Translations under genes and position numbers: made by a program
Source of the DNA: Rhodothermia bacterium
GTDB taxonomy: Bacteria > Bacteroidota > Rhodothermia > Rhodothermales > JAAAOL01
Length of the DNA stretch: 42,740 nucleotides
Reading direction: 5' to 3'
NCBI GenBank assembly: GCA_030428385.1
Contig: JAUIDY010000048.1
Span: 1-42,740 of the forward strand
Shown: in pieces, positions 1 to 42,740 of the stretch
Numbering within the stretch: the stretch's first letter is position 1
Layout: each line of letters starts with the position of its first letter
The notes under the pieces: model-generated
Database searches by the model: none
What the model saw: the letters and a program-made list of their open reading frames with translations, nothing else
What the model was told of the DNA's origin: nothing

Positions 1-401
1 TCTTGATTGCGGCGACCATCTTGACCCAGGGACTGAAGGTGCGGCCTGGGGGGCGGGAGATCGGCGTTTTTCTGGGCATCGTGGCCGTCTACTTTTTTCT
101 GTTCTTCCGCATGGCCATTCCGGAGCGCAGCCACCTAATGGAGTACAGCGTGGTGGCGGTCTTTATCTATGAAGCCCTGACCGAGCGGGCCCAGCAGGGG
201 CGGCGGGTGCCGGTCCCCGCTCTGCTTGCGATTCTGGCGACCTCGCTCCTCGGGGCTCTCGATGAAGCCATTCAGGTGTTCCTGCCAAACCGCGTGTTCG
301 ATCCCGAAGACATGGTCTTCAACGTCCTGGCTGCCGTGTTGGCCGTCATTTCGATGGCGGTGCTCAGGTGGGCGAGACAGTGGCGAAGCAAGAGGTCTTG
401 A
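1..401 (+). CDS. VanZ-like membrane protein, 5' truncated by window edge
   Basis: The reading frame is open from the first bases, so the true start lies upstream. About 132 residues are visible. There are hydrophobic segments near residues 20-37, 68-85 and 103-120, and a short acidic segment containing E-x-x-Q (DEAIQVFLP), followed by a conserved-looking R-x-F-D-x-x-D. That DE-x-x-Q plus DxxD arrangement is typical of the VanZ-like family, small integral membrane proteins of mostly unknown role; one member gives low-level teicoplanin resistance. The role here cannot be told from context. The C-terminus is basic and probably cytoplasmic. Confidence 0.7.
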   Translation, partial: LIAATILTQGLKVRPGGREIGVFLGIVAVYFFLFFRMAIPERSHLMEYSVVAVFIYEALTERAQQGRRVPVPALLAILATSLLGALDEAIQVFLPNRVFDPEDMVFNVLAAVLAVISMAVLRWARQWRSKRS

Positions 402-603
402 ATGTGCGACCGCTGTTGCCTGCTGACGTGAACGGGGAGCAGGTGGATGGAAAAGGAGCCACGGTGGGTTTCCTTATTAAACGACTGCACGACGGCAACA
501 GGCTTGGATCCGTGACGGAGATTCTTTCTGTGTGGCTTCTCAGGCAACCCGGAGGATTTGATTCCGTAGATTTACCATAAACCGACACAGGGGGCGCGCA
601 TCT

Positions 604-1452
604 ATGGATCATGACCCGTCTGCAAACCGCAGGTATAATGAAAAGGAAATCGGTGCGCTGATTCAGCGCGCGACGGAGTTGCACGAACGGACCAAAGAAG
701 ACCCGGAGCGTAGTCTTTCTCTGAGCGAGATCCAGCATATCGCGGCAGAGCTTGGTCTTCCGCCCGAGCACATACAGCGGGCAGCGGTTGAGATGGAGCA
801 TCATCTGGAATCGGATAAAACGTTCAGTTTCTGGGGCGGCCCGTTCGTTATGGGTGAAACGCGGGTGGTGGATGAAGCAATGAGTGAGGAGCAATGGGAG
901 GAAATGGTGTTGGAACTGCGGCGGTTCACGGGACGCACCGGACAGATCACGGAAGTGGGGCGGGCTCGGGAGTGGACACACGCGCTCGGTGAAAGCAACG
1001 AGGGCATCAGTTTCACGCGGACGCAGGCTAACATGCGTCCTAGCGGGGACCAGACCCGGGTCGAAATTCGAAAGCATTATGGCGGAGCGATCCCCGCGTA
1101 TGTTGCTACCTTCGTCTTAAGTCTGATTCTTGCCATCCTCACGATTGTGGCACTTGATGATGCAGGCCTGCCCAACCTCATAAATATTGCTGTTCTTGGA
1201 GCAAGTTTGCTTGGCCCCTTAGCCTTGGTACGAGGATGGATCTCGGTCTGGGCAAGGCGCGAGAAGGAACGACTTCGAAGATTCGCTGATACACTTCAGG
1301 CCTCCGTCGGGCGCTCTTCGTCTTCTGTTCTACCCCAGGAGCAGGAGTCCACGGCAGCACGGATCGAACTGCCCACGCCGGATATGTTGATTCCGGGTGA
1401 GGACGAACCTGCGCAACGCTCCGAGCAAGCAAGGCACGGCATGCGTGCCTGA
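604..1452 (+). CDS. Two-helix membrane protein with N-terminal helical domain, function unknown
   Basis: This is a 282-aa protein I cannot assign to a named family. The N-terminal ~65 residues are charged and helical and end in a pattern of the type LSLSEIQHIAAELGLPPEHI. I recall similar short domains at the N-termini of membrane proteins in Rhodothermota and Gemmatimonadota, but their role is not known to me. A soluble middle region (about 75-160) precedes two predicted transmembrane helices near residues 165-186 and 194-215. A basic juxtamembrane stretch and a polar tail follow. The start at 604 lacks a clear Shine-Dalgarno sequence. The gene converges on the alditol oxidase gene, with only 16 bases between the two stop codons. 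Confidence 0.75.
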   Translation: MDHDPSANRRYNEKEIGALIQRATELHERTKEDPERSLSLSEIQHIAAELGLPPEHIQRAAVEMEHHLESDKTFSFWGGPFVMGETRVVDEAMSEEQWEEMVLELRRFTGRTGQITEVGRAREWTHALGESNEGISFTRTQANMRPSGDQTRVEIRKHYGGAIPAYVATFVLSLILAILTIVALDDAGLPNLINIAVLGASLLGPLALVRGWISVWARREKERLRRFADTLQASVGRSSSSVLPQEQESTAARIELPTPDMLIPGEDEPAQRSEQARHGMRA

Positions 1453-1468
1453 AGACAGGGGTGCGCTC

Positions 1469-2749
1469 TCAACCGCCAAACAGATACGTCTGTAGAAAAG
1501 CATTCCGAAACTTACCGTTCGGATCATACGCCTGAAGCAAATCCCGGAAGGCAGGCAACTTGTCATAGTGCGCCTGCACCTCGCCGGGAGACATGGTAAA
1601 GACTTTGCCCCAGTGCGGACGCGCTTCGAACGGCGCGAGCTTTTGTTCAAGAATGGGAAGTAGCTTGTTGAGCGCGTCCTCGTCCTGCTTCCAGGTGAAA
1701 TGAAAAGCCACGCTGGGCTGCTGGTAACACGGGCTCATCCAGAGGTCATCCGCGTCGATCGTGCGGATTTCCGAAATCATCAACAGCGGTGCGAACTGAT
1801 CGCCCATCTGGCGCAGCACGCGGATGGCGTCGCGGGCGTAGGCGCGGGGGACGAAGTATTCGCTTTGCAACTCGGTGCCGCTGCTGGGGGTGAAGGCCAT
1901 GCGAAAGTGCGGCAGCCGCTCGTACCAGGGACCGGGAACGCCCCTCTGCTCCGTGCAATGGACCGCCGAGAGTTTCCCAATGGGATGCACGTTGTTTGTG
2001 GCCAGGCGTGCGCCGTAAAACGTGGGTGCAGCTTCTTCCGTGTCGCTCGCAACCTTGCGCTTGATCCAGACCTGATTGACGGTGTCGCATTGCCAATCGG
2101 TGAACAGGCTCACGCTATAGCCCGCTGCCATGATGGCCTCGAAGTGGTTGTCCACTGTCGTCAGCGGCAGGTCGAGGTAGACGTGCTGCGCCATGTCGAA
2201 CGTCGGCTGTAGGTCCAGCGTCACCTGCGTCACCACGCCGAGTCCGCCCAGGCTAACAACTGCTCCGGCAAACGAGGCATTGGTGTCCCGCGACAGGGTA
2301 ATCACCTCGCCGCTGGCATCGATAAACGCCAGCGCGGCAATGGCGGTTGCGAGGTTGCCGTTGGTCACGCCGGAGCCGTGGGTGGCGGTGGCGCAGGCCC
2401 CCACAATGGAGATATGGGGCAACGAGGCCAGGTTGGGCAGCGCATAGCCACGTTCATGCAGGTACGGGCACAGGTCGCCGTAGCGGATGCCTGCTTCCAC
2501 CGTCACCTGATGCCGTATTTCATCGAGGTGCACCACGCGGTTGAGGTGTTGCAGCGAAAGCTGGTTCTCGGTGTTGTCAGCGATGGTATTGAAGCAATGG
2601 CGAGAGCCGAGGGCCTTAATCCGCCCGCATCGCTTCACAATTTCCTGCGCCTCGCCGATGGTTTGGGGAAGATGCAGGCGGTCGGTGCCGTAGGTAAGGT
2701 TGCCTGCCCAGTTGGTGCGGGGTGGGTTTGTTGAACGGTTGGAAGGCAT
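1469..2749 (-). CDS. aldO: Alditol oxidase (VAO-type flavoprotein, AldO-like)
   Basis: This 426-aa protein resembles Streptomyces alditol oxidase along its whole length. AldO-type enzymes oxidise the terminal hydroxyl of xylitol, sorbitol and similar polyols to the aldose, passing electrons to O2 and making H2O2. The FAD-binding half contains LGSRHCFN, where His51 matches the histidine that binds FAD covalently. It also contains NLASLPHIS (Ser109) and a THGSG loop. In the substrate domain, Glu327 and Arg329 (SEIRT) and Lys382 (HWGKVF) match the residues that bind and activate the polyol in AldO. All key residues are present, so it is probably active. There is no signal peptide. It is divergent from the epimerase gene at 2901, so the two may share a promoter region and a sugar or polyol pathway. 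The exact substrate is not known. Confidence 0.9.
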   Translation of the reverse strand: MPSNRSTNPPRTNWAGNLTYGTDRLHLPQTIGEAQEIVKRCGRIKALGSRHCFNTIADNTENQLSLQHLNRVVHLDEIRHQVTVEAGIRYGDLCPYLHERGYALPNLASLPHISIVGACATATHGSGVTNGNLATAIAALAFIDASGEVITLSRDTNASFAGAVVSLGGLGVVTQVTLDLQPTFDMAQHVYLDLPLTTVDNHFEAIMAAGYSVSLFTDWQCDTVNQVWIKRKVASDTEEAAPTFYGARLATNNVHPIGKLSAVHCTEQRGVPGPWYERLPHFRMAFTPSSGTELQSEYFVPRAYARDAIRVLRQMGDQFAPLLMISEIRTIDADDLWMSPCYQQPSVAFHFTWKQDEDALNKLLPILEQKLAPFEARPHWGKVFTMSPGEVQAHYDKLPAFRDLLQAYDPNGKFRNAFLQTYLFGG

Positions 2750-2900
2750 TGGAGATGGGGTGTCTCTATAGAAGCATCGTGAGAGAAAGAGGGTGTTGAA
2801 CGCCGAAGGGGATAATTAAAACCCTGAACCGCTGGAAAATCATTTTTTGTTACCAGAGGTTAACGCGTGACGATAGCTAACCCTCACGAACAACGTATTC

Positions 2901-3812
2901 ATGGCAGCAAAGCGCATCTTCTTTACGGGCGGATCGGGAAAAGCCGGAAGGCATGTGGTGGCCTACCTGCTCGAACAAGGCCATCGGGTGATGAATGTGG
3001 ACCTGGTGCCGCTGGATCAACCCGGCGTGGACAACTTAATTGCCGACATTACCGATTCCGGGCAAATGTTTAATGCCATGACGTCGTATGCGGGGCTGGA
3101 TGAATTGGAACCTGGAAATGGCGTCCCCCCATTTGATGCAGTCGTTCATTTTGCCGCCGTGCCGCGCATCCTGATCAAGCCCGACAATGAGACGTTTCGG
3201 GTGAATACCATCGGCACGTACAACGTGATTGAGGCAGCGGTAAAACTCGGCATCAAGAAGATTATCATTGCGTCGTCGGAAACCACCTACGGCATTTGTT
3301 TTTCCGACGGTCAGACCAACCCGCACACGCTTCCGCTGGAAGAAGACTACGACGTCGACCCGATGGACAGCTACGGGTTGTCGAAGGTGGTGAATGAGGT
3401 GACGGCCCGTAGCTTCCAGCGGCGTTCGGGTTTCGACATTTATGCGCTGCGCATCGGCAATGTGATTGAGCCCCACGAATATGCCGAGTTGTTTCCGGGC
3501 TTTTTTGAACACCCGGAAGTCCGCCGCCGCAATGCGTTCTGTTATATCGATGCGCGGGACCTGGGGCAGATTGTGGACTTGTGCCTAGAGAAAGACGGGC
3601 TCGGCTATCAGGTGTTTAATGCGGGCAACGACGACAACGGCGCCATCATCCCCAGTAAAGCCCTCGCCGCGCAATTTTTCCCCGGCGTGCCGGTTACGCG
3701 GGAGCTAGACGAACACGAAGCCCTGTTCTCGAACCGAAAGATCCGCGAGGTGCTCGGGTTTAAAGCGCAGCACAACTGGCGCAACAACATCGATGCGCCG
3801 ACGGAGGGATGA
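2901..3812 (+). CDS. NAD(P)-dependent epimerase/dehydratase, extended SDR family
   Basis: This is a 303-aa extended short-chain dehydrogenase/reductase, a family that includes UDP-glucose 4-epimerase and other nucleotide-sugar epimerases and dehydratases. The N-terminal Rossmann motif is G10-G11-S-G13-K-A-G16. The DxxD-type loop follows at ADITD (49-53) and the HFAA segment at 83-86. The catalytic Ser is at 125/126 (ASSETT) and the YxxxK pair is Tyr158 and Lys162 (SYGLSK). No membrane segment or signal peptide is seen. The substrate cannot be read from the sequence. Its divergent neighbour is an alditol oxidase, which fits sugar metabolism. The start at 2901 is the first ATG before the Rossmann fold and has no clear Shine-Dalgarno sequence. 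Confidence 0.88.
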   Translation: MAAKRIFFTGGSGKAGRHVVAYLLEQGHRVMNVDLVPLDQPGVDNLIADITDSGQMFNAMTSYAGLDELEPGNGVPPFDAVVHFAAVPRILIKPDNETFRVNTIGTYNVIEAAVKLGIKKIIIASSETTYGICFSDGQTNPHTLPLEEDYDVDPMDSYGLSKVVNEVTARSFQRRSGFDIYALRIGNVIEPHEYAELFPGFFEHPEVRRRNAFCYIDARDLGQIVDLCLEKDGLGYQVFNAGNDDNGAIIPSKALAAQFFPGVPVTRELDEHEALFSNRKIREVLGFKAQHNWRNNIDAPTEG

Positions 3813-3890
3813 GGTTTGGGTGTGTGGGAGTTTGGAGGAAAGGGAGGGGTTGGGAGTTTGGGAGTGTTTGAGTTTGGGAGTTGCTCGGCT
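3813..3890. repeat. G-rich low-complexity repeat with G-quadruplex motif
   Basis: Directly after the epimerase stop codon, the + strand carries repeated units of the form TTTGGGAGT. Positions 3842-3862 contain four G-tracts (3842-44, 3846-49, 3852-54, 3860-62) with loops of 1, 2 and 5 bases, which satisfies a standard G-quadruplex pattern. A related stretch lies on the opposite strand at 11738-11820. No coding potential was seen. Confidence 0.6.
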
Positions 3891-3900
3891 TTCTATTCCC

Positions 3901-4007
3901 GTCATCTCGAACGCATGTGAGACACGAGGCGTAGCCGACTGACGTAAGTAAATCTCCCACGTTGGAAATAACGCAAACGGGGGAGATCCTATGATCGTCG
4001 AGATGAC
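3901..4007. repeat. Intergenic palindromic repeat family A, copy 1
   Basis: The element is bounded by a perfect 10-bp inverted repeat, GTCATCTCGA at 3901-3910 and TCGAGATGAC at 3998-4007. A nested pair lies inside: ATCTCCC at 3952-3958 and GGGAGAT at 3981-3987. A second copy with the same outer and inner blocks lies at 14912-15025 in the same orientation. It could fold as a long hairpin in RNA or DNA. It has no open reading frame of note, so it is best described as a non-coding palindromic repeat or MITE-like element. Confidence 0.8.
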
Positions 4008-4068
4008 AAGAAAAAACGTATGGTCGTGTACTAATGGCTCCCTTTATGGAACAAACCGCCTCATCACC

Positions 4069-6798
4069 TCACGGAAGCTCATAGAAGCGTAGCTGCTGCA
4101 TCGACCAATAGGGCGCGTCGTCACCGGGGTTGGCGGTCTGTGTGATGCGGACGAAGCGCGCCTGAACAGGTGGGAAGGAGATGACCGTTGTGGTCTTCTC
4201 GCCCTCGCCTTCGGCAACGTTGCGCCACGTGTTGCCATCGGTCGAGACCTCCACGCGGTAGCGCAACGGTGCCGTTAGCTGAGGCGGCGGGGCGTCGGGG
4301 CCACGGCCACGGCGTCGCCACCTGGATTCAAACTGGATCTCGGCAAGGTTGATGGCGGCGGGTATCTCTACCTGGAACCACATGCCGCGCTCTTGCGACG
4401 CTTCGGTGCGCCAGCCCTCAAAGTTGAGCGCGCCAAAGGCCCGTTCATTGTCGTGGCTCGACGTAACGACCCAGCTTTCTTCTGGGGATGTACGTTGCGG
4501 GATGGAAGCCATCAACTCGTCGTATGTCCACGCCGTCGTACGGTCCGTGTTGGCGGCCCGGATCTGGGCCACCTCTTCGGCGGTGATCATGGGGGCGCTG
4601 TTGGTGAAGCTGTTGCGGACGTAGGAGGAGACCGCCGCGACCCATTCGTCCGGGTGCTCCCCCATCGATACCATCAACTGGCCGGGATACGTCTTGCCGT
4701 CGATGTCGCCTGTCAGACCATGCAGGAGCGTCTTGACGATGTAGTCGCGGTGACCTTGCACCCGCTCAGAGGCTGCCAGCGCCGGAGCAAGCGTTTGGCC
4801 GGGACTGAAGGGCGTGCCTTGGCCACTTGGTCCATGACATTCGGTGCACAGTTCGTTGTAGATGGTGGCACCACGATCGTAAAGCGCCTGCTCAACACCC
4901 ACAAAACGAGGCCAACGCCTTTCGGGCGGCGTCAGGATGCGGGTGCCAATCTCCTGCACGCCACGCGCCTGATTTCCGGCGACGGTTTCTTGGATGGCCT
5001 CTTCGGCACCAGCGACGTTCAGCGTGTTGAGCGTCATCATGGCCTGGATGGCCACGTCGGCATCCTCATCGGCAGCCAGGGCGATGTAGTCGTCGGCAAA
5101 GGAAAGGTCACCGTTTTTGTAGAGCGTCTCGCTGAGGCGGATGGCCATGACCCGCATGCGTGGGTTTTCGTCTGCCATCTGCTCGCGGACGAGGTCAGCA
5201 TCAAGGGCACCGAGCCCTTCGAGCGTCCACAGCGCGTGGTAGCGTGCCAACAGGTTATCCGGCCGACCGAATAAGCGTGTGAAAAAGTTACCCGACCCCC
5301 GCGCCATACGTTCGAGGGCAGGCACCACCGAGCGGTCCTGGCTCAGCACGAGTAGCTGCTGGGCAGTGTCGCGCCACCAGCCATTGGGGTGTTTGAGGTG
5401 ACGAATGAGTTGGGCGGGCGTCTCGTCAAGCATGCGCGGCTGCTCACGGTCGCGTGGCATGTTCTCGTGCGTGAGCCGCCAGATACGCCCGTGGCCGATG
5501 GCTTCGTCGAGGTTGTACTGCAAGATTTTGTCGCGCAGGAAGCTCTCCGGTGGCGTCCACTGGCCTTCCTGAATGATGCCGCGGTACATATCGACGATAT
5601 AGATTGAGCCGTCGGGAGCCGTCGCCATATCAACCGGGCGGAAGAGCGGGTCGGTGGAGCGGATGAATTCGGCTTCCTGATCCTGATAGACGTTCTGGAG
5701 CTGCGTGATGCCTTCCGTCACGACCGGCCGAATGCGGCGGACGATACGCGCCACCGGCTCGCCGTAAAGATAGTCGCCGACGAGATCTTCGGGCATGCGA
5801 TGGCCGCGATAGACGTCGTTCCCTGCCGAGCCGGTCACGCGGTTGAGCGTGCCATCGGGGCGGGAGGCATCAGCACCGGGCTGGAAGTCACCAAGGCCCG
5901 CGAGGCCATAGGGGATCTCGAAGCCTTCTTCAAGCTGGTTCTCGACGGTATAGTTGCCGTAGACAATGGGGAACTGGAAGTAGGAAGGCACACCGCTGGC
6001 CCCACCCTGAAACCAGATCTTGCCCTCGTTATCCTGCGTCACGCCCCACTGGGCACCATTGGGACCGGTGGGTTCACGCAGGATCGTGCCGTCGGGCGTC
6101 CAGCGGATGCGGAAGGCGTTGTAGGTGCTGTAGAGCCAGTTGTCCATGCCCCAGTAGAGGAAGGCCTGTTGGTGCTCCACGTTGCCGGCGCGTCCGTAGT
6201 TGGTGGTAAACAGCTTCTTCTCGTCGGCTACGCCGTCGCCGTCGGTGTCGGTAAACTGGTAGACCTCGTCCTCGTTCGACTCCATCGTAAGGATGCTGTT
6301 GGCGCCAAAGGGCATCACAAAGCGGGCAAAGACGAGGCTATCCACAAAGACGGTATGGCGGTCGTAGATGCCATCGTTGTTGGTGTCTTCGTGCATCGAG
6401 ATACGGCTCGTGGGGTCGAGTTCGCCCGTGGCTTCCAAGTCGAGCATGTAGCTGCGTAGTTCGAGCACAAACATACGTCCGTTGCCATCAAAGGCGATGG
6501 CGGCAGGCTCAGCAACGTGGGGTTCGGCGAGCACGTTCTCGATCTGATAGCCCGGCTGCAACACAAAGCGCCGCTGCTGGTCCTCGATGGCCAACTGACG
6601 AACGGGCGTTTGCGGCGTGGTCCGGTCTTCGGGTGGCGCGATCTCGAGCCCGTCGTTAATGTCGGGAAGCGCTACCGGGGTATTAGAAGTGGTAGTGGCC
6701 TGGTTTTCAGAGCAACCGATGCCCGCCAAGGTAATCGCGACCATGCAGGCTACGAAGAGTAAGCGATGGCGTGCAGGAGCGGTGGGGGACTTCATCAT
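4069..6798 (-). CDS. Lipoprotein fusing dehydrogenase-type propeller, HEAT-like repeats, cytochrome c and F5/8C-like domain
   Basis: This 909-aa protein begins with a lipoprotein signal peptide ending in AGIGC, so Cys29 is probably lipidated. Residues ~75-440 form a beta-propeller of the membrane-bound or PVC-type dehydrogenase kind (recurring phrases such as AIAFDGNGRMFV and DMATAPDGSIYIVDMYRG). These are related to PQQ-dependent sorbosone/glucose dehydrogenases. Residues ~465-625 look like HEAT-like helical repeats. A single cytochrome c haem site, CTECH, is at 651-655, with a likely axial Met downstream (LMVSMGEH). Residues ~765-909 resemble a discoidin/F5-8C carbohydrate-binding fold. The protein probably oxidises a sugar or polyol outside the inner membrane and passes electrons through its own haem. 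The substrate is unknown. It stands alone, with about 390 bases of non-coding DNA upstream. Confidence 0.85.
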   Translation of the reverse strand: MMKSPTAPARHRLLFVACMVAITLAGIGCSENQATTTSNTPVALPDINDGLEIAPPEDRTTPQTPVRQLAIEDQQRRFVLQPGYQIENVLAEPHVAEPAAIAFDGNGRMFVLELRSYMLDLEATGELDPTSRISMHEDTNNDGIYDRHTVFVDSLVFARFVMPFGANSILTMESNEDEVYQFTDTDGDGVADEKKLFTTNYGRAGNVEHQQAFLYWGMDNWLYSTYNAFRIRWTPDGTILREPTGPNGAQWGVTQDNEGKIWFQGGASGVPSYFQFPIVYGNYTVENQLEEGFEIPYGLAGLGDFQPGADASRPDGTLNRVTGSAGNDVYRGHRMPEDLVGDYLYGEPVARIVRRIRPVVTEGITQLQNVYQDQEAEFIRSTDPLFRPVDMATAPDGSIYIVDMYRGIIQEGQWTPPESFLRDKILQYNLDEAIGHGRIWRLTHENMPRDREQPRMLDETPAQLIRHLKHPNGWWRDTAQQLLVLSQDRSVVPALERMARGSGNFFTRLFGRPDNLLARYHALWTLEGLGALDADLVREQMADENPRMRVMAIRLSETLYKNGDLSFADDYIALAADEDADVAIQAMMTLNTLNVAGAEEAIQETVAGNQARGVQEIGTRILTPPERRWPRFVGVEQALYDRGATIYNELCTECHGPSGQGTPFSPGQTLAPALAASERVQGHRDYIVKTLLHGLTGDIDGKTYPGQLMVSMGEHPDEWVAAVSSYVRNSFTNSAPMITAEEVAQIRAANTDRTTAWTYDELMASIPQRTSPEESWVVTSSHDNERAFGALNFEGWRTEASQERGMWFQVEIPAAINLAEIQFESRWRRRGRGPDAPPPQLTAPLRYRVEVSTDGNTWRNVAEGEGEKTTTVISFPPVQARFVRITQTANPGDDAPYWSMQQLRFYELP

Positions 6799-7188
6799 TG
6801 CTGCTTGAGGATTTGTTGATCGTCGGGGGACGCACGAAGCTCTATAGTATACTGTTTTTTTGCAGCCTCATAGGACCTGCCTCCGCAACTTGGCACTTCC
6901 ATGCGATGGAATGCACGTGTGTGCTATGGGTGGCAATAAAGCCTGTTTGACCATTGATGACATCCCCCCTAACGCCTCCCTTGAGGGAGGTGGCCCAAAC
7001 GGGTCGGAGGGTGTACGAGCCGACGTCAGTACACACCCAGCCGCTGCGCGACCGCCCCCTCAAGGGGGCGGTTTGTATTGCCTGAATCTGAAAACACAAG
7101 AGCTACCCAGTGCTTCATGCCTCTATGGCCGACACTGATCTGGCGGGTGCGGGACGTAGCCGCTCTACGAGGGTGATGCTGTGGGGTT
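6799..7188. other. Non-coding interval between ADOP permease stop and propeller-cytochrome start
   Basis: No convincing gene lies in these 390 bases. The half nearest the minus-strand lipoprotein gene is AT-richer and includes TATACT on the minus strand around 6846-6851, which could act as a -10 box, but no good -35 element was found. The rest is occupied mainly by the family B palindromic repeat at 6966-7072. Confidence 0.5.
6966..7072. repeat. Intergenic palindromic repeat family B, copy 1
   Basis: Three hairpins follow each other. The first is CCTCCC/GGGAGG with a 4-base loop (6975-6990). The second pairs GGGTGTAC (7009-7016) with GTACACACCC (7029-7038), with a 2-base bulge. The third is a 9-bp stem ACCGCCCCC/GGGGGCGGT with loop TCAA (7051-7072). 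A partial second copy lies at 10289-10362 in the same orientation. The two copies lie on either side of the ADOP permease/PadR gene pair. Similar-looking repeats occur between genes in other Bacteroidota from my general knowledge; I cannot verify this here. Confidence 0.8.
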
Positions 7189-9801
7189 TTATTCGTGCCG
7201 CAGCGTGTCGACGGGGTTGGTGAGGGCGGCGCGGAGGGTTTGCGAGCCGATGGTGAGCAGCGCCAGCGTTAGCAACGTGCCTATGGCGATGAGGAAAATG
7301 CCAGGGCCGAGCGTGATGCGGTTGGCGAACTGTTCAAGGAAAAAGCCTGCGCCCAGCCAGCCCAGCGGCACCGCCAGCCCCACGGCAATCAAGAGCAGAA
7401 CGACGTAGTCCCGCGAGAGCAGCATCACCAAGGCACGCACCTCGGCGCCCATCACCTTGCGGATGCCCACCTCGCGCACCCGCGATGACGCCGTGTAGCT
7501 CGCCATGCCGAGCAAGCCCAGGCACGCCACCAGCACGGCAATCCCCGTCACCATACCCAGGATTCCGATCACGTCTTGCACGAAGGCGTATTTGGCCTCC
7601 AGTTCCTCATCGAAGAAGGTGTATTGCACCGGCAGCGACCCGGCCAGCGTGGTCCAGGTGGCGTTGATGTGTTCCAGCACGGCGTCGGTTTGTCCGGCGC
7701 GGACGGTGACGATGGCGGTGCGGAAATAATCGGGGTTGTGCCAGAAGATCAGCGGGAGATAGCCTTCCTCGTAGCCGTCGGCATACACATCGCTGACGAC
7801 GCCGAGGATGGTGAAGGACGCTTCGTCGAACTCAACCGATTGGTTGAGGGCCGCCTGCGGCGAGTCGTAGCCGAGGGCTTCCACGGCTTTGGTCGTCAGG
7901 ACGAGCGCATCGGGGGCAGGCATCGGCTCGTCGGGGGTAAAGGCGCGGCCCGCCACGGTCTCGATGTTAAACGCGTCGAGGTAGTGTTCATCGATGGCGT
8001 AGTGGCGCATGGTGATCGGCGATTCCATCGCGGTGGTCTGCACGGTCTTCATCGAGTTGCCGCCCACGATGGGCACCTGCGACCCCAGCACCACCTGCCC
8101 CACGCTCGGATGGCGCGCCAACTCGTCTTTCATCACGTCCGGCGAGATCCCCTGCAACTCAACGGCGATAAGGTGCTCCTGGTCGAGCCCGTAGTCGGCC
8201 TGAAGGATGAAGCGGAACTGCTGGTAGACCACCAGCGCAAAGACAATCAGCACCATCGAAATGGTGAACTGGCCGACGATGAGGGCCTTGCGCAGCCCGA
8301 GGATGCCGAGGCCGCGCCCGCCTGTGGAGCCACGCAGCACCCGCACCGGCATAAACGCCGACAGCCGCAGCGCGGGATACAGCCCTGCTAGCACGCCCAT
8401 CAGCACCGCGAAGCCCAAAAACCACACGTACACCGACCAGTCGGTCACCGGGTCGAAGGTGATCTGCGCGCCGATCTCATTCATCAGTTCGAGGTTGTTG
8501 AAGGCAGGCACCAGCCAGAACAGCAGCGCCGACGCTACCCCCAGCGCCAGCAATGCAATCACCACCGCTTCGCCCAGAAACTGCTTGAGGATCTGTGTGC
8601 GGTGCGCGCCTACCACCTTGCGCACGCCAATTTCTTTTGCGCGCGTGACGGAGCGGGCCGTAGACAGACTGACGTAGTTGAATCCCGCCACCACCATCAC
8701 CAGCAGCGCCAGAAACGACAGCACGCTGGTCTCCACGATGGACGCCGGGTCGCCGATTTCGTTGGAATAGCCGGTGCTGCCGAGCGCGACGTTGGTGAGT
8801 GCCTGCAAGCTCAGATCGGGCGGATTGGGGTTGTCGGCGTCGGCGGGGTAATGGCGGGCGACGATGCCGGGCAGGGCAGCAGCGATGGCGTCTTTGTCGG
8901 CCCGTTCCGGAAGCCGCAGGTAGGTGTAATACCGCCACGCAATGGCCCAGTCTTCGAGTTGAAGTTCGGTGCCTTGCGCTTCGAGCACCGCCAGCGTCGA
9001 AAACGAGAGCAATCCCTCAAACTCGAAGTTGGTTTTGTACGACGCATGTCGCACGACGCCTGTCACGGTAAAGTCGCCGATGTTTTCCCGCGTGAGCACC
9101 TGTCCCATCGGGTCGGCGTCGCCGAAAAACTTGAGCGCGGCTTCTTCGGTGAGGACAATAGTGTAAGGTTCGGCAAGGGCGGTCTGGGGATCGCCGTGGA
9201 GGAGTTCAAAACCAAACAGGTTGAAGAAGCCCGCCTCGGCGTAGAGCCCATAAAAAGGAAGCGTCACATTGCCCTGCGTCGCCCGTCCGCTAAACTTGGT
9301 GAGGCGCACCACGTCTTTCACCCCGGCGTATTCGTCGCGCAGCAGCGGCCCGAGCGGCCCCGGCGAGGTCGCCATCCGGAACGTGGCGTAGGGCTCCTGC
9401 ACGCGGGAGGTGACGCGGTAGATTTCGTCGGCGTGGGGATGAAAGCGGTCGTAGCTGCGCTGGTCGCGGATGAATAGCAGCACGAGCAGACACACCGACA
9501 TGCTCACGGCGAGGCCAAACACGTTGATGAGCGAGAAACCTTTGTGCTTGCGCAGGTTGCGCAGGGTGGTGGTGAGGTAGTTTTTAAACATCGCGTGGTG
9601 CCAGATAAGGCTGTAGAGCGAGAGGACGGGCACGGTGGTGAGCACCTGCTGCCAGTAGATCAGCGCGGCGCGGAGGCGGCCGTAGTGGATGGCGTGGTCG
9701 TGGTATTCTTCTTCCAGGTCGCCGATGAGCGCCTCGTGCTCCGGGCCTAGGCCGACGCGGAGCAGCCAGTACGCTAGCCGAGGTGGATGCGGGGTAGGCA
9801 T
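7189..9801 (-). CDS. ADOP-family ABC transporter permease (MacB/FtsX-like)
   Basis: This 870-aa protein has the layout of the ADOP permeases. The N-terminal prefix (~1-65) contains GDLEEEYHDHA and a YW-Q segment. The first transmembrane helix is at ~89-111, followed by a large extracytoplasmic MacB_PCD-type domain. A cluster of helices comes next with the FtsX signature around RAKEIGVRKVVGAHR. A second periplasmic domain follows, and then a second FtsX unit with SSRVREVGIRKVMGAEV and three C-terminal helices. It therefore carries two permease halves. No ATPase gene is adjacent, so it must use an ATPase encoded elsewhere or act without one. The PadR regulator gene is immediately upstream with 6 bases between, a pairing known for this family. 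The substrate is unknown; export of lipophilic compounds or signalling are the usual guesses. Confidence 0.9.
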   Translation of the reverse strand: MPTPHPPRLAYWLLRVGLGPEHEALIGDLEEEYHDHAIHYGRLRAALIYWQQVLTTVPVLSLYSLIWHHAMFKNYLTTTLRNLRKHKGFSLINVFGLAVSMSVCLLVLLFIRDQRSYDRFHPHADEIYRVTSRVQEPYATFRMATSPGPLGPLLRDEYAGVKDVVRLTKFSGRATQGNVTLPFYGLYAEAGFFNLFGFELLHGDPQTALAEPYTIVLTEEAALKFFGDADPMGQVLTRENIGDFTVTGVVRHASYKTNFEFEGLLSFSTLAVLEAQGTELQLEDWAIAWRYYTYLRLPERADKDAIAAALPGIVARHYPADADNPNPPDLSLQALTNVALGSTGYSNEIGDPASIVETSVLSFLALLVMVVAGFNYVSLSTARSVTRAKEIGVRKVVGAHRTQILKQFLGEAVVIALLALGVASALLFWLVPAFNNLELMNEIGAQITFDPVTDWSVYVWFLGFAVLMGVLAGLYPALRLSAFMPVRVLRGSTGGRGLGILGLRKALIVGQFTISMVLIVFALVVYQQFRFILQADYGLDQEHLIAVELQGISPDVMKDELARHPSVGQVVLGSQVPIVGGNSMKTVQTTAMESPITMRHYAIDEHYLDAFNIETVAGRAFTPDEPMPAPDALVLTTKAVEALGYDSPQAALNQSVEFDEASFTILGVVSDVYADGYEEGYLPLIFWHNPDYFRTAIVTVRAGQTDAVLEHINATWTTLAGSLPVQYTFFDEELEAKYAFVQDVIGILGMVTGIAVLVACLGLLGMASYTASSRVREVGIRKVMGAEVRALVMLLSRDYVVLLLIAVGLAVPLGWLGAGFFLEQFANRITLGPGIFLIAIGTLLTLALLTIGSQTLRAALTNPVDTLRHE

Positions 9802-9807
9802 GGCGGT

Positions 9808-10140
9808 TCAAGAGGCGAGGTTCAGGCCAAGCGACGGGAGGTTTTGCCAGGCGGATTCTTGCAACTGCTTTACCGCGTTGAGCGCCGCCATGCCCTGAGG
9901 TGTGAGGCGGTAAAATCGCTTGCGCCGACCGCCGCGCTTTTGCGTCGGCTCACTTTCCCACGTTTCCAGCAGTCCGTTGCGCACCAATCGTTCTAGCGGC
10001 ACGTACACCGCCCCCACCGACATCTCTTTGCCGAGCAGCTTGGACAGATGTCGCCGCACGGCGAGTCCATAGGCTTCGTCCTGCAGCTTCCATACGGCCA
10101 GCAGCAGCAGTTCTTCGGTACGGCTCAGGTAGTCCATCAC
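9808..10140 (-). CDS. PadR-family transcriptional regulator
   Basis: This 110-aa winged-helix protein has the PadR N-terminal pattern. Residues ~4-75 include LLLAVWKLQDEAYGLAVRRH, then SVGAVYVPLERLVRNGLLE, and a wing with KRGGRRKRFYRLTPQG. There is no long C-terminal helical domain, so it belongs to the short PadR subtype that dimerises with one extra helix. It lies just upstream of the ADOP permease gene in one operon and probably represses that operon in response to a ligand; this is inferred from the family. The GTG at 10140 is preferred as start because a GGAGG lies 7 bases upstream. The next codon, ATG at 10137, is the alternative. Confidence 0.9.
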   Translation of the reverse strand: MMDYLSRTEELLLLAVWKLQDEAYGLAVRRHLSKLLGKEMSVGAVYVPLERLVRNGLLETWESEPTQKRGGRRKRFYRLTPQGMAALNAVKQLQESAWQNLPSLGLNLAS

Positions 10141-10147
10141 AGGGGTG

Positions 10148-10152
10148 CCTCC
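10148..10152 (-). promoter_or_regulatory. Shine-Dalgarno for padR
   Basis: GGAGG on the minus strand lies 7 bases before the GTG at 10140 and 10 bases before the ATG at 10137. A strong Shine-Dalgarno is uncommon among the other genes in this window. The spacing favours the GTG start. Confidence 0.6.
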
Positions 10153-10288
10153 GGGGAAGGAAGGTTTCTTCTACGGAGTAAAACAAATAGGTTGCACACG
10201 ATTTGCCTTAAAAATCAATGTTACCTCCGAACGCCTACCTGCATGGAGCGTGGGAGCGTAGGTTGATCTTACTACCAGCCTGAAAACT

Positions 10289-10362
10289 CCTCCTTTGAGG
10301 GAGGGGGCCCGTAGGGTGTAAACCGCACGCTGCCATACACCCCCAGTCGCTGCGCGACAGCC
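10289..10362. repeat. Intergenic palindromic repeat family B, copy 2 (right arm degenerate)
   Basis: This copy keeps the CCTCC/GGAGG hairpin (10289-10304), the GGGTGTA/TACACCC stem (10314-10320 with 10336-10342) and the GCTGCGCGAC block. Here GTCGC/GCGAC (10346-10358) forms its own small stem. The terminal C-rich/G-rich hairpin seen in copy 1 (7051-7072) is missing or mutated. It lies upstream of the YheT-like hydrolase gene and beyond the padR promoter region. Confidence 0.7.
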
Positions 10363-10421
10363 TCGTTTCCCGTACTCGCTATTCCCTACACCCTATTCCC
10401 ACAAAATCTCCCCAGCGCCTC

Positions 10422-11390
10422 ATGCCCCTGTTGTCCACACCGTCGTATGCGCCGTCCCTGCCGTTTTTGCGCCACGGGCACCTTGCCACCATCTTGCCGA
10501 CGCTGCTGCGGCGGGTGCGGGACGTGCGGTACCAGCGCGAACGCATCGGCACGCCGGACGGGGATTTTCTAGACCTCGGCTGGGTGAAGCAGGGCGCAGC
10601 GCGGGTGGCGGTGCTTTCGCATGGGCTGGAGGGAAGCGCCGACCGGGCGTACATGCAGGGAATGGCGCGGGCGCTGGCACACGCCGGGTGGGATGTGCTG
10701 GCGTGGAGCTTTCGCGGATGCAGCGGCGTGCCCAATCGGCGGCTGCGCTCGTACCACAGCGGGGCCACGGACGACCTGCACACGGTGGTGCAGCACGCGC
10801 TGGCACAGGGCTACACATCGGCGGCGCTCGTCGGGTTTAGCCTCGGCGGCAACCTGACGCTTAAATACCTCGGCGAACAGGGCGCGGCGCTAGACGAGCG
10901 TCTCACAAAAGCTGCCGTGTTCTCCGTCCCGGTGGATCTTGATGCCGGATGCCGCCGCCTCGACGGGCCGCCTGGGTTGTATCGCTGGCGGTTTCTGCGG
11001 TCGCTCCGCGAAAAAGCGCGGCAGAAACAGCAGGCGTTTCCCGGCCAGTTGCCCGCCATCGACCCGGCGACAATCACCACGCTGCGCCATTTCGATGATC
11101 ACGTCACCGCTCCGTCGCACGGCTTCGCCGACGCTGCCGACTACTACGCCCGCTGTTCGTCGAAGCAGTTCCTGTCCGGCATTCGCATCCCCACGCTCCT
11201 CGTCAACGCTGCCGACGATCCGTTTTTGCCCGATGCCTGCTACCCCATCGCCGAGGCCGAGGCCAGCGTCCATGTGTTTCTCGAAGTGCCGCGTTACGGC
11301 GGGCATGTGGGGTTTGCGGCTTTTAATGCCAACGGACACTTCTGGTCGGAGCAACGCGCCGTGGCGTTTCTAGGCGCATCGCATGGATGA
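10422..11390 (+). CDS. Alpha/beta-fold hydrolase, YheT (UPF0017) family
   Basis: This 322-aa cytoplasmic alpha/beta hydrolase matches YheT-type proteins in length and motifs. The early segment is HGHLATILPTLLRR and the oxyanion region is LSHGLEGS (65-72). The nucleophile elbow is G-F-S140-L-G-G, the acid is Asp265 (NAADDPFLP), and the catalytic His is 295 (YGGHVGF). The triad is complete. Family members are putative esterases or lipases with poorly known substrates. The 73-aa membrane protein gene starts 45 bases downstream on the same strand and may be co-transcribed. Confidence 0.9.
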   Translation: MPLLSTPSYAPSLPFLRHGHLATILPTLLRRVRDVRYQRERIGTPDGDFLDLGWVKQGAARVAVLSHGLEGSADRAYMQGMARALAHAGWDVLAWSFRGCSGVPNRRLRSYHSGATDDLHTVVQHALAQGYTSAALVGFSLGGNLTLKYLGEQGAALDERLTKAAVFSVPVDLDAGCRRLDGPPGLYRWRFLRSLREKARQKQQAFPGQLPAIDPATITTLRHFDDHVTAPSHGFADAADYYARCSSKQFLSGIRIPTLLVNAADDPFLPDACYPIAEAEASVHVFLEVPRYGGHVGFAAFNANGHFWSEQRAVAFLGASHG

Positions 11391-11435
11391 GCTTCGTTTC
11401 CTACCTTCCGGTTTCGCCACACGGAGTTACCCACA

Positions 11436-11657
11436 ATGCTGGATTTTCTCGACCGTTTCCCGTTACCGCTGCTCATTTTCCTCGCCGTCTTGATGGCCGC
11501 GGCACCGTTTTATCCCGAGCCGCACCTGTGGCAAAAGCTCAAGATGCTCTTCGCCGGAACGCTCACGCAGCCGATTGATGTGTTCGACCTGTTTTTCCAC
11601 AGCGCCGGGCTCCTCCTCGTCGGCTTGAAGCTCGTGCGCATGCGGGCGGAGGAGTGA
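11436..11657 (+). CDS. Small two-helix membrane protein
   Basis: This 73-aa protein has a hydrophobic helix at ~9-26 and a second at ~51-66, with a conserved-looking loop EPHLWQKLKMLFAGTLTQPIDVFD between them. I recall short proteins of this pattern in several phyla, sometimes labelled 'RND transporter' in databases although far too small to be one. Its function is unknown. It lies 45 bases after the YheT-like hydrolase gene on the same strand. The composition is like that of its neighbours, which supports a real gene. Confidence 0.7.
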   Translation: MLDFLDRFPLPLLIFLAVLMAAAPFYPEPHLWQKLKMLFAGTLTQPIDVFDLFFHSAGLLLVGLKLVRMRAEE

Positions 11658-11672
11658 GGTCGCAGGTTATTC

Positions 11673-11687
11673 ATGGCTGTCAGCCAT
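11673..11687. other. Short perfect hairpin downstream of the 73-aa gene
   Basis: ATGGCTG-T-CAGCCAT forms a 7-bp inverted repeat with a single-base centre, 15 bases past the stop codon. No T-run follows, so a rho-independent terminator is not well supported. The following AGGCTTTCGGCTATC looks like part of a simple AGCC/GGCT repeat. Confidence 0.35.
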
Positions 11688-11737
11688 AGGCTTTCGGCTA
11701 TCAGTACAACTTCTTCGGCTCGTCGTCTCCTTGGCTC

Positions 11738-11820
11738 GTCGATTCAAACACTCACCCAAACTCCCACACCTCCAATCCCAACCGCCCCCAACCCTCTTCC
11801 CTCATCCCCCTTCCCTCAAG
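11738..11820. repeat. C-rich low-complexity repeat (opposite strand of the 3813-3890 type)
   Basis: The + strand has CAAACTCCCACACCTCC and many C-tracts (11785-89, 11792-94, 11799-801, 11806-10, 11813-15). Its complement shares GTGTGGGAGTTTGG with the G-rich stretch after the epimerase gene. On the minus strand it fits a G-quadruplex pattern with loops of 2-4 bases. It lies upstream of the YdiJ-like dehydrogenase gene, and no gene is seen in 11658-11907. Confidence 0.55.
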
Positions 11821-11907
11821 AATAAACCATGAGCTTCCGCTGCCCCTTTCCTCCATGGCAGAACGTTTCCTAGATTCCTCCTCCAACCCTCTCCTCAGCC
11901 CCACCCC

Positions 11908-14868
11908 ATGCTGATGTCCACGACTGTGGTGCCGTCTACGGCGTTGTTAGAAGAGTTTGCGGCGCGGCTGCGTCCTCGGTTGCAGGGCGAATTGCGCCTC
12001 GACGCGATGACGCGGGCGCTGTATGCCACCGATGCCAGCCTGTACCAACTGATGCCCATCGGCGTGCTGCTGCCCAAACATGCCGACGACGTGCAGGCGG
12101 CCATGGAAGAAGCGGTGCGGTTTAAGCTGCCCGTGGTGCCCCGTGGCGGCGGGTCGTCGCTGGCGGGGCAGGCCGTTGCCGAGGCGTTGGTCATCGACTT
12201 TACGCCGCACCTGCATCAGGTGCTCGACATTAACGCGGAGGAAGGCTGGGCGCGGGTGCAGCCGGGTGTGACGCTCACCGCATTGGATCAGGCGCTGAAA
12301 CAGCAGGCACCGGCTTGGATGGTGGGCCCCGATCCGTCGAGTGGCACGCGGGCGACCTTCGGCGGCATGGCGGCGACGAACGCGACGGGCACACACTCGA
12401 TTTCCTACGGCAACATGATCCACCACGTCCGCGCCATCGATGCGGTGCTCTCTGACGGGACGCAGACGCGGTTTGGGCTGATGGACGACGCGGCGTGGAA
12501 CACGTGGCAACGCCAAGACAGCCGCGAAGGCGAGTTGTACCGGCGGCTCGCCACGTTGCTGGATACCAACGCCGAAATCATCCGCCGCGACACGCCCGCG
12601 CACTGGCGGCGCAACAGCGGCTACCGGCTCGAATACCTGCTGGATGGCTTTACCTACAACGGCCCTGGTAATGATGGTGGGGCGTTCCGGCGCGGGCATC
12701 GGAATATGGCACAGGTGCTGTGTGGCAGCGAAGGCACGCTCGCGATCACCACGGCGCTGGAGATCGGGCTGGTGCCGCGTCCGTCGCATACTGTGCTCGG
12801 CGTGGTGCATTTTACCACCCGCGATGCGTCGCTGCGGGCGGTCACGCGCCTGCTCGAAACCGACCCGTCGGCGATTGAGCTTTTCGACGGCGTGGCGATT
12901 GACTCGGCCCGCAAGGCTCCGGGTTTTGCCTCCCGCCTCGGCTTCATCGACGGTGACCCGCAGGCGGTGCTGATCGTCGAATACGCGGGGGCAAACCTCG
13001 ACACGCTGAACGCGCGGCTCCGGGACTTGCAGCAGGTGGCGCAGGGCATCCACGGGTGTTACACCGTTGTGCCCGTCACCTCGGCGCAGGGCATTTCAAA
13101 CGTGTGGCTCGTGCGTAAGGAAGGGCTGGGCCTGCTAATGGGCGTCAAGGGAGATTATAAGCCCGTCGCCGTGGTCGAAGATGCCTCGGTGCCCGTGGAG
13201 CACCTCGCCGACTATATCGAAGACCTCGACGCGTTGATGCGCGAGTTGGACACGAAGGTGGTGTATTATGCCCACGCCTCGGCGGGATGTCTGCACGTCC
13301 GCCCGTTCTTCAACACCAAAGACGCCGAGCACGTCCGCAAGCTGGAGGCCATCAGCATCGGCTCGATGGAACTGGTGGCGAAGTATGGCGGCTCGGTGTC
13401 GTCGGAGCACGGCGACGGCATCGTCCGGGGCTGGCTCAACGAGCGGTTCCTCGGCACGGAACTGTGCGACGTATACCGCCAACTCAAGCACGCCTTCGAC
13501 CCCGACGGGCTGCTCAACCCCGGAAAAATCGTCGATACGCCCGATATCAAAGACGACCTGCGCATGGGGCCGACGTACGAGACGATCCCTGTGCTGGAAG
13601 AATTCGACTGGAGCGAAGACGGTGGTTTTGCGCGGGCGGTGGAGTTGTGCAACGGCAACGGTGCCTGTCGCAAGTTGCACACTGGCACGATGTGCCCGAG
13701 TTACATGGTGACCCGCGAGGAACAAGACTCTACACGCGGGCGGGCGAATGCGCTGCGCATGGCGATGTCGGGTGGGCTGCCGCCGGAGGAGCTGACGAGC
13801 GAACGGATGTACGAGGTGATGGACCTGTGCATCCAGTGCAAGGCGTGCAAGACCGAGTGCCCGTCCAACGTGGACATGGCCAAGATCAAGACCGAGTGGC
13901 TGCACAAGTACTGGGCCGCCAATGGCCTCTCGCGCCGCGCCAAGCTGTTCGCCGAGCAGCCGCAGACGGCCCGCCGCATCGGCGGTGGGATGAAAGCCCG
14001 CATGGCGAATGCCTTCAACGGCTCGGCCCTCGGAAAACAGGTGTTAAAACGGACCCTCGGCGTGAGTCCGAAGCGTACGTTGCCCCCGTTTTCGGCCGAG
14101 CCCTTTACGAAATGGTTCGCCAAACAACGCTGGGAAAACGACGGCCCGACCGTGGTGCTTTTCGCCGACACCTTCAACAACTACCATCACCCCGAGACGG
14201 CCCGCGCCGCCGCTGAATTTTTGCACCGCACCGGACACCGTGTCGTGGTGCCCAGCGACCGTGCGTGTTGTGGGCGACCGCTGCTCTCGAAAGGTATGGT
14301 CACCGAAGCGCAGGCGCTGGCCCTGCACACCCTCGATATCCTGTATCCGTTCGCCGAGCAGGGCTTCCCGATTGTTGGGTTGGAGCCAAGTTGCATCCTG
14401 ACGTTCAGCGACGAACTGCGCACGCTGCTGCCTGGTGATCCGCGCGCGCACAAGCTGGCAGAGGCAACCTGTACCTTTGAGGAGTTTGTGGCTCGCCGCG
14501 CCACCGAAGGCGCGTTCGCCGACGTGCGCTGGAAAACGACGGCAGGCAAGGTGCTTCTGCACGGGCATTGCCACCAGAAAGCGCTGGTGGGCACGGAGCC
14601 GTCCGTACAGGCGCTGGCGCTGGTGGGTCTCAGCGTCGAGGTGGTTGATTCCGGATGTTGTGGGATGGCGGGATCGTTTGGCTATGAGGAAGAGCACTAC
14701 GATATTTCGCTTGCGATGGCCGAGCGGGCGTTGGCCCCCGCCGTGCGCGCCGCCGCCGAAGACACGCACATTGCCGCTGCGGGGATGTCGTGTCGTCACC
14801 AGATCCACGACACCACCGGGCGCACCGCCCGCCACCCCGCCGAAATCCTCCGCGATGCGCTGGAATAA
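11908..14868 (+). CDS. FAD-linked oxidase/Fe-S dehydrogenase fusion, YdiJ-like
   Basis: This 986-aa protein joins a GlcD-type FAD domain to a GlpC-type iron-sulfur domain, as in E. coli YdiJ (1018 aa), a D-2-hydroxyglutarate dehydrogenase. The FAD-binding loop is P78-R-G-G-G-S-S-L-A-G. The linoxidase C-terminal FAD domain ends near EHGDGIVRG and LLNPGKIVD. Cysteines at 581, 587 and 596 and the run C641, C644, C647, C651 (CIQCKACKTECP) suit two 4Fe-4S clusters. Two CCG motifs follow at Cys787-788 and Cys917-918. It probably oxidises a D-2-hydroxyacid and feeds electrons to the quinone pool. D-lactate or glycolate are alternative substrates. It stands alone. ATG 11908 is used; the ATG two codons later is equally possible. 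Confidence 0.88.
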   Translation: MLMSTTVVPSTALLEEFAARLRPRLQGELRLDAMTRALYATDASLYQLMPIGVLLPKHADDVQAAMEEAVRFKLPVVPRGGGSSLAGQAVAEALVIDFTPHLHQVLDINAEEGWARVQPGVTLTALDQALKQQAPAWMVGPDPSSGTRATFGGMAATNATGTHSISYGNMIHHVRAIDAVLSDGTQTRFGLMDDAAWNTWQRQDSREGELYRRLATLLDTNAEIIRRDTPAHWRRNSGYRLEYLLDGFTYNGPGNDGGAFRRGHRNMAQVLCGSEGTLAITTALEIGLVPRPSHTVLGVVHFTTRDASLRAVTRLLETDPSAIELFDGVAIDSARKAPGFASRLGFIDGDPQAVLIVEYAGANLDTLNARLRDLQQVAQGIHGCYTVVPVTSAQGISNVWLVRKEGLGLLMGVKGDYKPVAVVEDASVPVEHLADYIEDLDALMRELDTKVVYYAHASAGCLHVRPFFNTKDAEHVRKLEAISIGSMELVAKYGGSVSSEHGDGIVRGWLNERFLGTELCDVYRQLKHAFDPDGLLNPGKIVDTPDIKDDLRMGPTYETIPVLEEFDWSEDGGFARAVELCNGNGACRKLHTGTMCPSYMVTREEQDSTRGRANALRMAMSGGLPPEELTSERMYEVMDLCIQCKACKTECPSNVDMAKIKTEWLHKYWAANGLSRRAKLFAEQPQTARRIGGGMKARMANAFNGSALGKQVLKRTLGVSPKRTLPPFSAEPFTKWFAKQRWENDGPTVVLFADTFNNYHHPETARAAAEFLHRTGHRVVVPSDRACCGRPLLSKGMVTEAQALALHTLDILYPFAEQGFPIVGLEPSCILTFSDELRTLLPGDPRAHKLAEATCTFEEFVARRATEGAFADVRWKTTAGKVLLHGHCHQKALVGTEPSVQALALVGLSVEVVDSGCCGMAGSFGYEEEHYDISLAMAERALAPAVRAAAEDTHIAAAGMSCRHQIHDTTGRTARHPAEILRDALE

Positions 14869-14911
14869 CCGCCGATTTAACCGCCCTGTACAACACAAAA
14901 CCTAGAACCGT

Positions 14912-15025
14912 GTCATCTCACATCTGTGAGAGAACTCCCACGCTTGAAATGGCACAGCGATTCAAACAAACGTCGTGCAAATTCCAATGTGGGAGATCTC
15001 TCCTCCTTTCAGTCGTCGAGATGAC
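14912..15025. repeat. Intergenic palindromic repeat family A, copy 2
   Basis: This copy starts with GTCATCTC at 14912 and ends with TCGAGATGAC at 15016-15025. Inside are TGTGAGAG, CTCCCACG (14935-14942) and GTGGGAGAT (14989-14997), the same blocks as in copy 1 at 3901-4007. The spacer between the inner arms is longer here. The element lies between the YdiJ-like gene and the esterase lipoprotein gene. Its presence argues against the esterase reading frame starting at 14975. Confidence 0.8.
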
Positions 15026-15070
15026 AAGGACAAACGTTTTTTTTCGGTAACCACGAAAACCTTCCCCCTC

Positions 15071-15868
15071 ATGCCGAACGTTTTTCTTTTTGCGCTTCTC
15101 GTCGGCTGCCTGTTTGTGGCGGCCTGTGCTTCTGAGCCGGAGCCCTCAGCGGTCAACGACGAATACGACCTGTTTCTGCTGATCGGGCAGTCCAACATGG
15201 CCGGGCGCGGCGTGGTGACGGCGGCGGACAGCGTCCCGCATCCCCGCGTGTGGACGCTCACCCGCGACACGATGTGGGTGCCGGCCCTCGATCCGATTCA
15301 TTTCGACAAACCTATCGCCGGCGTCGGGCCGGGGCGGGCGCTTGGGGAAGCTGTGGCAGCCCAGGATCCTACGGTGCGCGTGGGGCTCATTCCGAGTGCC
15401 GTGGGCGGCTCGCCGATTGCGTCGTGGCGGCCTGGCGCAGTTGATTCCGCCACGCAGGCGATGCCCTACGATGATGCGCTGCGCCGTACGCGCTATGCCA
15501 TGCAACAAGGCACGCTCAAAGCCATCGTGTGGCACCAGGGGGAGACCGATGCGATGTGGCGGCGTGCGCCGCAGTATGAGGCGGCGTTGGTGGAACTGAT
15601 CGCCCAGCTTCGGCAAGATTTAAATGCATCCGAGGTGCCGTTTATCATCGGGCAACTCGGGCAGTTTGCAGAAAGCCCGTGGGATGACGCGTGGGGGGCG
15701 GTTGATCAGGCGCACCAGCGGGTGGCGCAGACAGTGCCGAACGTGTTCTTCGTTTCGTCGGACGGGCTGGGGCACAAAGGCGACACGCTGCATTTCAGCG
15801 CCGACGCCATGCGGACGTTTGGGCAGCGGTATGCCGCCGCGTACCTGCAGGCCACGGGGAACGAATAA
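15071..15868 (+). CDS. Carbohydrate esterase lipoprotein, SASA/CE6 (SGNH) family
   Basis: This 265-aa protein starts at ATG 15071. The frame is open further upstream, but that part runs through the family A repeat. A lipoprotein signal ends in F-V-A-A-C19. The mature domain matches the SASA family (sialate O-acetylesterase / CE6 acetylxylan esterase). The nucleophile Ser41 is in I-G-Q-S-N-M-A-G. Then follow VGLIPSAVGGSPI, WHQGETDA (block III), and the C-terminal Asp238-T-L-His241. It probably removes acetyl groups from a polysaccharide at the cell surface or in the periplasm. The substrate is unknown. It converges on the 134-aa gene, with 5 bases between the stops. Confidence 0.87.
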   Translation: MPNVFLFALLVGCLFVAACASEPEPSAVNDEYDLFLLIGQSNMAGRGVVTAADSVPHPRVWTLTRDTMWVPALDPIHFDKPIAGVGPGRALGEAVAAQDPTVRVGLIPSAVGGSPIASWRPGAVDSATQAMPYDDALRRTRYAMQQGTLKAIVWHQGETDAMWRRAPQYEAALVELIAQLRQDLNASEVPFIIGQLGQFAESPWDDAWGAVDQAHQRVAQTVPNVFFVSSDGLGHKGDTLHFSADAMRTFGQRYAAAYLQATGNE

Positions 15869-15873
15869 GTAGG

Positions 15874-16278
15874 CTACAGCTTCAGGCGAATCGACACTTC
15901 CAGGTTTTCCTGCCGTTGCACGTCGTCTTCTGCGAGGGCCGGATCGACCTTGGCCATCACCCGCTCGGTGCGTAGTTCCTCTACCTGAATCCGCGTGCGG
16001 TTTTCAAAGCCTTCGATGAGTTGGGCAATCTCGGTTTCCAGCCGTTGGCGTTGTTGCAGCAGTTGCTCCAGGGTCAGGGCCGTGCCTTCGGAGGTCGCCG
16101 CGTGATCGTCTTTTAAAAAGTCGAGCCGCACCTGCGCATCGGCGCCCCGGTACGGACGATAGGCGCTGACTTCGAGGATGATATGCTGATCGAGGCGCAG
16201 CCGAATGCTGTCGATGGCGACACGCTGGATCTCGGTGATGGTGCGACCAATGGCAAAGCGTTCGAGACGTCCTTTCAT
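15874..16278 (-). CDS. Hypothetical protein with coiled-coil segment
   Basis: This 134-aa protein has no family I recognise. Residues ~1-60 look like beta strands (SIRLRLDQHIILEVSAYRPY). A Gln/Glu-rich helical stretch at ~65-100 (LEQLLQQRQRLETEIAQLIEG) is likely a coiled coil. There is no signal peptide or membrane helix. It may be a small cytoplasmic structural or adaptor protein. It is divergent from the peroxiredoxin gene across a 185-base gap holding a perfect 14-bp palindrome. Confidence 0.65.
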   Translation of the reverse strand: MKGRLERFAIGRTITEIQRVAIDSIRLRLDQHIILEVSAYRPYRGADAQVRLDFLKDDHAATSEGTALTLEQLLQQRQRLETEIAQLIEGFENRTRIQVEELRTERVMAKVDPALAEDDVQRQENLEVSIRLKL

Positions 16279-16316
16279 GGTTACTTACAACTAACGCAAG
16301 AGAGCTTGGGCGGAGT

Positions 16317-16330
16317 GCCCTATATAGGGC
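16317..16330. promoter_or_regulatory. Perfect 14-bp palindrome between divergent genes
   Basis: GCCCTATATAGGGC is fully self-complementary. It lies 38 bases before the start of the minus-strand hypothetical gene and 133 bases before the peroxiredoxin start. The TATATA core could also act as part of a promoter. An operator for a small dimeric regulator is possible, but no regulator gene is adjacent. Confidence 0.35.
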
Positions 16331-16463
16331 GTGCGAGTGCGAGGATCAAGATGGAGCAGGTTGGGAATTCATGGAGAAGCTACAGCAACAGCTGCAGAGG
16401 AACGGCGCGATGGCCTATCTTGTCGCCTCGCCCCTCCACTGGTAACCCAACCTATTATTCTAG

Positions 16464-16934
16464 ATGAGCACCATGCCCAATGTAGGGGACCCGGCCCCGC
16501 TATTCGAAGGCGTCATTCAGGAAGGCGAAACGCTTCGCCTGAGCGACTTCAAAGGAAAAAAAGTAGCCCTATATTTTTATCCCGCAGACGACACGCCGGG
16601 CTGCACCAAACAGGCGTGTAACCTGCGCGATGGCTACCAAGAATTGCTCGATGCAGGCATTGCGGTTATTGGCGTCTCGGGCGACGATGTGGCCTCGCAT
16701 GAGGGCTTTGCCGAAAAGTACAGCCTGCCGTTTCCCCTCCTTGCCGATACCGAGCGGGCCATCATGGAGCAGTACGGTGTGTGGGGCCAGCGCAACCTGT
16801 ATGGCAAGCTATTTATGGGTGTCAAGCGCACCACCTTTCTGATTGATGAAGAAGGCACGGTGGTCCATGTGTTCAAGCGGCCCAAGGTAAAAGAACATAC
16901 CGAGGAGATCCTGAACAAGTTTGGCTTGGCCTAG
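16464..16934 (+). CDS. bcp: Thioredoxin-dependent peroxiredoxin, Bcp/PrxQ type
   Basis: This 156-aa protein matches the Bcp/PrxQ peroxiredoxins in length and motifs. The peroxidatic Cys47 is in D-T-P-G-C-T-K-Q and the likely resolving Cys52 is five residues later (A-C-N-L-R-D), as in atypical 2-Cys E. coli Bcp. Later motifs are GVSGDD and FPLLAD. It reduces H2O2 and organic peroxides in the cytoplasm with electrons from thioredoxin. ATG 16464 and ATG 16473 (MPNVGD) are both possible starts. It is monocistronic as far as can be seen. Confidence 0.93.
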   Translation: MSTMPNVGDPAPLFEGVIQEGETLRLSDFKGKKVALYFYPADDTPGCTKQACNLRDGYQELLDAGIAVIGVSGDDVASHEGFAEKYSLPFPLLADTERAIMEQYGVWGQRNLYGKLFMGVKRTTFLIDEEGTVVHVFKRPKVKEHTEEILNKFGLA

Positions 16935-17028
16935 GCGTTGTGCGCTCGCTCGCCCAGGGACTGCGGACGGGTCTTTGGCACCCGCCTCGTCCTTGCCATC
17001 CTGTTGAATTGTCACACAAAGCCTAGCT

Positions 17029-17033
17029 GGAGG
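17029..17033 (+). promoter_or_regulatory. Shine-Dalgarno for the SemiSWEET gene
   Basis: GGAGG lies 7 bases before the ATG at 17041. It is one of the few clear Shine-Dalgarno sequences in the window and fixes the start of the small transporter gene. Confidence 0.6.
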
Positions 17034-17040
17034 CTGCCCG

Positions 17041-17316
17041 ATGGATCCCATCACACTGCTCGGGTTTGGCGCAGCGGTTTGTACCACCATTGCGTTTCTG
17101 CCGCAGGTCATCAAAAACTGGCGGACGCGGTCGGCAGGGGATCTGTCGTTCGGTACCTTCACTGTGTTTACGTTTGGCGTGGTGCTGTGGCTGGTCTACG
17201 GCATCCTGATCAACAGCCTCCCCATCATCGCCGCCAACGTGATTACGCTGGTACTCAACGTCGTCAACCTGGGGCAGATGGTGCTGTACCGCAAACCCCG
17301 GCAAGGGAAGGCGTGA
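17041..17316 (+). CDS. SemiSWEET-type small sugar transporter
   Basis: This 91-aa protein has three transmembrane helices (about 4-24, 38-58, 64-84). The PQ motif comes at the end of helix 1 (F-L-P-Q-V-I-K-N-W-R-T-R-S), followed by SAGDLSFGTF. This is the single-triple-helix-bundle form of SWEET/PQ-loop transporters, which work as dimers to let sugars pass both ways across the inner membrane. The Trp in WLVYG and Asn in the third helix (LVLNVVNLGQM) fit the substrate pocket of the family. It lies 12 bases before the PhzF-like gene and is probably in one operon with it. Confidence 0.88.
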   Translation: MDPITLLGFGAAVCTTIAFLPQVIKNWRTRSAGDLSFGTFTVFTFGVVLWLVYGILINSLPIIAANVITLVLNVVNLGQMVLYRKPRQGKA

Positions 17317-17328
17317 GCGAGAAGCGGT

Positions 17329-18213
17329 ATGCGCATCAACGTGCATCTGGTTCGTGCCTTTGCGGATGACGCCGCGCCGGGAAGCCTGACGGGGGTGGTG
17401 CCGCAGGCGGCGTTGCTTTCGGAGGAACAGATGCGGCAGGTAGCGCAGCAGCTTGATGTTTCACACACCGCGTTTCTGTACCCGCCCGATCACCCGGGTC
17501 ATGGCGTGAAGGTGCGGTTTCTGACGCCGCATGCCGAACTGAAGAACTGCGCCCATGCCACCATCGCCGCCCAGTACTGGCGGGCGATGCAAGAAAACGC
17601 CTGGCATCCGCAGGTGGTGAAGCAGGAAACCAGCGCAGGCGTGCAGGACGTGTGGATACGCGGTGCGGGCGAGGCAGCGACGGTTTGGTTTCGGCAGAAC
17701 GCGGTAGCGCAGCGCGACATAGCGCCGGAGGTCATGTCGGCTTTGACGGAAGCCTTGCAGCTTTCAGCGGCGGATCTACATCCAGTGTATCCGGTGCGGA
17801 TGGCGTCGCCAGGGGCGTTTCGGTTCCTGGTGCCCGTGGCTTCTTTCCAGCAAGTGCAGGCGCTTCAGCCGGATCAGGATCAGTTGGAATCGGTGTGTCG
17901 CGAGACAAACACCATCGGCTGTTTTGTGTTTGCCGTGGAAGAGTTATCCGGTCCGTGGATCGCACAGGGACGCATGTTTGCCCCGGCCATCGGCGTGCCC
18001 GAAGACCGGGTAAATGGCAACAGCGCGGGGTGCCTCGGCGCCTATTTGCTTGATGTGGATGGGCGCTCGCAGTTTCGGCTTGCTGTGAAGCAAGGGCACC
18101 GGTTTGGGGTGCCGGCTACCGTGTGGGTCGAAGCCGGGCGCAAGGACACCCACATCGAGACGCTGGTTGGAGGGAGCGCCCGGTATGCCGGAAGCCATAC
18201 GGTGGTTCTTTAG
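17329..18213 (+). CDS. PhzF-family protein with His in place of the catalytic Glu
   Basis: This 294-aa protein has the two-lobed PhzF/diaminopimelate-epimerase-like fold. The N-lobe has F-x-D near residue 11, D-V-S-H-T-A-F-L (43-50) and a T-P-x-x-E-L-K-N-C-A-H-A-T block. The C-lobe has FAPAIGVPEDRVNGNSAGCLGAYLL. In PhzF of Pseudomonas the general acid/base is a Glu in an S-E-T motif. Here that residue is His46, so this is either a subfamily with different chemistry or not an isomerase. The codon is CAC, so a single-base error from GAG/GAA is unlikely. It follows the SemiSWEET gene closely. Its substrate is not known, and a phenazine cluster is absent. Confidence 0.87.
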   Translation: MRINVHLVRAFADDAAPGSLTGVVPQAALLSEEQMRQVAQQLDVSHTAFLYPPDHPGHGVKVRFLTPHAELKNCAHATIAAQYWRAMQENAWHPQVVKQETSAGVQDVWIRGAGEAATVWFRQNAVAQRDIAPEVMSALTEALQLSAADLHPVYPVRMASPGAFRFLVPVASFQQVQALQPDQDQLESVCRETNTIGCFVFAVEELSGPWIAQGRMFAPAIGVPEDRVNGNSAGCLGAYLLDVDGRSQFRLAVKQGHRFGVPATVWVEAGRKDTHIETLVGGSARYAGSHTVVL

Positions 18214-18291
18214 CCCCGTGCCGTGATCTAGCCTTTTCTGTGTGTATCTTGGCAATTCGAAACACAAAGGAAAAGCGAGGCAGCGCAGCAT

Positions 18292-19383
18292 TTGAGAGGG
18301 CTAAAAAATATCGGACTTGTGTTGCTCGTGGCCCTGGGGTTGCTGGTCGTGCTGGAAGGCAGTGTACGGCTCTTTTCGCCCCAGGGAGTGACAACAGACA
18401 TGGAGCAAGGCGAAGCCCTGGTTGTACGAGATTCCATGTTGGGGCATCGGCTGACGCCCGGTGCCGTGATGGTACAGCAGGGACCCGAATTCACAGCCCG
18501 GTACGTGATTAATACCATCGGGCACCGGGATCGTACCGTGACGCCTTCCCCGAGGTCGGGGCTTCAGATCTTGTTGCTGGGAGATTCTTTCGCTTTTGGG
18601 TACGGGAACGAGTATGAGGAAGGACTGGCAGGAGCGTTAGAGACCGTCTTGTGGCACGCGGAGCATGAGGTGCGTGTGATCAATGCCGGGGTGCCGGGCT
18701 ATGACACGCGGGCCGAAGTGCAGTATCTCGAACGACTCTGGGAGCAGACGCAGCCCGATATCGTGGTGCTGGTCTTTCTGGCAAATGATTTGTTTACCAA
18801 CCGCCCGCTGAATCAAACACCTTCTGCGTCGGAAGTGGTAACACGCGCAGAGAAGGAGGTTGGCTGGTTGCACGTGGTGGCCCTGTTGCGCCAATGGATT
18901 CTGCACAGCGATGCCCTATATCGCTGGTCCTATCGTCAGACAGCCCAGTCCGTATTTTTTTCACCGGCACCCAATGCAGACGTACAAAAACAGTTTGTGA
19001 TTACCGAAGCGTTGTTGAGGCGGCTTCATCTCCAAACGCAGGCGCATGGGGTACCGCTGGTTGTCGTTTCTATTCCTCAACAGATACAGGTCTTGTCGGC
19101 AGCAACCTCGAATGAAACATTCGATGCGCGAAGCGTGGACCTCCGGTTGAAGCGTACAGCGGACGCCCTCGGCTTTCCATGGATTACTACCCTTGACCCC
19201 CTCGCGTCTGCCTATGCACGAGGAGACGAACTATACTATCGCCTGGATGGACATCTAACACCAGTGGGCAATCGCGTGGTGGCAGCCGAAGCCGCCCGTT
19301 ACTTGCAGGCGGTGTTACCGCTGTTGGATCATCGCACAGACCCTAGTACCACAACCGCCCGTGGTGCCGTTGCAGGTAGGTGA
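18292..19383 (+). CDS. Membrane-anchored SGNH/GDSL hydrolase
   Basis: This 363-aa protein begins at a TTG codon (the first plausible start after the PhzF gene). It has an N-terminal anchor helix at ~5-24 and a large extracytoplasmic SGNH domain. Motifs are L-L-L-G-D-S99-F, NAGVPGYDT (Gly block), VFLANDLF (Asn block) and the C-terminal Asp319-G-His321-L-T-P-V-G. Such proteins often act as O-acetyl transferases or esterases on surface polysaccharides. Its position at the edge of a glycan locus supports that, but the direction of reaction is not known. The last 41 bases overlap the 3' end of the convergent glycosyltransferase gene. Confidence 0.82.
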   Translation: MRGLKNIGLVLLVALGLLVVLEGSVRLFSPQGVTTDMEQGEALVVRDSMLGHRLTPGAVMVQQGPEFTARYVINTIGHRDRTVTPSPRSGLQILLLGDSFAFGYGNEYEEGLAGALETVLWHAEHEVRVINAGVPGYDTRAEVQYLERLWEQTQPDIVVLVFLANDLFTNRPLNQTPSASEVVTRAEKEVGWLHVVALLRQWILHSDALYRWSYRQTAQSVFFSPAPNADVQKQFVITEALLRRLHLQTQAHGVPLVVVSIPQQIQVLSAATSNETFDARSVDLRLKRTADALGFPWITTLDPLASAYARGDELYYRLDGHLTPVGNRVVAAEAARYLQAVLPLLDHRTDPSTTTARGAVAGR

Positions 19384-20245
19384 GGGCGGCTTCGCCAAGC
19401 GGGCGGCGTTTGCTGCGAGGAAGTGCAGCGAGGCCATCGCGGAGCCCGCGTCCGAAGGCGGCGGTGGTGTGTTGACGGACCGCCACCAGCAAATACCAAC
19501 CCAGCCAAAGCGCTGTGTGTGTTATGGCGTAGCGGGCCGGGAGGTAGGTATAAGCCACGATCAGGCGGTTGCGCACGAGGTGGTAGGTCTTCCAGGCTCG
19601 GCTGGCCGGTGAGGGGGCACCTTCAGGTACGTGATAGGCCACCACATGCGGCAGGTACCAGATCTCAAAGCCGGCCTCGATAGCCCGGTACGACAGGTCG
19701 AGTTCTTCATGGCCGTAGCACAGCGCGGGTCGAAAGGGGCCGCATCGGGCAAAGACGGTGCGTCGGAGCGCGTGGGCGCCTGCGAGATAGTTCGACACGC
19801 GCCCCATCTGGTTGGCGAGGCGTGGGTTGTGGTACAGCGCCCGTCGGGGATGGGGCAGCAGCAGGTGTTCGGTGTCGCCGCGGGTTTCAATGAGCTTAAA
19901 CGCCAGCAGGCCCGCCTGTGGGAGTTCGTCAAAGGCGTCCACCACGCGTGAAAGGGCGTCGTCGTCGTCGAGGTAGGCGTCGTCGTCCAGCACCACAAAC
20001 ACGTCGCCTGTCGCCGCCTGCATTAGCCGGTTGCGGGCTTCGATGGGGCCAAGTTGGGTGGATGAATGCAGCAACTGGATGGGCAAGCCCTCAACCTCCA
20101 GCGCTTCCGTGCGCAGCGGCACCGCCGAGGCGTCGTCAAAGACGAATACATCGAAGTGTGGGTAGGATTGCCGGGCCAGGCTCGTGAGGCAACGATGCAG
20201 GGCGGCGGGGCGGTTGCGGGTCGTAACGAGGACCGACACCCGCAT
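19343..20245 (-). CDS. Glycosyltransferase family 2, translationally coupled to the PorU2-type sortase
   Basis: This 300-aa GT-A enzyme starts with a beta strand MRVSVLVTTRNRP. It has F-D-D-A-S for nucleotide binding and the metal-binding V-V-L-D-D-D-A-Y. E-E-L-D-L-S-Y-R, typical of rhamnosyltransferase-like GT2 proteins, comes near residue 175. ATG 20245 is preferred over an upstream in-frame ATG at 20392, because the upstream part is Arg-rich and lies inside the sortase gene. At 20243-20247 the minus strand reads TGATG, so the sortase stop and the transferase start share one base. That predicts coupled translation. It probably adds a sugar to a surface glycan at the cytoplasmic face of the membrane. 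The sugar donor is unknown. Confidence 0.9.
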   Translation of the reverse strand: MRVSVLVTTRNRPAALHRCLTSLARQSYPHFDVFVFDDASAVPLRTEALEVEGLPIQLLHSSTQLGPIEARNRLMQAATGDVFVVLDDDAYLDDDDALSRVVDAFDELPQAGLLAFKLIETRGDTEHLLLPHPRRALYHNPRLANQMGRVSNYLAGAHALRRTVFARCGPFRPALCYGHEELDLSYRAIEAGFEIWYLPHVVAYHVPEGAPSPASRAWKTYHLVRNRLIVAYTYLPARYAITHTALWLGWYLLVAVRQHTTAAFGRGLRDGLAALPRSKRRPLGEAALTYLQRHHGRLWY

Positions 20246-23200
20246 CAGCGCAGCACCACCAGCTTCTCGATGGCTTCGTCGTTGATGTCGAGGTCTTCGC
20301 CGTTGGCGCGCATAATCACCTTGTACAGGTACACGCCCGTCGCCACCTGATCGCCGTCTTCGTCGGTGCCATCCCACAACATTTTGTTCCACCCGATGCG
20401 AAGGCCGCCGCTTTCGAGCAGGGCCGGGTTTTCTACCAGGTTAAACTCGCGCACGACGCGCCCCGTCAGTGTGTAGATGCGGATGCGCAGGTCATCCACC
20501 ACACTCGGATCGCTGCCGCGCAGCTCGAACGCAAACCGCGTAAACGATCCCATCGGGTTCGGGTAGGGATACAGCGAACTGACGCCGAAGGCGTCGATGG
20601 CGGTAATCACGCGGAAGTGCACCTGATACGGGCTGCCGATGGCCTCGTTGCCAGCCACATCGAAGGCCCGCACGCGCAGCGTAAAGACAGCGTTCAGATC
20701 GGTGAAGTCGGGCGTAAAGATGATGCGGGCTTCGTTGCGGGCCTCCGTGGCCGGTTCAAATGAGACTTCGTTGCTCTGGAAATAAACCGTCCGTGTGACA
20801 CCCTCCGAGACGTTTTCCAACGTGACCGTGGCCAGGGTGGTGTCTTGCAGCAGCTTAAACGGGTTCTCGTCGGCAAAAACAATCTCGATGGTAGGCTGGG
20901 CCGAGACGACCGGGATGTCGGGACTCTGGAGGTCGCGCACGGGTTCGGGGTCGTGGGGCAGCATGTCGCCCTCCACACTGACCATCAGGGTGGGGGCCAT
21001 TTCGTCGCCCCGCACCGTGAATTCCGTAAAGGCGATGTTGTTGATCGTCACCGGCTCGCGGACGCTGGGCTGTTCGGCTTCCAGCGTGAGGCGGTTGGTG
21101 CCTTCCAGCCCCTCGGTGGCGATGGTAAAGTTGGTGGACACGGTGCCAAGCGGCGGGATGGAGGCAATGGTGTCGGCCCCGACCACCGAGGTGCGGTTGG
21201 CCGTGTCGGTGAGGCGCAGTTCGACCAGCACCGAGTCGGTAGGCTGGTCGCTCAGGTTGAGCAGGGCGCCGGTGGCGGTCAGCACGTCGCCTTCATTAAG
21301 CGTGTCGGCAGAGAGGGTAAAGGTGGCTGGATCGAGCACCACTTCAGACACGGTCGAAAAATTAACAGCCCATTGCAAAAGCTGGGGCGTAGCTTGCCGC
21401 GACGAGTCGCTGAGGGTGGCTTGCAGGCGCAAGAAGGGCGTCTCCTGCGCGCTGATGGCGGAGAGGTCGGTCAACGCACCCGGTGCACTGAGGTCGTCGA
21501 GCAAGACCGCATCGGTTTCGCCATCCAACACCGTCACGCTAATTTCACTGGCGGCGTTGGGCAAGGTGCCGTCCCAGGAGATGGATTCCCAGGTGCGGGC
21601 GGGTCCGATGCGGGGCGACTGGGTGGTACCACTTCCGGAGCGGAAGAAGAGCCGGGCATCCTGGACGAGGTCGACGTCGCTTTCGATCGCCATTTCTACC
21701 GTCTCATCGGGATGCCCGATGCGGGCAACCATGGTCCACAGGTCATTATGGTCCAGCGTATCAATAGCGGTACTCCCAAGGCCGCGCCACAGGGCCTTGA
21801 TGTCTTCGGCAATCTCCGTTTCCTGTGCGACGATGTGGCGGGTGCGGACGAGCACATAATCGTTTTCCTGGACTGTTTCCGTAAAGAGGGTGTCGAGGCG
21901 GGCACGAGCATCGTCCGGGGATTCAAAGTCATTTGCATAGGGCATGGCGGCCGTCTGCGCCCGTACTTCACCCGTGGTACCGTTGAGTACCACAATGCCA
22001 TATCCCAGCGACAAGCCCTGGTAGCTAATGCCGTCCACGAGAATGCGTCCCAACAATATGCCATTGTTGCCGGAGGAAGCGATCTCAATCTCACGGTCGA
22101 ATTCTGTGAACGACCACAGGGCTCCATCCCAGACCAGGCTGGGCGACTGGGTGTTGCGGTCGAAGAACGTTGCGTTTTGCTGCCATGCCTGTTCGGCTCC
22201 GCTGGCGGCCAGGTAAAAAGCCGATTCTTGCCACCGGGTAAGTTCATCGGGGTCGTTCACGCGGGCCCGCCAGTAGTAGGGCTGCTCTGTGGCAAGGGCC
22301 TGGGTGATTTCCCAGATAGCAAATCCTGCCGTGAACGCGTCTTCAAACTGGAGCAGGTTGGGAGAATCGAAGGTCGGGCTGCTGTCCAACTCAAACGCGA
22401 TGCGGGTGCTGCTGTTTTCCTCGGGGGTGAAGGCCACCCGCAGGCTCAGCGGCGATCCCGTGATCACACTCAGGTTGCGCGGGGCCACGAGGTCCACGTT
22501 CGTCGAGAAGATGACATGGCTGGTTTCGGCGGTGTTGTTGAGTTCCGAAACCTCGTCGTAGACGTTGTCAGGGTCGACCTGAACCATAAAGTTATTGGTG
22601 CCCACCATGCCGTCGTTGATGCGCACGGAGAACGCCAGCGGTGTCTCCAGGTCCGTAATGGTGCTATCGTAGGGCAGCGCCGCCCCTCCGGGTGGGGTGT
22701 GCAACAGGCGAAACTGCACCGGACCGCTGGGGACGAGGCCGAGGTTACGGGGTGTCACCAAAACCGTCAGTTGGGAATCGGCAGGGACCGGGGCCAGGGG
22801 TTCGATTCGGATCAGGTCAGACGTGGCAACCAGGTCTGGCTGAACCGGAATATTGAGGGTGGTGGCGGGGTCTCCAATCAGCCCGAATTGCACCAGGTCG
22901 CGCAGGGAAAAAGCGCCAGAGGTCGCATAGCGGCGTTTGGCTTCCTGAAAGACGGCTCCGATGACCCGCAGGGTATCGCCGAAGACGAGTTCGTGGGTTT
23001 CATCACCCAGCCGGGCCGAAGCGCTGATGGTACTGAGGCCGGACGTGCCCCAGTGCGCAATGGCCCCGTTGAGTGAGCCCAGCACCAATTGTTCTGCCAG
23101 CACGGGCACATCGCCATCTACATTGGCCCCGCCGCCAAAGGCCCCGGTGCGGCATCCCAGCGAGAGGGCAAGGGGCAACCGACCCGCGTTGTTAAACTCA

Positions 23201-25212
23201 GCAGGGGGGTCGACGACGATGTCCCAGGTCACTGCTGCCGAATGCCCGAAGTAGCACAGCCACGACGAACCCACCCGCAGCGAAACCCGGATCGAGTCCT
23301 GGAGGCTGGCGTCGGGCGGTAGTTCATCCGACACCGTGCGCACGAAGCGGGTGGTGTCCATGCCAGTGGGGGGGGCTAGCGCCCGCCCGGCCCAGCGGTT
23401 GATGTGGTTGCCCAGCAGGTTTTGTTCGCCCAGGTCGCGGCTGCCCACCATCATAATCATTTCCTTGTTCCAATCATCGAGCGGAGCGGCTTCATAGGAC
23501 TGAAGCTTTTGAAGGAAAAGAAGTCCGGCTTCGTTGTCGCGAAGCGGGAGACGCCCAATGGCCGTGAACTCGGTCCAGTCGTCTTCCCCTTCCCCTTGCA
23601 TGACGAGCCAGCCATCCGAGGAGGCTTGTCCATAGGAGATCACCTCCCACAGGGGACGGGGGCGGGTCCGGTCCGCATACAGCGCATCGCCCCACAGGGT
23701 GACGAAGCGGGTGGGCGTAGCGCTTTCGCGGGTGGTGCGCAGAAAACGGCGAACGGCAATGGGCGTGGGACGCCCGTAATCGAACTGGTCGTAGATGTCC
23801 TGGATGTCTACCACGAGGGTTTCATAGCCATTCTGACTGCTTCGGTACATGGCCAGGGCGTCCGCCGACGGGCGCAGCAAGGCCGACGAAATGATGAGGT
23901 AGTCGATGTTCTGGGCTTCGGCAAGCAGGTCGGAGGTCGTATCAAGCTGGATGGCTGCTGGTGCCAATAGCGCGTCGCGGGTGGTGGTCCAGTAGGTGTT
24001 GTTGCGGGTGGGTTGATGCGAAAAAGAGACGTCGCCTTCCGGGGTGGTGGTTAACGCCTGAAACCAGCGCGCCTGCGGATTAAATACCAGCACCGGGGCA
24101 CCGCCCAAGAAGCCGTTGAGGGCAAACTGTCCGCCTTCATTGCGTTCAATGGCAAAGTCCAGCCGCCCATCTACAGCGGTCAGGGTGCGGATGTAGGAAA
24201 TGTGGATAAAGTCGACATAGCTTTGGTGGGGGAAGGTAGCGGCATCGTTAAACGAGATGAGGCGCACCCGGAATCGGTTCTGGTTGTCGTCGGGGATGGC
24301 ATCCCCCCCTGCGGCACCGCGCAGCTCACCAAATTGGTAGCCGGACCAGGAGACCTCGTCATAGACGCGATAGTTTGTGGACCCATCCTCCTCGGTTTGC
24401 AAGGCCAACTGGATACGGAAAGCGGTGGGCGTACGGCTGTTTACCTTTGCCCATACTATGATGGAATCGGCCGCAAGGCCGGTCCGGGCGTCATTAATGA
24501 GGTTGAAGGTGTTGGTGCGGTTGGTCTCTGCGTTATTGCTGTTGTTATGCCGCAAGCCATTCCAATAATTTCCTTCCCCTCGGGTGTAGAAAGGGTTTTC
24601 TGTTTCTCCGCTATCGCCCGGATAATAGGTGTTGTCGGGTTCGGTAAACAGGGTGTCGCGGTAGGTAGTGATGACGTTGGCGAGGGGGGCAGGCGTGTCG
24701 GCTGTGTACCGCAGTCCTTGCCCGGACCCCCAGGTGAGCCAGTAGTGGGTGGTGTCGGTGTACAGGCTGTTGTAGGTACTGCTTTGCCAAGCCGGGTCCC
24801 GGTAGGCCCAGCTTTCATCGGTGCCCTGGTTGCGTTTGCCCACGAACAAGATCTGGGAGGCATCGGTGAGTGTGCTGGCATTGCCTTCATAAACCAGCGG
24901 GATCTCCTGGCCGTGTTCCAAAAGCCGAAGGCTGCTCGGGGTGATGGCTGACAGGTTCACCCCGGCCTGGGCGAGGTCGGTCCCGCGCACCTGATAGACG
25001 CCATCTTCGGTAACGGCAATCTTGACGTAGGACTGGGAGGGGTTGTACCACGACGGGTCGTAGTCGCTATCTTGCGCCACGGCGGTGGTCCACGCCACGG
25101 GCAGGGCCGCAAGAAAGAACAAAGCCCCCAGGAAACGGGCAGGGTGCAGGGGGTTAATCTCGAAATGAAACCCTTTTATGAAAAGCAACGGGTGCATGAG
25201 ATGGTTCAACAT
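20245..25212 (-). CDS. porU2: T9SS PorU2-type C25 peptidase/sortase with C-terminal sorting domain
   Basis: This is a protein of about 1655 residues. It starts at ATG 25212 (ATG 25197 also possible), which places a signal peptide at residues ~1-45; the frame extends upstream to 25377 without a signal-like sequence. The N-terminal beta domain has VTEDGVYQVRGTDL, a PorU/gingipain-like start. The C25 peptidase domain carries the catalytic pair His657 (Y-F-G-H-S) and Cys687 (L-G-C-R-T-G-A-F). CARDB- and Ig-like domains follow, up to the C-terminal module YPYPNPMGSFTRFAF with G-V-Y-L-Y-K-V and a K-L-V-V-L-R end, which is a T9SS/FlgD-like sorting domain. PorU-type enzymes cut the sorting domain off exported cargo and attach the cargo to a lipopolysaccharide glycan at the cell surface. 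The gene is coupled to a glycosyltransferase gene and surrounded by glycan genes. Confidence 0.85.
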   Translation of the reverse strand: MLNHLMHPLLFIKGFHFEINPLHPARFLGALFFLAALPVAWTTAVAQDSDYDPSWYNPSQSYVKIAVTEDGVYQVRGTDLAQAGVNLSAITPSSLRLLEHGQEIPLVYEGNASTLTDASQILFVGKRNQGTDESWAYRDPAWQSSTYNSLYTDTTHYWLTWGSGQGLRYTADTPAPLANVITTYRDTLFTEPDNTYYPGDSGETENPFYTRGEGNYWNGLRHNNSNNAETNRTNTFNLINDARTGLAADSIIVWAKVNSRTPTAFRIQLALQTEEDGSTNYRVYDEVSWSGYQFGELRGAAGGDAIPDDNQNRFRVRLISFNDAATFPHQSYVDFIHISYIRTLTAVDGRLDFAIERNEGGQFALNGFLGGAPVLVFNPQARWFQALTTTPEGDVSFSHQPTRNNTYWTTTRDALLAPAAIQLDTTSDLLAEAQNIDYLIISSALLRPSADALAMYRSSQNGYETLVVDIQDIYDQFDYGRPTPIAVRRFLRTTRESATPTRFVTLWGDALYADRTRPRPLWEVISYGQASSDGWLVMQGEGEDDWTEFTAIGRLPLRDNEAGLLFLQKLQSYEAAPLDDWNKEMIMMVGSRDLGEQNLLGNHINRWAGRALAPPTGMDTTRFVRTVSDELPPDASLQDSIRVSLRVGSSWLCYFGHSAAVTWDIVVDPPAEFNNAGRLPLALSLGCRTGAFGGGANVDGDVPVLAEQLVLGSLNGAIAHWGTSGLSTISASARLGDETHELVFGDTLRVIGAVFQEAKRRYATSGAFSLRDLVQFGLIGDPATTLNIPVQPDLVATSDLIRIEPLAPVPADSQLTVLVTPRNLGLVPSGPVQFRLLHTPPGGAALPYDSTITDLETPLAFSVRINDGMVGTNNFMVQVDPDNVYDEVSELNNTAETSHVIFSTNVDLVAPRNLSVITGSPLSLRVAFTPEENSSTRIAFELDSSPTFDSPNLLQFEDAFTAGFAIWEITQALATEQPYYWRARVNDPDELTRWQESAFYLAASGAEQAWQQNATFFDRNTQSPSLVWDGALWSFTEFDREIEIASSGNNGILLGRILVDGISYQGLSLGYGIVVLNGTTGEVRAQTAAMPYANDFESPDDARARLDTLFTETVQENDYVLVRTRHIVAQETEIAEDIKALWRGLGSTAIDTLDHNDLWTMVARIGHPDETVEMAIESDVDLVQDARLFFRSGSGTTQSPRIGPARTWESISWDGTLPNAASEISVTVLDGETDAVLLDDLSAPGALTDLSAISAQETPFLRLQATLSDSSRQATPQLLQWAVNFSTVSEVVLDPATFTLSADTLNEGDVLTATGALLNLSDQPTDSVLVELRLTDTANRTSVVGADTIASIPPLGTVSTNFTIATEGLEGTNRLTLEAEQPSVREPVTINNIAFTEFTVRGDEMAPTLMVSVEGDMLPHDPEPVRDLQSPDIPVVSAQPTIEIVFADENPFKLLQDTTLATVTLENVSEGVTRTVYFQSNEVSFEPATEARNEARIIFTPDFTDLNAVFTLRVRAFDVAGNEAIGSPYQVHFRVITAIDAFGVSSLYPYPNPMGSFTRFAFELRGSDPSVVDDLRIRIYTLTGRVVREFNLVENPALLESGGLRIGWNKMLWDGTDEDGDQVATGVYLYKVIMRANGEDLDINDEAIEKLVVLR

Positions 25213-25527
25213 GGTACAACGGAGGAGCAAACGTAACAGGTCAAAGATAATGCCGCCTCCTGAAAGGCTGTTTCTGGAGTTGTAATCGTAGGCATTACAG
25301 CGCCCGTGCTGTGTCGGTGCTCCCGCCTTTGGGTCCCGCGCATGCCGTGCGGCCGAGAAACGTTTGAACCCATTCATTCACCATGACATCGTGCTTGCTT
25401 CGGAAAGTCAATACAGCCGCTTAGAAAGAAGGGGCGGGAATACATAAAGACAAGCGCTTTAATCTACTGCTTTGTTTGCTACAAAACTAGGTGCCAGCCG
25501 TTGGTTGTGCATCAATAATTGGGAGCG
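25213..25527. other. Divergent intergenic region between sortase and flippase genes
   Basis: About 315 bases separate the two divergent starts. AT-richer stretches lie near 25380-25500, suitable for promoters in both directions, but I find no sequence close to the Bacteroidota consensus (TTTG and TAnnTTTG at correct spacing). An AGGAGG at 25541-25546 followed by ATG at 25551 is out of frame with the flippase and is inside its coding region. Confidence 0.4.
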
Positions 25528-26847
25528 ATGATGTTGAAAAAGGAGGCCCCATGGCAGCGCGGAGGCATGCTTCGGTTGGTAGCGCAGGGGGCACGGGGTG
25601 CCTTGGTGGCGCAGGGAATGGGGTTAGGGCTTGGATATGTGTTGCACGTCGCGTTGGCGCAGTGGATGGACGTGGTGGGCTATGGCATCTATACGTATGT
25701 GCTGGCGTGGACGTCGGTCTTCACGCTTTTCGCGGCAGCGGGCTTTCCGCTTAGCGTGGTGCGGTTTGTACCGGCCTATGAAGCCGGGCAGCAGTGGGGA
25801 TTGCTCCGGGGCTTTATGCGGTGGAGCACACAGCGGGTGGTGCTGCTCGGAAGTGTGGGGGCGCTGGGGTTTAGCCTGGGGGCCTGGGGTTGGGCATCGT
25901 CGTCCTATCGTTCGACCTTGGTGGTAGGCGGCGGGCTGATTCTTGTCAATGCCTTGTTTCACCTGTTGTCGGGGATGTTAAAAAGTGTCCATCGAATTAC
26001 GCTGGCCCATGCGCTAACGGCGCTGCGCCACGTGGGGGTGTTGGTGCTTGGGGTATTGGTAGTGAGCATCGGGGGTGGGTTGACCCCGGTTGTTGCGGTG
26101 GCGCTTACTGTGGCTGCCATCAGCATGGCCGGGTTGGGCTGTGTGCCGGTGCTATGGCGCTCGCTGCCAGCGGAGGTTGCCGCAACACCGCCTCGCTATG
26201 AAACCACGCACTGGTGGCGCATTTCGTTGTCGTTGTTTGGGGTGGGGGGATTTGCTCTGGTGTTGCACCAAACGGACTTGCTCATGGTGGGGTCGTTGCT
26301 AGGACCCGAAGAGGCGGGGTTGTATGCGGCCGCCTCACGCACGGCTTTGCTGGTTAACCTGATCCCGTTTGCCATCGCCGCCGCCGCTGACCCGATGGTG
26401 GCACGGCTCCACGCCCAGGACGATGTCCCGGCGTTGCAAGCGCTAACAAAGGCCACGACGCGCTGGGCGTTTGGGCTGGCGCTGGGTGTGGGAGGAGCCG
26501 TGGTACTCACGGGGGGGTGGATTTTGCTGCTTTTTGGAGAAGGCTTTGCCACAGCCTATCCGGTGCTGGTGGTGTTGGCGGGCGGGCATGTGGTACAGAC
26601 CGCCGTAGGCATCGCCGGAAGCCTGCTGAACCTCACGGGCCATCAACGCATCAGCCTGTATGTTTTTGGCGGATGCGCCCTGTTCAACGTGCTGCTTAAT
26701 GCGGTGGGGATCTGGCTGGGCGGCATGATGGGAGCAGCGATTGCCACGGTCATCACCACCGCGCTGCTCAGCCTTTTGCTCTGGGGCATGGCGCGTAAGC
26801 ACCTGCACATCGACGCCTCGGTTATAGCGGCGTGGCGGTCCTCCTAA
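25528..26847 (+). CDS. Polysaccharide flippase, Wzx/MATE-like (MOP superfamily)
   Basis: This 439-aa integral membrane protein has about 12 hydrophobic segments spread along its length. It has the first-helix pattern ARGALVAQGMGLGLGYVLHV and a cytoplasmic AAGFPLSVVRFVPAY. The mid-protein VLHQTDLLMVGSLLGPEEAGLYAAASRTA is typical of Wzx and other polysaccharide-export flippases. These move lipid-linked oligosaccharides across the inner membrane. ATG 25528 or 25531 is taken as start; an in-frame TTG at 25519 is an alternative. A short GGGAG precedes it. The stop overlaps that of the next convergent gene by four bases (CTAA). It is divergent from the sortase gene. Confidence 0.88.
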   Translation: MMLKKEAPWQRGGMLRLVAQGARGALVAQGMGLGLGYVLHVALAQWMDVVGYGIYTYVLAWTSVFTLFAAAGFPLSVVRFVPAYEAGQQWGLLRGFMRWSTQRVVLLGSVGALGFSLGAWGWASSSYRSTLVVGGGLILVNALFHLLSGMLKSVHRITLAHALTALRHVGVLVLGVLVVSIGGGLTPVVAVALTVAAISMAGLGCVPVLWRSLPAEVAATPPRYETTHWWRISLSLFGVGGFALVLHQTDLLMVGSLLGPEEAGLYAAASRTALLVNLIPFAIAAAADPMVARLHAQDDVPALQALTKATTRWAFGLALGVGGAVVLTGGWILLLFGEGFATAYPVLVVLAGGHVVQTAVGIAGSLLNLTGHQRISLYVFGGCALFNVLLNAVGIWLGGMMGAAIATVITTALLSLLLWGMARKHLHIDASVIAAWRSS

Positions 26848-28235
26848 TCCCAGGCGGGGCGCTTGAGCATCAACAGGGCGAGCAAAAGGACGGTGGGCCA
26901 GAGTTGAAAAAACAGCCGCGAGGTGGCGGTACGCAGCTGCCACAGCAGGTCTGCCGAGCTCATCGCCATCACGAGAAAGTAGCCCGTCAGCATCATGGTC
27001 AGCACAAGCAACCCGGTTTGGAGGCCCGGCTCTTTCCAGAAGCCCCGCCGAAGGCCGAGGATGCCCATGCACAGCATCAACAAATAAGCGGTCAGGGCAT
27101 CCGGGCGCAGAAACAAGGACAGGACGTAGCTGCCCATCTGTACCGTCCGGCTGGGGTCTAGCACTTGCGCTACCGCCTGCGGGGCCGCTTGGCTGGTCAG
27201 CAGGGTGCTGGGGCCTGCCACCTGCATTTTGAAATAGCACCATACCAGAAAGACGGGCACCCACCCCCACAGGAACACCCGCCCTTCGCGGAGCCAGGCC
27301 CCCCGCCCCGGCTGCTGAAACACCAGCACGAGTCCACGCGCCAGAACCAGCGCAAGCACAAGGAGCAACCCTTCGTTTTTTGTCCACATCGCGAGCCCGG
27401 CGCTCAGCCCTGCCAGCGCCCACAATCCGGTGGGTTTTTCCGGGCGCAGGTGGTCGTGCAACAGGTAGAGGGTCACCGCGGCCAACAGGTAGAAGGCGAA
27501 GGGGGCGTCGGCATATTGCGCGGCCCCGTGCCGGATGAAATAGGGCGTGCCAGCGAGCAAGAGGCCGCCCATCACCGCGTGCCACCGCCCCCGCAACGTG
27601 TGCAGCGCGGCCACCAACAGCAGAAGGGTGGCTCCGGTAAAGAGCGCTGCGAGCAGGGACGGGGCGGCAGGATGTTCGGCGCCCACGTACGTCCACAGTC
27701 GCGCCACGTTGGCGGGCAGGAGCAAGGGATAATCGACGCTGGACCACGCGATAATGGGCGAAAAGGCGCGTTCCCAGATGGGACTTCCCATAAACAAGAA
27801 GCGGGCCTTGAGATTCCACGACGCCCAGGCATCCCAGCCGCCATGCGGGGCGTTGAGAGACAGCAAGACCAGGTTGATGGCGGTTACCCCCAAAACACCA
27901 ACCAGCACAGCCATGCTTCCGGAAAAGGCAACAGGAGGCGGTATCGTCTGGGCGCGAGGCTGCCTCGGTGGCATCACGCGGCGATAGTAGAAGGCCAGCC
28001 CCAGCACCACGCATCCCACAATGGTTTCCGTCCAAACGACCACGGGGCCCGCATCTCCCGTTAGGGCCAAAATCAGGAAAAAGGAAAGGGAGGCGATGCC
28101 CAAGCCAGTTCCCACGGCAAAGGCCAGCACCAAAAGCGGCGAAACTCGGTGGCGGACGGGACGGAAGGCCCACCGGGAGACGACCCACCCGATGCCAAGG
28201 GGCCAAAGCAGCGCCGCAGCAAGCCATCCCATCAT
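26844..28235 (-). CDS. GT39/GT83-like membrane glycosyltransferase
   Basis: This 463-aa protein has many transmembrane helices, starting MMGWLAAALLWPLGIGWVV. An early extracytoplasmic loop contains G-W-D-A-W-A-S-W-N-L-K-A-R and then VDYPLLLPAN. A later segment QYADAPFAFYLL is like the loops of dolichyl-phosphate-mannose mannosyltransferase and ArnT-type enzymes. Such enzymes move a sugar from a polyprenyl phosphate carrier to a protein, lipid or glycan on the outer face of the membrane. The ATG at 28235 overlaps the stop of the upstream small gene as ATGA, so the two are co-translated. The exact family number is uncertain. A much longer minus-strand open frame through 26443-28227 is a shadow. 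Confidence 0.78.
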   Translation of the reverse strand: MMGWLAAALLWPLGIGWVVSRWAFRPVRHRVSPLLVLAFAVGTGLGIASLSFFLILALTGDAGPVVVWTETIVGCVVLGLAFYYRRVMPPRQPRAQTIPPPVAFSGSMAVLVGVLGVTAINLVLLSLNAPHGGWDAWASWNLKARFLFMGSPIWERAFSPIIAWSSVDYPLLLPANVARLWTYVGAEHPAAPSLLAALFTGATLLLLVAALHTLRGRWHAVMGGLLLAGTPYFIRHGAAQYADAPFAFYLLAAVTLYLLHDHLRPEKPTGLWALAGLSAGLAMWTKNEGLLLVLALVLARGLVLVFQQPGRGAWLREGRVFLWGWVPVFLVWCYFKMQVAGPSTLLTSQAAPQAVAQVLDPSRTVQMGSYVLSLFLRPDALTAYLLMLCMGILGLRRGFWKEPGLQTGLLVLTMMLTGYFLVMAMSSADLLWQLRTATSRLFFQLWPTVLLLALLMLKRPAWD

Positions 28236-28654
28236 GGCAAGGCCCGCCGTTGATACACCCGCACGCTGTCGTTGATCGCCGCCACTAAGGCCCAGGGTTC
28301 CTCCGGTGTGGCGGAAGGAATCGGAGGTGCCCCCTTCCCGTTGACGAGCATCCACGCATGGCGGGCCGTGGTGTCAAGCAGGGTGGGTGCCAGGGCGTAC
28401 TGCGCCGCCGTGAGGTAAAACATGGGGTGCTGATCCGCCTGGCGGTTGATGAAAGTCACGGTGGCGTCGTTGGGAAGCATCGGACGAACGGCATCCAACG
28501 CGGAAACATAGGCGGCCACAGGATTGGGGGGCTGTATTCCTGCACGACGCTGGTGTAACGTCCCGGATTCGGTATACAGGAGGTGCAGCGAGGTACAGAT
28601 CGTGGCCACTGCGACGAGTGTCAACACGCCCGCAGCCCGTGATTCAGAGGCCAT
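28232..28654 (-). CDS. Small membrane-anchored protein coupled to the GT39-like gene
   Basis: This 140-aa protein is read from ATG 28654. One N-terminal helix at ~7-26 (GVLTLVAVATICTSLHLLY) leads to a small extracytoplasmic domain with VAAYVSALDAVRPMLP, ATVTFINRQADQ and a Y-L-T-A-A-Q-Y-A-L-A-P-T-L-L motif. The last motif resembles soluble pieces found beside GT39-type membrane proteins, so it may act as a subunit or partner of the downstream enzyme. I do not know an assigned function. Its stop overlaps the next start (ATGA). Its start is divergent from the GT2 gene at 28782. Confidence 0.7.
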   Translation of the reverse strand: MASESRAAGVLTLVAVATICTSLHLLYTESGTLHQRRAGIQPPNPVAAYVSALDAVRPMLPNDATVTFINRQADQHPMFYLTAAQYALAPTLLDTTARHAWMLVNGKGAPPIPSATPEEPWALVAAINDSVRVYQRRALP

Positions 28655-28781
28655 GGTGGAATGGAGAACGGAAGCAGAGATTGAGAAAAGGGGCAACGCA
28701 ACCCATGCCCTGAACCGATGGGTAACCCTCGTTGTTGCAGCAGGCTCGAAGCGATGGCGAACGGGCGACAAGAAAAAGCAG

Positions 28782-29768
28782 GTGTCGGTGAACAAAAACA
28801 ATCCCCCGCAACAGATTCCAGCATGGCCCCGCGTGACGGTGGTAATGCTGGCGTATAACCGCAGCGCCGCCGTGCAGGAGAGCTTGCACCACCTCACCAC
28901 CCATCTGGAATATCCATCCGCTCAGCTTGACTTCCTCGTGGTGGATAATGCCTCGACCGATGGAACAGCGGCTATGGTGAAGGAGACCTTTCCGCAGGTG
29001 CGCGTGCTCACTAACGCCCGCAACCAGGGCGCGCCCGGTTGGAACACGGGCTTTCAGCAGGCCACGGGCGACTTTGTGCTGATCCTGGACGATGATGCCT
29101 ACCTCACAGGTACGGCACTGCAAGACGCCGTGCAGGTCGCGCACATGCATAATGCCGACCTTGTTTCGTTCACCATCCACGACCCCGAGGGGCGTTCGTT
29201 TAATGCCCATTACAACACCGGTTTGCTGTCGTTTTGGGGCTGCGCCGCGCTGGTCCGCCGGGAGGTGCTGGATGCTCTACAAGGCTATGACCCGCAGATT
29301 TTTCTATGGGGCAACGAACTGGAATTTACCATGCGGGCGTTGGATGCCGGTTTTTGCCATCTTTTTTTGCCTGACGTGGTGGCGATCCACCTGAAACCTG
29401 TGCCGACCCACCCGACGTACGACGGGCGGGTGCACCGCCTCAACACGCGCCACCTGGCATATATTGCTGCCAAACTGTTGCAGCCTGCCGAGGCGGTGTC
29501 GGTGCTGCTCCGACTGGGGCTCCGGCTGGGCCTCACGGCTTTGCGTCGTCCTTCGGCCTGGCCGATCTTTTTGGATCTTGTGAGCGGATTGCGTCAGGGA
29601 ATGCGGTACCGCCAGCCAGTGCGTGTGTCGGTGTCACGGTGTTATGCAAGGCATTTTCCCGAGTTTATCAACCAACTTCCCTACCGGCTGAAACACCGTC
29701 GCTGGACGGATTTCTTCGCCACCCGGACCCGCTTTTTTCCTTCCTCAACCGCCAGCTTGCGTCTATGA
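28782..29768 (+). CDS. Glycosyltransferase family 2
   Basis: This 328-aa GT-A enzyme has WPRVTVVMLAYNRS, L-V-V-D-N-A-S-T-D-G-T for nucleotide binding, and V-L-I-L-D-D-D-A-Y for the metal. W-G-N-E-L-E-F-T-M-R is the probable acceptor and catalytic region. The open frame extends upstream to 28524, but that part overlaps the divergent small gene. GTG 28782 (or GTG 28788) leaves about 127 bases for promoters and gives a normal N-terminus; ATG 28653 is a less likely start. The stop overlaps the next start as ATGA at 29765-29768. It is probably cytoplasmic and peripheral to the membrane, adding one sugar to a glycan. The donor is unknown. Confidence 0.87.
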   Translation: MSVNKNNPPQQIPAWPRVTVVMLAYNRSAAVQESLHHLTTHLEYPSAQLDFLVVDNASTDGTAAMVKETFPQVRVLTNARNQGAPGWNTGFQQATGDFVLILDDDAYLTGTALQDAVQVAHMHNADLVSFTIHDPEGRSFNAHYNTGLLSFWGCAALVRREVLDALQGYDPQIFLWGNELEFTMRALDAGFCHLFLPDVVAIHLKPVPTHPTYDGRVHRLNTRHLAYIAAKLLQPAEAVSVLLRLGLRLGLTALRRPSAWPIFLDLVSGLRQGMRYRQPVRVSVSRCYARHFPEFINQLPYRLKHRRWTDFFATRTRFFPSSTASLRL

Positions 29769-31096
29769 CCCTCGAAACTCTTCCTGTGGTGGTGTTGGGC
29801 GGAGGCGTGACCGGGCTGTCGGTGGGCTGGGCGTCGGGAGGAACGGTGTTCGAAGCCGCTGCCACGCCGGGCGGGATCTGTTCGTCATATTACCTACGTC
29901 CCGGTACCACCGAGCGCCTGCCCCAGCGCCCCGCCGATGGCAACGCCTATCGCTTTGAGTTGGGGGGCGGGCACTGGATCTTCGGCGGCGATGCGGAGGT
30001 GCTGCGATTTATTTCGACGCAAACGCCTGTGCGTACCTACCGCCGCCGGTCCGGGGTTTATTTTGCGGGGTCGGGGACGTATGTGCCCTATCCACTCCAG
30101 TATCACACCGCCGCGCTGGGGGCCACGGTAGCTGCGCAGGCCGTTGCGGAGTTAACCCATCCTACGCCTCCCACTGATGGAACAATGGCGGCATGGCTCA
30201 CCGCTCGTTTTGGGCCGACGCTGACGGCGCATTTTTTCGGTCCCTTTCACGAACGGTATACGGCGGGATTGTGGACGGAGATTGCGCCGCAGGATGGCTA
30301 CAAGTCGCCGGTTGATCCGGCGCTGGCAGCGCAAGGCGCACGGGGCGAGGGCGTCGCCGCGGGCTACAACGTGCAGTTCGTCTATCCATATGAGGGCCTT
30401 GATGCGCTGGCCCGTCGCCTGGCAGCCGGAGGAACCGTGCGGTATGGCAAACGGGCAGTTGCTATCGACTCGGCAGACAAGATAGTGCAGTTTGCTGATG
30501 GCACAGCAGTGCGCTATGATACCCTCGTTTCCACGTTGCCGCTCCACACGACGCTGGCAATGGCGGGGCTGGGTGAGGGGTTGGAAGCCGATCCGTATAC
30601 ATCCGTGCTGGTGCTCAACATCGGCGCGGTGCGGAGTGCGCGGTGCCCCGATGACTATTGGCTGTATGTGCCCGACAGCGCGTCGGGCTTTTTCCGCGTG
30701 GGATGCTATAGCAACGTCGAACCCGAGTTTTTGCCCGCTTCGGCGCGGGCTGCCGGAGACCGCGTGAGCTTCTATGTCGAGCGGGCGTTCCGGGGTGGCA
30801 CGCGCCCGACGGATGCTGAGGTGCAAGCCTATGCCGAGGGCGTAGTCAAAGAATTGCAGACGTGGGGGTTTATCGGCGAGGTGGAGGCTATCGATCCGAC
30901 CTGGATTGAGACGGCCTACACGTGGTCACGTCCTGGGTCTACCTGGCGTGCTGATGCCCTCGCCCGTCTCGAAGCCAAGGGCATCACCATGGTGGGGCGT
31001 TATGCCCGGTGGCATTTTCAGGGCATCGCCGATTCCATCCGCGACGGGCTGGCGGTGGGAGCGCCGTTGCGGATTGCGGATGTGGAAAAAGGGTAA
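29765..31096 (+). CDS. FAD-dependent oxidoreductase, UDP-galactopyranose mutase/protoporphyrinogen oxidase-like
   Basis: This 443-aa flavoprotein begins with an FAD-binding Rossmann motif V-V-V-L-G-G-G-V-T-G-L-S, then FEAAATPGGICSS. A near-C-terminal segment GRYARWHFQGIADSIRDG matches the second FAD-contact region of amine-oxidase-like and UGM-like enzymes. Between them is a substrate domain with FGPFHERYTAGLWTEIAP. Relatives in glycan loci either isomerise UDP-sugars to furanose forms or oxidise or desaturate lipid or sugar intermediates. The locus suggests a nucleotide-sugar or carrier step here. The start overlaps the GT2 stop (ATGA), so it is co-translated with that enzyme, and the next GT2 gene starts 5 bases after its stop. 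Confidence 0.82.
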   Translation: MTLETLPVVVLGGGVTGLSVGWASGGTVFEAAATPGGICSSYYLRPGTTERLPQRPADGNAYRFELGGGHWIFGGDAEVLRFISTQTPVRTYRRRSGVYFAGSGTYVPYPLQYHTAALGATVAAQAVAELTHPTPPTDGTMAAWLTARFGPTLTAHFFGPFHERYTAGLWTEIAPQDGYKSPVDPALAAQGARGEGVAAGYNVQFVYPYEGLDALARRLAAGGTVRYGKRAVAIDSADKIVQFADGTAVRYDTLVSTLPLHTTLAMAGLGEGLEADPYTSVLVLNIGAVRSARCPDDYWLYVPDSASGFFRVGCYSNVEPEFLPASARAAGDRVSFYVERAFRGGTRPTDAEVQAYAEGVVKELQTWGFIGEVEAIDPTWIETAYTWSRPGSTWRADALARLEAKGITMVGRYARWHFQGIADSIRDGLAVGAPLRIADVEKG

Positions 31097-31101
31097 GCAT
31101 C

Positions 31102-32166
31102 ATGTTGTTGCCGCTTTTATTTCCGCCATTGCCAGCCACCCCGCTCGTTTCGGTGGTCATGGCCAATTACAACTATGCCCGTTTTTTGCCGGAAGCGCTC
31201 GAAAGCGCCGTGGGGCAAACGTTCCGTTCCCTTGAGGTGATTGTTTGCGATGATGGCTCCACAGATCATTCCTGCGACATCGTGGCGCAATACGCGCAGA
31301 CCTGTGATTTTATCCATCTAATTCGTCAGCCCAACCGGGGCGTGGCCGCGGCCCTGAACGCCGCGTTTGCACACGCCAAAGGCGACGTGATCTGTTTGCT
31401 GGATGCCGATGATGTGATGGATTGGCAGAAGCTGGCGGCGGTGGTGCAGGGGTTTCGCACCTATCCAAAGGCGGGAATGCTGATGCATGCCATGCAGGTG
31501 GTCGATGCCGCCGGGCGGCGGTTGTACCAGATGCCGGGAGCTGCACCGGACCAGGGCTGGATCGCTGATGCCGTGCGCCAACGCGGCGGGCGGTGGCGCA
31601 ACCTCCCCGCCAGCGCGTTGTGTTTCCGTCGCGAATTGGCGGAGCGCCTCTTCCCGCTCCCGGAAGCCGTCTTTCGCCGCGAGGCGGATGGGTTTCTGTT
31701 CACGCTGGCTCCGCTCCTGGCCGAGGTGGCGTATCTGCCCGAGGCGCTCGGAAGTTACCGACTCCATGGCGGCAACCTGACCGGAACCACGCGGCTCACC
31801 GTGACCACGGCACAGCGCCACCTGGATGCCCTCGAACGTATCAACGGGGCGGTGAATGAGCGGCTGCGGCTGTTGCAACCCGAAGCGCCGCCGCTCGACT
31901 TGCGGAAGCATCTCAACGCGCGGGAGCAGCGCTTCACGTTGCTGCTGTTTCAGGAGCCGATGCTGGTGATGCTGCTGCCCGAATTACTCTCGCTCATCAA
32001 GGCGCTGAAGGCCGACGATTTGTACAGCTGGGGGCGCAAGCTGTTGGGCATCGCGGCGTATGTCTCGGCGATGCTGGTGCCGGTTCGGTGGCGGGCAGCA
32101 TGGCTCTCGCGGATGCTGGGCATGCAAACGATTCGGCGGTTGCTTACCGCTTCACCGTCTGGATAA
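31102..32166 (+). CDS. Glycosyltransferase family 2
   Basis: This 354-aa GT-A enzyme starts at ATG 31102; the open frame before it runs through the end of the flavoprotein gene and is not used. Motifs are PLVSVVMANYNYARFLPEAL, C-D-D-G-S-T-D, and I-C-L-L-D-A-D-D-V for the metal site. A hydrophobic region near 285-330 may bind the membrane. It is typical of polysaccharide-building GT2 proteins. It is the third gene of a tight + strand run (28782-32166). The last 23 bases overlap the 3' end of the convergent GT4 gene. Confidence 0.88.
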   Translation: MLLPLLFPPLPATPLVSVVMANYNYARFLPEALESAVGQTFRSLEVIVCDDGSTDHSCDIVAQYAQTCDFIHLIRQPNRGVAAALNAAFAHAKGDVICLLDADDVMDWQKLAAVVQGFRTYPKAGMLMHAMQVVDAAGRRLYQMPGAAPDQGWIADAVRQRGGRWRNLPASALCFRRELAERLFPLPEAVFRREADGFLFTLAPLLAEVAYLPEALGSYRLHGGNLTGTTRLTVTTAQRHLDALERINGAVNERLRLLQPEAPPLDLRKHLNAREQRFTLLLFQEPMLVMLLPELLSLIKALKADDLYSWGRKLLGIAAYVSAMLVPVRWRAAWLSRMLGMQTIRRLLTASPSG

Positions 32167-33343
32167 GTACGTCTTCGAGGCGTGCGGCCAGTTTGCGGCG
32201 GTCGAACGCAGGCCGGGCGACGGTTGCACCGTGTGTGCCAGCTTCTACGAGCGTTTGAGGGGTAGCGAAGAGGCGATCCAGCGTCTGTGCCAGCGCGTCC
32301 GGTTGTTCGGGCGGGACGTACCAGCCGCAGCGGTGCGTTTCCACAAACCGCCGCATCCAGCCATCCGTCGTCACGATAACGGGCGTACCGGCCCCCAGAC
32401 TGTCGAAGAACTTAGCGGGGGAGTTGGTGGCGAGCACCGGGCGGTTGATAAAGGAAACCAGCGAAATATCGGCCATGTGGAACCACGCCATCATGCGGTG
32501 CCGCGGTTCAGGCGGCAGTGCCAGCAGGTTAGGCAGGCGGGCCGCGGCGGCCTGCACCAGCGGGGCTTCATGCCCGTCGCCGATGCAGACAAACTGCACC
32601 TCGGGGCGATGGGAGAGCCGCTCGGCGGCGTGCAGCAGCGTGGCGATGTCGTTGGCCCGCCCGTAGGTGCCGCCATACAACACCACGCGCTTGCCTGTCA
32701 GATGATGGGTGTCCCGCAGCGTATCGATCAAGTCAGGCGTGACGGCATCAAGCAGCCCCAGGTCGGTGCCATTCACCAACGTCGTGACGCGGCGGGGATC
32801 CACGCCTTGTTGCAAGACGTGCGCCTCCATGTCGGGAGAAAGGGGCACCACATGCGCCGCGTGGTGGTACAGCCGGTGCTCCAGCAAGTAGAGCATCCGT
32901 TGCAGCAGCGGGTGGCGAATGGCTCCCATCTGAATGGGGAAGTCGGGCCACAGGTCTTGCAAATGAAACACCCACGGCACCCCGCGTAACCGCCCCACCA
33001 TCGCGGCGGCCCATGCCGTGGTGAGCGGCGTGGAGACGCCCAGGATCACGTCCGGGCGGTCGATGCGCAGGCCCCGGAGCACGGCCCCGGCGGCAAACGA
33101 GGCAAACGACCGCAACCGCTGACCCACGCCCATGTGGTTGTTATAGGCCACCGGGAGCGCATGCAGCGTGGTTCCGGGGGGCACCCAGTTGAACTGGTGG
33201 GTCAGGCGGCGGTGTTGCCACGCATCGGTGGTGATGAGGGTAAGCCGGTGGCGTTGGCTCCACTCCGTGAGTAAGGTATGGTGGCTGCCCGTCGCAGCGC
33301 AGTCGGGGGTGTTGTAATGCTGGTAAAAAACCGCGATGTGCAT
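32144..33343 (-). CDS. Glycosyltransferase family 4 (GT-B fold)
   Basis: This 399-aa enzyme has the two Rossmann domains of GT-B proteins. The N-lobe opens MHIAVFYQHYNTPDCAATG and contains VPWVFHLQDLWPDFP, as in WcaI/WbuB-type transferases. The C-lobe starts near K-R-V-V-L-Y-G-G-T-Y-G-R and holds the donor-binding N-S-P-A-K-F-F-D-S-L-G-A-G-T-P-V. It probably retains donor configuration and acts on a lipid-linked glycan at the inner membrane. It is the last recognised gene of the glycan locus and is transcribed toward it. The donor sugar is unknown. Confidence 0.9.
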   Translation of the reverse strand: MHIAVFYQHYNTPDCAATGSHHTLLTEWSQRHRLTLITTDAWQHRRLTHQFNWVPPGTTLHALPVAYNNHMGVGQRLRSFASFAAGAVLRGLRIDRPDVILGVSTPLTTAWAAAMVGRLRGVPWVFHLQDLWPDFPIQMGAIRHPLLQRMLYLLEHRLYHHAAHVVPLSPDMEAHVLQQGVDPRRVTTLVNGTDLGLLDAVTPDLIDTLRDTHHLTGKRVVLYGGTYGRANDIATLLHAAERLSHRPEVQFVCIGDGHEAPLVQAAAARLPNLLALPPEPRHRMMAWFHMADISLVSFINRPVLATNSPAKFFDSLGAGTPVIVTTDGWMRRFVETHRCGWYVPPEQPDALAQTLDRLFATPQTLVEAGTHGATVARPAFDRRKLAARLEDVLIQTVKR

Positions 33344-33348
33344 TCCAG

Positions 33349-33442
33349 GCTGTTTCTAAGAAGCGGTTTTGGTTTTCAGTTTGGAGCGAGCAAGACGCTG
33401 CGATGGCGCTTGTGCTGCCCAAGATCACAACTCCTAAACAGC
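33349..33442. repeat. Short inverted-repeat element upstream of the GT4 gene
   Basis: GCTGTTT at 33349-33355 and AAACAGC at 33436-33442 form a 7-bp inverted repeat. Each is next to a TTCTAAG block (33353-33360 region and 33443-33449). The interior has no gene. It could be a small MITE or a promoter structure; with one copy in the window this stays open. Confidence 0.3.
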
Positions 33443-33444
33443 TT

Positions 33445-33858
33445 CTAAGCGTCACCCGAGGCGGAAGGCGGCAATGCCGGGGGCTCTTGAAGCCCGCTCA
33501 GTTCAGGAAACGCCCCCTGGATCAGCCGGGCCACGCCGGCCGACTCTTTCAGGTTGTGCTTGTTCACCAGCGTCCTGATGTTAAACACATCCACGAGGGT
33601 GCCAATCAAACAAAGCCCGCCCGTGAGGAGGTACAGCAGCCCCATGCCCACCTGTCCCAGATAAAAACGATGAATCCCGGCAAACCCAAAAATACCGACC
33701 AGCGCCAGAATCAGCGTCACCGTTTCATCTTTGCGTCGCTGCCGGTGGACGTGGGCGAAGTGCATGGCCTGTTCTTCGGTCATGTCCTTCATCTGGCGGG
33801 CGACTTCCAGTTGTTCTTCGCCCGTTAGTTCGGGCATATAGCGAATGACTTTCGACAT
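33445..33858 (-). CDS. TM2-domain membrane protein
   Basis: This 137-aa protein is read from ATG 33858 (MSKVIRYMPELTGEEQLEV). The open frame extends 32 residues further up but overlaps the DUF2752 gene. A soluble helical N-terminus (~1-50) with an acidic patch precedes two helices of the TM2 domain at ~53-70 and 76-98. They are joined by GIHRFYLGQVGMGLLYLLT, the family signature. TM2 proteins have no settled bacterial function. It follows the DUF2752 gene by 7 bases, and the two are often neighbours in Bacteroidota. Confidence 0.85.
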   Translation of the reverse strand: MSKVIRYMPELTGEEQLEVARQMKDMTEEQAMHFAHVHRQRRKDETVTLILALVGIFGFAGIHRFYLGQVGMGLLYLLTGGLCLIGTLVDVFNIRTLVNKHNLKESAGVARLIQGAFPELSGLQEPPALPPSASGDA

Positions 33859-33865
33859 AAACGTT

Positions 33866-34201
33866 TCAGGATGTGGAGTAACGAAAAGCGGTCCAGGCGT
33901 CGCGCGCCAGGGTGAAGATACGGCCGCCCAGGACGGCGAGGGCCAACCCGCCAAACGGGTGGGCCTGGAAGGAAGCTACGACCTCGCCGCGAAACAAAAA
34001 GGCGACGGCATGACCCAGTCCACAGCCGGGGCAGCGCTCCAGCCCCATCCACTGGAACACGCAGAGGTCAAACAAGCCTTCCTGGGTGGGGTCGGTGCAG
34101 GCGAGGGCGATCAGCCCGCCCATCCACACGGCAGCCTCTGCGAGCGAACGATAGGCGGCTCGTTGAGACGGGGCGAGGGGACGGTGGTGAATGCGAAACA
34201 T
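33866..34201 (-). CDS. DUF2752 membrane protein
   Basis: This 111-aa protein has hydrophobic segments near 23-40 and 80-98, with the DUF2752 signature L-E-R-C-P-G-C-G-L-G-H-A-V-A-F-L between them, followed by FQAHPFGG. The family is small, membrane-bound and of unknown function. The paired cysteines (CPGC) might bind a metal or undergo redox changes, but this is not shown. It is in an operon with the TM2-domain gene. Confidence 0.85.
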   Translation of the reverse strand: MFRIHHRPLAPSQRAAYRSLAEAAVWMGGLIALACTDPTQEGLFDLCVFQWMGLERCPGCGLGHAVAFLFRGEVVASFQAHPFGGLALAVLGGRIFTLARDAWTAFRYSTS

Positions 34202-34425
34202 GACGGCGCTCTACGCATGGAGGAACGGCAAAGATACAGCACAGCAGGGGATGGCGGAAGAGAAGAACCGGAAGAGAGGGCGGATCCGGTCGCTGGTTTT
34301 AACGAAAGGGTACGACGAGAAGCGCTTCCAGAAAATAGGCTGCCTATCGGATTGAAGGTGTAATTGATCAAGGAATTTCGTATGGTGTGGTGCTCCACTC
34401 TTCTTAACCTTTCAGGCCATCTTGC

Positions 34426-34656
34426 ATGACCACTCATATCTTGCTCGGACAACCCTTGAATTTATTTGTTTGGGATTATGGCCGGTATGGTACCGGCAGC
34501 GCACCATTTAACGGGGATGTTGAGCATATTCGTGAGACATGGCGGACGGTACAGCGCCATGCCATGATTGGACAATCGAAAGGAACGCTTTATGCCCCGC
34601 CTGCGCCTCGTGAAGTAACCGTGTTGGAGCGGGAAACACTCAGCCCTACCTCGTAG
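34426..34656 (+). CDS. Possible small hypothetical protein
   Basis: A 76-codon frame encodes a protein beginning MTTHILLGQPLNLFVWDYG. Its third codon positions are more A/T-rich than in the genes around it, which could mean foreign origin or that it is not a gene. No Shine-Dalgarno, signal peptide or membrane helix is seen. I recognise no family. Confidence 0.3.
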   Translation: MTTHILLGQPLNLFVWDYGRYGTGSAPFNGDVEHIRETWRTVQRHAMIGQSKGTLYAPPAPREVTVLERETLSPTS

Positions 34657-34668
34657 CTGCCTGCACCG

Positions 34669-34809
34669 TTACAACCCGATCACCGGCTCATCTCTTGTCA
34701 CGTCGAAAAGCTGCACGGCGCATTTCTCTTTCATATGCAGGTGTAGCTGCTCGGCATAGGTGGTAATTCCGTCGCCGAGTTTTTTTCGACGGCATGGGGC
34801 GGTTCCACG
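34669..34809 (-). pseudogene. Possible gene remnant (C-terminal fragment)
   Basis: Reading the minus strand from 34809 to the TAA at 34669 gives about 46 codons between two in-frame stops, including KLGDGITTYAEQLHLHMK and QLFDVTRDEPVIGL before the stop. This looks like an ordinary protein end, but there is no upstream start of useful length. The minus strand just upstream (34812-34900) is open in another frame, which would fit a frameshifted gene. The family is not recognised. Confidence 0.25.
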
Positions 34810-34898
34810 CTATCTAAGTCCACTGGCTCCCTCTCGGTGCATGGGTGTGGTATGCCTTTTTGTCCCGGTCAAAAAGCCCGCATCGATACAGGCGTTGG

Positions 34899-35252
34899 TT
34901 AATGTTGGGTGGCTGCATCCACGGCCTCTTGGGTCCGTTCGATAGACCCGCGTTGTTGATCCACTACCTCCTGGTTTTGTCGGTGGGCGTCCTGGGGCGA
35001 GTGCGTACGGGCCGAACTGGCATCAACAGGGGCCTGGAAGGCCAGCGCCTTGCGTTTGTTGCCAATGCGCTTCCAGTTGTTTTCGCTCATCTGTTGCTCG
35101 ATATCACCCGTGAAACGGTTGACGCGCGTAGCAGCGTTGGGGACTTGCTGGGCATAGGGGCCTTCGCCCGCCGCATAGGTTTCATAAGGCGTAGGCCAGA
35201 CAAAGTAGGCCAGCAGGCCCGCCACAATAAGAAGTAAGAAAAAGTTGCGCAT
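34899..35252 (-). CDS. Small single-helix anchored protein, function unknown
   Basis: This protein of about 117 aa is read from ATG 35252 (MRNFFLLLIVAGLLAYFVW); an ATG at 35267 is also in frame. The N-terminal helix (~3-19) is either an anchor or an uncleaved signal. The rest is polar, with RVNRFTGDIEQQM and a Gln/Glu/Ala-rich tail that is likely helical. I recognise no family. Its start is divergent from the sensor kinase gene 170 bases away. Confidence 0.6.
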   Translation of the reverse strand: MRNFFLLLIVAGLLAYFVWPTPYETYAAGEGPYAQQVPNAATRVNRFTGDIEQQMSENNWKRIGNKRKALAFQAPVDASSARTHSPQDAHRQNQEVVDQQRGSIERTQEAVDAATQH

Positions 35253-35422
35253 GTGCTTGCAAGCCAACAGGTTGTTGAAAAGGTAGGACCTCCCTTTTTA
35301 GTATCGCCCGCTGTGCCCGAATCTTTATTAAGCAGGGCCGAAAGGGCGGGTAGATTGACTTGCGCCCGCGCCTTTCTCCTCCCTATGCTCGCAGGAATAG
35401 GAATAAACGGGTCCAAACGTCC

Positions 35423-38400
35423 ATGCGGTGCTTAGGCTGGCTTCTCGTGATGGTGGTGGCTGTGCAGGTGGTACAGGCACAGGCCCCCGTGGCGCGTTTC
35501 GAGCGGCTGTCGGTGGAGCAGGGGTTGTCGAACGCACGGGTTAACGACATCCTGCAAGACCAGCAGGGGTTTTTGTGGATCGCCACGGAGCACGGGCTTA
35601 ACAAATACGATGGGTATCAATTCGCCGTTTATGAGCACGAGCCGCATGAGGCCCATTCGCTCGCCGCGTCGTGGATCCGGCACCTGTATGAGGACCCGGG
35701 AGGGACGCTGTGGATCGTGCCGTTTGTGGATGGCCTGACGCGGTTCGACGCATCCACGGGGCGGTTCCAGCACTTCGTCCACGACCCCGCTAATCCACAC
35801 ACCGTGCTGCCGGGACAGGTGTTGGCGCTGGCGAGTGATGGGAGAGGACGGCTGTGGGTAGGCACGGAGGCGGGCTTGCAGTGGTTTGATACCGCGACGG
35901 GTCGTTTTGAGCGGCTTGACACAACTCCTGCCTTCGGCGACGTAACGGTGACGACCCTTCATGCAGACCGGGCGGGTGCCTTGTGGGTGGGCACGGCGCA
36001 GGGCCTCTATCGGGTGGATCCCACGCGGACGCGTCTGGAGCGTCCAAGCCACGATGGGGCGGTGCCGCAGGAATTTCAAACCGCCGCCGTTCGGTGTTTC
36101 TTCGAAGACCATGCCGGGGTGCTGTGGGTTGGCACCGCCGCGGGGCTGCTCCGGGTGGATCCGGGCACGCAGGAGGCACAGCGCATGCGTGTGCAGGGAA
36201 GTGGGGCGGCACGGTTGGATCAGGCAGATATCCTGTTGATCTATGAAGCACCAAAACAGCCGGGGACCCTCTGGATAGGTACCGAGGGCGGGGGACTGGA
36301 TCGGTTGGAAGTGGCAACGGGGATTACGCATCACTACGCCGCCAATTTTAGCGACCCCACCGTGAGTGAACGCGCCACCTTACGGTCGCCCATGGTGCAG
36401 TTTGTGCAGGAGGACCGGACGGGGCAGATGTGGGTGGGCACCAATGCAGGCCTGCACTATCTCGACCGAAGCACGGACCGGTTTACGGTTTATCGATTCC
36501 GTCCGGACGATGCCTGGAGCCTGAGCCATCCCAACGTGCGAATGATGTATGAGGACCGATCCGGCGTGCTGTGGGTGGGCACGGCCGGGGGCGGATTGAG
36601 TAAGCTGAACCCCCGGCAGCAGCGCTTTGCGCATCAGTTTTATGATCCCCGCTATCGAGGCCTGAACGACGCCCTGGGTGTGACTGCGCTGCACGAACAA
36701 GCTGATGGCACGTGCTGGATAGGCACCACGGGATACGGGCTGGTTAGATATGAGCCCGCCACAGGCGACTCCACGTGGTACCAGCAGCAGACCGCCGCGC
36801 CCCACCACCTGAGCCATAATTTTGTCACCGACCTGTATGCTTCCCCGGCTACACCGGGCATCTTGTGGGTGGGCACCTATGGGGGGCTCAATGTCATCAA
36901 CATGCGCACGGAAGAACGGGTGCCTGTGCCGAAGACGAACGGAACCGCCGATGTGTTCATCCGCTCGCTCTATGAGGGCCCCGATGGCCTGCTGTGGGTG
37001 GGCACCTCCGGGCGGGGCGTTGGCTGGCTAAACGATACCACGGGTCGGATTACGTACATTCCCTGTGGGAGCGAGACCGCGCAAAGCCTCCGTACCTGCG
37101 ATGTCCTGACCCACCTCGTGGACGCCGCCGGGACGGTGTGGATCGGAACGGTGGCGCAGGGGCTACACCGCTACGATCCGGCGACGGGCCTCGTCACCCG
37201 CTATCACGAACGAACGGAGGGCAACGGGCAGCCGCCGGGGTCCATCCTCGCCTTCGCCGAAGGCCCGTCCGGGACGCTGTGGATCGGTGGTTACAGCAGC
37301 GGCCTCACCCACTTTGACCCCGCCACCGGGCGCTTTCGCAACTATACCCGCCGCGACGGGATGCCTAGCAACCAGGTGCTCGACCTACAGGTGGACGCAA
37401 ACGGTCACATCTGGGCCAGCACCGACCGAGGCCTGGCGCGTTTCGATCCCGCCACCGAGACCGTGCGTACCTTCGACGTAGACGACGGATTGCAAAGCAA
37501 CCAGTTTTCCCGCAACGCCTCCGCGAAAGGGAACGACGGCACACTGCTTTTTGGCGGCATCGACGGGATCAACCGCTTTCACCCCGACAGCCTCGACCAG
37601 CAGGCTCCGGTGCCGCCCGTGGTGCTGACGGCCTTGCAGGTCCGCACCGCCGCTGGGGAAACCCGCACCGTATTGGATCCCGCGAGACACACGGCGCTGC
37701 ACCTCAACCATCGAGACCGCGAAATCAGCTTTGAGTTTGCCGCGCTGGATTTTACCAACCCTAAGAAAAACCAATATGCCTATCGCCTCGATGGCGTAGA
37801 CGAGGCATGGGTGGAGGCGGGCACACGTCGCTTTGGCAGTTACACCAACCTCGCGCCGGGGCAGTACACGTTGCAGGTTAAAGGAGCCAACAGCGATGGC
37901 GTATGGAACGAGGTGGGGACAACGCTGGCGCTCACGATCACGCCGCCGTTCTGGCAAACGTGGTGGTTCTATGGTCTCAGCGGAGCGGGGGTGTTGCTAC
38001 TGATGGGGCTGGTGCATGCCGTCCGCGTGCGTGCGGAGGCGCAGCGACAGGTGCAACTGGAGCGCGTCCGCACTGCCGAGCACGCCCGCGTGCGCAAGAA
38101 GGCCGCCAAAGACTTTCACGACGAACTGGGGCACCTGGCTACCAAAATTACCCTGTTTGGCGAAATCCTGCGCCGCAACCCGGATGGGGCCTACCTCGAT
38201 CGCATCATCGGCACCTCGAAGCGTCTCTCTAGCGGCATGGGCGATTTTATCTGGACCCTCGACCCCGAACGCGAGACGCTGATGGATGTGGTGGTGCGGC
38301 TCAAGGACTTCGGTGATGAGTTATTTTCCAACACCGGCATTGCCTTTCGCGTAGACGGTCTGGAGGCGTTGCCCGCCAACCTGCGCCTGCCGATGGATTG

Positions 38401-38683
38401 GCGACGGCACCTCACCCTGCTTTTTAAAGAAGGCATGCACAACGCCCTGAAGCACGCCCGCTGCACCCAAGTAGACCTACAGGTGACCTGCACCGATAGG
38501 CACCTCACCCTGTCGCTTTCTGATGATGGGGTCGGGTTTGATCAGGCAGAAACCCCGACGGGGCAAGGACGGGGCAACATGCGCAGCCGTGCCGAGGCGC
38601 TGGGCGGGACGTTTCTTCTGGAGACGGCTCCGGGTGCGGGCACGACGCTGGGTTTTAGTGGTCGCCTGCCGGAGGATGCGTAG
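35423..38683 (+). CDS. Periplasmic beta-propeller sensor histidine kinase
   Basis: This protein of about 1086 aa starts at ATG 35423, which gives a signal peptide ending near V-Q-A-Q-A. Residues ~25-740 hold two seven-bladed propellers built from repeats of the form G-x-L-W-V-G-T-x-x-G-L with R-F-D-x-x-T-G-R-F. A Y_Y_Y domain (~755-840) and one transmembrane helix (~843-866) follow. The cytoplasmic part has a HisKA_3 dimerisation helix with the phosphoacceptor His899 (D-F-H-D-E-L-G) and a HATPase with Asn1007 (E-G-M-H-N-A-L-K-H-A) and D-D-G-V-G-F. It has no receiver or DNA-binding domain, unlike hybrid SusR-type sensors. The propeller probably binds an oligosaccharide or related ligand. The response regulator gene starts 36 bases downstream. 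Confidence 0.93.
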   Translation: MRCLGWLLVMVVAVQVVQAQAPVARFERLSVEQGLSNARVNDILQDQQGFLWIATEHGLNKYDGYQFAVYEHEPHEAHSLAASWIRHLYEDPGGTLWIVPFVDGLTRFDASTGRFQHFVHDPANPHTVLPGQVLALASDGRGRLWVGTEAGLQWFDTATGRFERLDTTPAFGDVTVTTLHADRAGALWVGTAQGLYRVDPTRTRLERPSHDGAVPQEFQTAAVRCFFEDHAGVLWVGTAAGLLRVDPGTQEAQRMRVQGSGAARLDQADILLIYEAPKQPGTLWIGTEGGGLDRLEVATGITHHYAANFSDPTVSERATLRSPMVQFVQEDRTGQMWVGTNAGLHYLDRSTDRFTVYRFRPDDAWSLSHPNVRMMYEDRSGVLWVGTAGGGLSKLNPRQQRFAHQFYDPRYRGLNDALGVTALHEQADGTCWIGTTGYGLVRYEPATGDSTWYQQQTAAPHHLSHNFVTDLYASPATPGILWVGTYGGLNVINMRTEERVPVPKTNGTADVFIRSLYEGPDGLLWVGTSGRGVGWLNDTTGRITYIPCGSETAQSLRTCDVLTHLVDAAGTVWIGTVAQGLHRYDPATGLVTRYHERTEGNGQPPGSILAFAEGPSGTLWIGGYSSGLTHFDPATGRFRNYTRRDGMPSNQVLDLQVDANGHIWASTDRGLARFDPATETVRTFDVDDGLQSNQFSRNASAKGNDGTLLFGGIDGINRFHPDSLDQQAPVPPVVLTALQVRTAAGETRTVLDPARHTALHLNHRDREISFEFAALDFTNPKKNQYAYRLDGVDEAWVEAGTRRFGSYTNLAPGQYTLQVKGANSDGVWNEVGTTLALTITPPFWQTWWFYGLSGAGVLLLMGLVHAVRVRAEAQRQVQLERVRTAEHARVRKKAAKDFHDELGHLATKITLFGEILRRNPDGAYLDRIIGTSKRLSSGMGDFIWTLDPERETLMDVVVRLKDFGDELFSNTGIAFRVDGLEALPANLRLPMDWRRHLTLLFKEGMHNALKHARCTQVDLQVTCTDRHLTLSLSDDGVGFDQAETPTGQGRGNMRSRAEALGGTFLLETAPGAGTTLGFSGRLPEDA

Positions 38684-38719
38684 ACGCACGAATCAAGCAC
38701 TCAACAATCCTGAACGCCC

Positions 38720-39355
38720 ATGATCACCGTTGGCATTGTAGAAGACGACCGCGACGTGCGCGAAAGCCTGGCGCTGTTGATCAACAGCGTGTCGGGATAT
38801 GCGTGCGTGGGGCACTACGGCTCCTGCGAAGCGGGCGTGCCTGCCTTGTTGGCGGCCCCGCCCGATGTCGTGCTCATGGACATTGGATTGCCGGGGCGCA
38901 GCGGCATCGAGGCGATTCGCGACCTGAAGGCAGCGCTGCCTGCACTCGATGTGGTGGTGCTTACCATTCACGAGAACGATGCCGTGGTGTTCGAGGCGTT
39001 GTGCGCGGGGGCGTGTGGCTATCTGCTCAAAGACGAAGGCCCGGAGCGGTTGCTCGAAGCCATCCACGACGTGCATCATGGCGGGGCCCCGATGAGCACC
39101 CAGATCGCCCGGCTGGTCGTGGGGTCATTTCAGCAAGCCCCGCCCGTCCCGTCGCCCCTCACGCCCCGCGAAACCGAGGTGCTGCACGAACTGTGCCGGG
39201 GCAAAAGCTACAAGATGATCGCCGACGCGCTGTGTATCAGCGAAGAGACGGTGCGCCGCCATCTCAAAAGCATCTACCGCAAACTGGAGGTGCATTCCAA
39301 ATCTGAAGCCGTAGCGAAAGCGTACGAGACGCGGTTGGTGCGGGGCGTCAGGTAA
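38720..39355 (+). CDS. NarL/FixJ-family response regulator
   Basis: This 211-aa protein has a receiver domain (~1-120) with acidic residues E-D-D near 8-10, phosphoacceptor Asp54 (V-L-M-D-I-G-L-P-G), a Thr in VVLTIHEN and Lys in YLLKDEG. Its C-terminal LuxR-type helix-turn-helix (~148-205) has LTPRETEVLHELCRGKSYK and EETVRRHLKSIYRKL. It is the partner of the upstream propeller kinase and would activate transcription after phosphorylation. The dyad at 39385-39402, 29 bases past its stop, is a candidate binding site. Confidence 0.93.
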   Translation: MITVGIVEDDRDVRESLALLINSVSGYACVGHYGSCEAGVPALLAAPPDVVLMDIGLPGRSGIEAIRDLKAALPALDVVVLTIHENDAVVFEALCAGACGYLLKDEGPERLLEAIHDVHHGGAPMSTQIARLVVGSFQQAPPVPSPLTPRETEVLHELCRGKSYKMIADALCISEETVRRHLKSIYRKLEVHSKSEAVAKAYETRLVRGVR

Positions 39356-39361
39356 GGGGCA

Positions 39362-39379
39362 GGGCAAGCCGTTTTGCCC
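39362..39379 (+). terminator. Possible weak terminator hairpin after the response regulator gene
   Basis: GGGCAA and TTGCCC form a 6-bp stem with loop GCCGTT, six bases after the stop codon. No T-run follows, so intrinsic termination is doubtful. Confidence 0.3.
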
Positions 39380-39384
39380 ACGAG

Positions 39385-39402
39385 ATGACCCAAATGGGTC
39401 AT
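39385..39402. promoter_or_regulatory. 18-bp perfect dyad, candidate operator
   Basis: ATGACCCA-AA-TGGGTCAT has 8-bp arms that match exactly around a 2-base centre. It lies 29 bases after the response regulator stop and 63 bases before the start of the exported FG-GAP protein gene. LuxR/NarL-type regulators bind dyads of about this length as dimers, so it is a candidate target for the adjacent regulator. Only one copy is seen in the window. Confidence 0.45.
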
Positions 39403-39464
39403 GAAAGAGGCTGTGTTCGTGGATTATCCTTTGTGGTGTTCTTCATCCACTTTCCAGATCGGGC

Positions 39465-41297
39465 ATGTCCTTTCGCGTTTTTACCATCGTTGTTGTTGCG
39501 CTTATCGGGCTGGTAGCCTCCGCCCACGCCCAGCCGTTCACCCGCGTCACCGCTGGCGTGTTGGGAACGGACCGCGCCGACTCGCCGGGGGCAAGCTGGG
39601 TGGATTATGACGGCGACGACGACCTCGATCTGTTTATCAGCAACCGCAGCACCAATGCCCTGAATCCCAACAACATCCTCTATCGCAACGACGGCGAGGA
39701 GGTGTTTACCCGCGTCGACGCCGGGGCCTTGACGGCGGTCGGTGCCATCGGGCATTGCTGGGCGGATTATGACAACGACGGCGACCTGGACGTGGCACTG
39801 GCGGGACTGGCAACATATGTGACGCCGGCGGGCGGTTCGCCGCATGTGTTGTTGCGCAACGACGGGGGTACCTTTGTTAATGCGACGGCCAACCTCACCA
39901 CCAGCACTGACGTGCGTTTCTGGTCGTGCTCGTGGGGAGACTATGACCAGGATGGCTTTGTAGACCTGCTGCTCATCCATCCGACGGGTTTTCTGGGCAA
40001 TCCTTCGCTGACGAACCAACTTTATCGTAACCGGGGCGATGGTACCTTCGAGCAGATCACGGGCATTCCGCCCACCACCGGGCAGGGTGCCTTTACCGTC
40101 AGTTCGTGGTCCGATTTTGACCTCGATGGCGATGTGGATCTGTTCATTGGCAGCGGTCCCGTGTCCGTCGCCGCCCGCGATTTTTTGTACCGTAACCAAC
40201 TCACCGAGACGGGCAACGCGGTCTTTGTGCGCATCAACGACGACCCGATTGGCACCGACCTGGTGGATGGGCAGGTGTGGAACTGGATCGATTATGACAA
40301 CGACGGCGACCTGGATGCCTACCTGACGAACTACTCGGGCGGCACGCCGCGTGGTTTGCAGAACAATCTGTACCACAACGACGGCGGCACCTATACCCGC
40401 ATCACAACCGGCTCCATCGTTTCAGAGATTGGGCAGTCGCTGGCGAACACGTGGGGCGATTTCGACAACGACGGCGACCTCGATGTGTTTGTCACCAACG
40501 ACAACGCCAACAGCCGCTACTACCGCAACAACGGCGATGGCACGTTCAGCAGCCTCTCGACGCTGCTCCCGGCGTCTACCAGCGGCGTAAGCTGGGGCGC
40601 CACCCTCGGCGATTATGACGACGACGGCGACCTCGACCTCTTCGTGTCCAATGTGGGCTCGCCGCCGAGCCTGAACTACCTGTACCGTAACGACCTCGCC
40701 AACGACAACCACTGGCTGAAGGTGCGGGCTGTGGGCGTCACCTCGAACCGCACGGCCATCGGAGCCAAGCTTTTTGTGCGGGCGACGATTGACGGAGAAT
40801 CGGTCACGCAACACCGCGAGATTTCGTCGCAAAACACGTTCTGCGGAAGCAACAGCTTCGACGTACATGTGGGCCTCGGCGATGCGGCAGTGGTGGAAGA
40901 ACTGCGCATCGAGTGGCCTTCCGGCACCGTGGATGTGTACACCGATGTAGCCGCCGATGAATTCCTGCTTGCCGTAGAGGGGCAAAGCGTCTCGCCGGTC
41001 TCCCGCGAAGCCGCCGAGGTGCCATCCCGTGATGTTGAGTTGCATCCCGCGTATCCAAATCCGTTGGCGTCCCGCACGACCATCCGCTACGAACTACGCC
41101 AATCCGCGTCCGTGTCGCTGCGGGTGTACGATGTACTGGGGCGCGAAGTGGTCGTGCTCGACGATGGCTGGCAGCCCGCAGGGATGCACGAAGTTGTTTT
41201 CAACGCCAGCGGCTTGCCGAACGGAGCGTACACCTATCGCTTACAGGCAGGTGGGACCGTCCAAAGCCGTACGTTGGTTGTGCTGAAGCCCGAATAG
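39465..41297 (+). CDS. Exported FG-GAP/VCBS and UnbV-domain protein with T9SS sorting domain
   Basis: This 610-aa protein has a signal peptide ending near A-S-A-H-A. It then has about six integrin-like calcium-binding repeats, seen as D-Y-D-N-D-G-D-L-D and close variants, which form a propeller (~25-410). An ASPIC/UnbV domain (~425-505) contains AIGAKLFVRA and IEWPSGTVDVY. A C-terminal T9SS type A sorting domain (~530-610) contains AYPNPLASRTTIRYEL, V-Y-D-V-L-G-R-E-V and N-G-A-Y-T-Y-R-L. It is predicted to cross the outer membrane by T9SS and be attached or released by a PorU-type sortase. Its binding partner may be a carbohydrate or protein. It may be regulated by the two-component pair upstream. 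Confidence 0.9.
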   Translation: MSFRVFTIVVVALIGLVASAHAQPFTRVTAGVLGTDRADSPGASWVDYDGDDDLDLFISNRSTNALNPNNILYRNDGEEVFTRVDAGALTAVGAIGHCWADYDNDGDLDVALAGLATYVTPAGGSPHVLLRNDGGTFVNATANLTTSTDVRFWSCSWGDYDQDGFVDLLLIHPTGFLGNPSLTNQLYRNRGDGTFEQITGIPPTTGQGAFTVSSWSDFDLDGDVDLFIGSGPVSVAARDFLYRNQLTETGNAVFVRINDDPIGTDLVDGQVWNWIDYDNDGDLDAYLTNYSGGTPRGLQNNLYHNDGGTYTRITTGSIVSEIGQSLANTWGDFDNDGDLDVFVTNDNANSRYYRNNGDGTFSSLSTLLPASTSGVSWGATLGDYDDDGDLDLFVSNVGSPPSLNYLYRNDLANDNHWLKVRAVGVTSNRTAIGAKLFVRATIDGESVTQHREISSQNTFCGSNSFDVHVGLGDAAVVEELRIEWPSGTVDVYTDVAADEFLLAVEGQSVSPVSREAAEVPSRDVELHPAYPNPLASRTTIRYELRQSASVSLRVYDVLGREVVVLDDGWQPAGMHEVVFNASGLPNGAYTYRLQAGGTVQSRTLVVLKPE

Positions 41298-41303
41298 ATG
41301 GGG

Positions 41304-41323
41304 CTTTCCCTCACATCGGAAAG
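41304..41323 (+). terminator. Possible hairpin after the FG-GAP protein gene
   Basis: CTTTCC and GGAAAG pair as a 6-bp stem with an 8-base loop, seven bases past the stop codon. No T-run follows. It is weak as a terminator. Confidence 0.25.
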
Positions 41324-41377
41324 AAGCGTGGCGGCATAACTTAACAGGACACCTGTTTATCTGTCGCTGTGCGTGTT

Positions 41378-42740
41378 ATGCAATCCCTCGCCCACCTGCT
41401 GGCGGTGTTTCTTGTCTTTGGAATGACCGCCTGCACCTCGCCCGCCTCTTCGCCCCGCCAGACACATGATTTTGATGCCAACTGGCGCTTTCACCTCGGC
41501 GACGTGGAAAGCGGCGAGGCCATGGATCTGGACGATGCTGACTGGCGCTTGCTCGATGTACCCCACGATTGGAGCATCGAAGGCGTGTTCAGCGCAGACC
41601 ATCCAGCGACGGTAGGGGGCGGCGCACTGCCCGGTGGCATTGGGTGGTATCGCAAGGCGTTTACACTGCCCGATGAGACCGCAAACCAGCAGGTTGACAT
41701 CGACTTCGACGGCGTGTATCGCAACAGTGACGTATGGATCAACGGGCACCACCTCGGCAATCGGCCCAACGGCTACGCCTCGTTCCGTTACGACCTGACG
41801 CCGCACCTGCACGCGCCAGGAGAGACCAATGTCCTCGCCGTTCGTGTTGCCAACGCCCCGCAGCCCAATTCGCGCTGGTACAGCGGCTCCGGCATCTACC
41901 GCCACGTTCGCCTCGTCGTGACCAATCCCGTGCATGTCGATCACTGGGGCACCTACATCACCACGCCCACGGTCACCGATGACGCCGCCACGGTTGCTAT
42001 CGAAACCACCATCCGCAACACAGGGACGCAAGACAGACCCCTCACGCTTCGCACCATTATCTATGATGGCGACGGGCAGGAAGTGACGGCGTCGTCCTCG
42101 GAAGGCATGGTGCCGGGCGACATGACGCAGGTTTTTGTGCAGACGCTGACTGTGGAAGCCCCGCGCCGGTGGACGCTGGGCGACCCGCACCGCTACCGCG
42201 CGGTCACTGAGGTCATCTGTGGCGAGGTGGTGTGCGACTCCTACGAGACCCCATTTGGCATCCGCACGTTTTCCTTCGACAGCGCGACGGGCTTCACGCT
42301 CAACGGCGAGCCCGTCAAGATTCGCGGCGTGTGTAACCACCACGACCTAGGGGCATTGGGGGCGGCGGTAAACACGCGGGCGATGGAGCGCCAACTCGAA
42401 ATTTTGCAGGCGATGGGGGTCAACGGGCTGCGCACGGCCCACAACCCGCCCGCGCCCGAACTCCTCGACCTGACCGACCGCATGGGCTTCATCGTGATGG
42501 ACGAAGCCTTTGACGTGTGGAAACAGCCCAAGACCACTTACGGCTACCATGAAGATTTCGACGCATGGCACCGGCGCGACCTCGAAGCGCTGATCCGCCG
42601 CGATCGCAACCACCCGAGCGTGTTTATGTGGAGCATTGGCAACGAGATCGGCGAGCAGTGGCATCCTTCGGGCACACCCATCGCGCAGGAACTGGCCGCC
42701 ATCGTGCGTCGCCTCGACGAAACGCGGCCCATCACGGCTG
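41378..42740 (+). CDS. Glycoside hydrolase family 2 lipoprotein, 3' truncated by window edge
   Basis: The frame from ATG 41378 is open to the window end (454 codons). The signal peptide ends G-M-T-A-C19, so the enzyme is probably lipid-anchored. The sugar-binding jelly-roll domain (~30-190) has N-W-R-F-H, D-V-P-H-D-W-S, GGIGWYRKAF, D-G-V-Y-R-N-S-D-V-W-I-N-G and WYSGSGIYRHV. The Ig-like domain follows (~190-300). The TIM barrel then starts with IRGVCNHHDLGALG, GLRTAHNPP and IVMDEAFDVW. The acid/base Glu423 is in S-I-G-N-E-I-G. The nucleophile lies beyond the window. This is the beta-galactosidase/beta-glucuronidase-type architecture; the exact substrate is unknown. It stands on the same strand after the FG-GAP protein and may be co-regulated. 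Confidence 0.92.
   Translation, partial: MQSLAHLLAVFLVFGMTACTSPASSPRQTHDFDANWRFHLGDVESGEAMDLDDADWRLLDVPHDWSIEGVFSADHPATVGGGALPGGIGWYRKAFTLPDETANQQVDIDFDGVYRNSDVWINGHHLGNRPNGYASFRYDLTPHLHAPGETNVLAVRVANAPQPNSRWYSGSGIYRHVRLVVTNPVHVDHWGTYITTPTVTDDAATVAIETTIRNTGTQDRPLTLRTIIYDGDGQEVTASSSEGMVPGDMTQVFVQTLTVEAPRRWTLGDPHRYRAVTEVICGEVVCDSYETPFGIRTFSFDSATGFTLNGEPVKIRGVCNHHDLGALGAAVNTRAMERQLEILQAMGVNGLRTAHNPPAPELLDLTDRMGFIVMDEAFDVWKQPKTTYGYHEDFDAWHRRDLEALIRRDRNHPSVFMWSIGNEIGEQWHPSGTPIAQELAAIVRRLDETRPITA

Follow-up and report, generated by a model that had tools for sequence, protein, structure and literature searches.

The window, by which we mean the whole 42,740-nucleotide stretch of Rhodothermia DNA that was analyzed, carries on its minus strand, at 20245..25212, a PorU2-like T9SS sortase of the C25 family (PF01364, 6e-53; NCBIfam NF052324, 397.8 bits). 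Its open reading frame encodes 1655 amino acids from an ATG at 25212 to a TGA stop, and the frame is open upstream to 25377. Glycan genes lie on both sides. Directly downstream on the same strand is a GT2 glycosyltransferase of 300 amino acids, GT2a (19343..20245; PF00535, 4.6e-23), and convergent with it is an SGNH/AlgX-like hydrolase gene (18292..19383, plus strand; PF13472, 1.5e-13; PF16822, 2e-10). On the other side, divergent from the sortase, is a Wzx/MATE-type flippase (25567..26847, plus strand; PF01943, 2.3e-18) that has orthologs in several PorU2 loci, followed by a PMT_2 (GT39-like) membrane glycosyltransferase (26844..28355, minus strand; PF13231, 8.3e-11). Three plus-strand genes come next: GT2b (28845..29768; PF00535, 2.3e-22), an FAD amine-oxidase/UDP-galactopyranose-mutase-like enzyme (29765..31096; PF01593, 3.1e-6) and GT2c (31159..32166; PF00535, 4e-30). 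The start codons of GT2b and GT2c are uncertain, the frames being open from 28524 and 31009, respectively. A GT4 glycosyltransferase, GT4a (32144..33343, minus strand; PF13579, 3e-18), completes the group. Copies of the FAD enzyme that are 53-63% identical lie near PorU2 in five other genomes (G007, G008, G020, G030 and G047). The domain matches bear out all of the neighbors (flippase, GT39-like, GT2/GT4 and SGNH) that the initial annotation had placed around the sortase.

That annotation had also noted that the sortase stop and the GT2 start share base 20245, and it had taken this as a sign of translational coupling. Both ORFs confirm the shared base: within TGATG, the sortase TGA and the GT2a ATG, each on the minus strand, have one base in common. 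The coupling itself was not supported. In these loci, 9-23% of the close co-directional pairs overlap by -1 or -4, and the distance from PorU2 to GT2a, -1 in the window, is about +4 to +146 in the other genomes with GT2a. Because stop-start overlaps are common and this one is present only in the window genome, we rejected TGATG as a mark of special coupling. Nor was the proposed single unit of sortase and glycan assembly supported, since most glycan genes of the window are on the opposite strand; with the SGNH gene, the Wzx gene and the trio GT2-FAD-GT2 all there, the locus is not one transcription unit. Judged by order and strand, the sortase and GT2a are the only genes placed for co-transcription.

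We call the protein PorU2-like because its match to NF052324 (residues 88-948, 1e-118) is below the curated cut-off of 450 bits, a score exceeded in only 1 of 114 Rhodothermales genomes. Even so, NF052324 (putative T9SS sortase PorU2) is the closest named family. The protein does not belong to the PorU family NF033707 at the curated cut-off of 420, scoring 235.8 bits against it; the genuine PorU (PorU1) of the window genome sits elsewhere, on contig C149, with 962.9 bits. In the tree, PorU1 and PorU2 formed separate groups, each fully supported, and the Rhodothermales PorU2 made up one clade placed among the NF052324 matches. From the N terminus, the sortase consists of a signal peptide, the C25 domain (residues 438-786), a CARDB-like region, an ILEI/FAM3-fold domain, an Ig-like region and a putative C-terminal T9SS sorting domain. 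The dyad His657/Cys687 is invariant in an alignment of the sortase orthologs (16/16). The C terminus is kept in all of them and is ~40% identical to that of PorU1; a FlgD_ig-like match at this end scored 23.6 bits, under the cut-off of 27. The genome also encodes a T9SS translocon and shuttle, with SprA on contig C210 and PorV on C149. Like Porphyromonas gingivalis PorU, a member of the PorQ/U/V/Z complex, PorU2 has a C25 domain with a Cys/His dyad, a CTD-like C terminus and a T9SS in the same genomes. Unlike PorU, it has extra CARDB and FAM3/POMGnT1-like domains, is encoded in a glycan locus rather than beside PorV and occurs where PorZ is absent. The window protein is best read as a second T9SS sortase, distinct from the PorU1 of its genome.

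Is the glycan neighborhood a quirk of one genome? Across Rhodothermales, a glycan gene lay ≤2 kb from PorU2 in 37 of 40 PorU2 loci, although locus counts across genomes are not phylogenetically independent. GT family 1/4 domains were found in 34 of the 102 genes that lie no more than two genes away from PorU2, compared with 0/59 beside PorU1 and 3/133 at random loci, and the PF02719 dehydratase was found in 16 of the same 102. Of the genomes with PorU2, 26 carry the dehydratase ortholog; of the 76 that lack PorU2, none does. The commonest neighbors in the order are not GT2a but GT4s and a Pgl-like amino-sugar cassette, composed of a 4,6-dehydratase, an aminotransferase, an acetyltransferase, a sugar-1-P transferase and a GT4. 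In the relatives' cassettes, the NeuD/PglD family match was over its cut-off; the PseB-like, PseC-like and Bac_transf matches were under their NCBIfam cut-offs, though strong in Pfam. Cassette membership differs between genomes. Of the cassette genes of the window genome, only the GT4 lies close to the sortase: GT4a is the ortholog of the cassette GT4, copies of which (41-59% identical) lie upstream of PorU2 in many genomes. PglE and PglC are on contig C174, and no dehydratase ortholog was found at E 1e-110, so we rejected a complete cassette at this locus. Genes for Wzc, GMP and sugar dehydrogenase, besides Wzx, also occur near PorU2. The flanking genes are reshuffled in identity and orientation, yet glycan genes stay neighbors. 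The SGNH gene does not recur in PorU2 loci, and we rejected it as a member of the system. Outside the order, too, some PorU2 genes are surrounded by glycan genes, among them GT4, GT2, WecG and Wzi. Another Bacteroidota clade (loci L073-L087) often has PorU2 beside PorV-like, tRNA synthetase or unrelated genes instead of glycan genes, so not every member of the family shows the glycan association. Across all of Rhodothermales, and often beyond the order, PorU2 stands in a locus for glycan assembly. These data support the view that its link to such assembly is more than a peculiarity of a single genome.

The GT2a subfamily is much narrower. It is present in 5 of the 114 Rhodothermales genomes, from three families and five genera, and is directly downstream of PorU2 in all five, a pairing that is exclusive among the 114; in the tree, these occurrences fall in non-sister lineages. 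The GT2 linkage that the initial annotation had proposed to look for in other genomes thus stood as adjacency, so its own refuting case, a coupling confined to this genome, did not apply; the overlap alone was confined to it. With GT2a in 5 of 38 PorU2 genomes, we rejected it as a general PorU2 partner.

The ILEI (POMGnT1-stem/FAM3-like) domain occupies sortase residues of about 1035-1184 (21661..22200, minus strand). PF15711 matched 14 of 16 PorU2 in Rhodothermales and 19 of 28 outside the order but 0 of 18 PorU1. In profile comparison the domain matched the POMGnT1 stem (E 1.5e-6) and also FAM3. Its predicted model (pLDDT 88) has the same fold as the POMGnT1 stem and FAM3 (5ggj, 5lc2), superposing on POMGnT1 with a Z of 16.7 and an rmsd of 2.2 over 131 residues. 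POMGnT1 stem/FAM3-family domains bind sugars, and the GlcNAc-contact residues of POMGnT1 include Arg129 and Arg207 (PMC9802357). Unlike the POMGnT1 stem, the PorU2 domain sits inside a bacterial sortase and is without two of three GlcNAc-contact residues: in the profile alignment Arg129 is replaced by Leu and Arg207 by Asn, and the Asp179 stretch is gapped. Hence, any ligand differs or binding has been lost. The domain may be a built-in glycan-binding module that does the work of PorZ.

Among the 114 Rhodothermales genomes, SprA was found in 112, PorV in 114, PorU1 in 86 and PorZ in 78. PorU1 and PorZ are both absent from the Salinibacter family (f13), save for one genome, G079, that has both. 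PorU2 is kept in 18 of the 27 genomes of this family, with 16-58 CTD proteins encoded in each of those tested. We conclude that the Salinibacter family lost PorU1 and PorZ together, while PorU2, SprA, PorV and CTD cargo remain. It amounts to a double knockout, made by nature, for PorU and PorZ.

In P. gingivalis, PorU joins the cargo C terminus to the amine of an amino sugar, and PorZ supplies the A-LPS (PMC10202324, PMC7468200). The linking sugars vary among species; that of Prevotella intermedia is an N-alanyl deoxyhexose (PMC11969387). We consider it reasonably probable that PorU2 serves as a second T9SS sortase, one that links cargo to a glycan made next door and held by its own FAM3/POMGnT1-like domain. 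PorU2 would probably be exported by the T9SS via its own C-terminal domain, and its Cys/His dyad would most likely cut the CTD off cargo. The new cargo C terminus would then be joined, by a presumed transpeptidation, to an amine-bearing sugar of a surface glycan from the surrounding genes. The FAM3/POMGnT1-stem-like domain would most likely hold this glycan in cis, a role that PorZ plays in trans for PorU. Among Rhodothermales with PorU2, the Pgl-like cassette present in most is expected to make an undecaprenyl-linked glycan beginning with a 4-amino-4,6-dideoxy sugar, the putative acceptor. GT2a, in the window lineage and two other families, probably adds one acceptor sugar. This scheme resembles the Wbp/Vim pathway (PMC7468200) and the P. 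intermedia linker (PMC11969387) in that the amine of an amino sugar takes the cargo C terminus and in its aminotransferase and acetyltransferase steps. It differs from both in its enzymes, which belong to the 4,6-dehydratase/4-aminotransferase (Pgl/Pse) type and whose genes, in relatives, adjoin that of the sortase.

Perhaps PorU2 simply uses bulk LPS or O-antigen, at what is only an O-antigen locus without a dedicated anchor? The nearby Wzx, Wzc, GMP and sugar dehydrogenase genes are typical of O-antigen/EPS loci, and the A-LPS of P. gingivalis may itself be a form of O-LPS (PMC11969387). However, PorU1, expected to act on the same LPS, is without glycosyltransferase neighbors, and both the dehydratase ortholog and GT2a are limited to PorU2 genomes, though PorU1-only genomes also need surface glycans. 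We regard bulk LPS as an unlikely, if serious, alternative, and a dedicated glycan anchor for this sortase as plausible.

It is quite improbable that PorU2 works as an endopeptidase of the C25 family, trimming or maturing cargo or surface proteins with no transfer to sugar. The closest structural relative is PorU (6za2, E 6e-37), the best match in the PDB; gingipain R, from the proteases that C25 also includes, was matched weakly by the PorU2 profile. Transpeptidation is unreadable from sequence, but an endopeptidase would leave the sugar-binding-like domain and the glycan locus unexplained. We give least credence to hitchhiking, in which a single event in the ancestor of the order set PorU2 in a glycan island, where inheritance has kept it with no functional link. 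A single Rhodothermales clade, with its non-independent counts, and variable cassette membership would fit such a history. The reshuffling of the flanks around persistent glycan genes, the glycan loci outside the order and the recurrence of GT2a behind PorU2 in non-sister lineages argue against it.

Returning to attachment to a neighboring glycan, we extend this reading tentatively, and with some doubt, to PorU2 Bacteroidota as a whole: they would have a PorZ-independent T9SS route, with its own glycan-binding domain and an adjacent Pgl-like amino-sugar glycan, that has replaced PorU-PorZ in the Salinibacter family. If true, the FAM3/POMGnT1-like domain built into the sortase would explain attachment without PorZ. 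In the literature covered, which lay outside subscription journals, we found nothing relevant to PorU2 or the Rhodothermota T9SS sortases, and it seems to contain no description of the PorU2 glycan locus, the ILEI domain or independence from PorZ. A parallel in outline is the exosortase EpsH/XrtA of the PEP-CTERM system, a transpeptidase for protein sorting whose gene accompanies those for exopolysaccharide (Haft 2006, PMC1569441). The analogy is one of arrangement only, for EpsH/XrtA is an unrelated membrane enzyme with another sorting signal, whereas PorU2 would act at the cell surface after T9SS export.

The linking sugars described in the literature covered come from three oral species only (P. 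gingivalis, T. forsythia and P. intermedia) and differ among them; nothing about the sugar can be read from the porU gene. With PorU2 beside surface-glycan genes and equipped with its own sugar-binding-like module, the anchor can be sought among the neighboring genes. If PorU2 is indeed encoded beside its acceptor genes, the acceptor glycan would be predictable from the genome and testable in harmless halophiles that can be cultured, among them Salinivenus, or else in Roseithermus. Salinivenus and Salinibacter altiplanensis have PorU2 as their only C25 sortase, and Roseithermus has both PorU1 and PorU2. SprA lies within about 7-25 kb of PorU2 in six genomes (G004, G018, G028, G040, G047 and G088).

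The PorU2-like sortase of the window is encoded on the minus strand by an ORF at 20245-25377, with its likeliest start at the ATG at 25212. The 1,655-aa product carries a signal peptide and a C25 peptidase domain (6e-53). It scored 397.8 bits against the NCBIfam PorU2 family (cut-off 450) and 235.8 bits against the PorU family (cut-off 420), and by these scores it matches PorU2 better than PorU. The 6.19-Mb genome (245 contigs) contains exactly two C25 proteins: this sortase and a typical PorU (PorU1) on contig C149, where PorU1 adjoins PorV. The order was identified as Rhodothermales from the named matches: Roseithermus, Salinivenus, Salinibacter altiplanensis, Longimonas, and MAGs of Rubricoccaceae and Rhodothermaceae. 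PorU2 is already a named NCBIfam family, and no paper found in the literature searched mentions it. EPS-linked protein sorting is already known for exosortases (PMC1569441), and a 2020 mBio paper treated sortase and wbp/vim neighborhoods for exosortase and rhombosortase systems.

Next to the sortase lies GT2a, a 300-aa GT2 glycosyltransferase (19343-20245, minus strand) whose ATG begins on the last A of the sortase TGA. The ORF coordinates bore out the one-base overlap at 20245 reported in the initial annotation, and the neighbors listed there were found around the sortase. The annotation had also read the overlap as translational coupling. Searching the 114 Rhodothermales genomes with a GT2a profile (E <= 1e-55), we found GT2a in only five, spread over five genera of families f1, f8, and f10 and lying immediately downstream of PorU2 every time. 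The adjacency is conserved, but the overlap is not: relatives with the same GT2 space the two genes by about +4, +8 or +29, +25, and +146. Because spacing varies and -1 or -4 overlaps are common (9 to 23% of close codirectional gene pairs at the PorU2 loci surveyed), we conclude that any translational coupling is no more than a local trait. At another locus (L038 in G043, 7616-13407), the gene downstream of PorU2, overlapping it by 4 bases, encodes a polysaccharide deacetylase (PF01522). The same enzyme family includes VimE, whose presumed role in Porphyromonas gingivalis is to expose the linking-sugar amine.

With split fragments included, PorU2 occurs in 38 of the order's 114 genomes, and 37 of the 40 loci or fragments have a glycan gene no more than 2 kb away; the remaining ones are on short contigs. 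The recurrent order runs Wzc (opposite strand), aminotransferase, sugar-1-P transferase, NeuD/PglD acetyltransferase, GT4, membrane dehydratase (PF02719), and PorU2, with a further GT4, GMP, and Wzx beyond. A distance of 7 kb separates PorU2 from the GT4 ortholog in the window genome, whose Ugd-Wzc-aminotransferase-PglC block is on another contig, C174. We tallied Pfam domains of the two genes on either side. Within the order, 34/102 PorU2 neighbors had GT1/4 domains and 16/102 had PF02719, versus 3/133 neighbors at random loci in the same tally; no glycosyltransferase was found among 59 PorU1 neighbors, where PorV is the neighbor. Outside the order, 133 PorU2 neighbors included 15 GT1/4, 5 GT2, and 4 WecG-type genes. 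Fisher P values were 2.7e-11 versus random loci, 2.7e-8 versus PorU1, and 0.006 outside the order, a rough guide that ignores relatedness. All 26 genomes with the dehydratase ortholog also have PorU2; the ortholog was found in 0/76 genomes lacking PorU2. In another Bacteroidota clade (L073-L087), the neighbors of PorU2 are often not glycan genes but tyrosyl-tRNA synthetase genes and a gene resembling the PorV family. Tandem PorU2 pairs occur at L080 (G266) and L093 (G339).

The catalytic dyad, His657 and Cys687, is invariant in 16/16 PorU2 orthologs, and the closest solved structure is PorU (6za2). A Pfam ILEI domain was detected in 14/16 PorU2 proteins of the order and 19/28 outside it (best, 1.4e-20) but in 0/18 PorU1 proteins. 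A profile of this region matched the POMGnT1 stem (1.5e-6) and FAM3C (2.7e-4). The AlphaFold model (pLDDT 88) matched both in Foldseek (1e-7 to 5e-7), with a structural match of Z 16.7 and rmsd 2.2 over 131 residues. The POMGnT1 stem and FAM3C bind sugar (PMC9802357). POMGnT1 Arg129 and Arg207, however, lack conserved counterparts in the PorU2 domain, whose sugar binding is therefore putative and does not point to a particular ligand.

SprA (112/114) and PorV (114/114) are near universal in the order, whereas PorU1 (86 genomes) and PorZ (78) go together, co-occurring in 76. In family f13 (27 genomes; Salinibacter, Salinivenus, and Longimonas), both are absent except from G079, which has both. 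PorU2 is the sole C25 sortase in 18/27 of these genomes, and the nine searched among the 18 had 16 to 58 T9SS sorting domain matches each. PorZ delivers A-LPS to PorU in P. gingivalis (PMC10202324). PorU2, with its sugar-binding-like domain in cis, persists in genomes that have lost both PorU and PorZ, a distribution that fits a PorZ-independent anchoring route. In f13 genomes G013, G085, G091-G093, and G080-G082, several of them incomplete, PorU1 and PorU2 both fell below thresholds; PorV is present, as is SprA except in G085, and G013 has 15 matches to the C-terminal sorting domain (CTD). These apparently have a T9SS without a C25 sortase. sprA lies about 7 to 25 kb from PorU2 in six genomes, including about 7 to 10 kb in G004, G018, and G028 (family f4) and G040.

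We infer that PorU2 would cleave the cargo CTD and link the new C terminus to an amine on a sugar of the neighboring glycan, which its ILEI domain may hold; GT2a would add a lineage-specific sugar. As a testable guess, the dehydratase/aminotransferase pair would supply the linking sugar in the form of a 4-amino-4,6-dideoxy sugar. Linkers vary among species, since that of Prevotella intermedia, which lacks key Wbp/Vim enzymes, is N-alanyl deoxyhexose-HexNAc (PMC11969387).

The window genome has an unusually large cargo set, with at least 150 matches to sorting domain TIGR04183. At 35450-41297 of the window, inspection of the sequence suggests three consecutive genes, for a sensor-like beta-propeller protein of 1,077 aa, a response regulator of LuxR type, and an FG-GAP protein; the last has a T9SS-like C terminus and is likely T9SS cargo.
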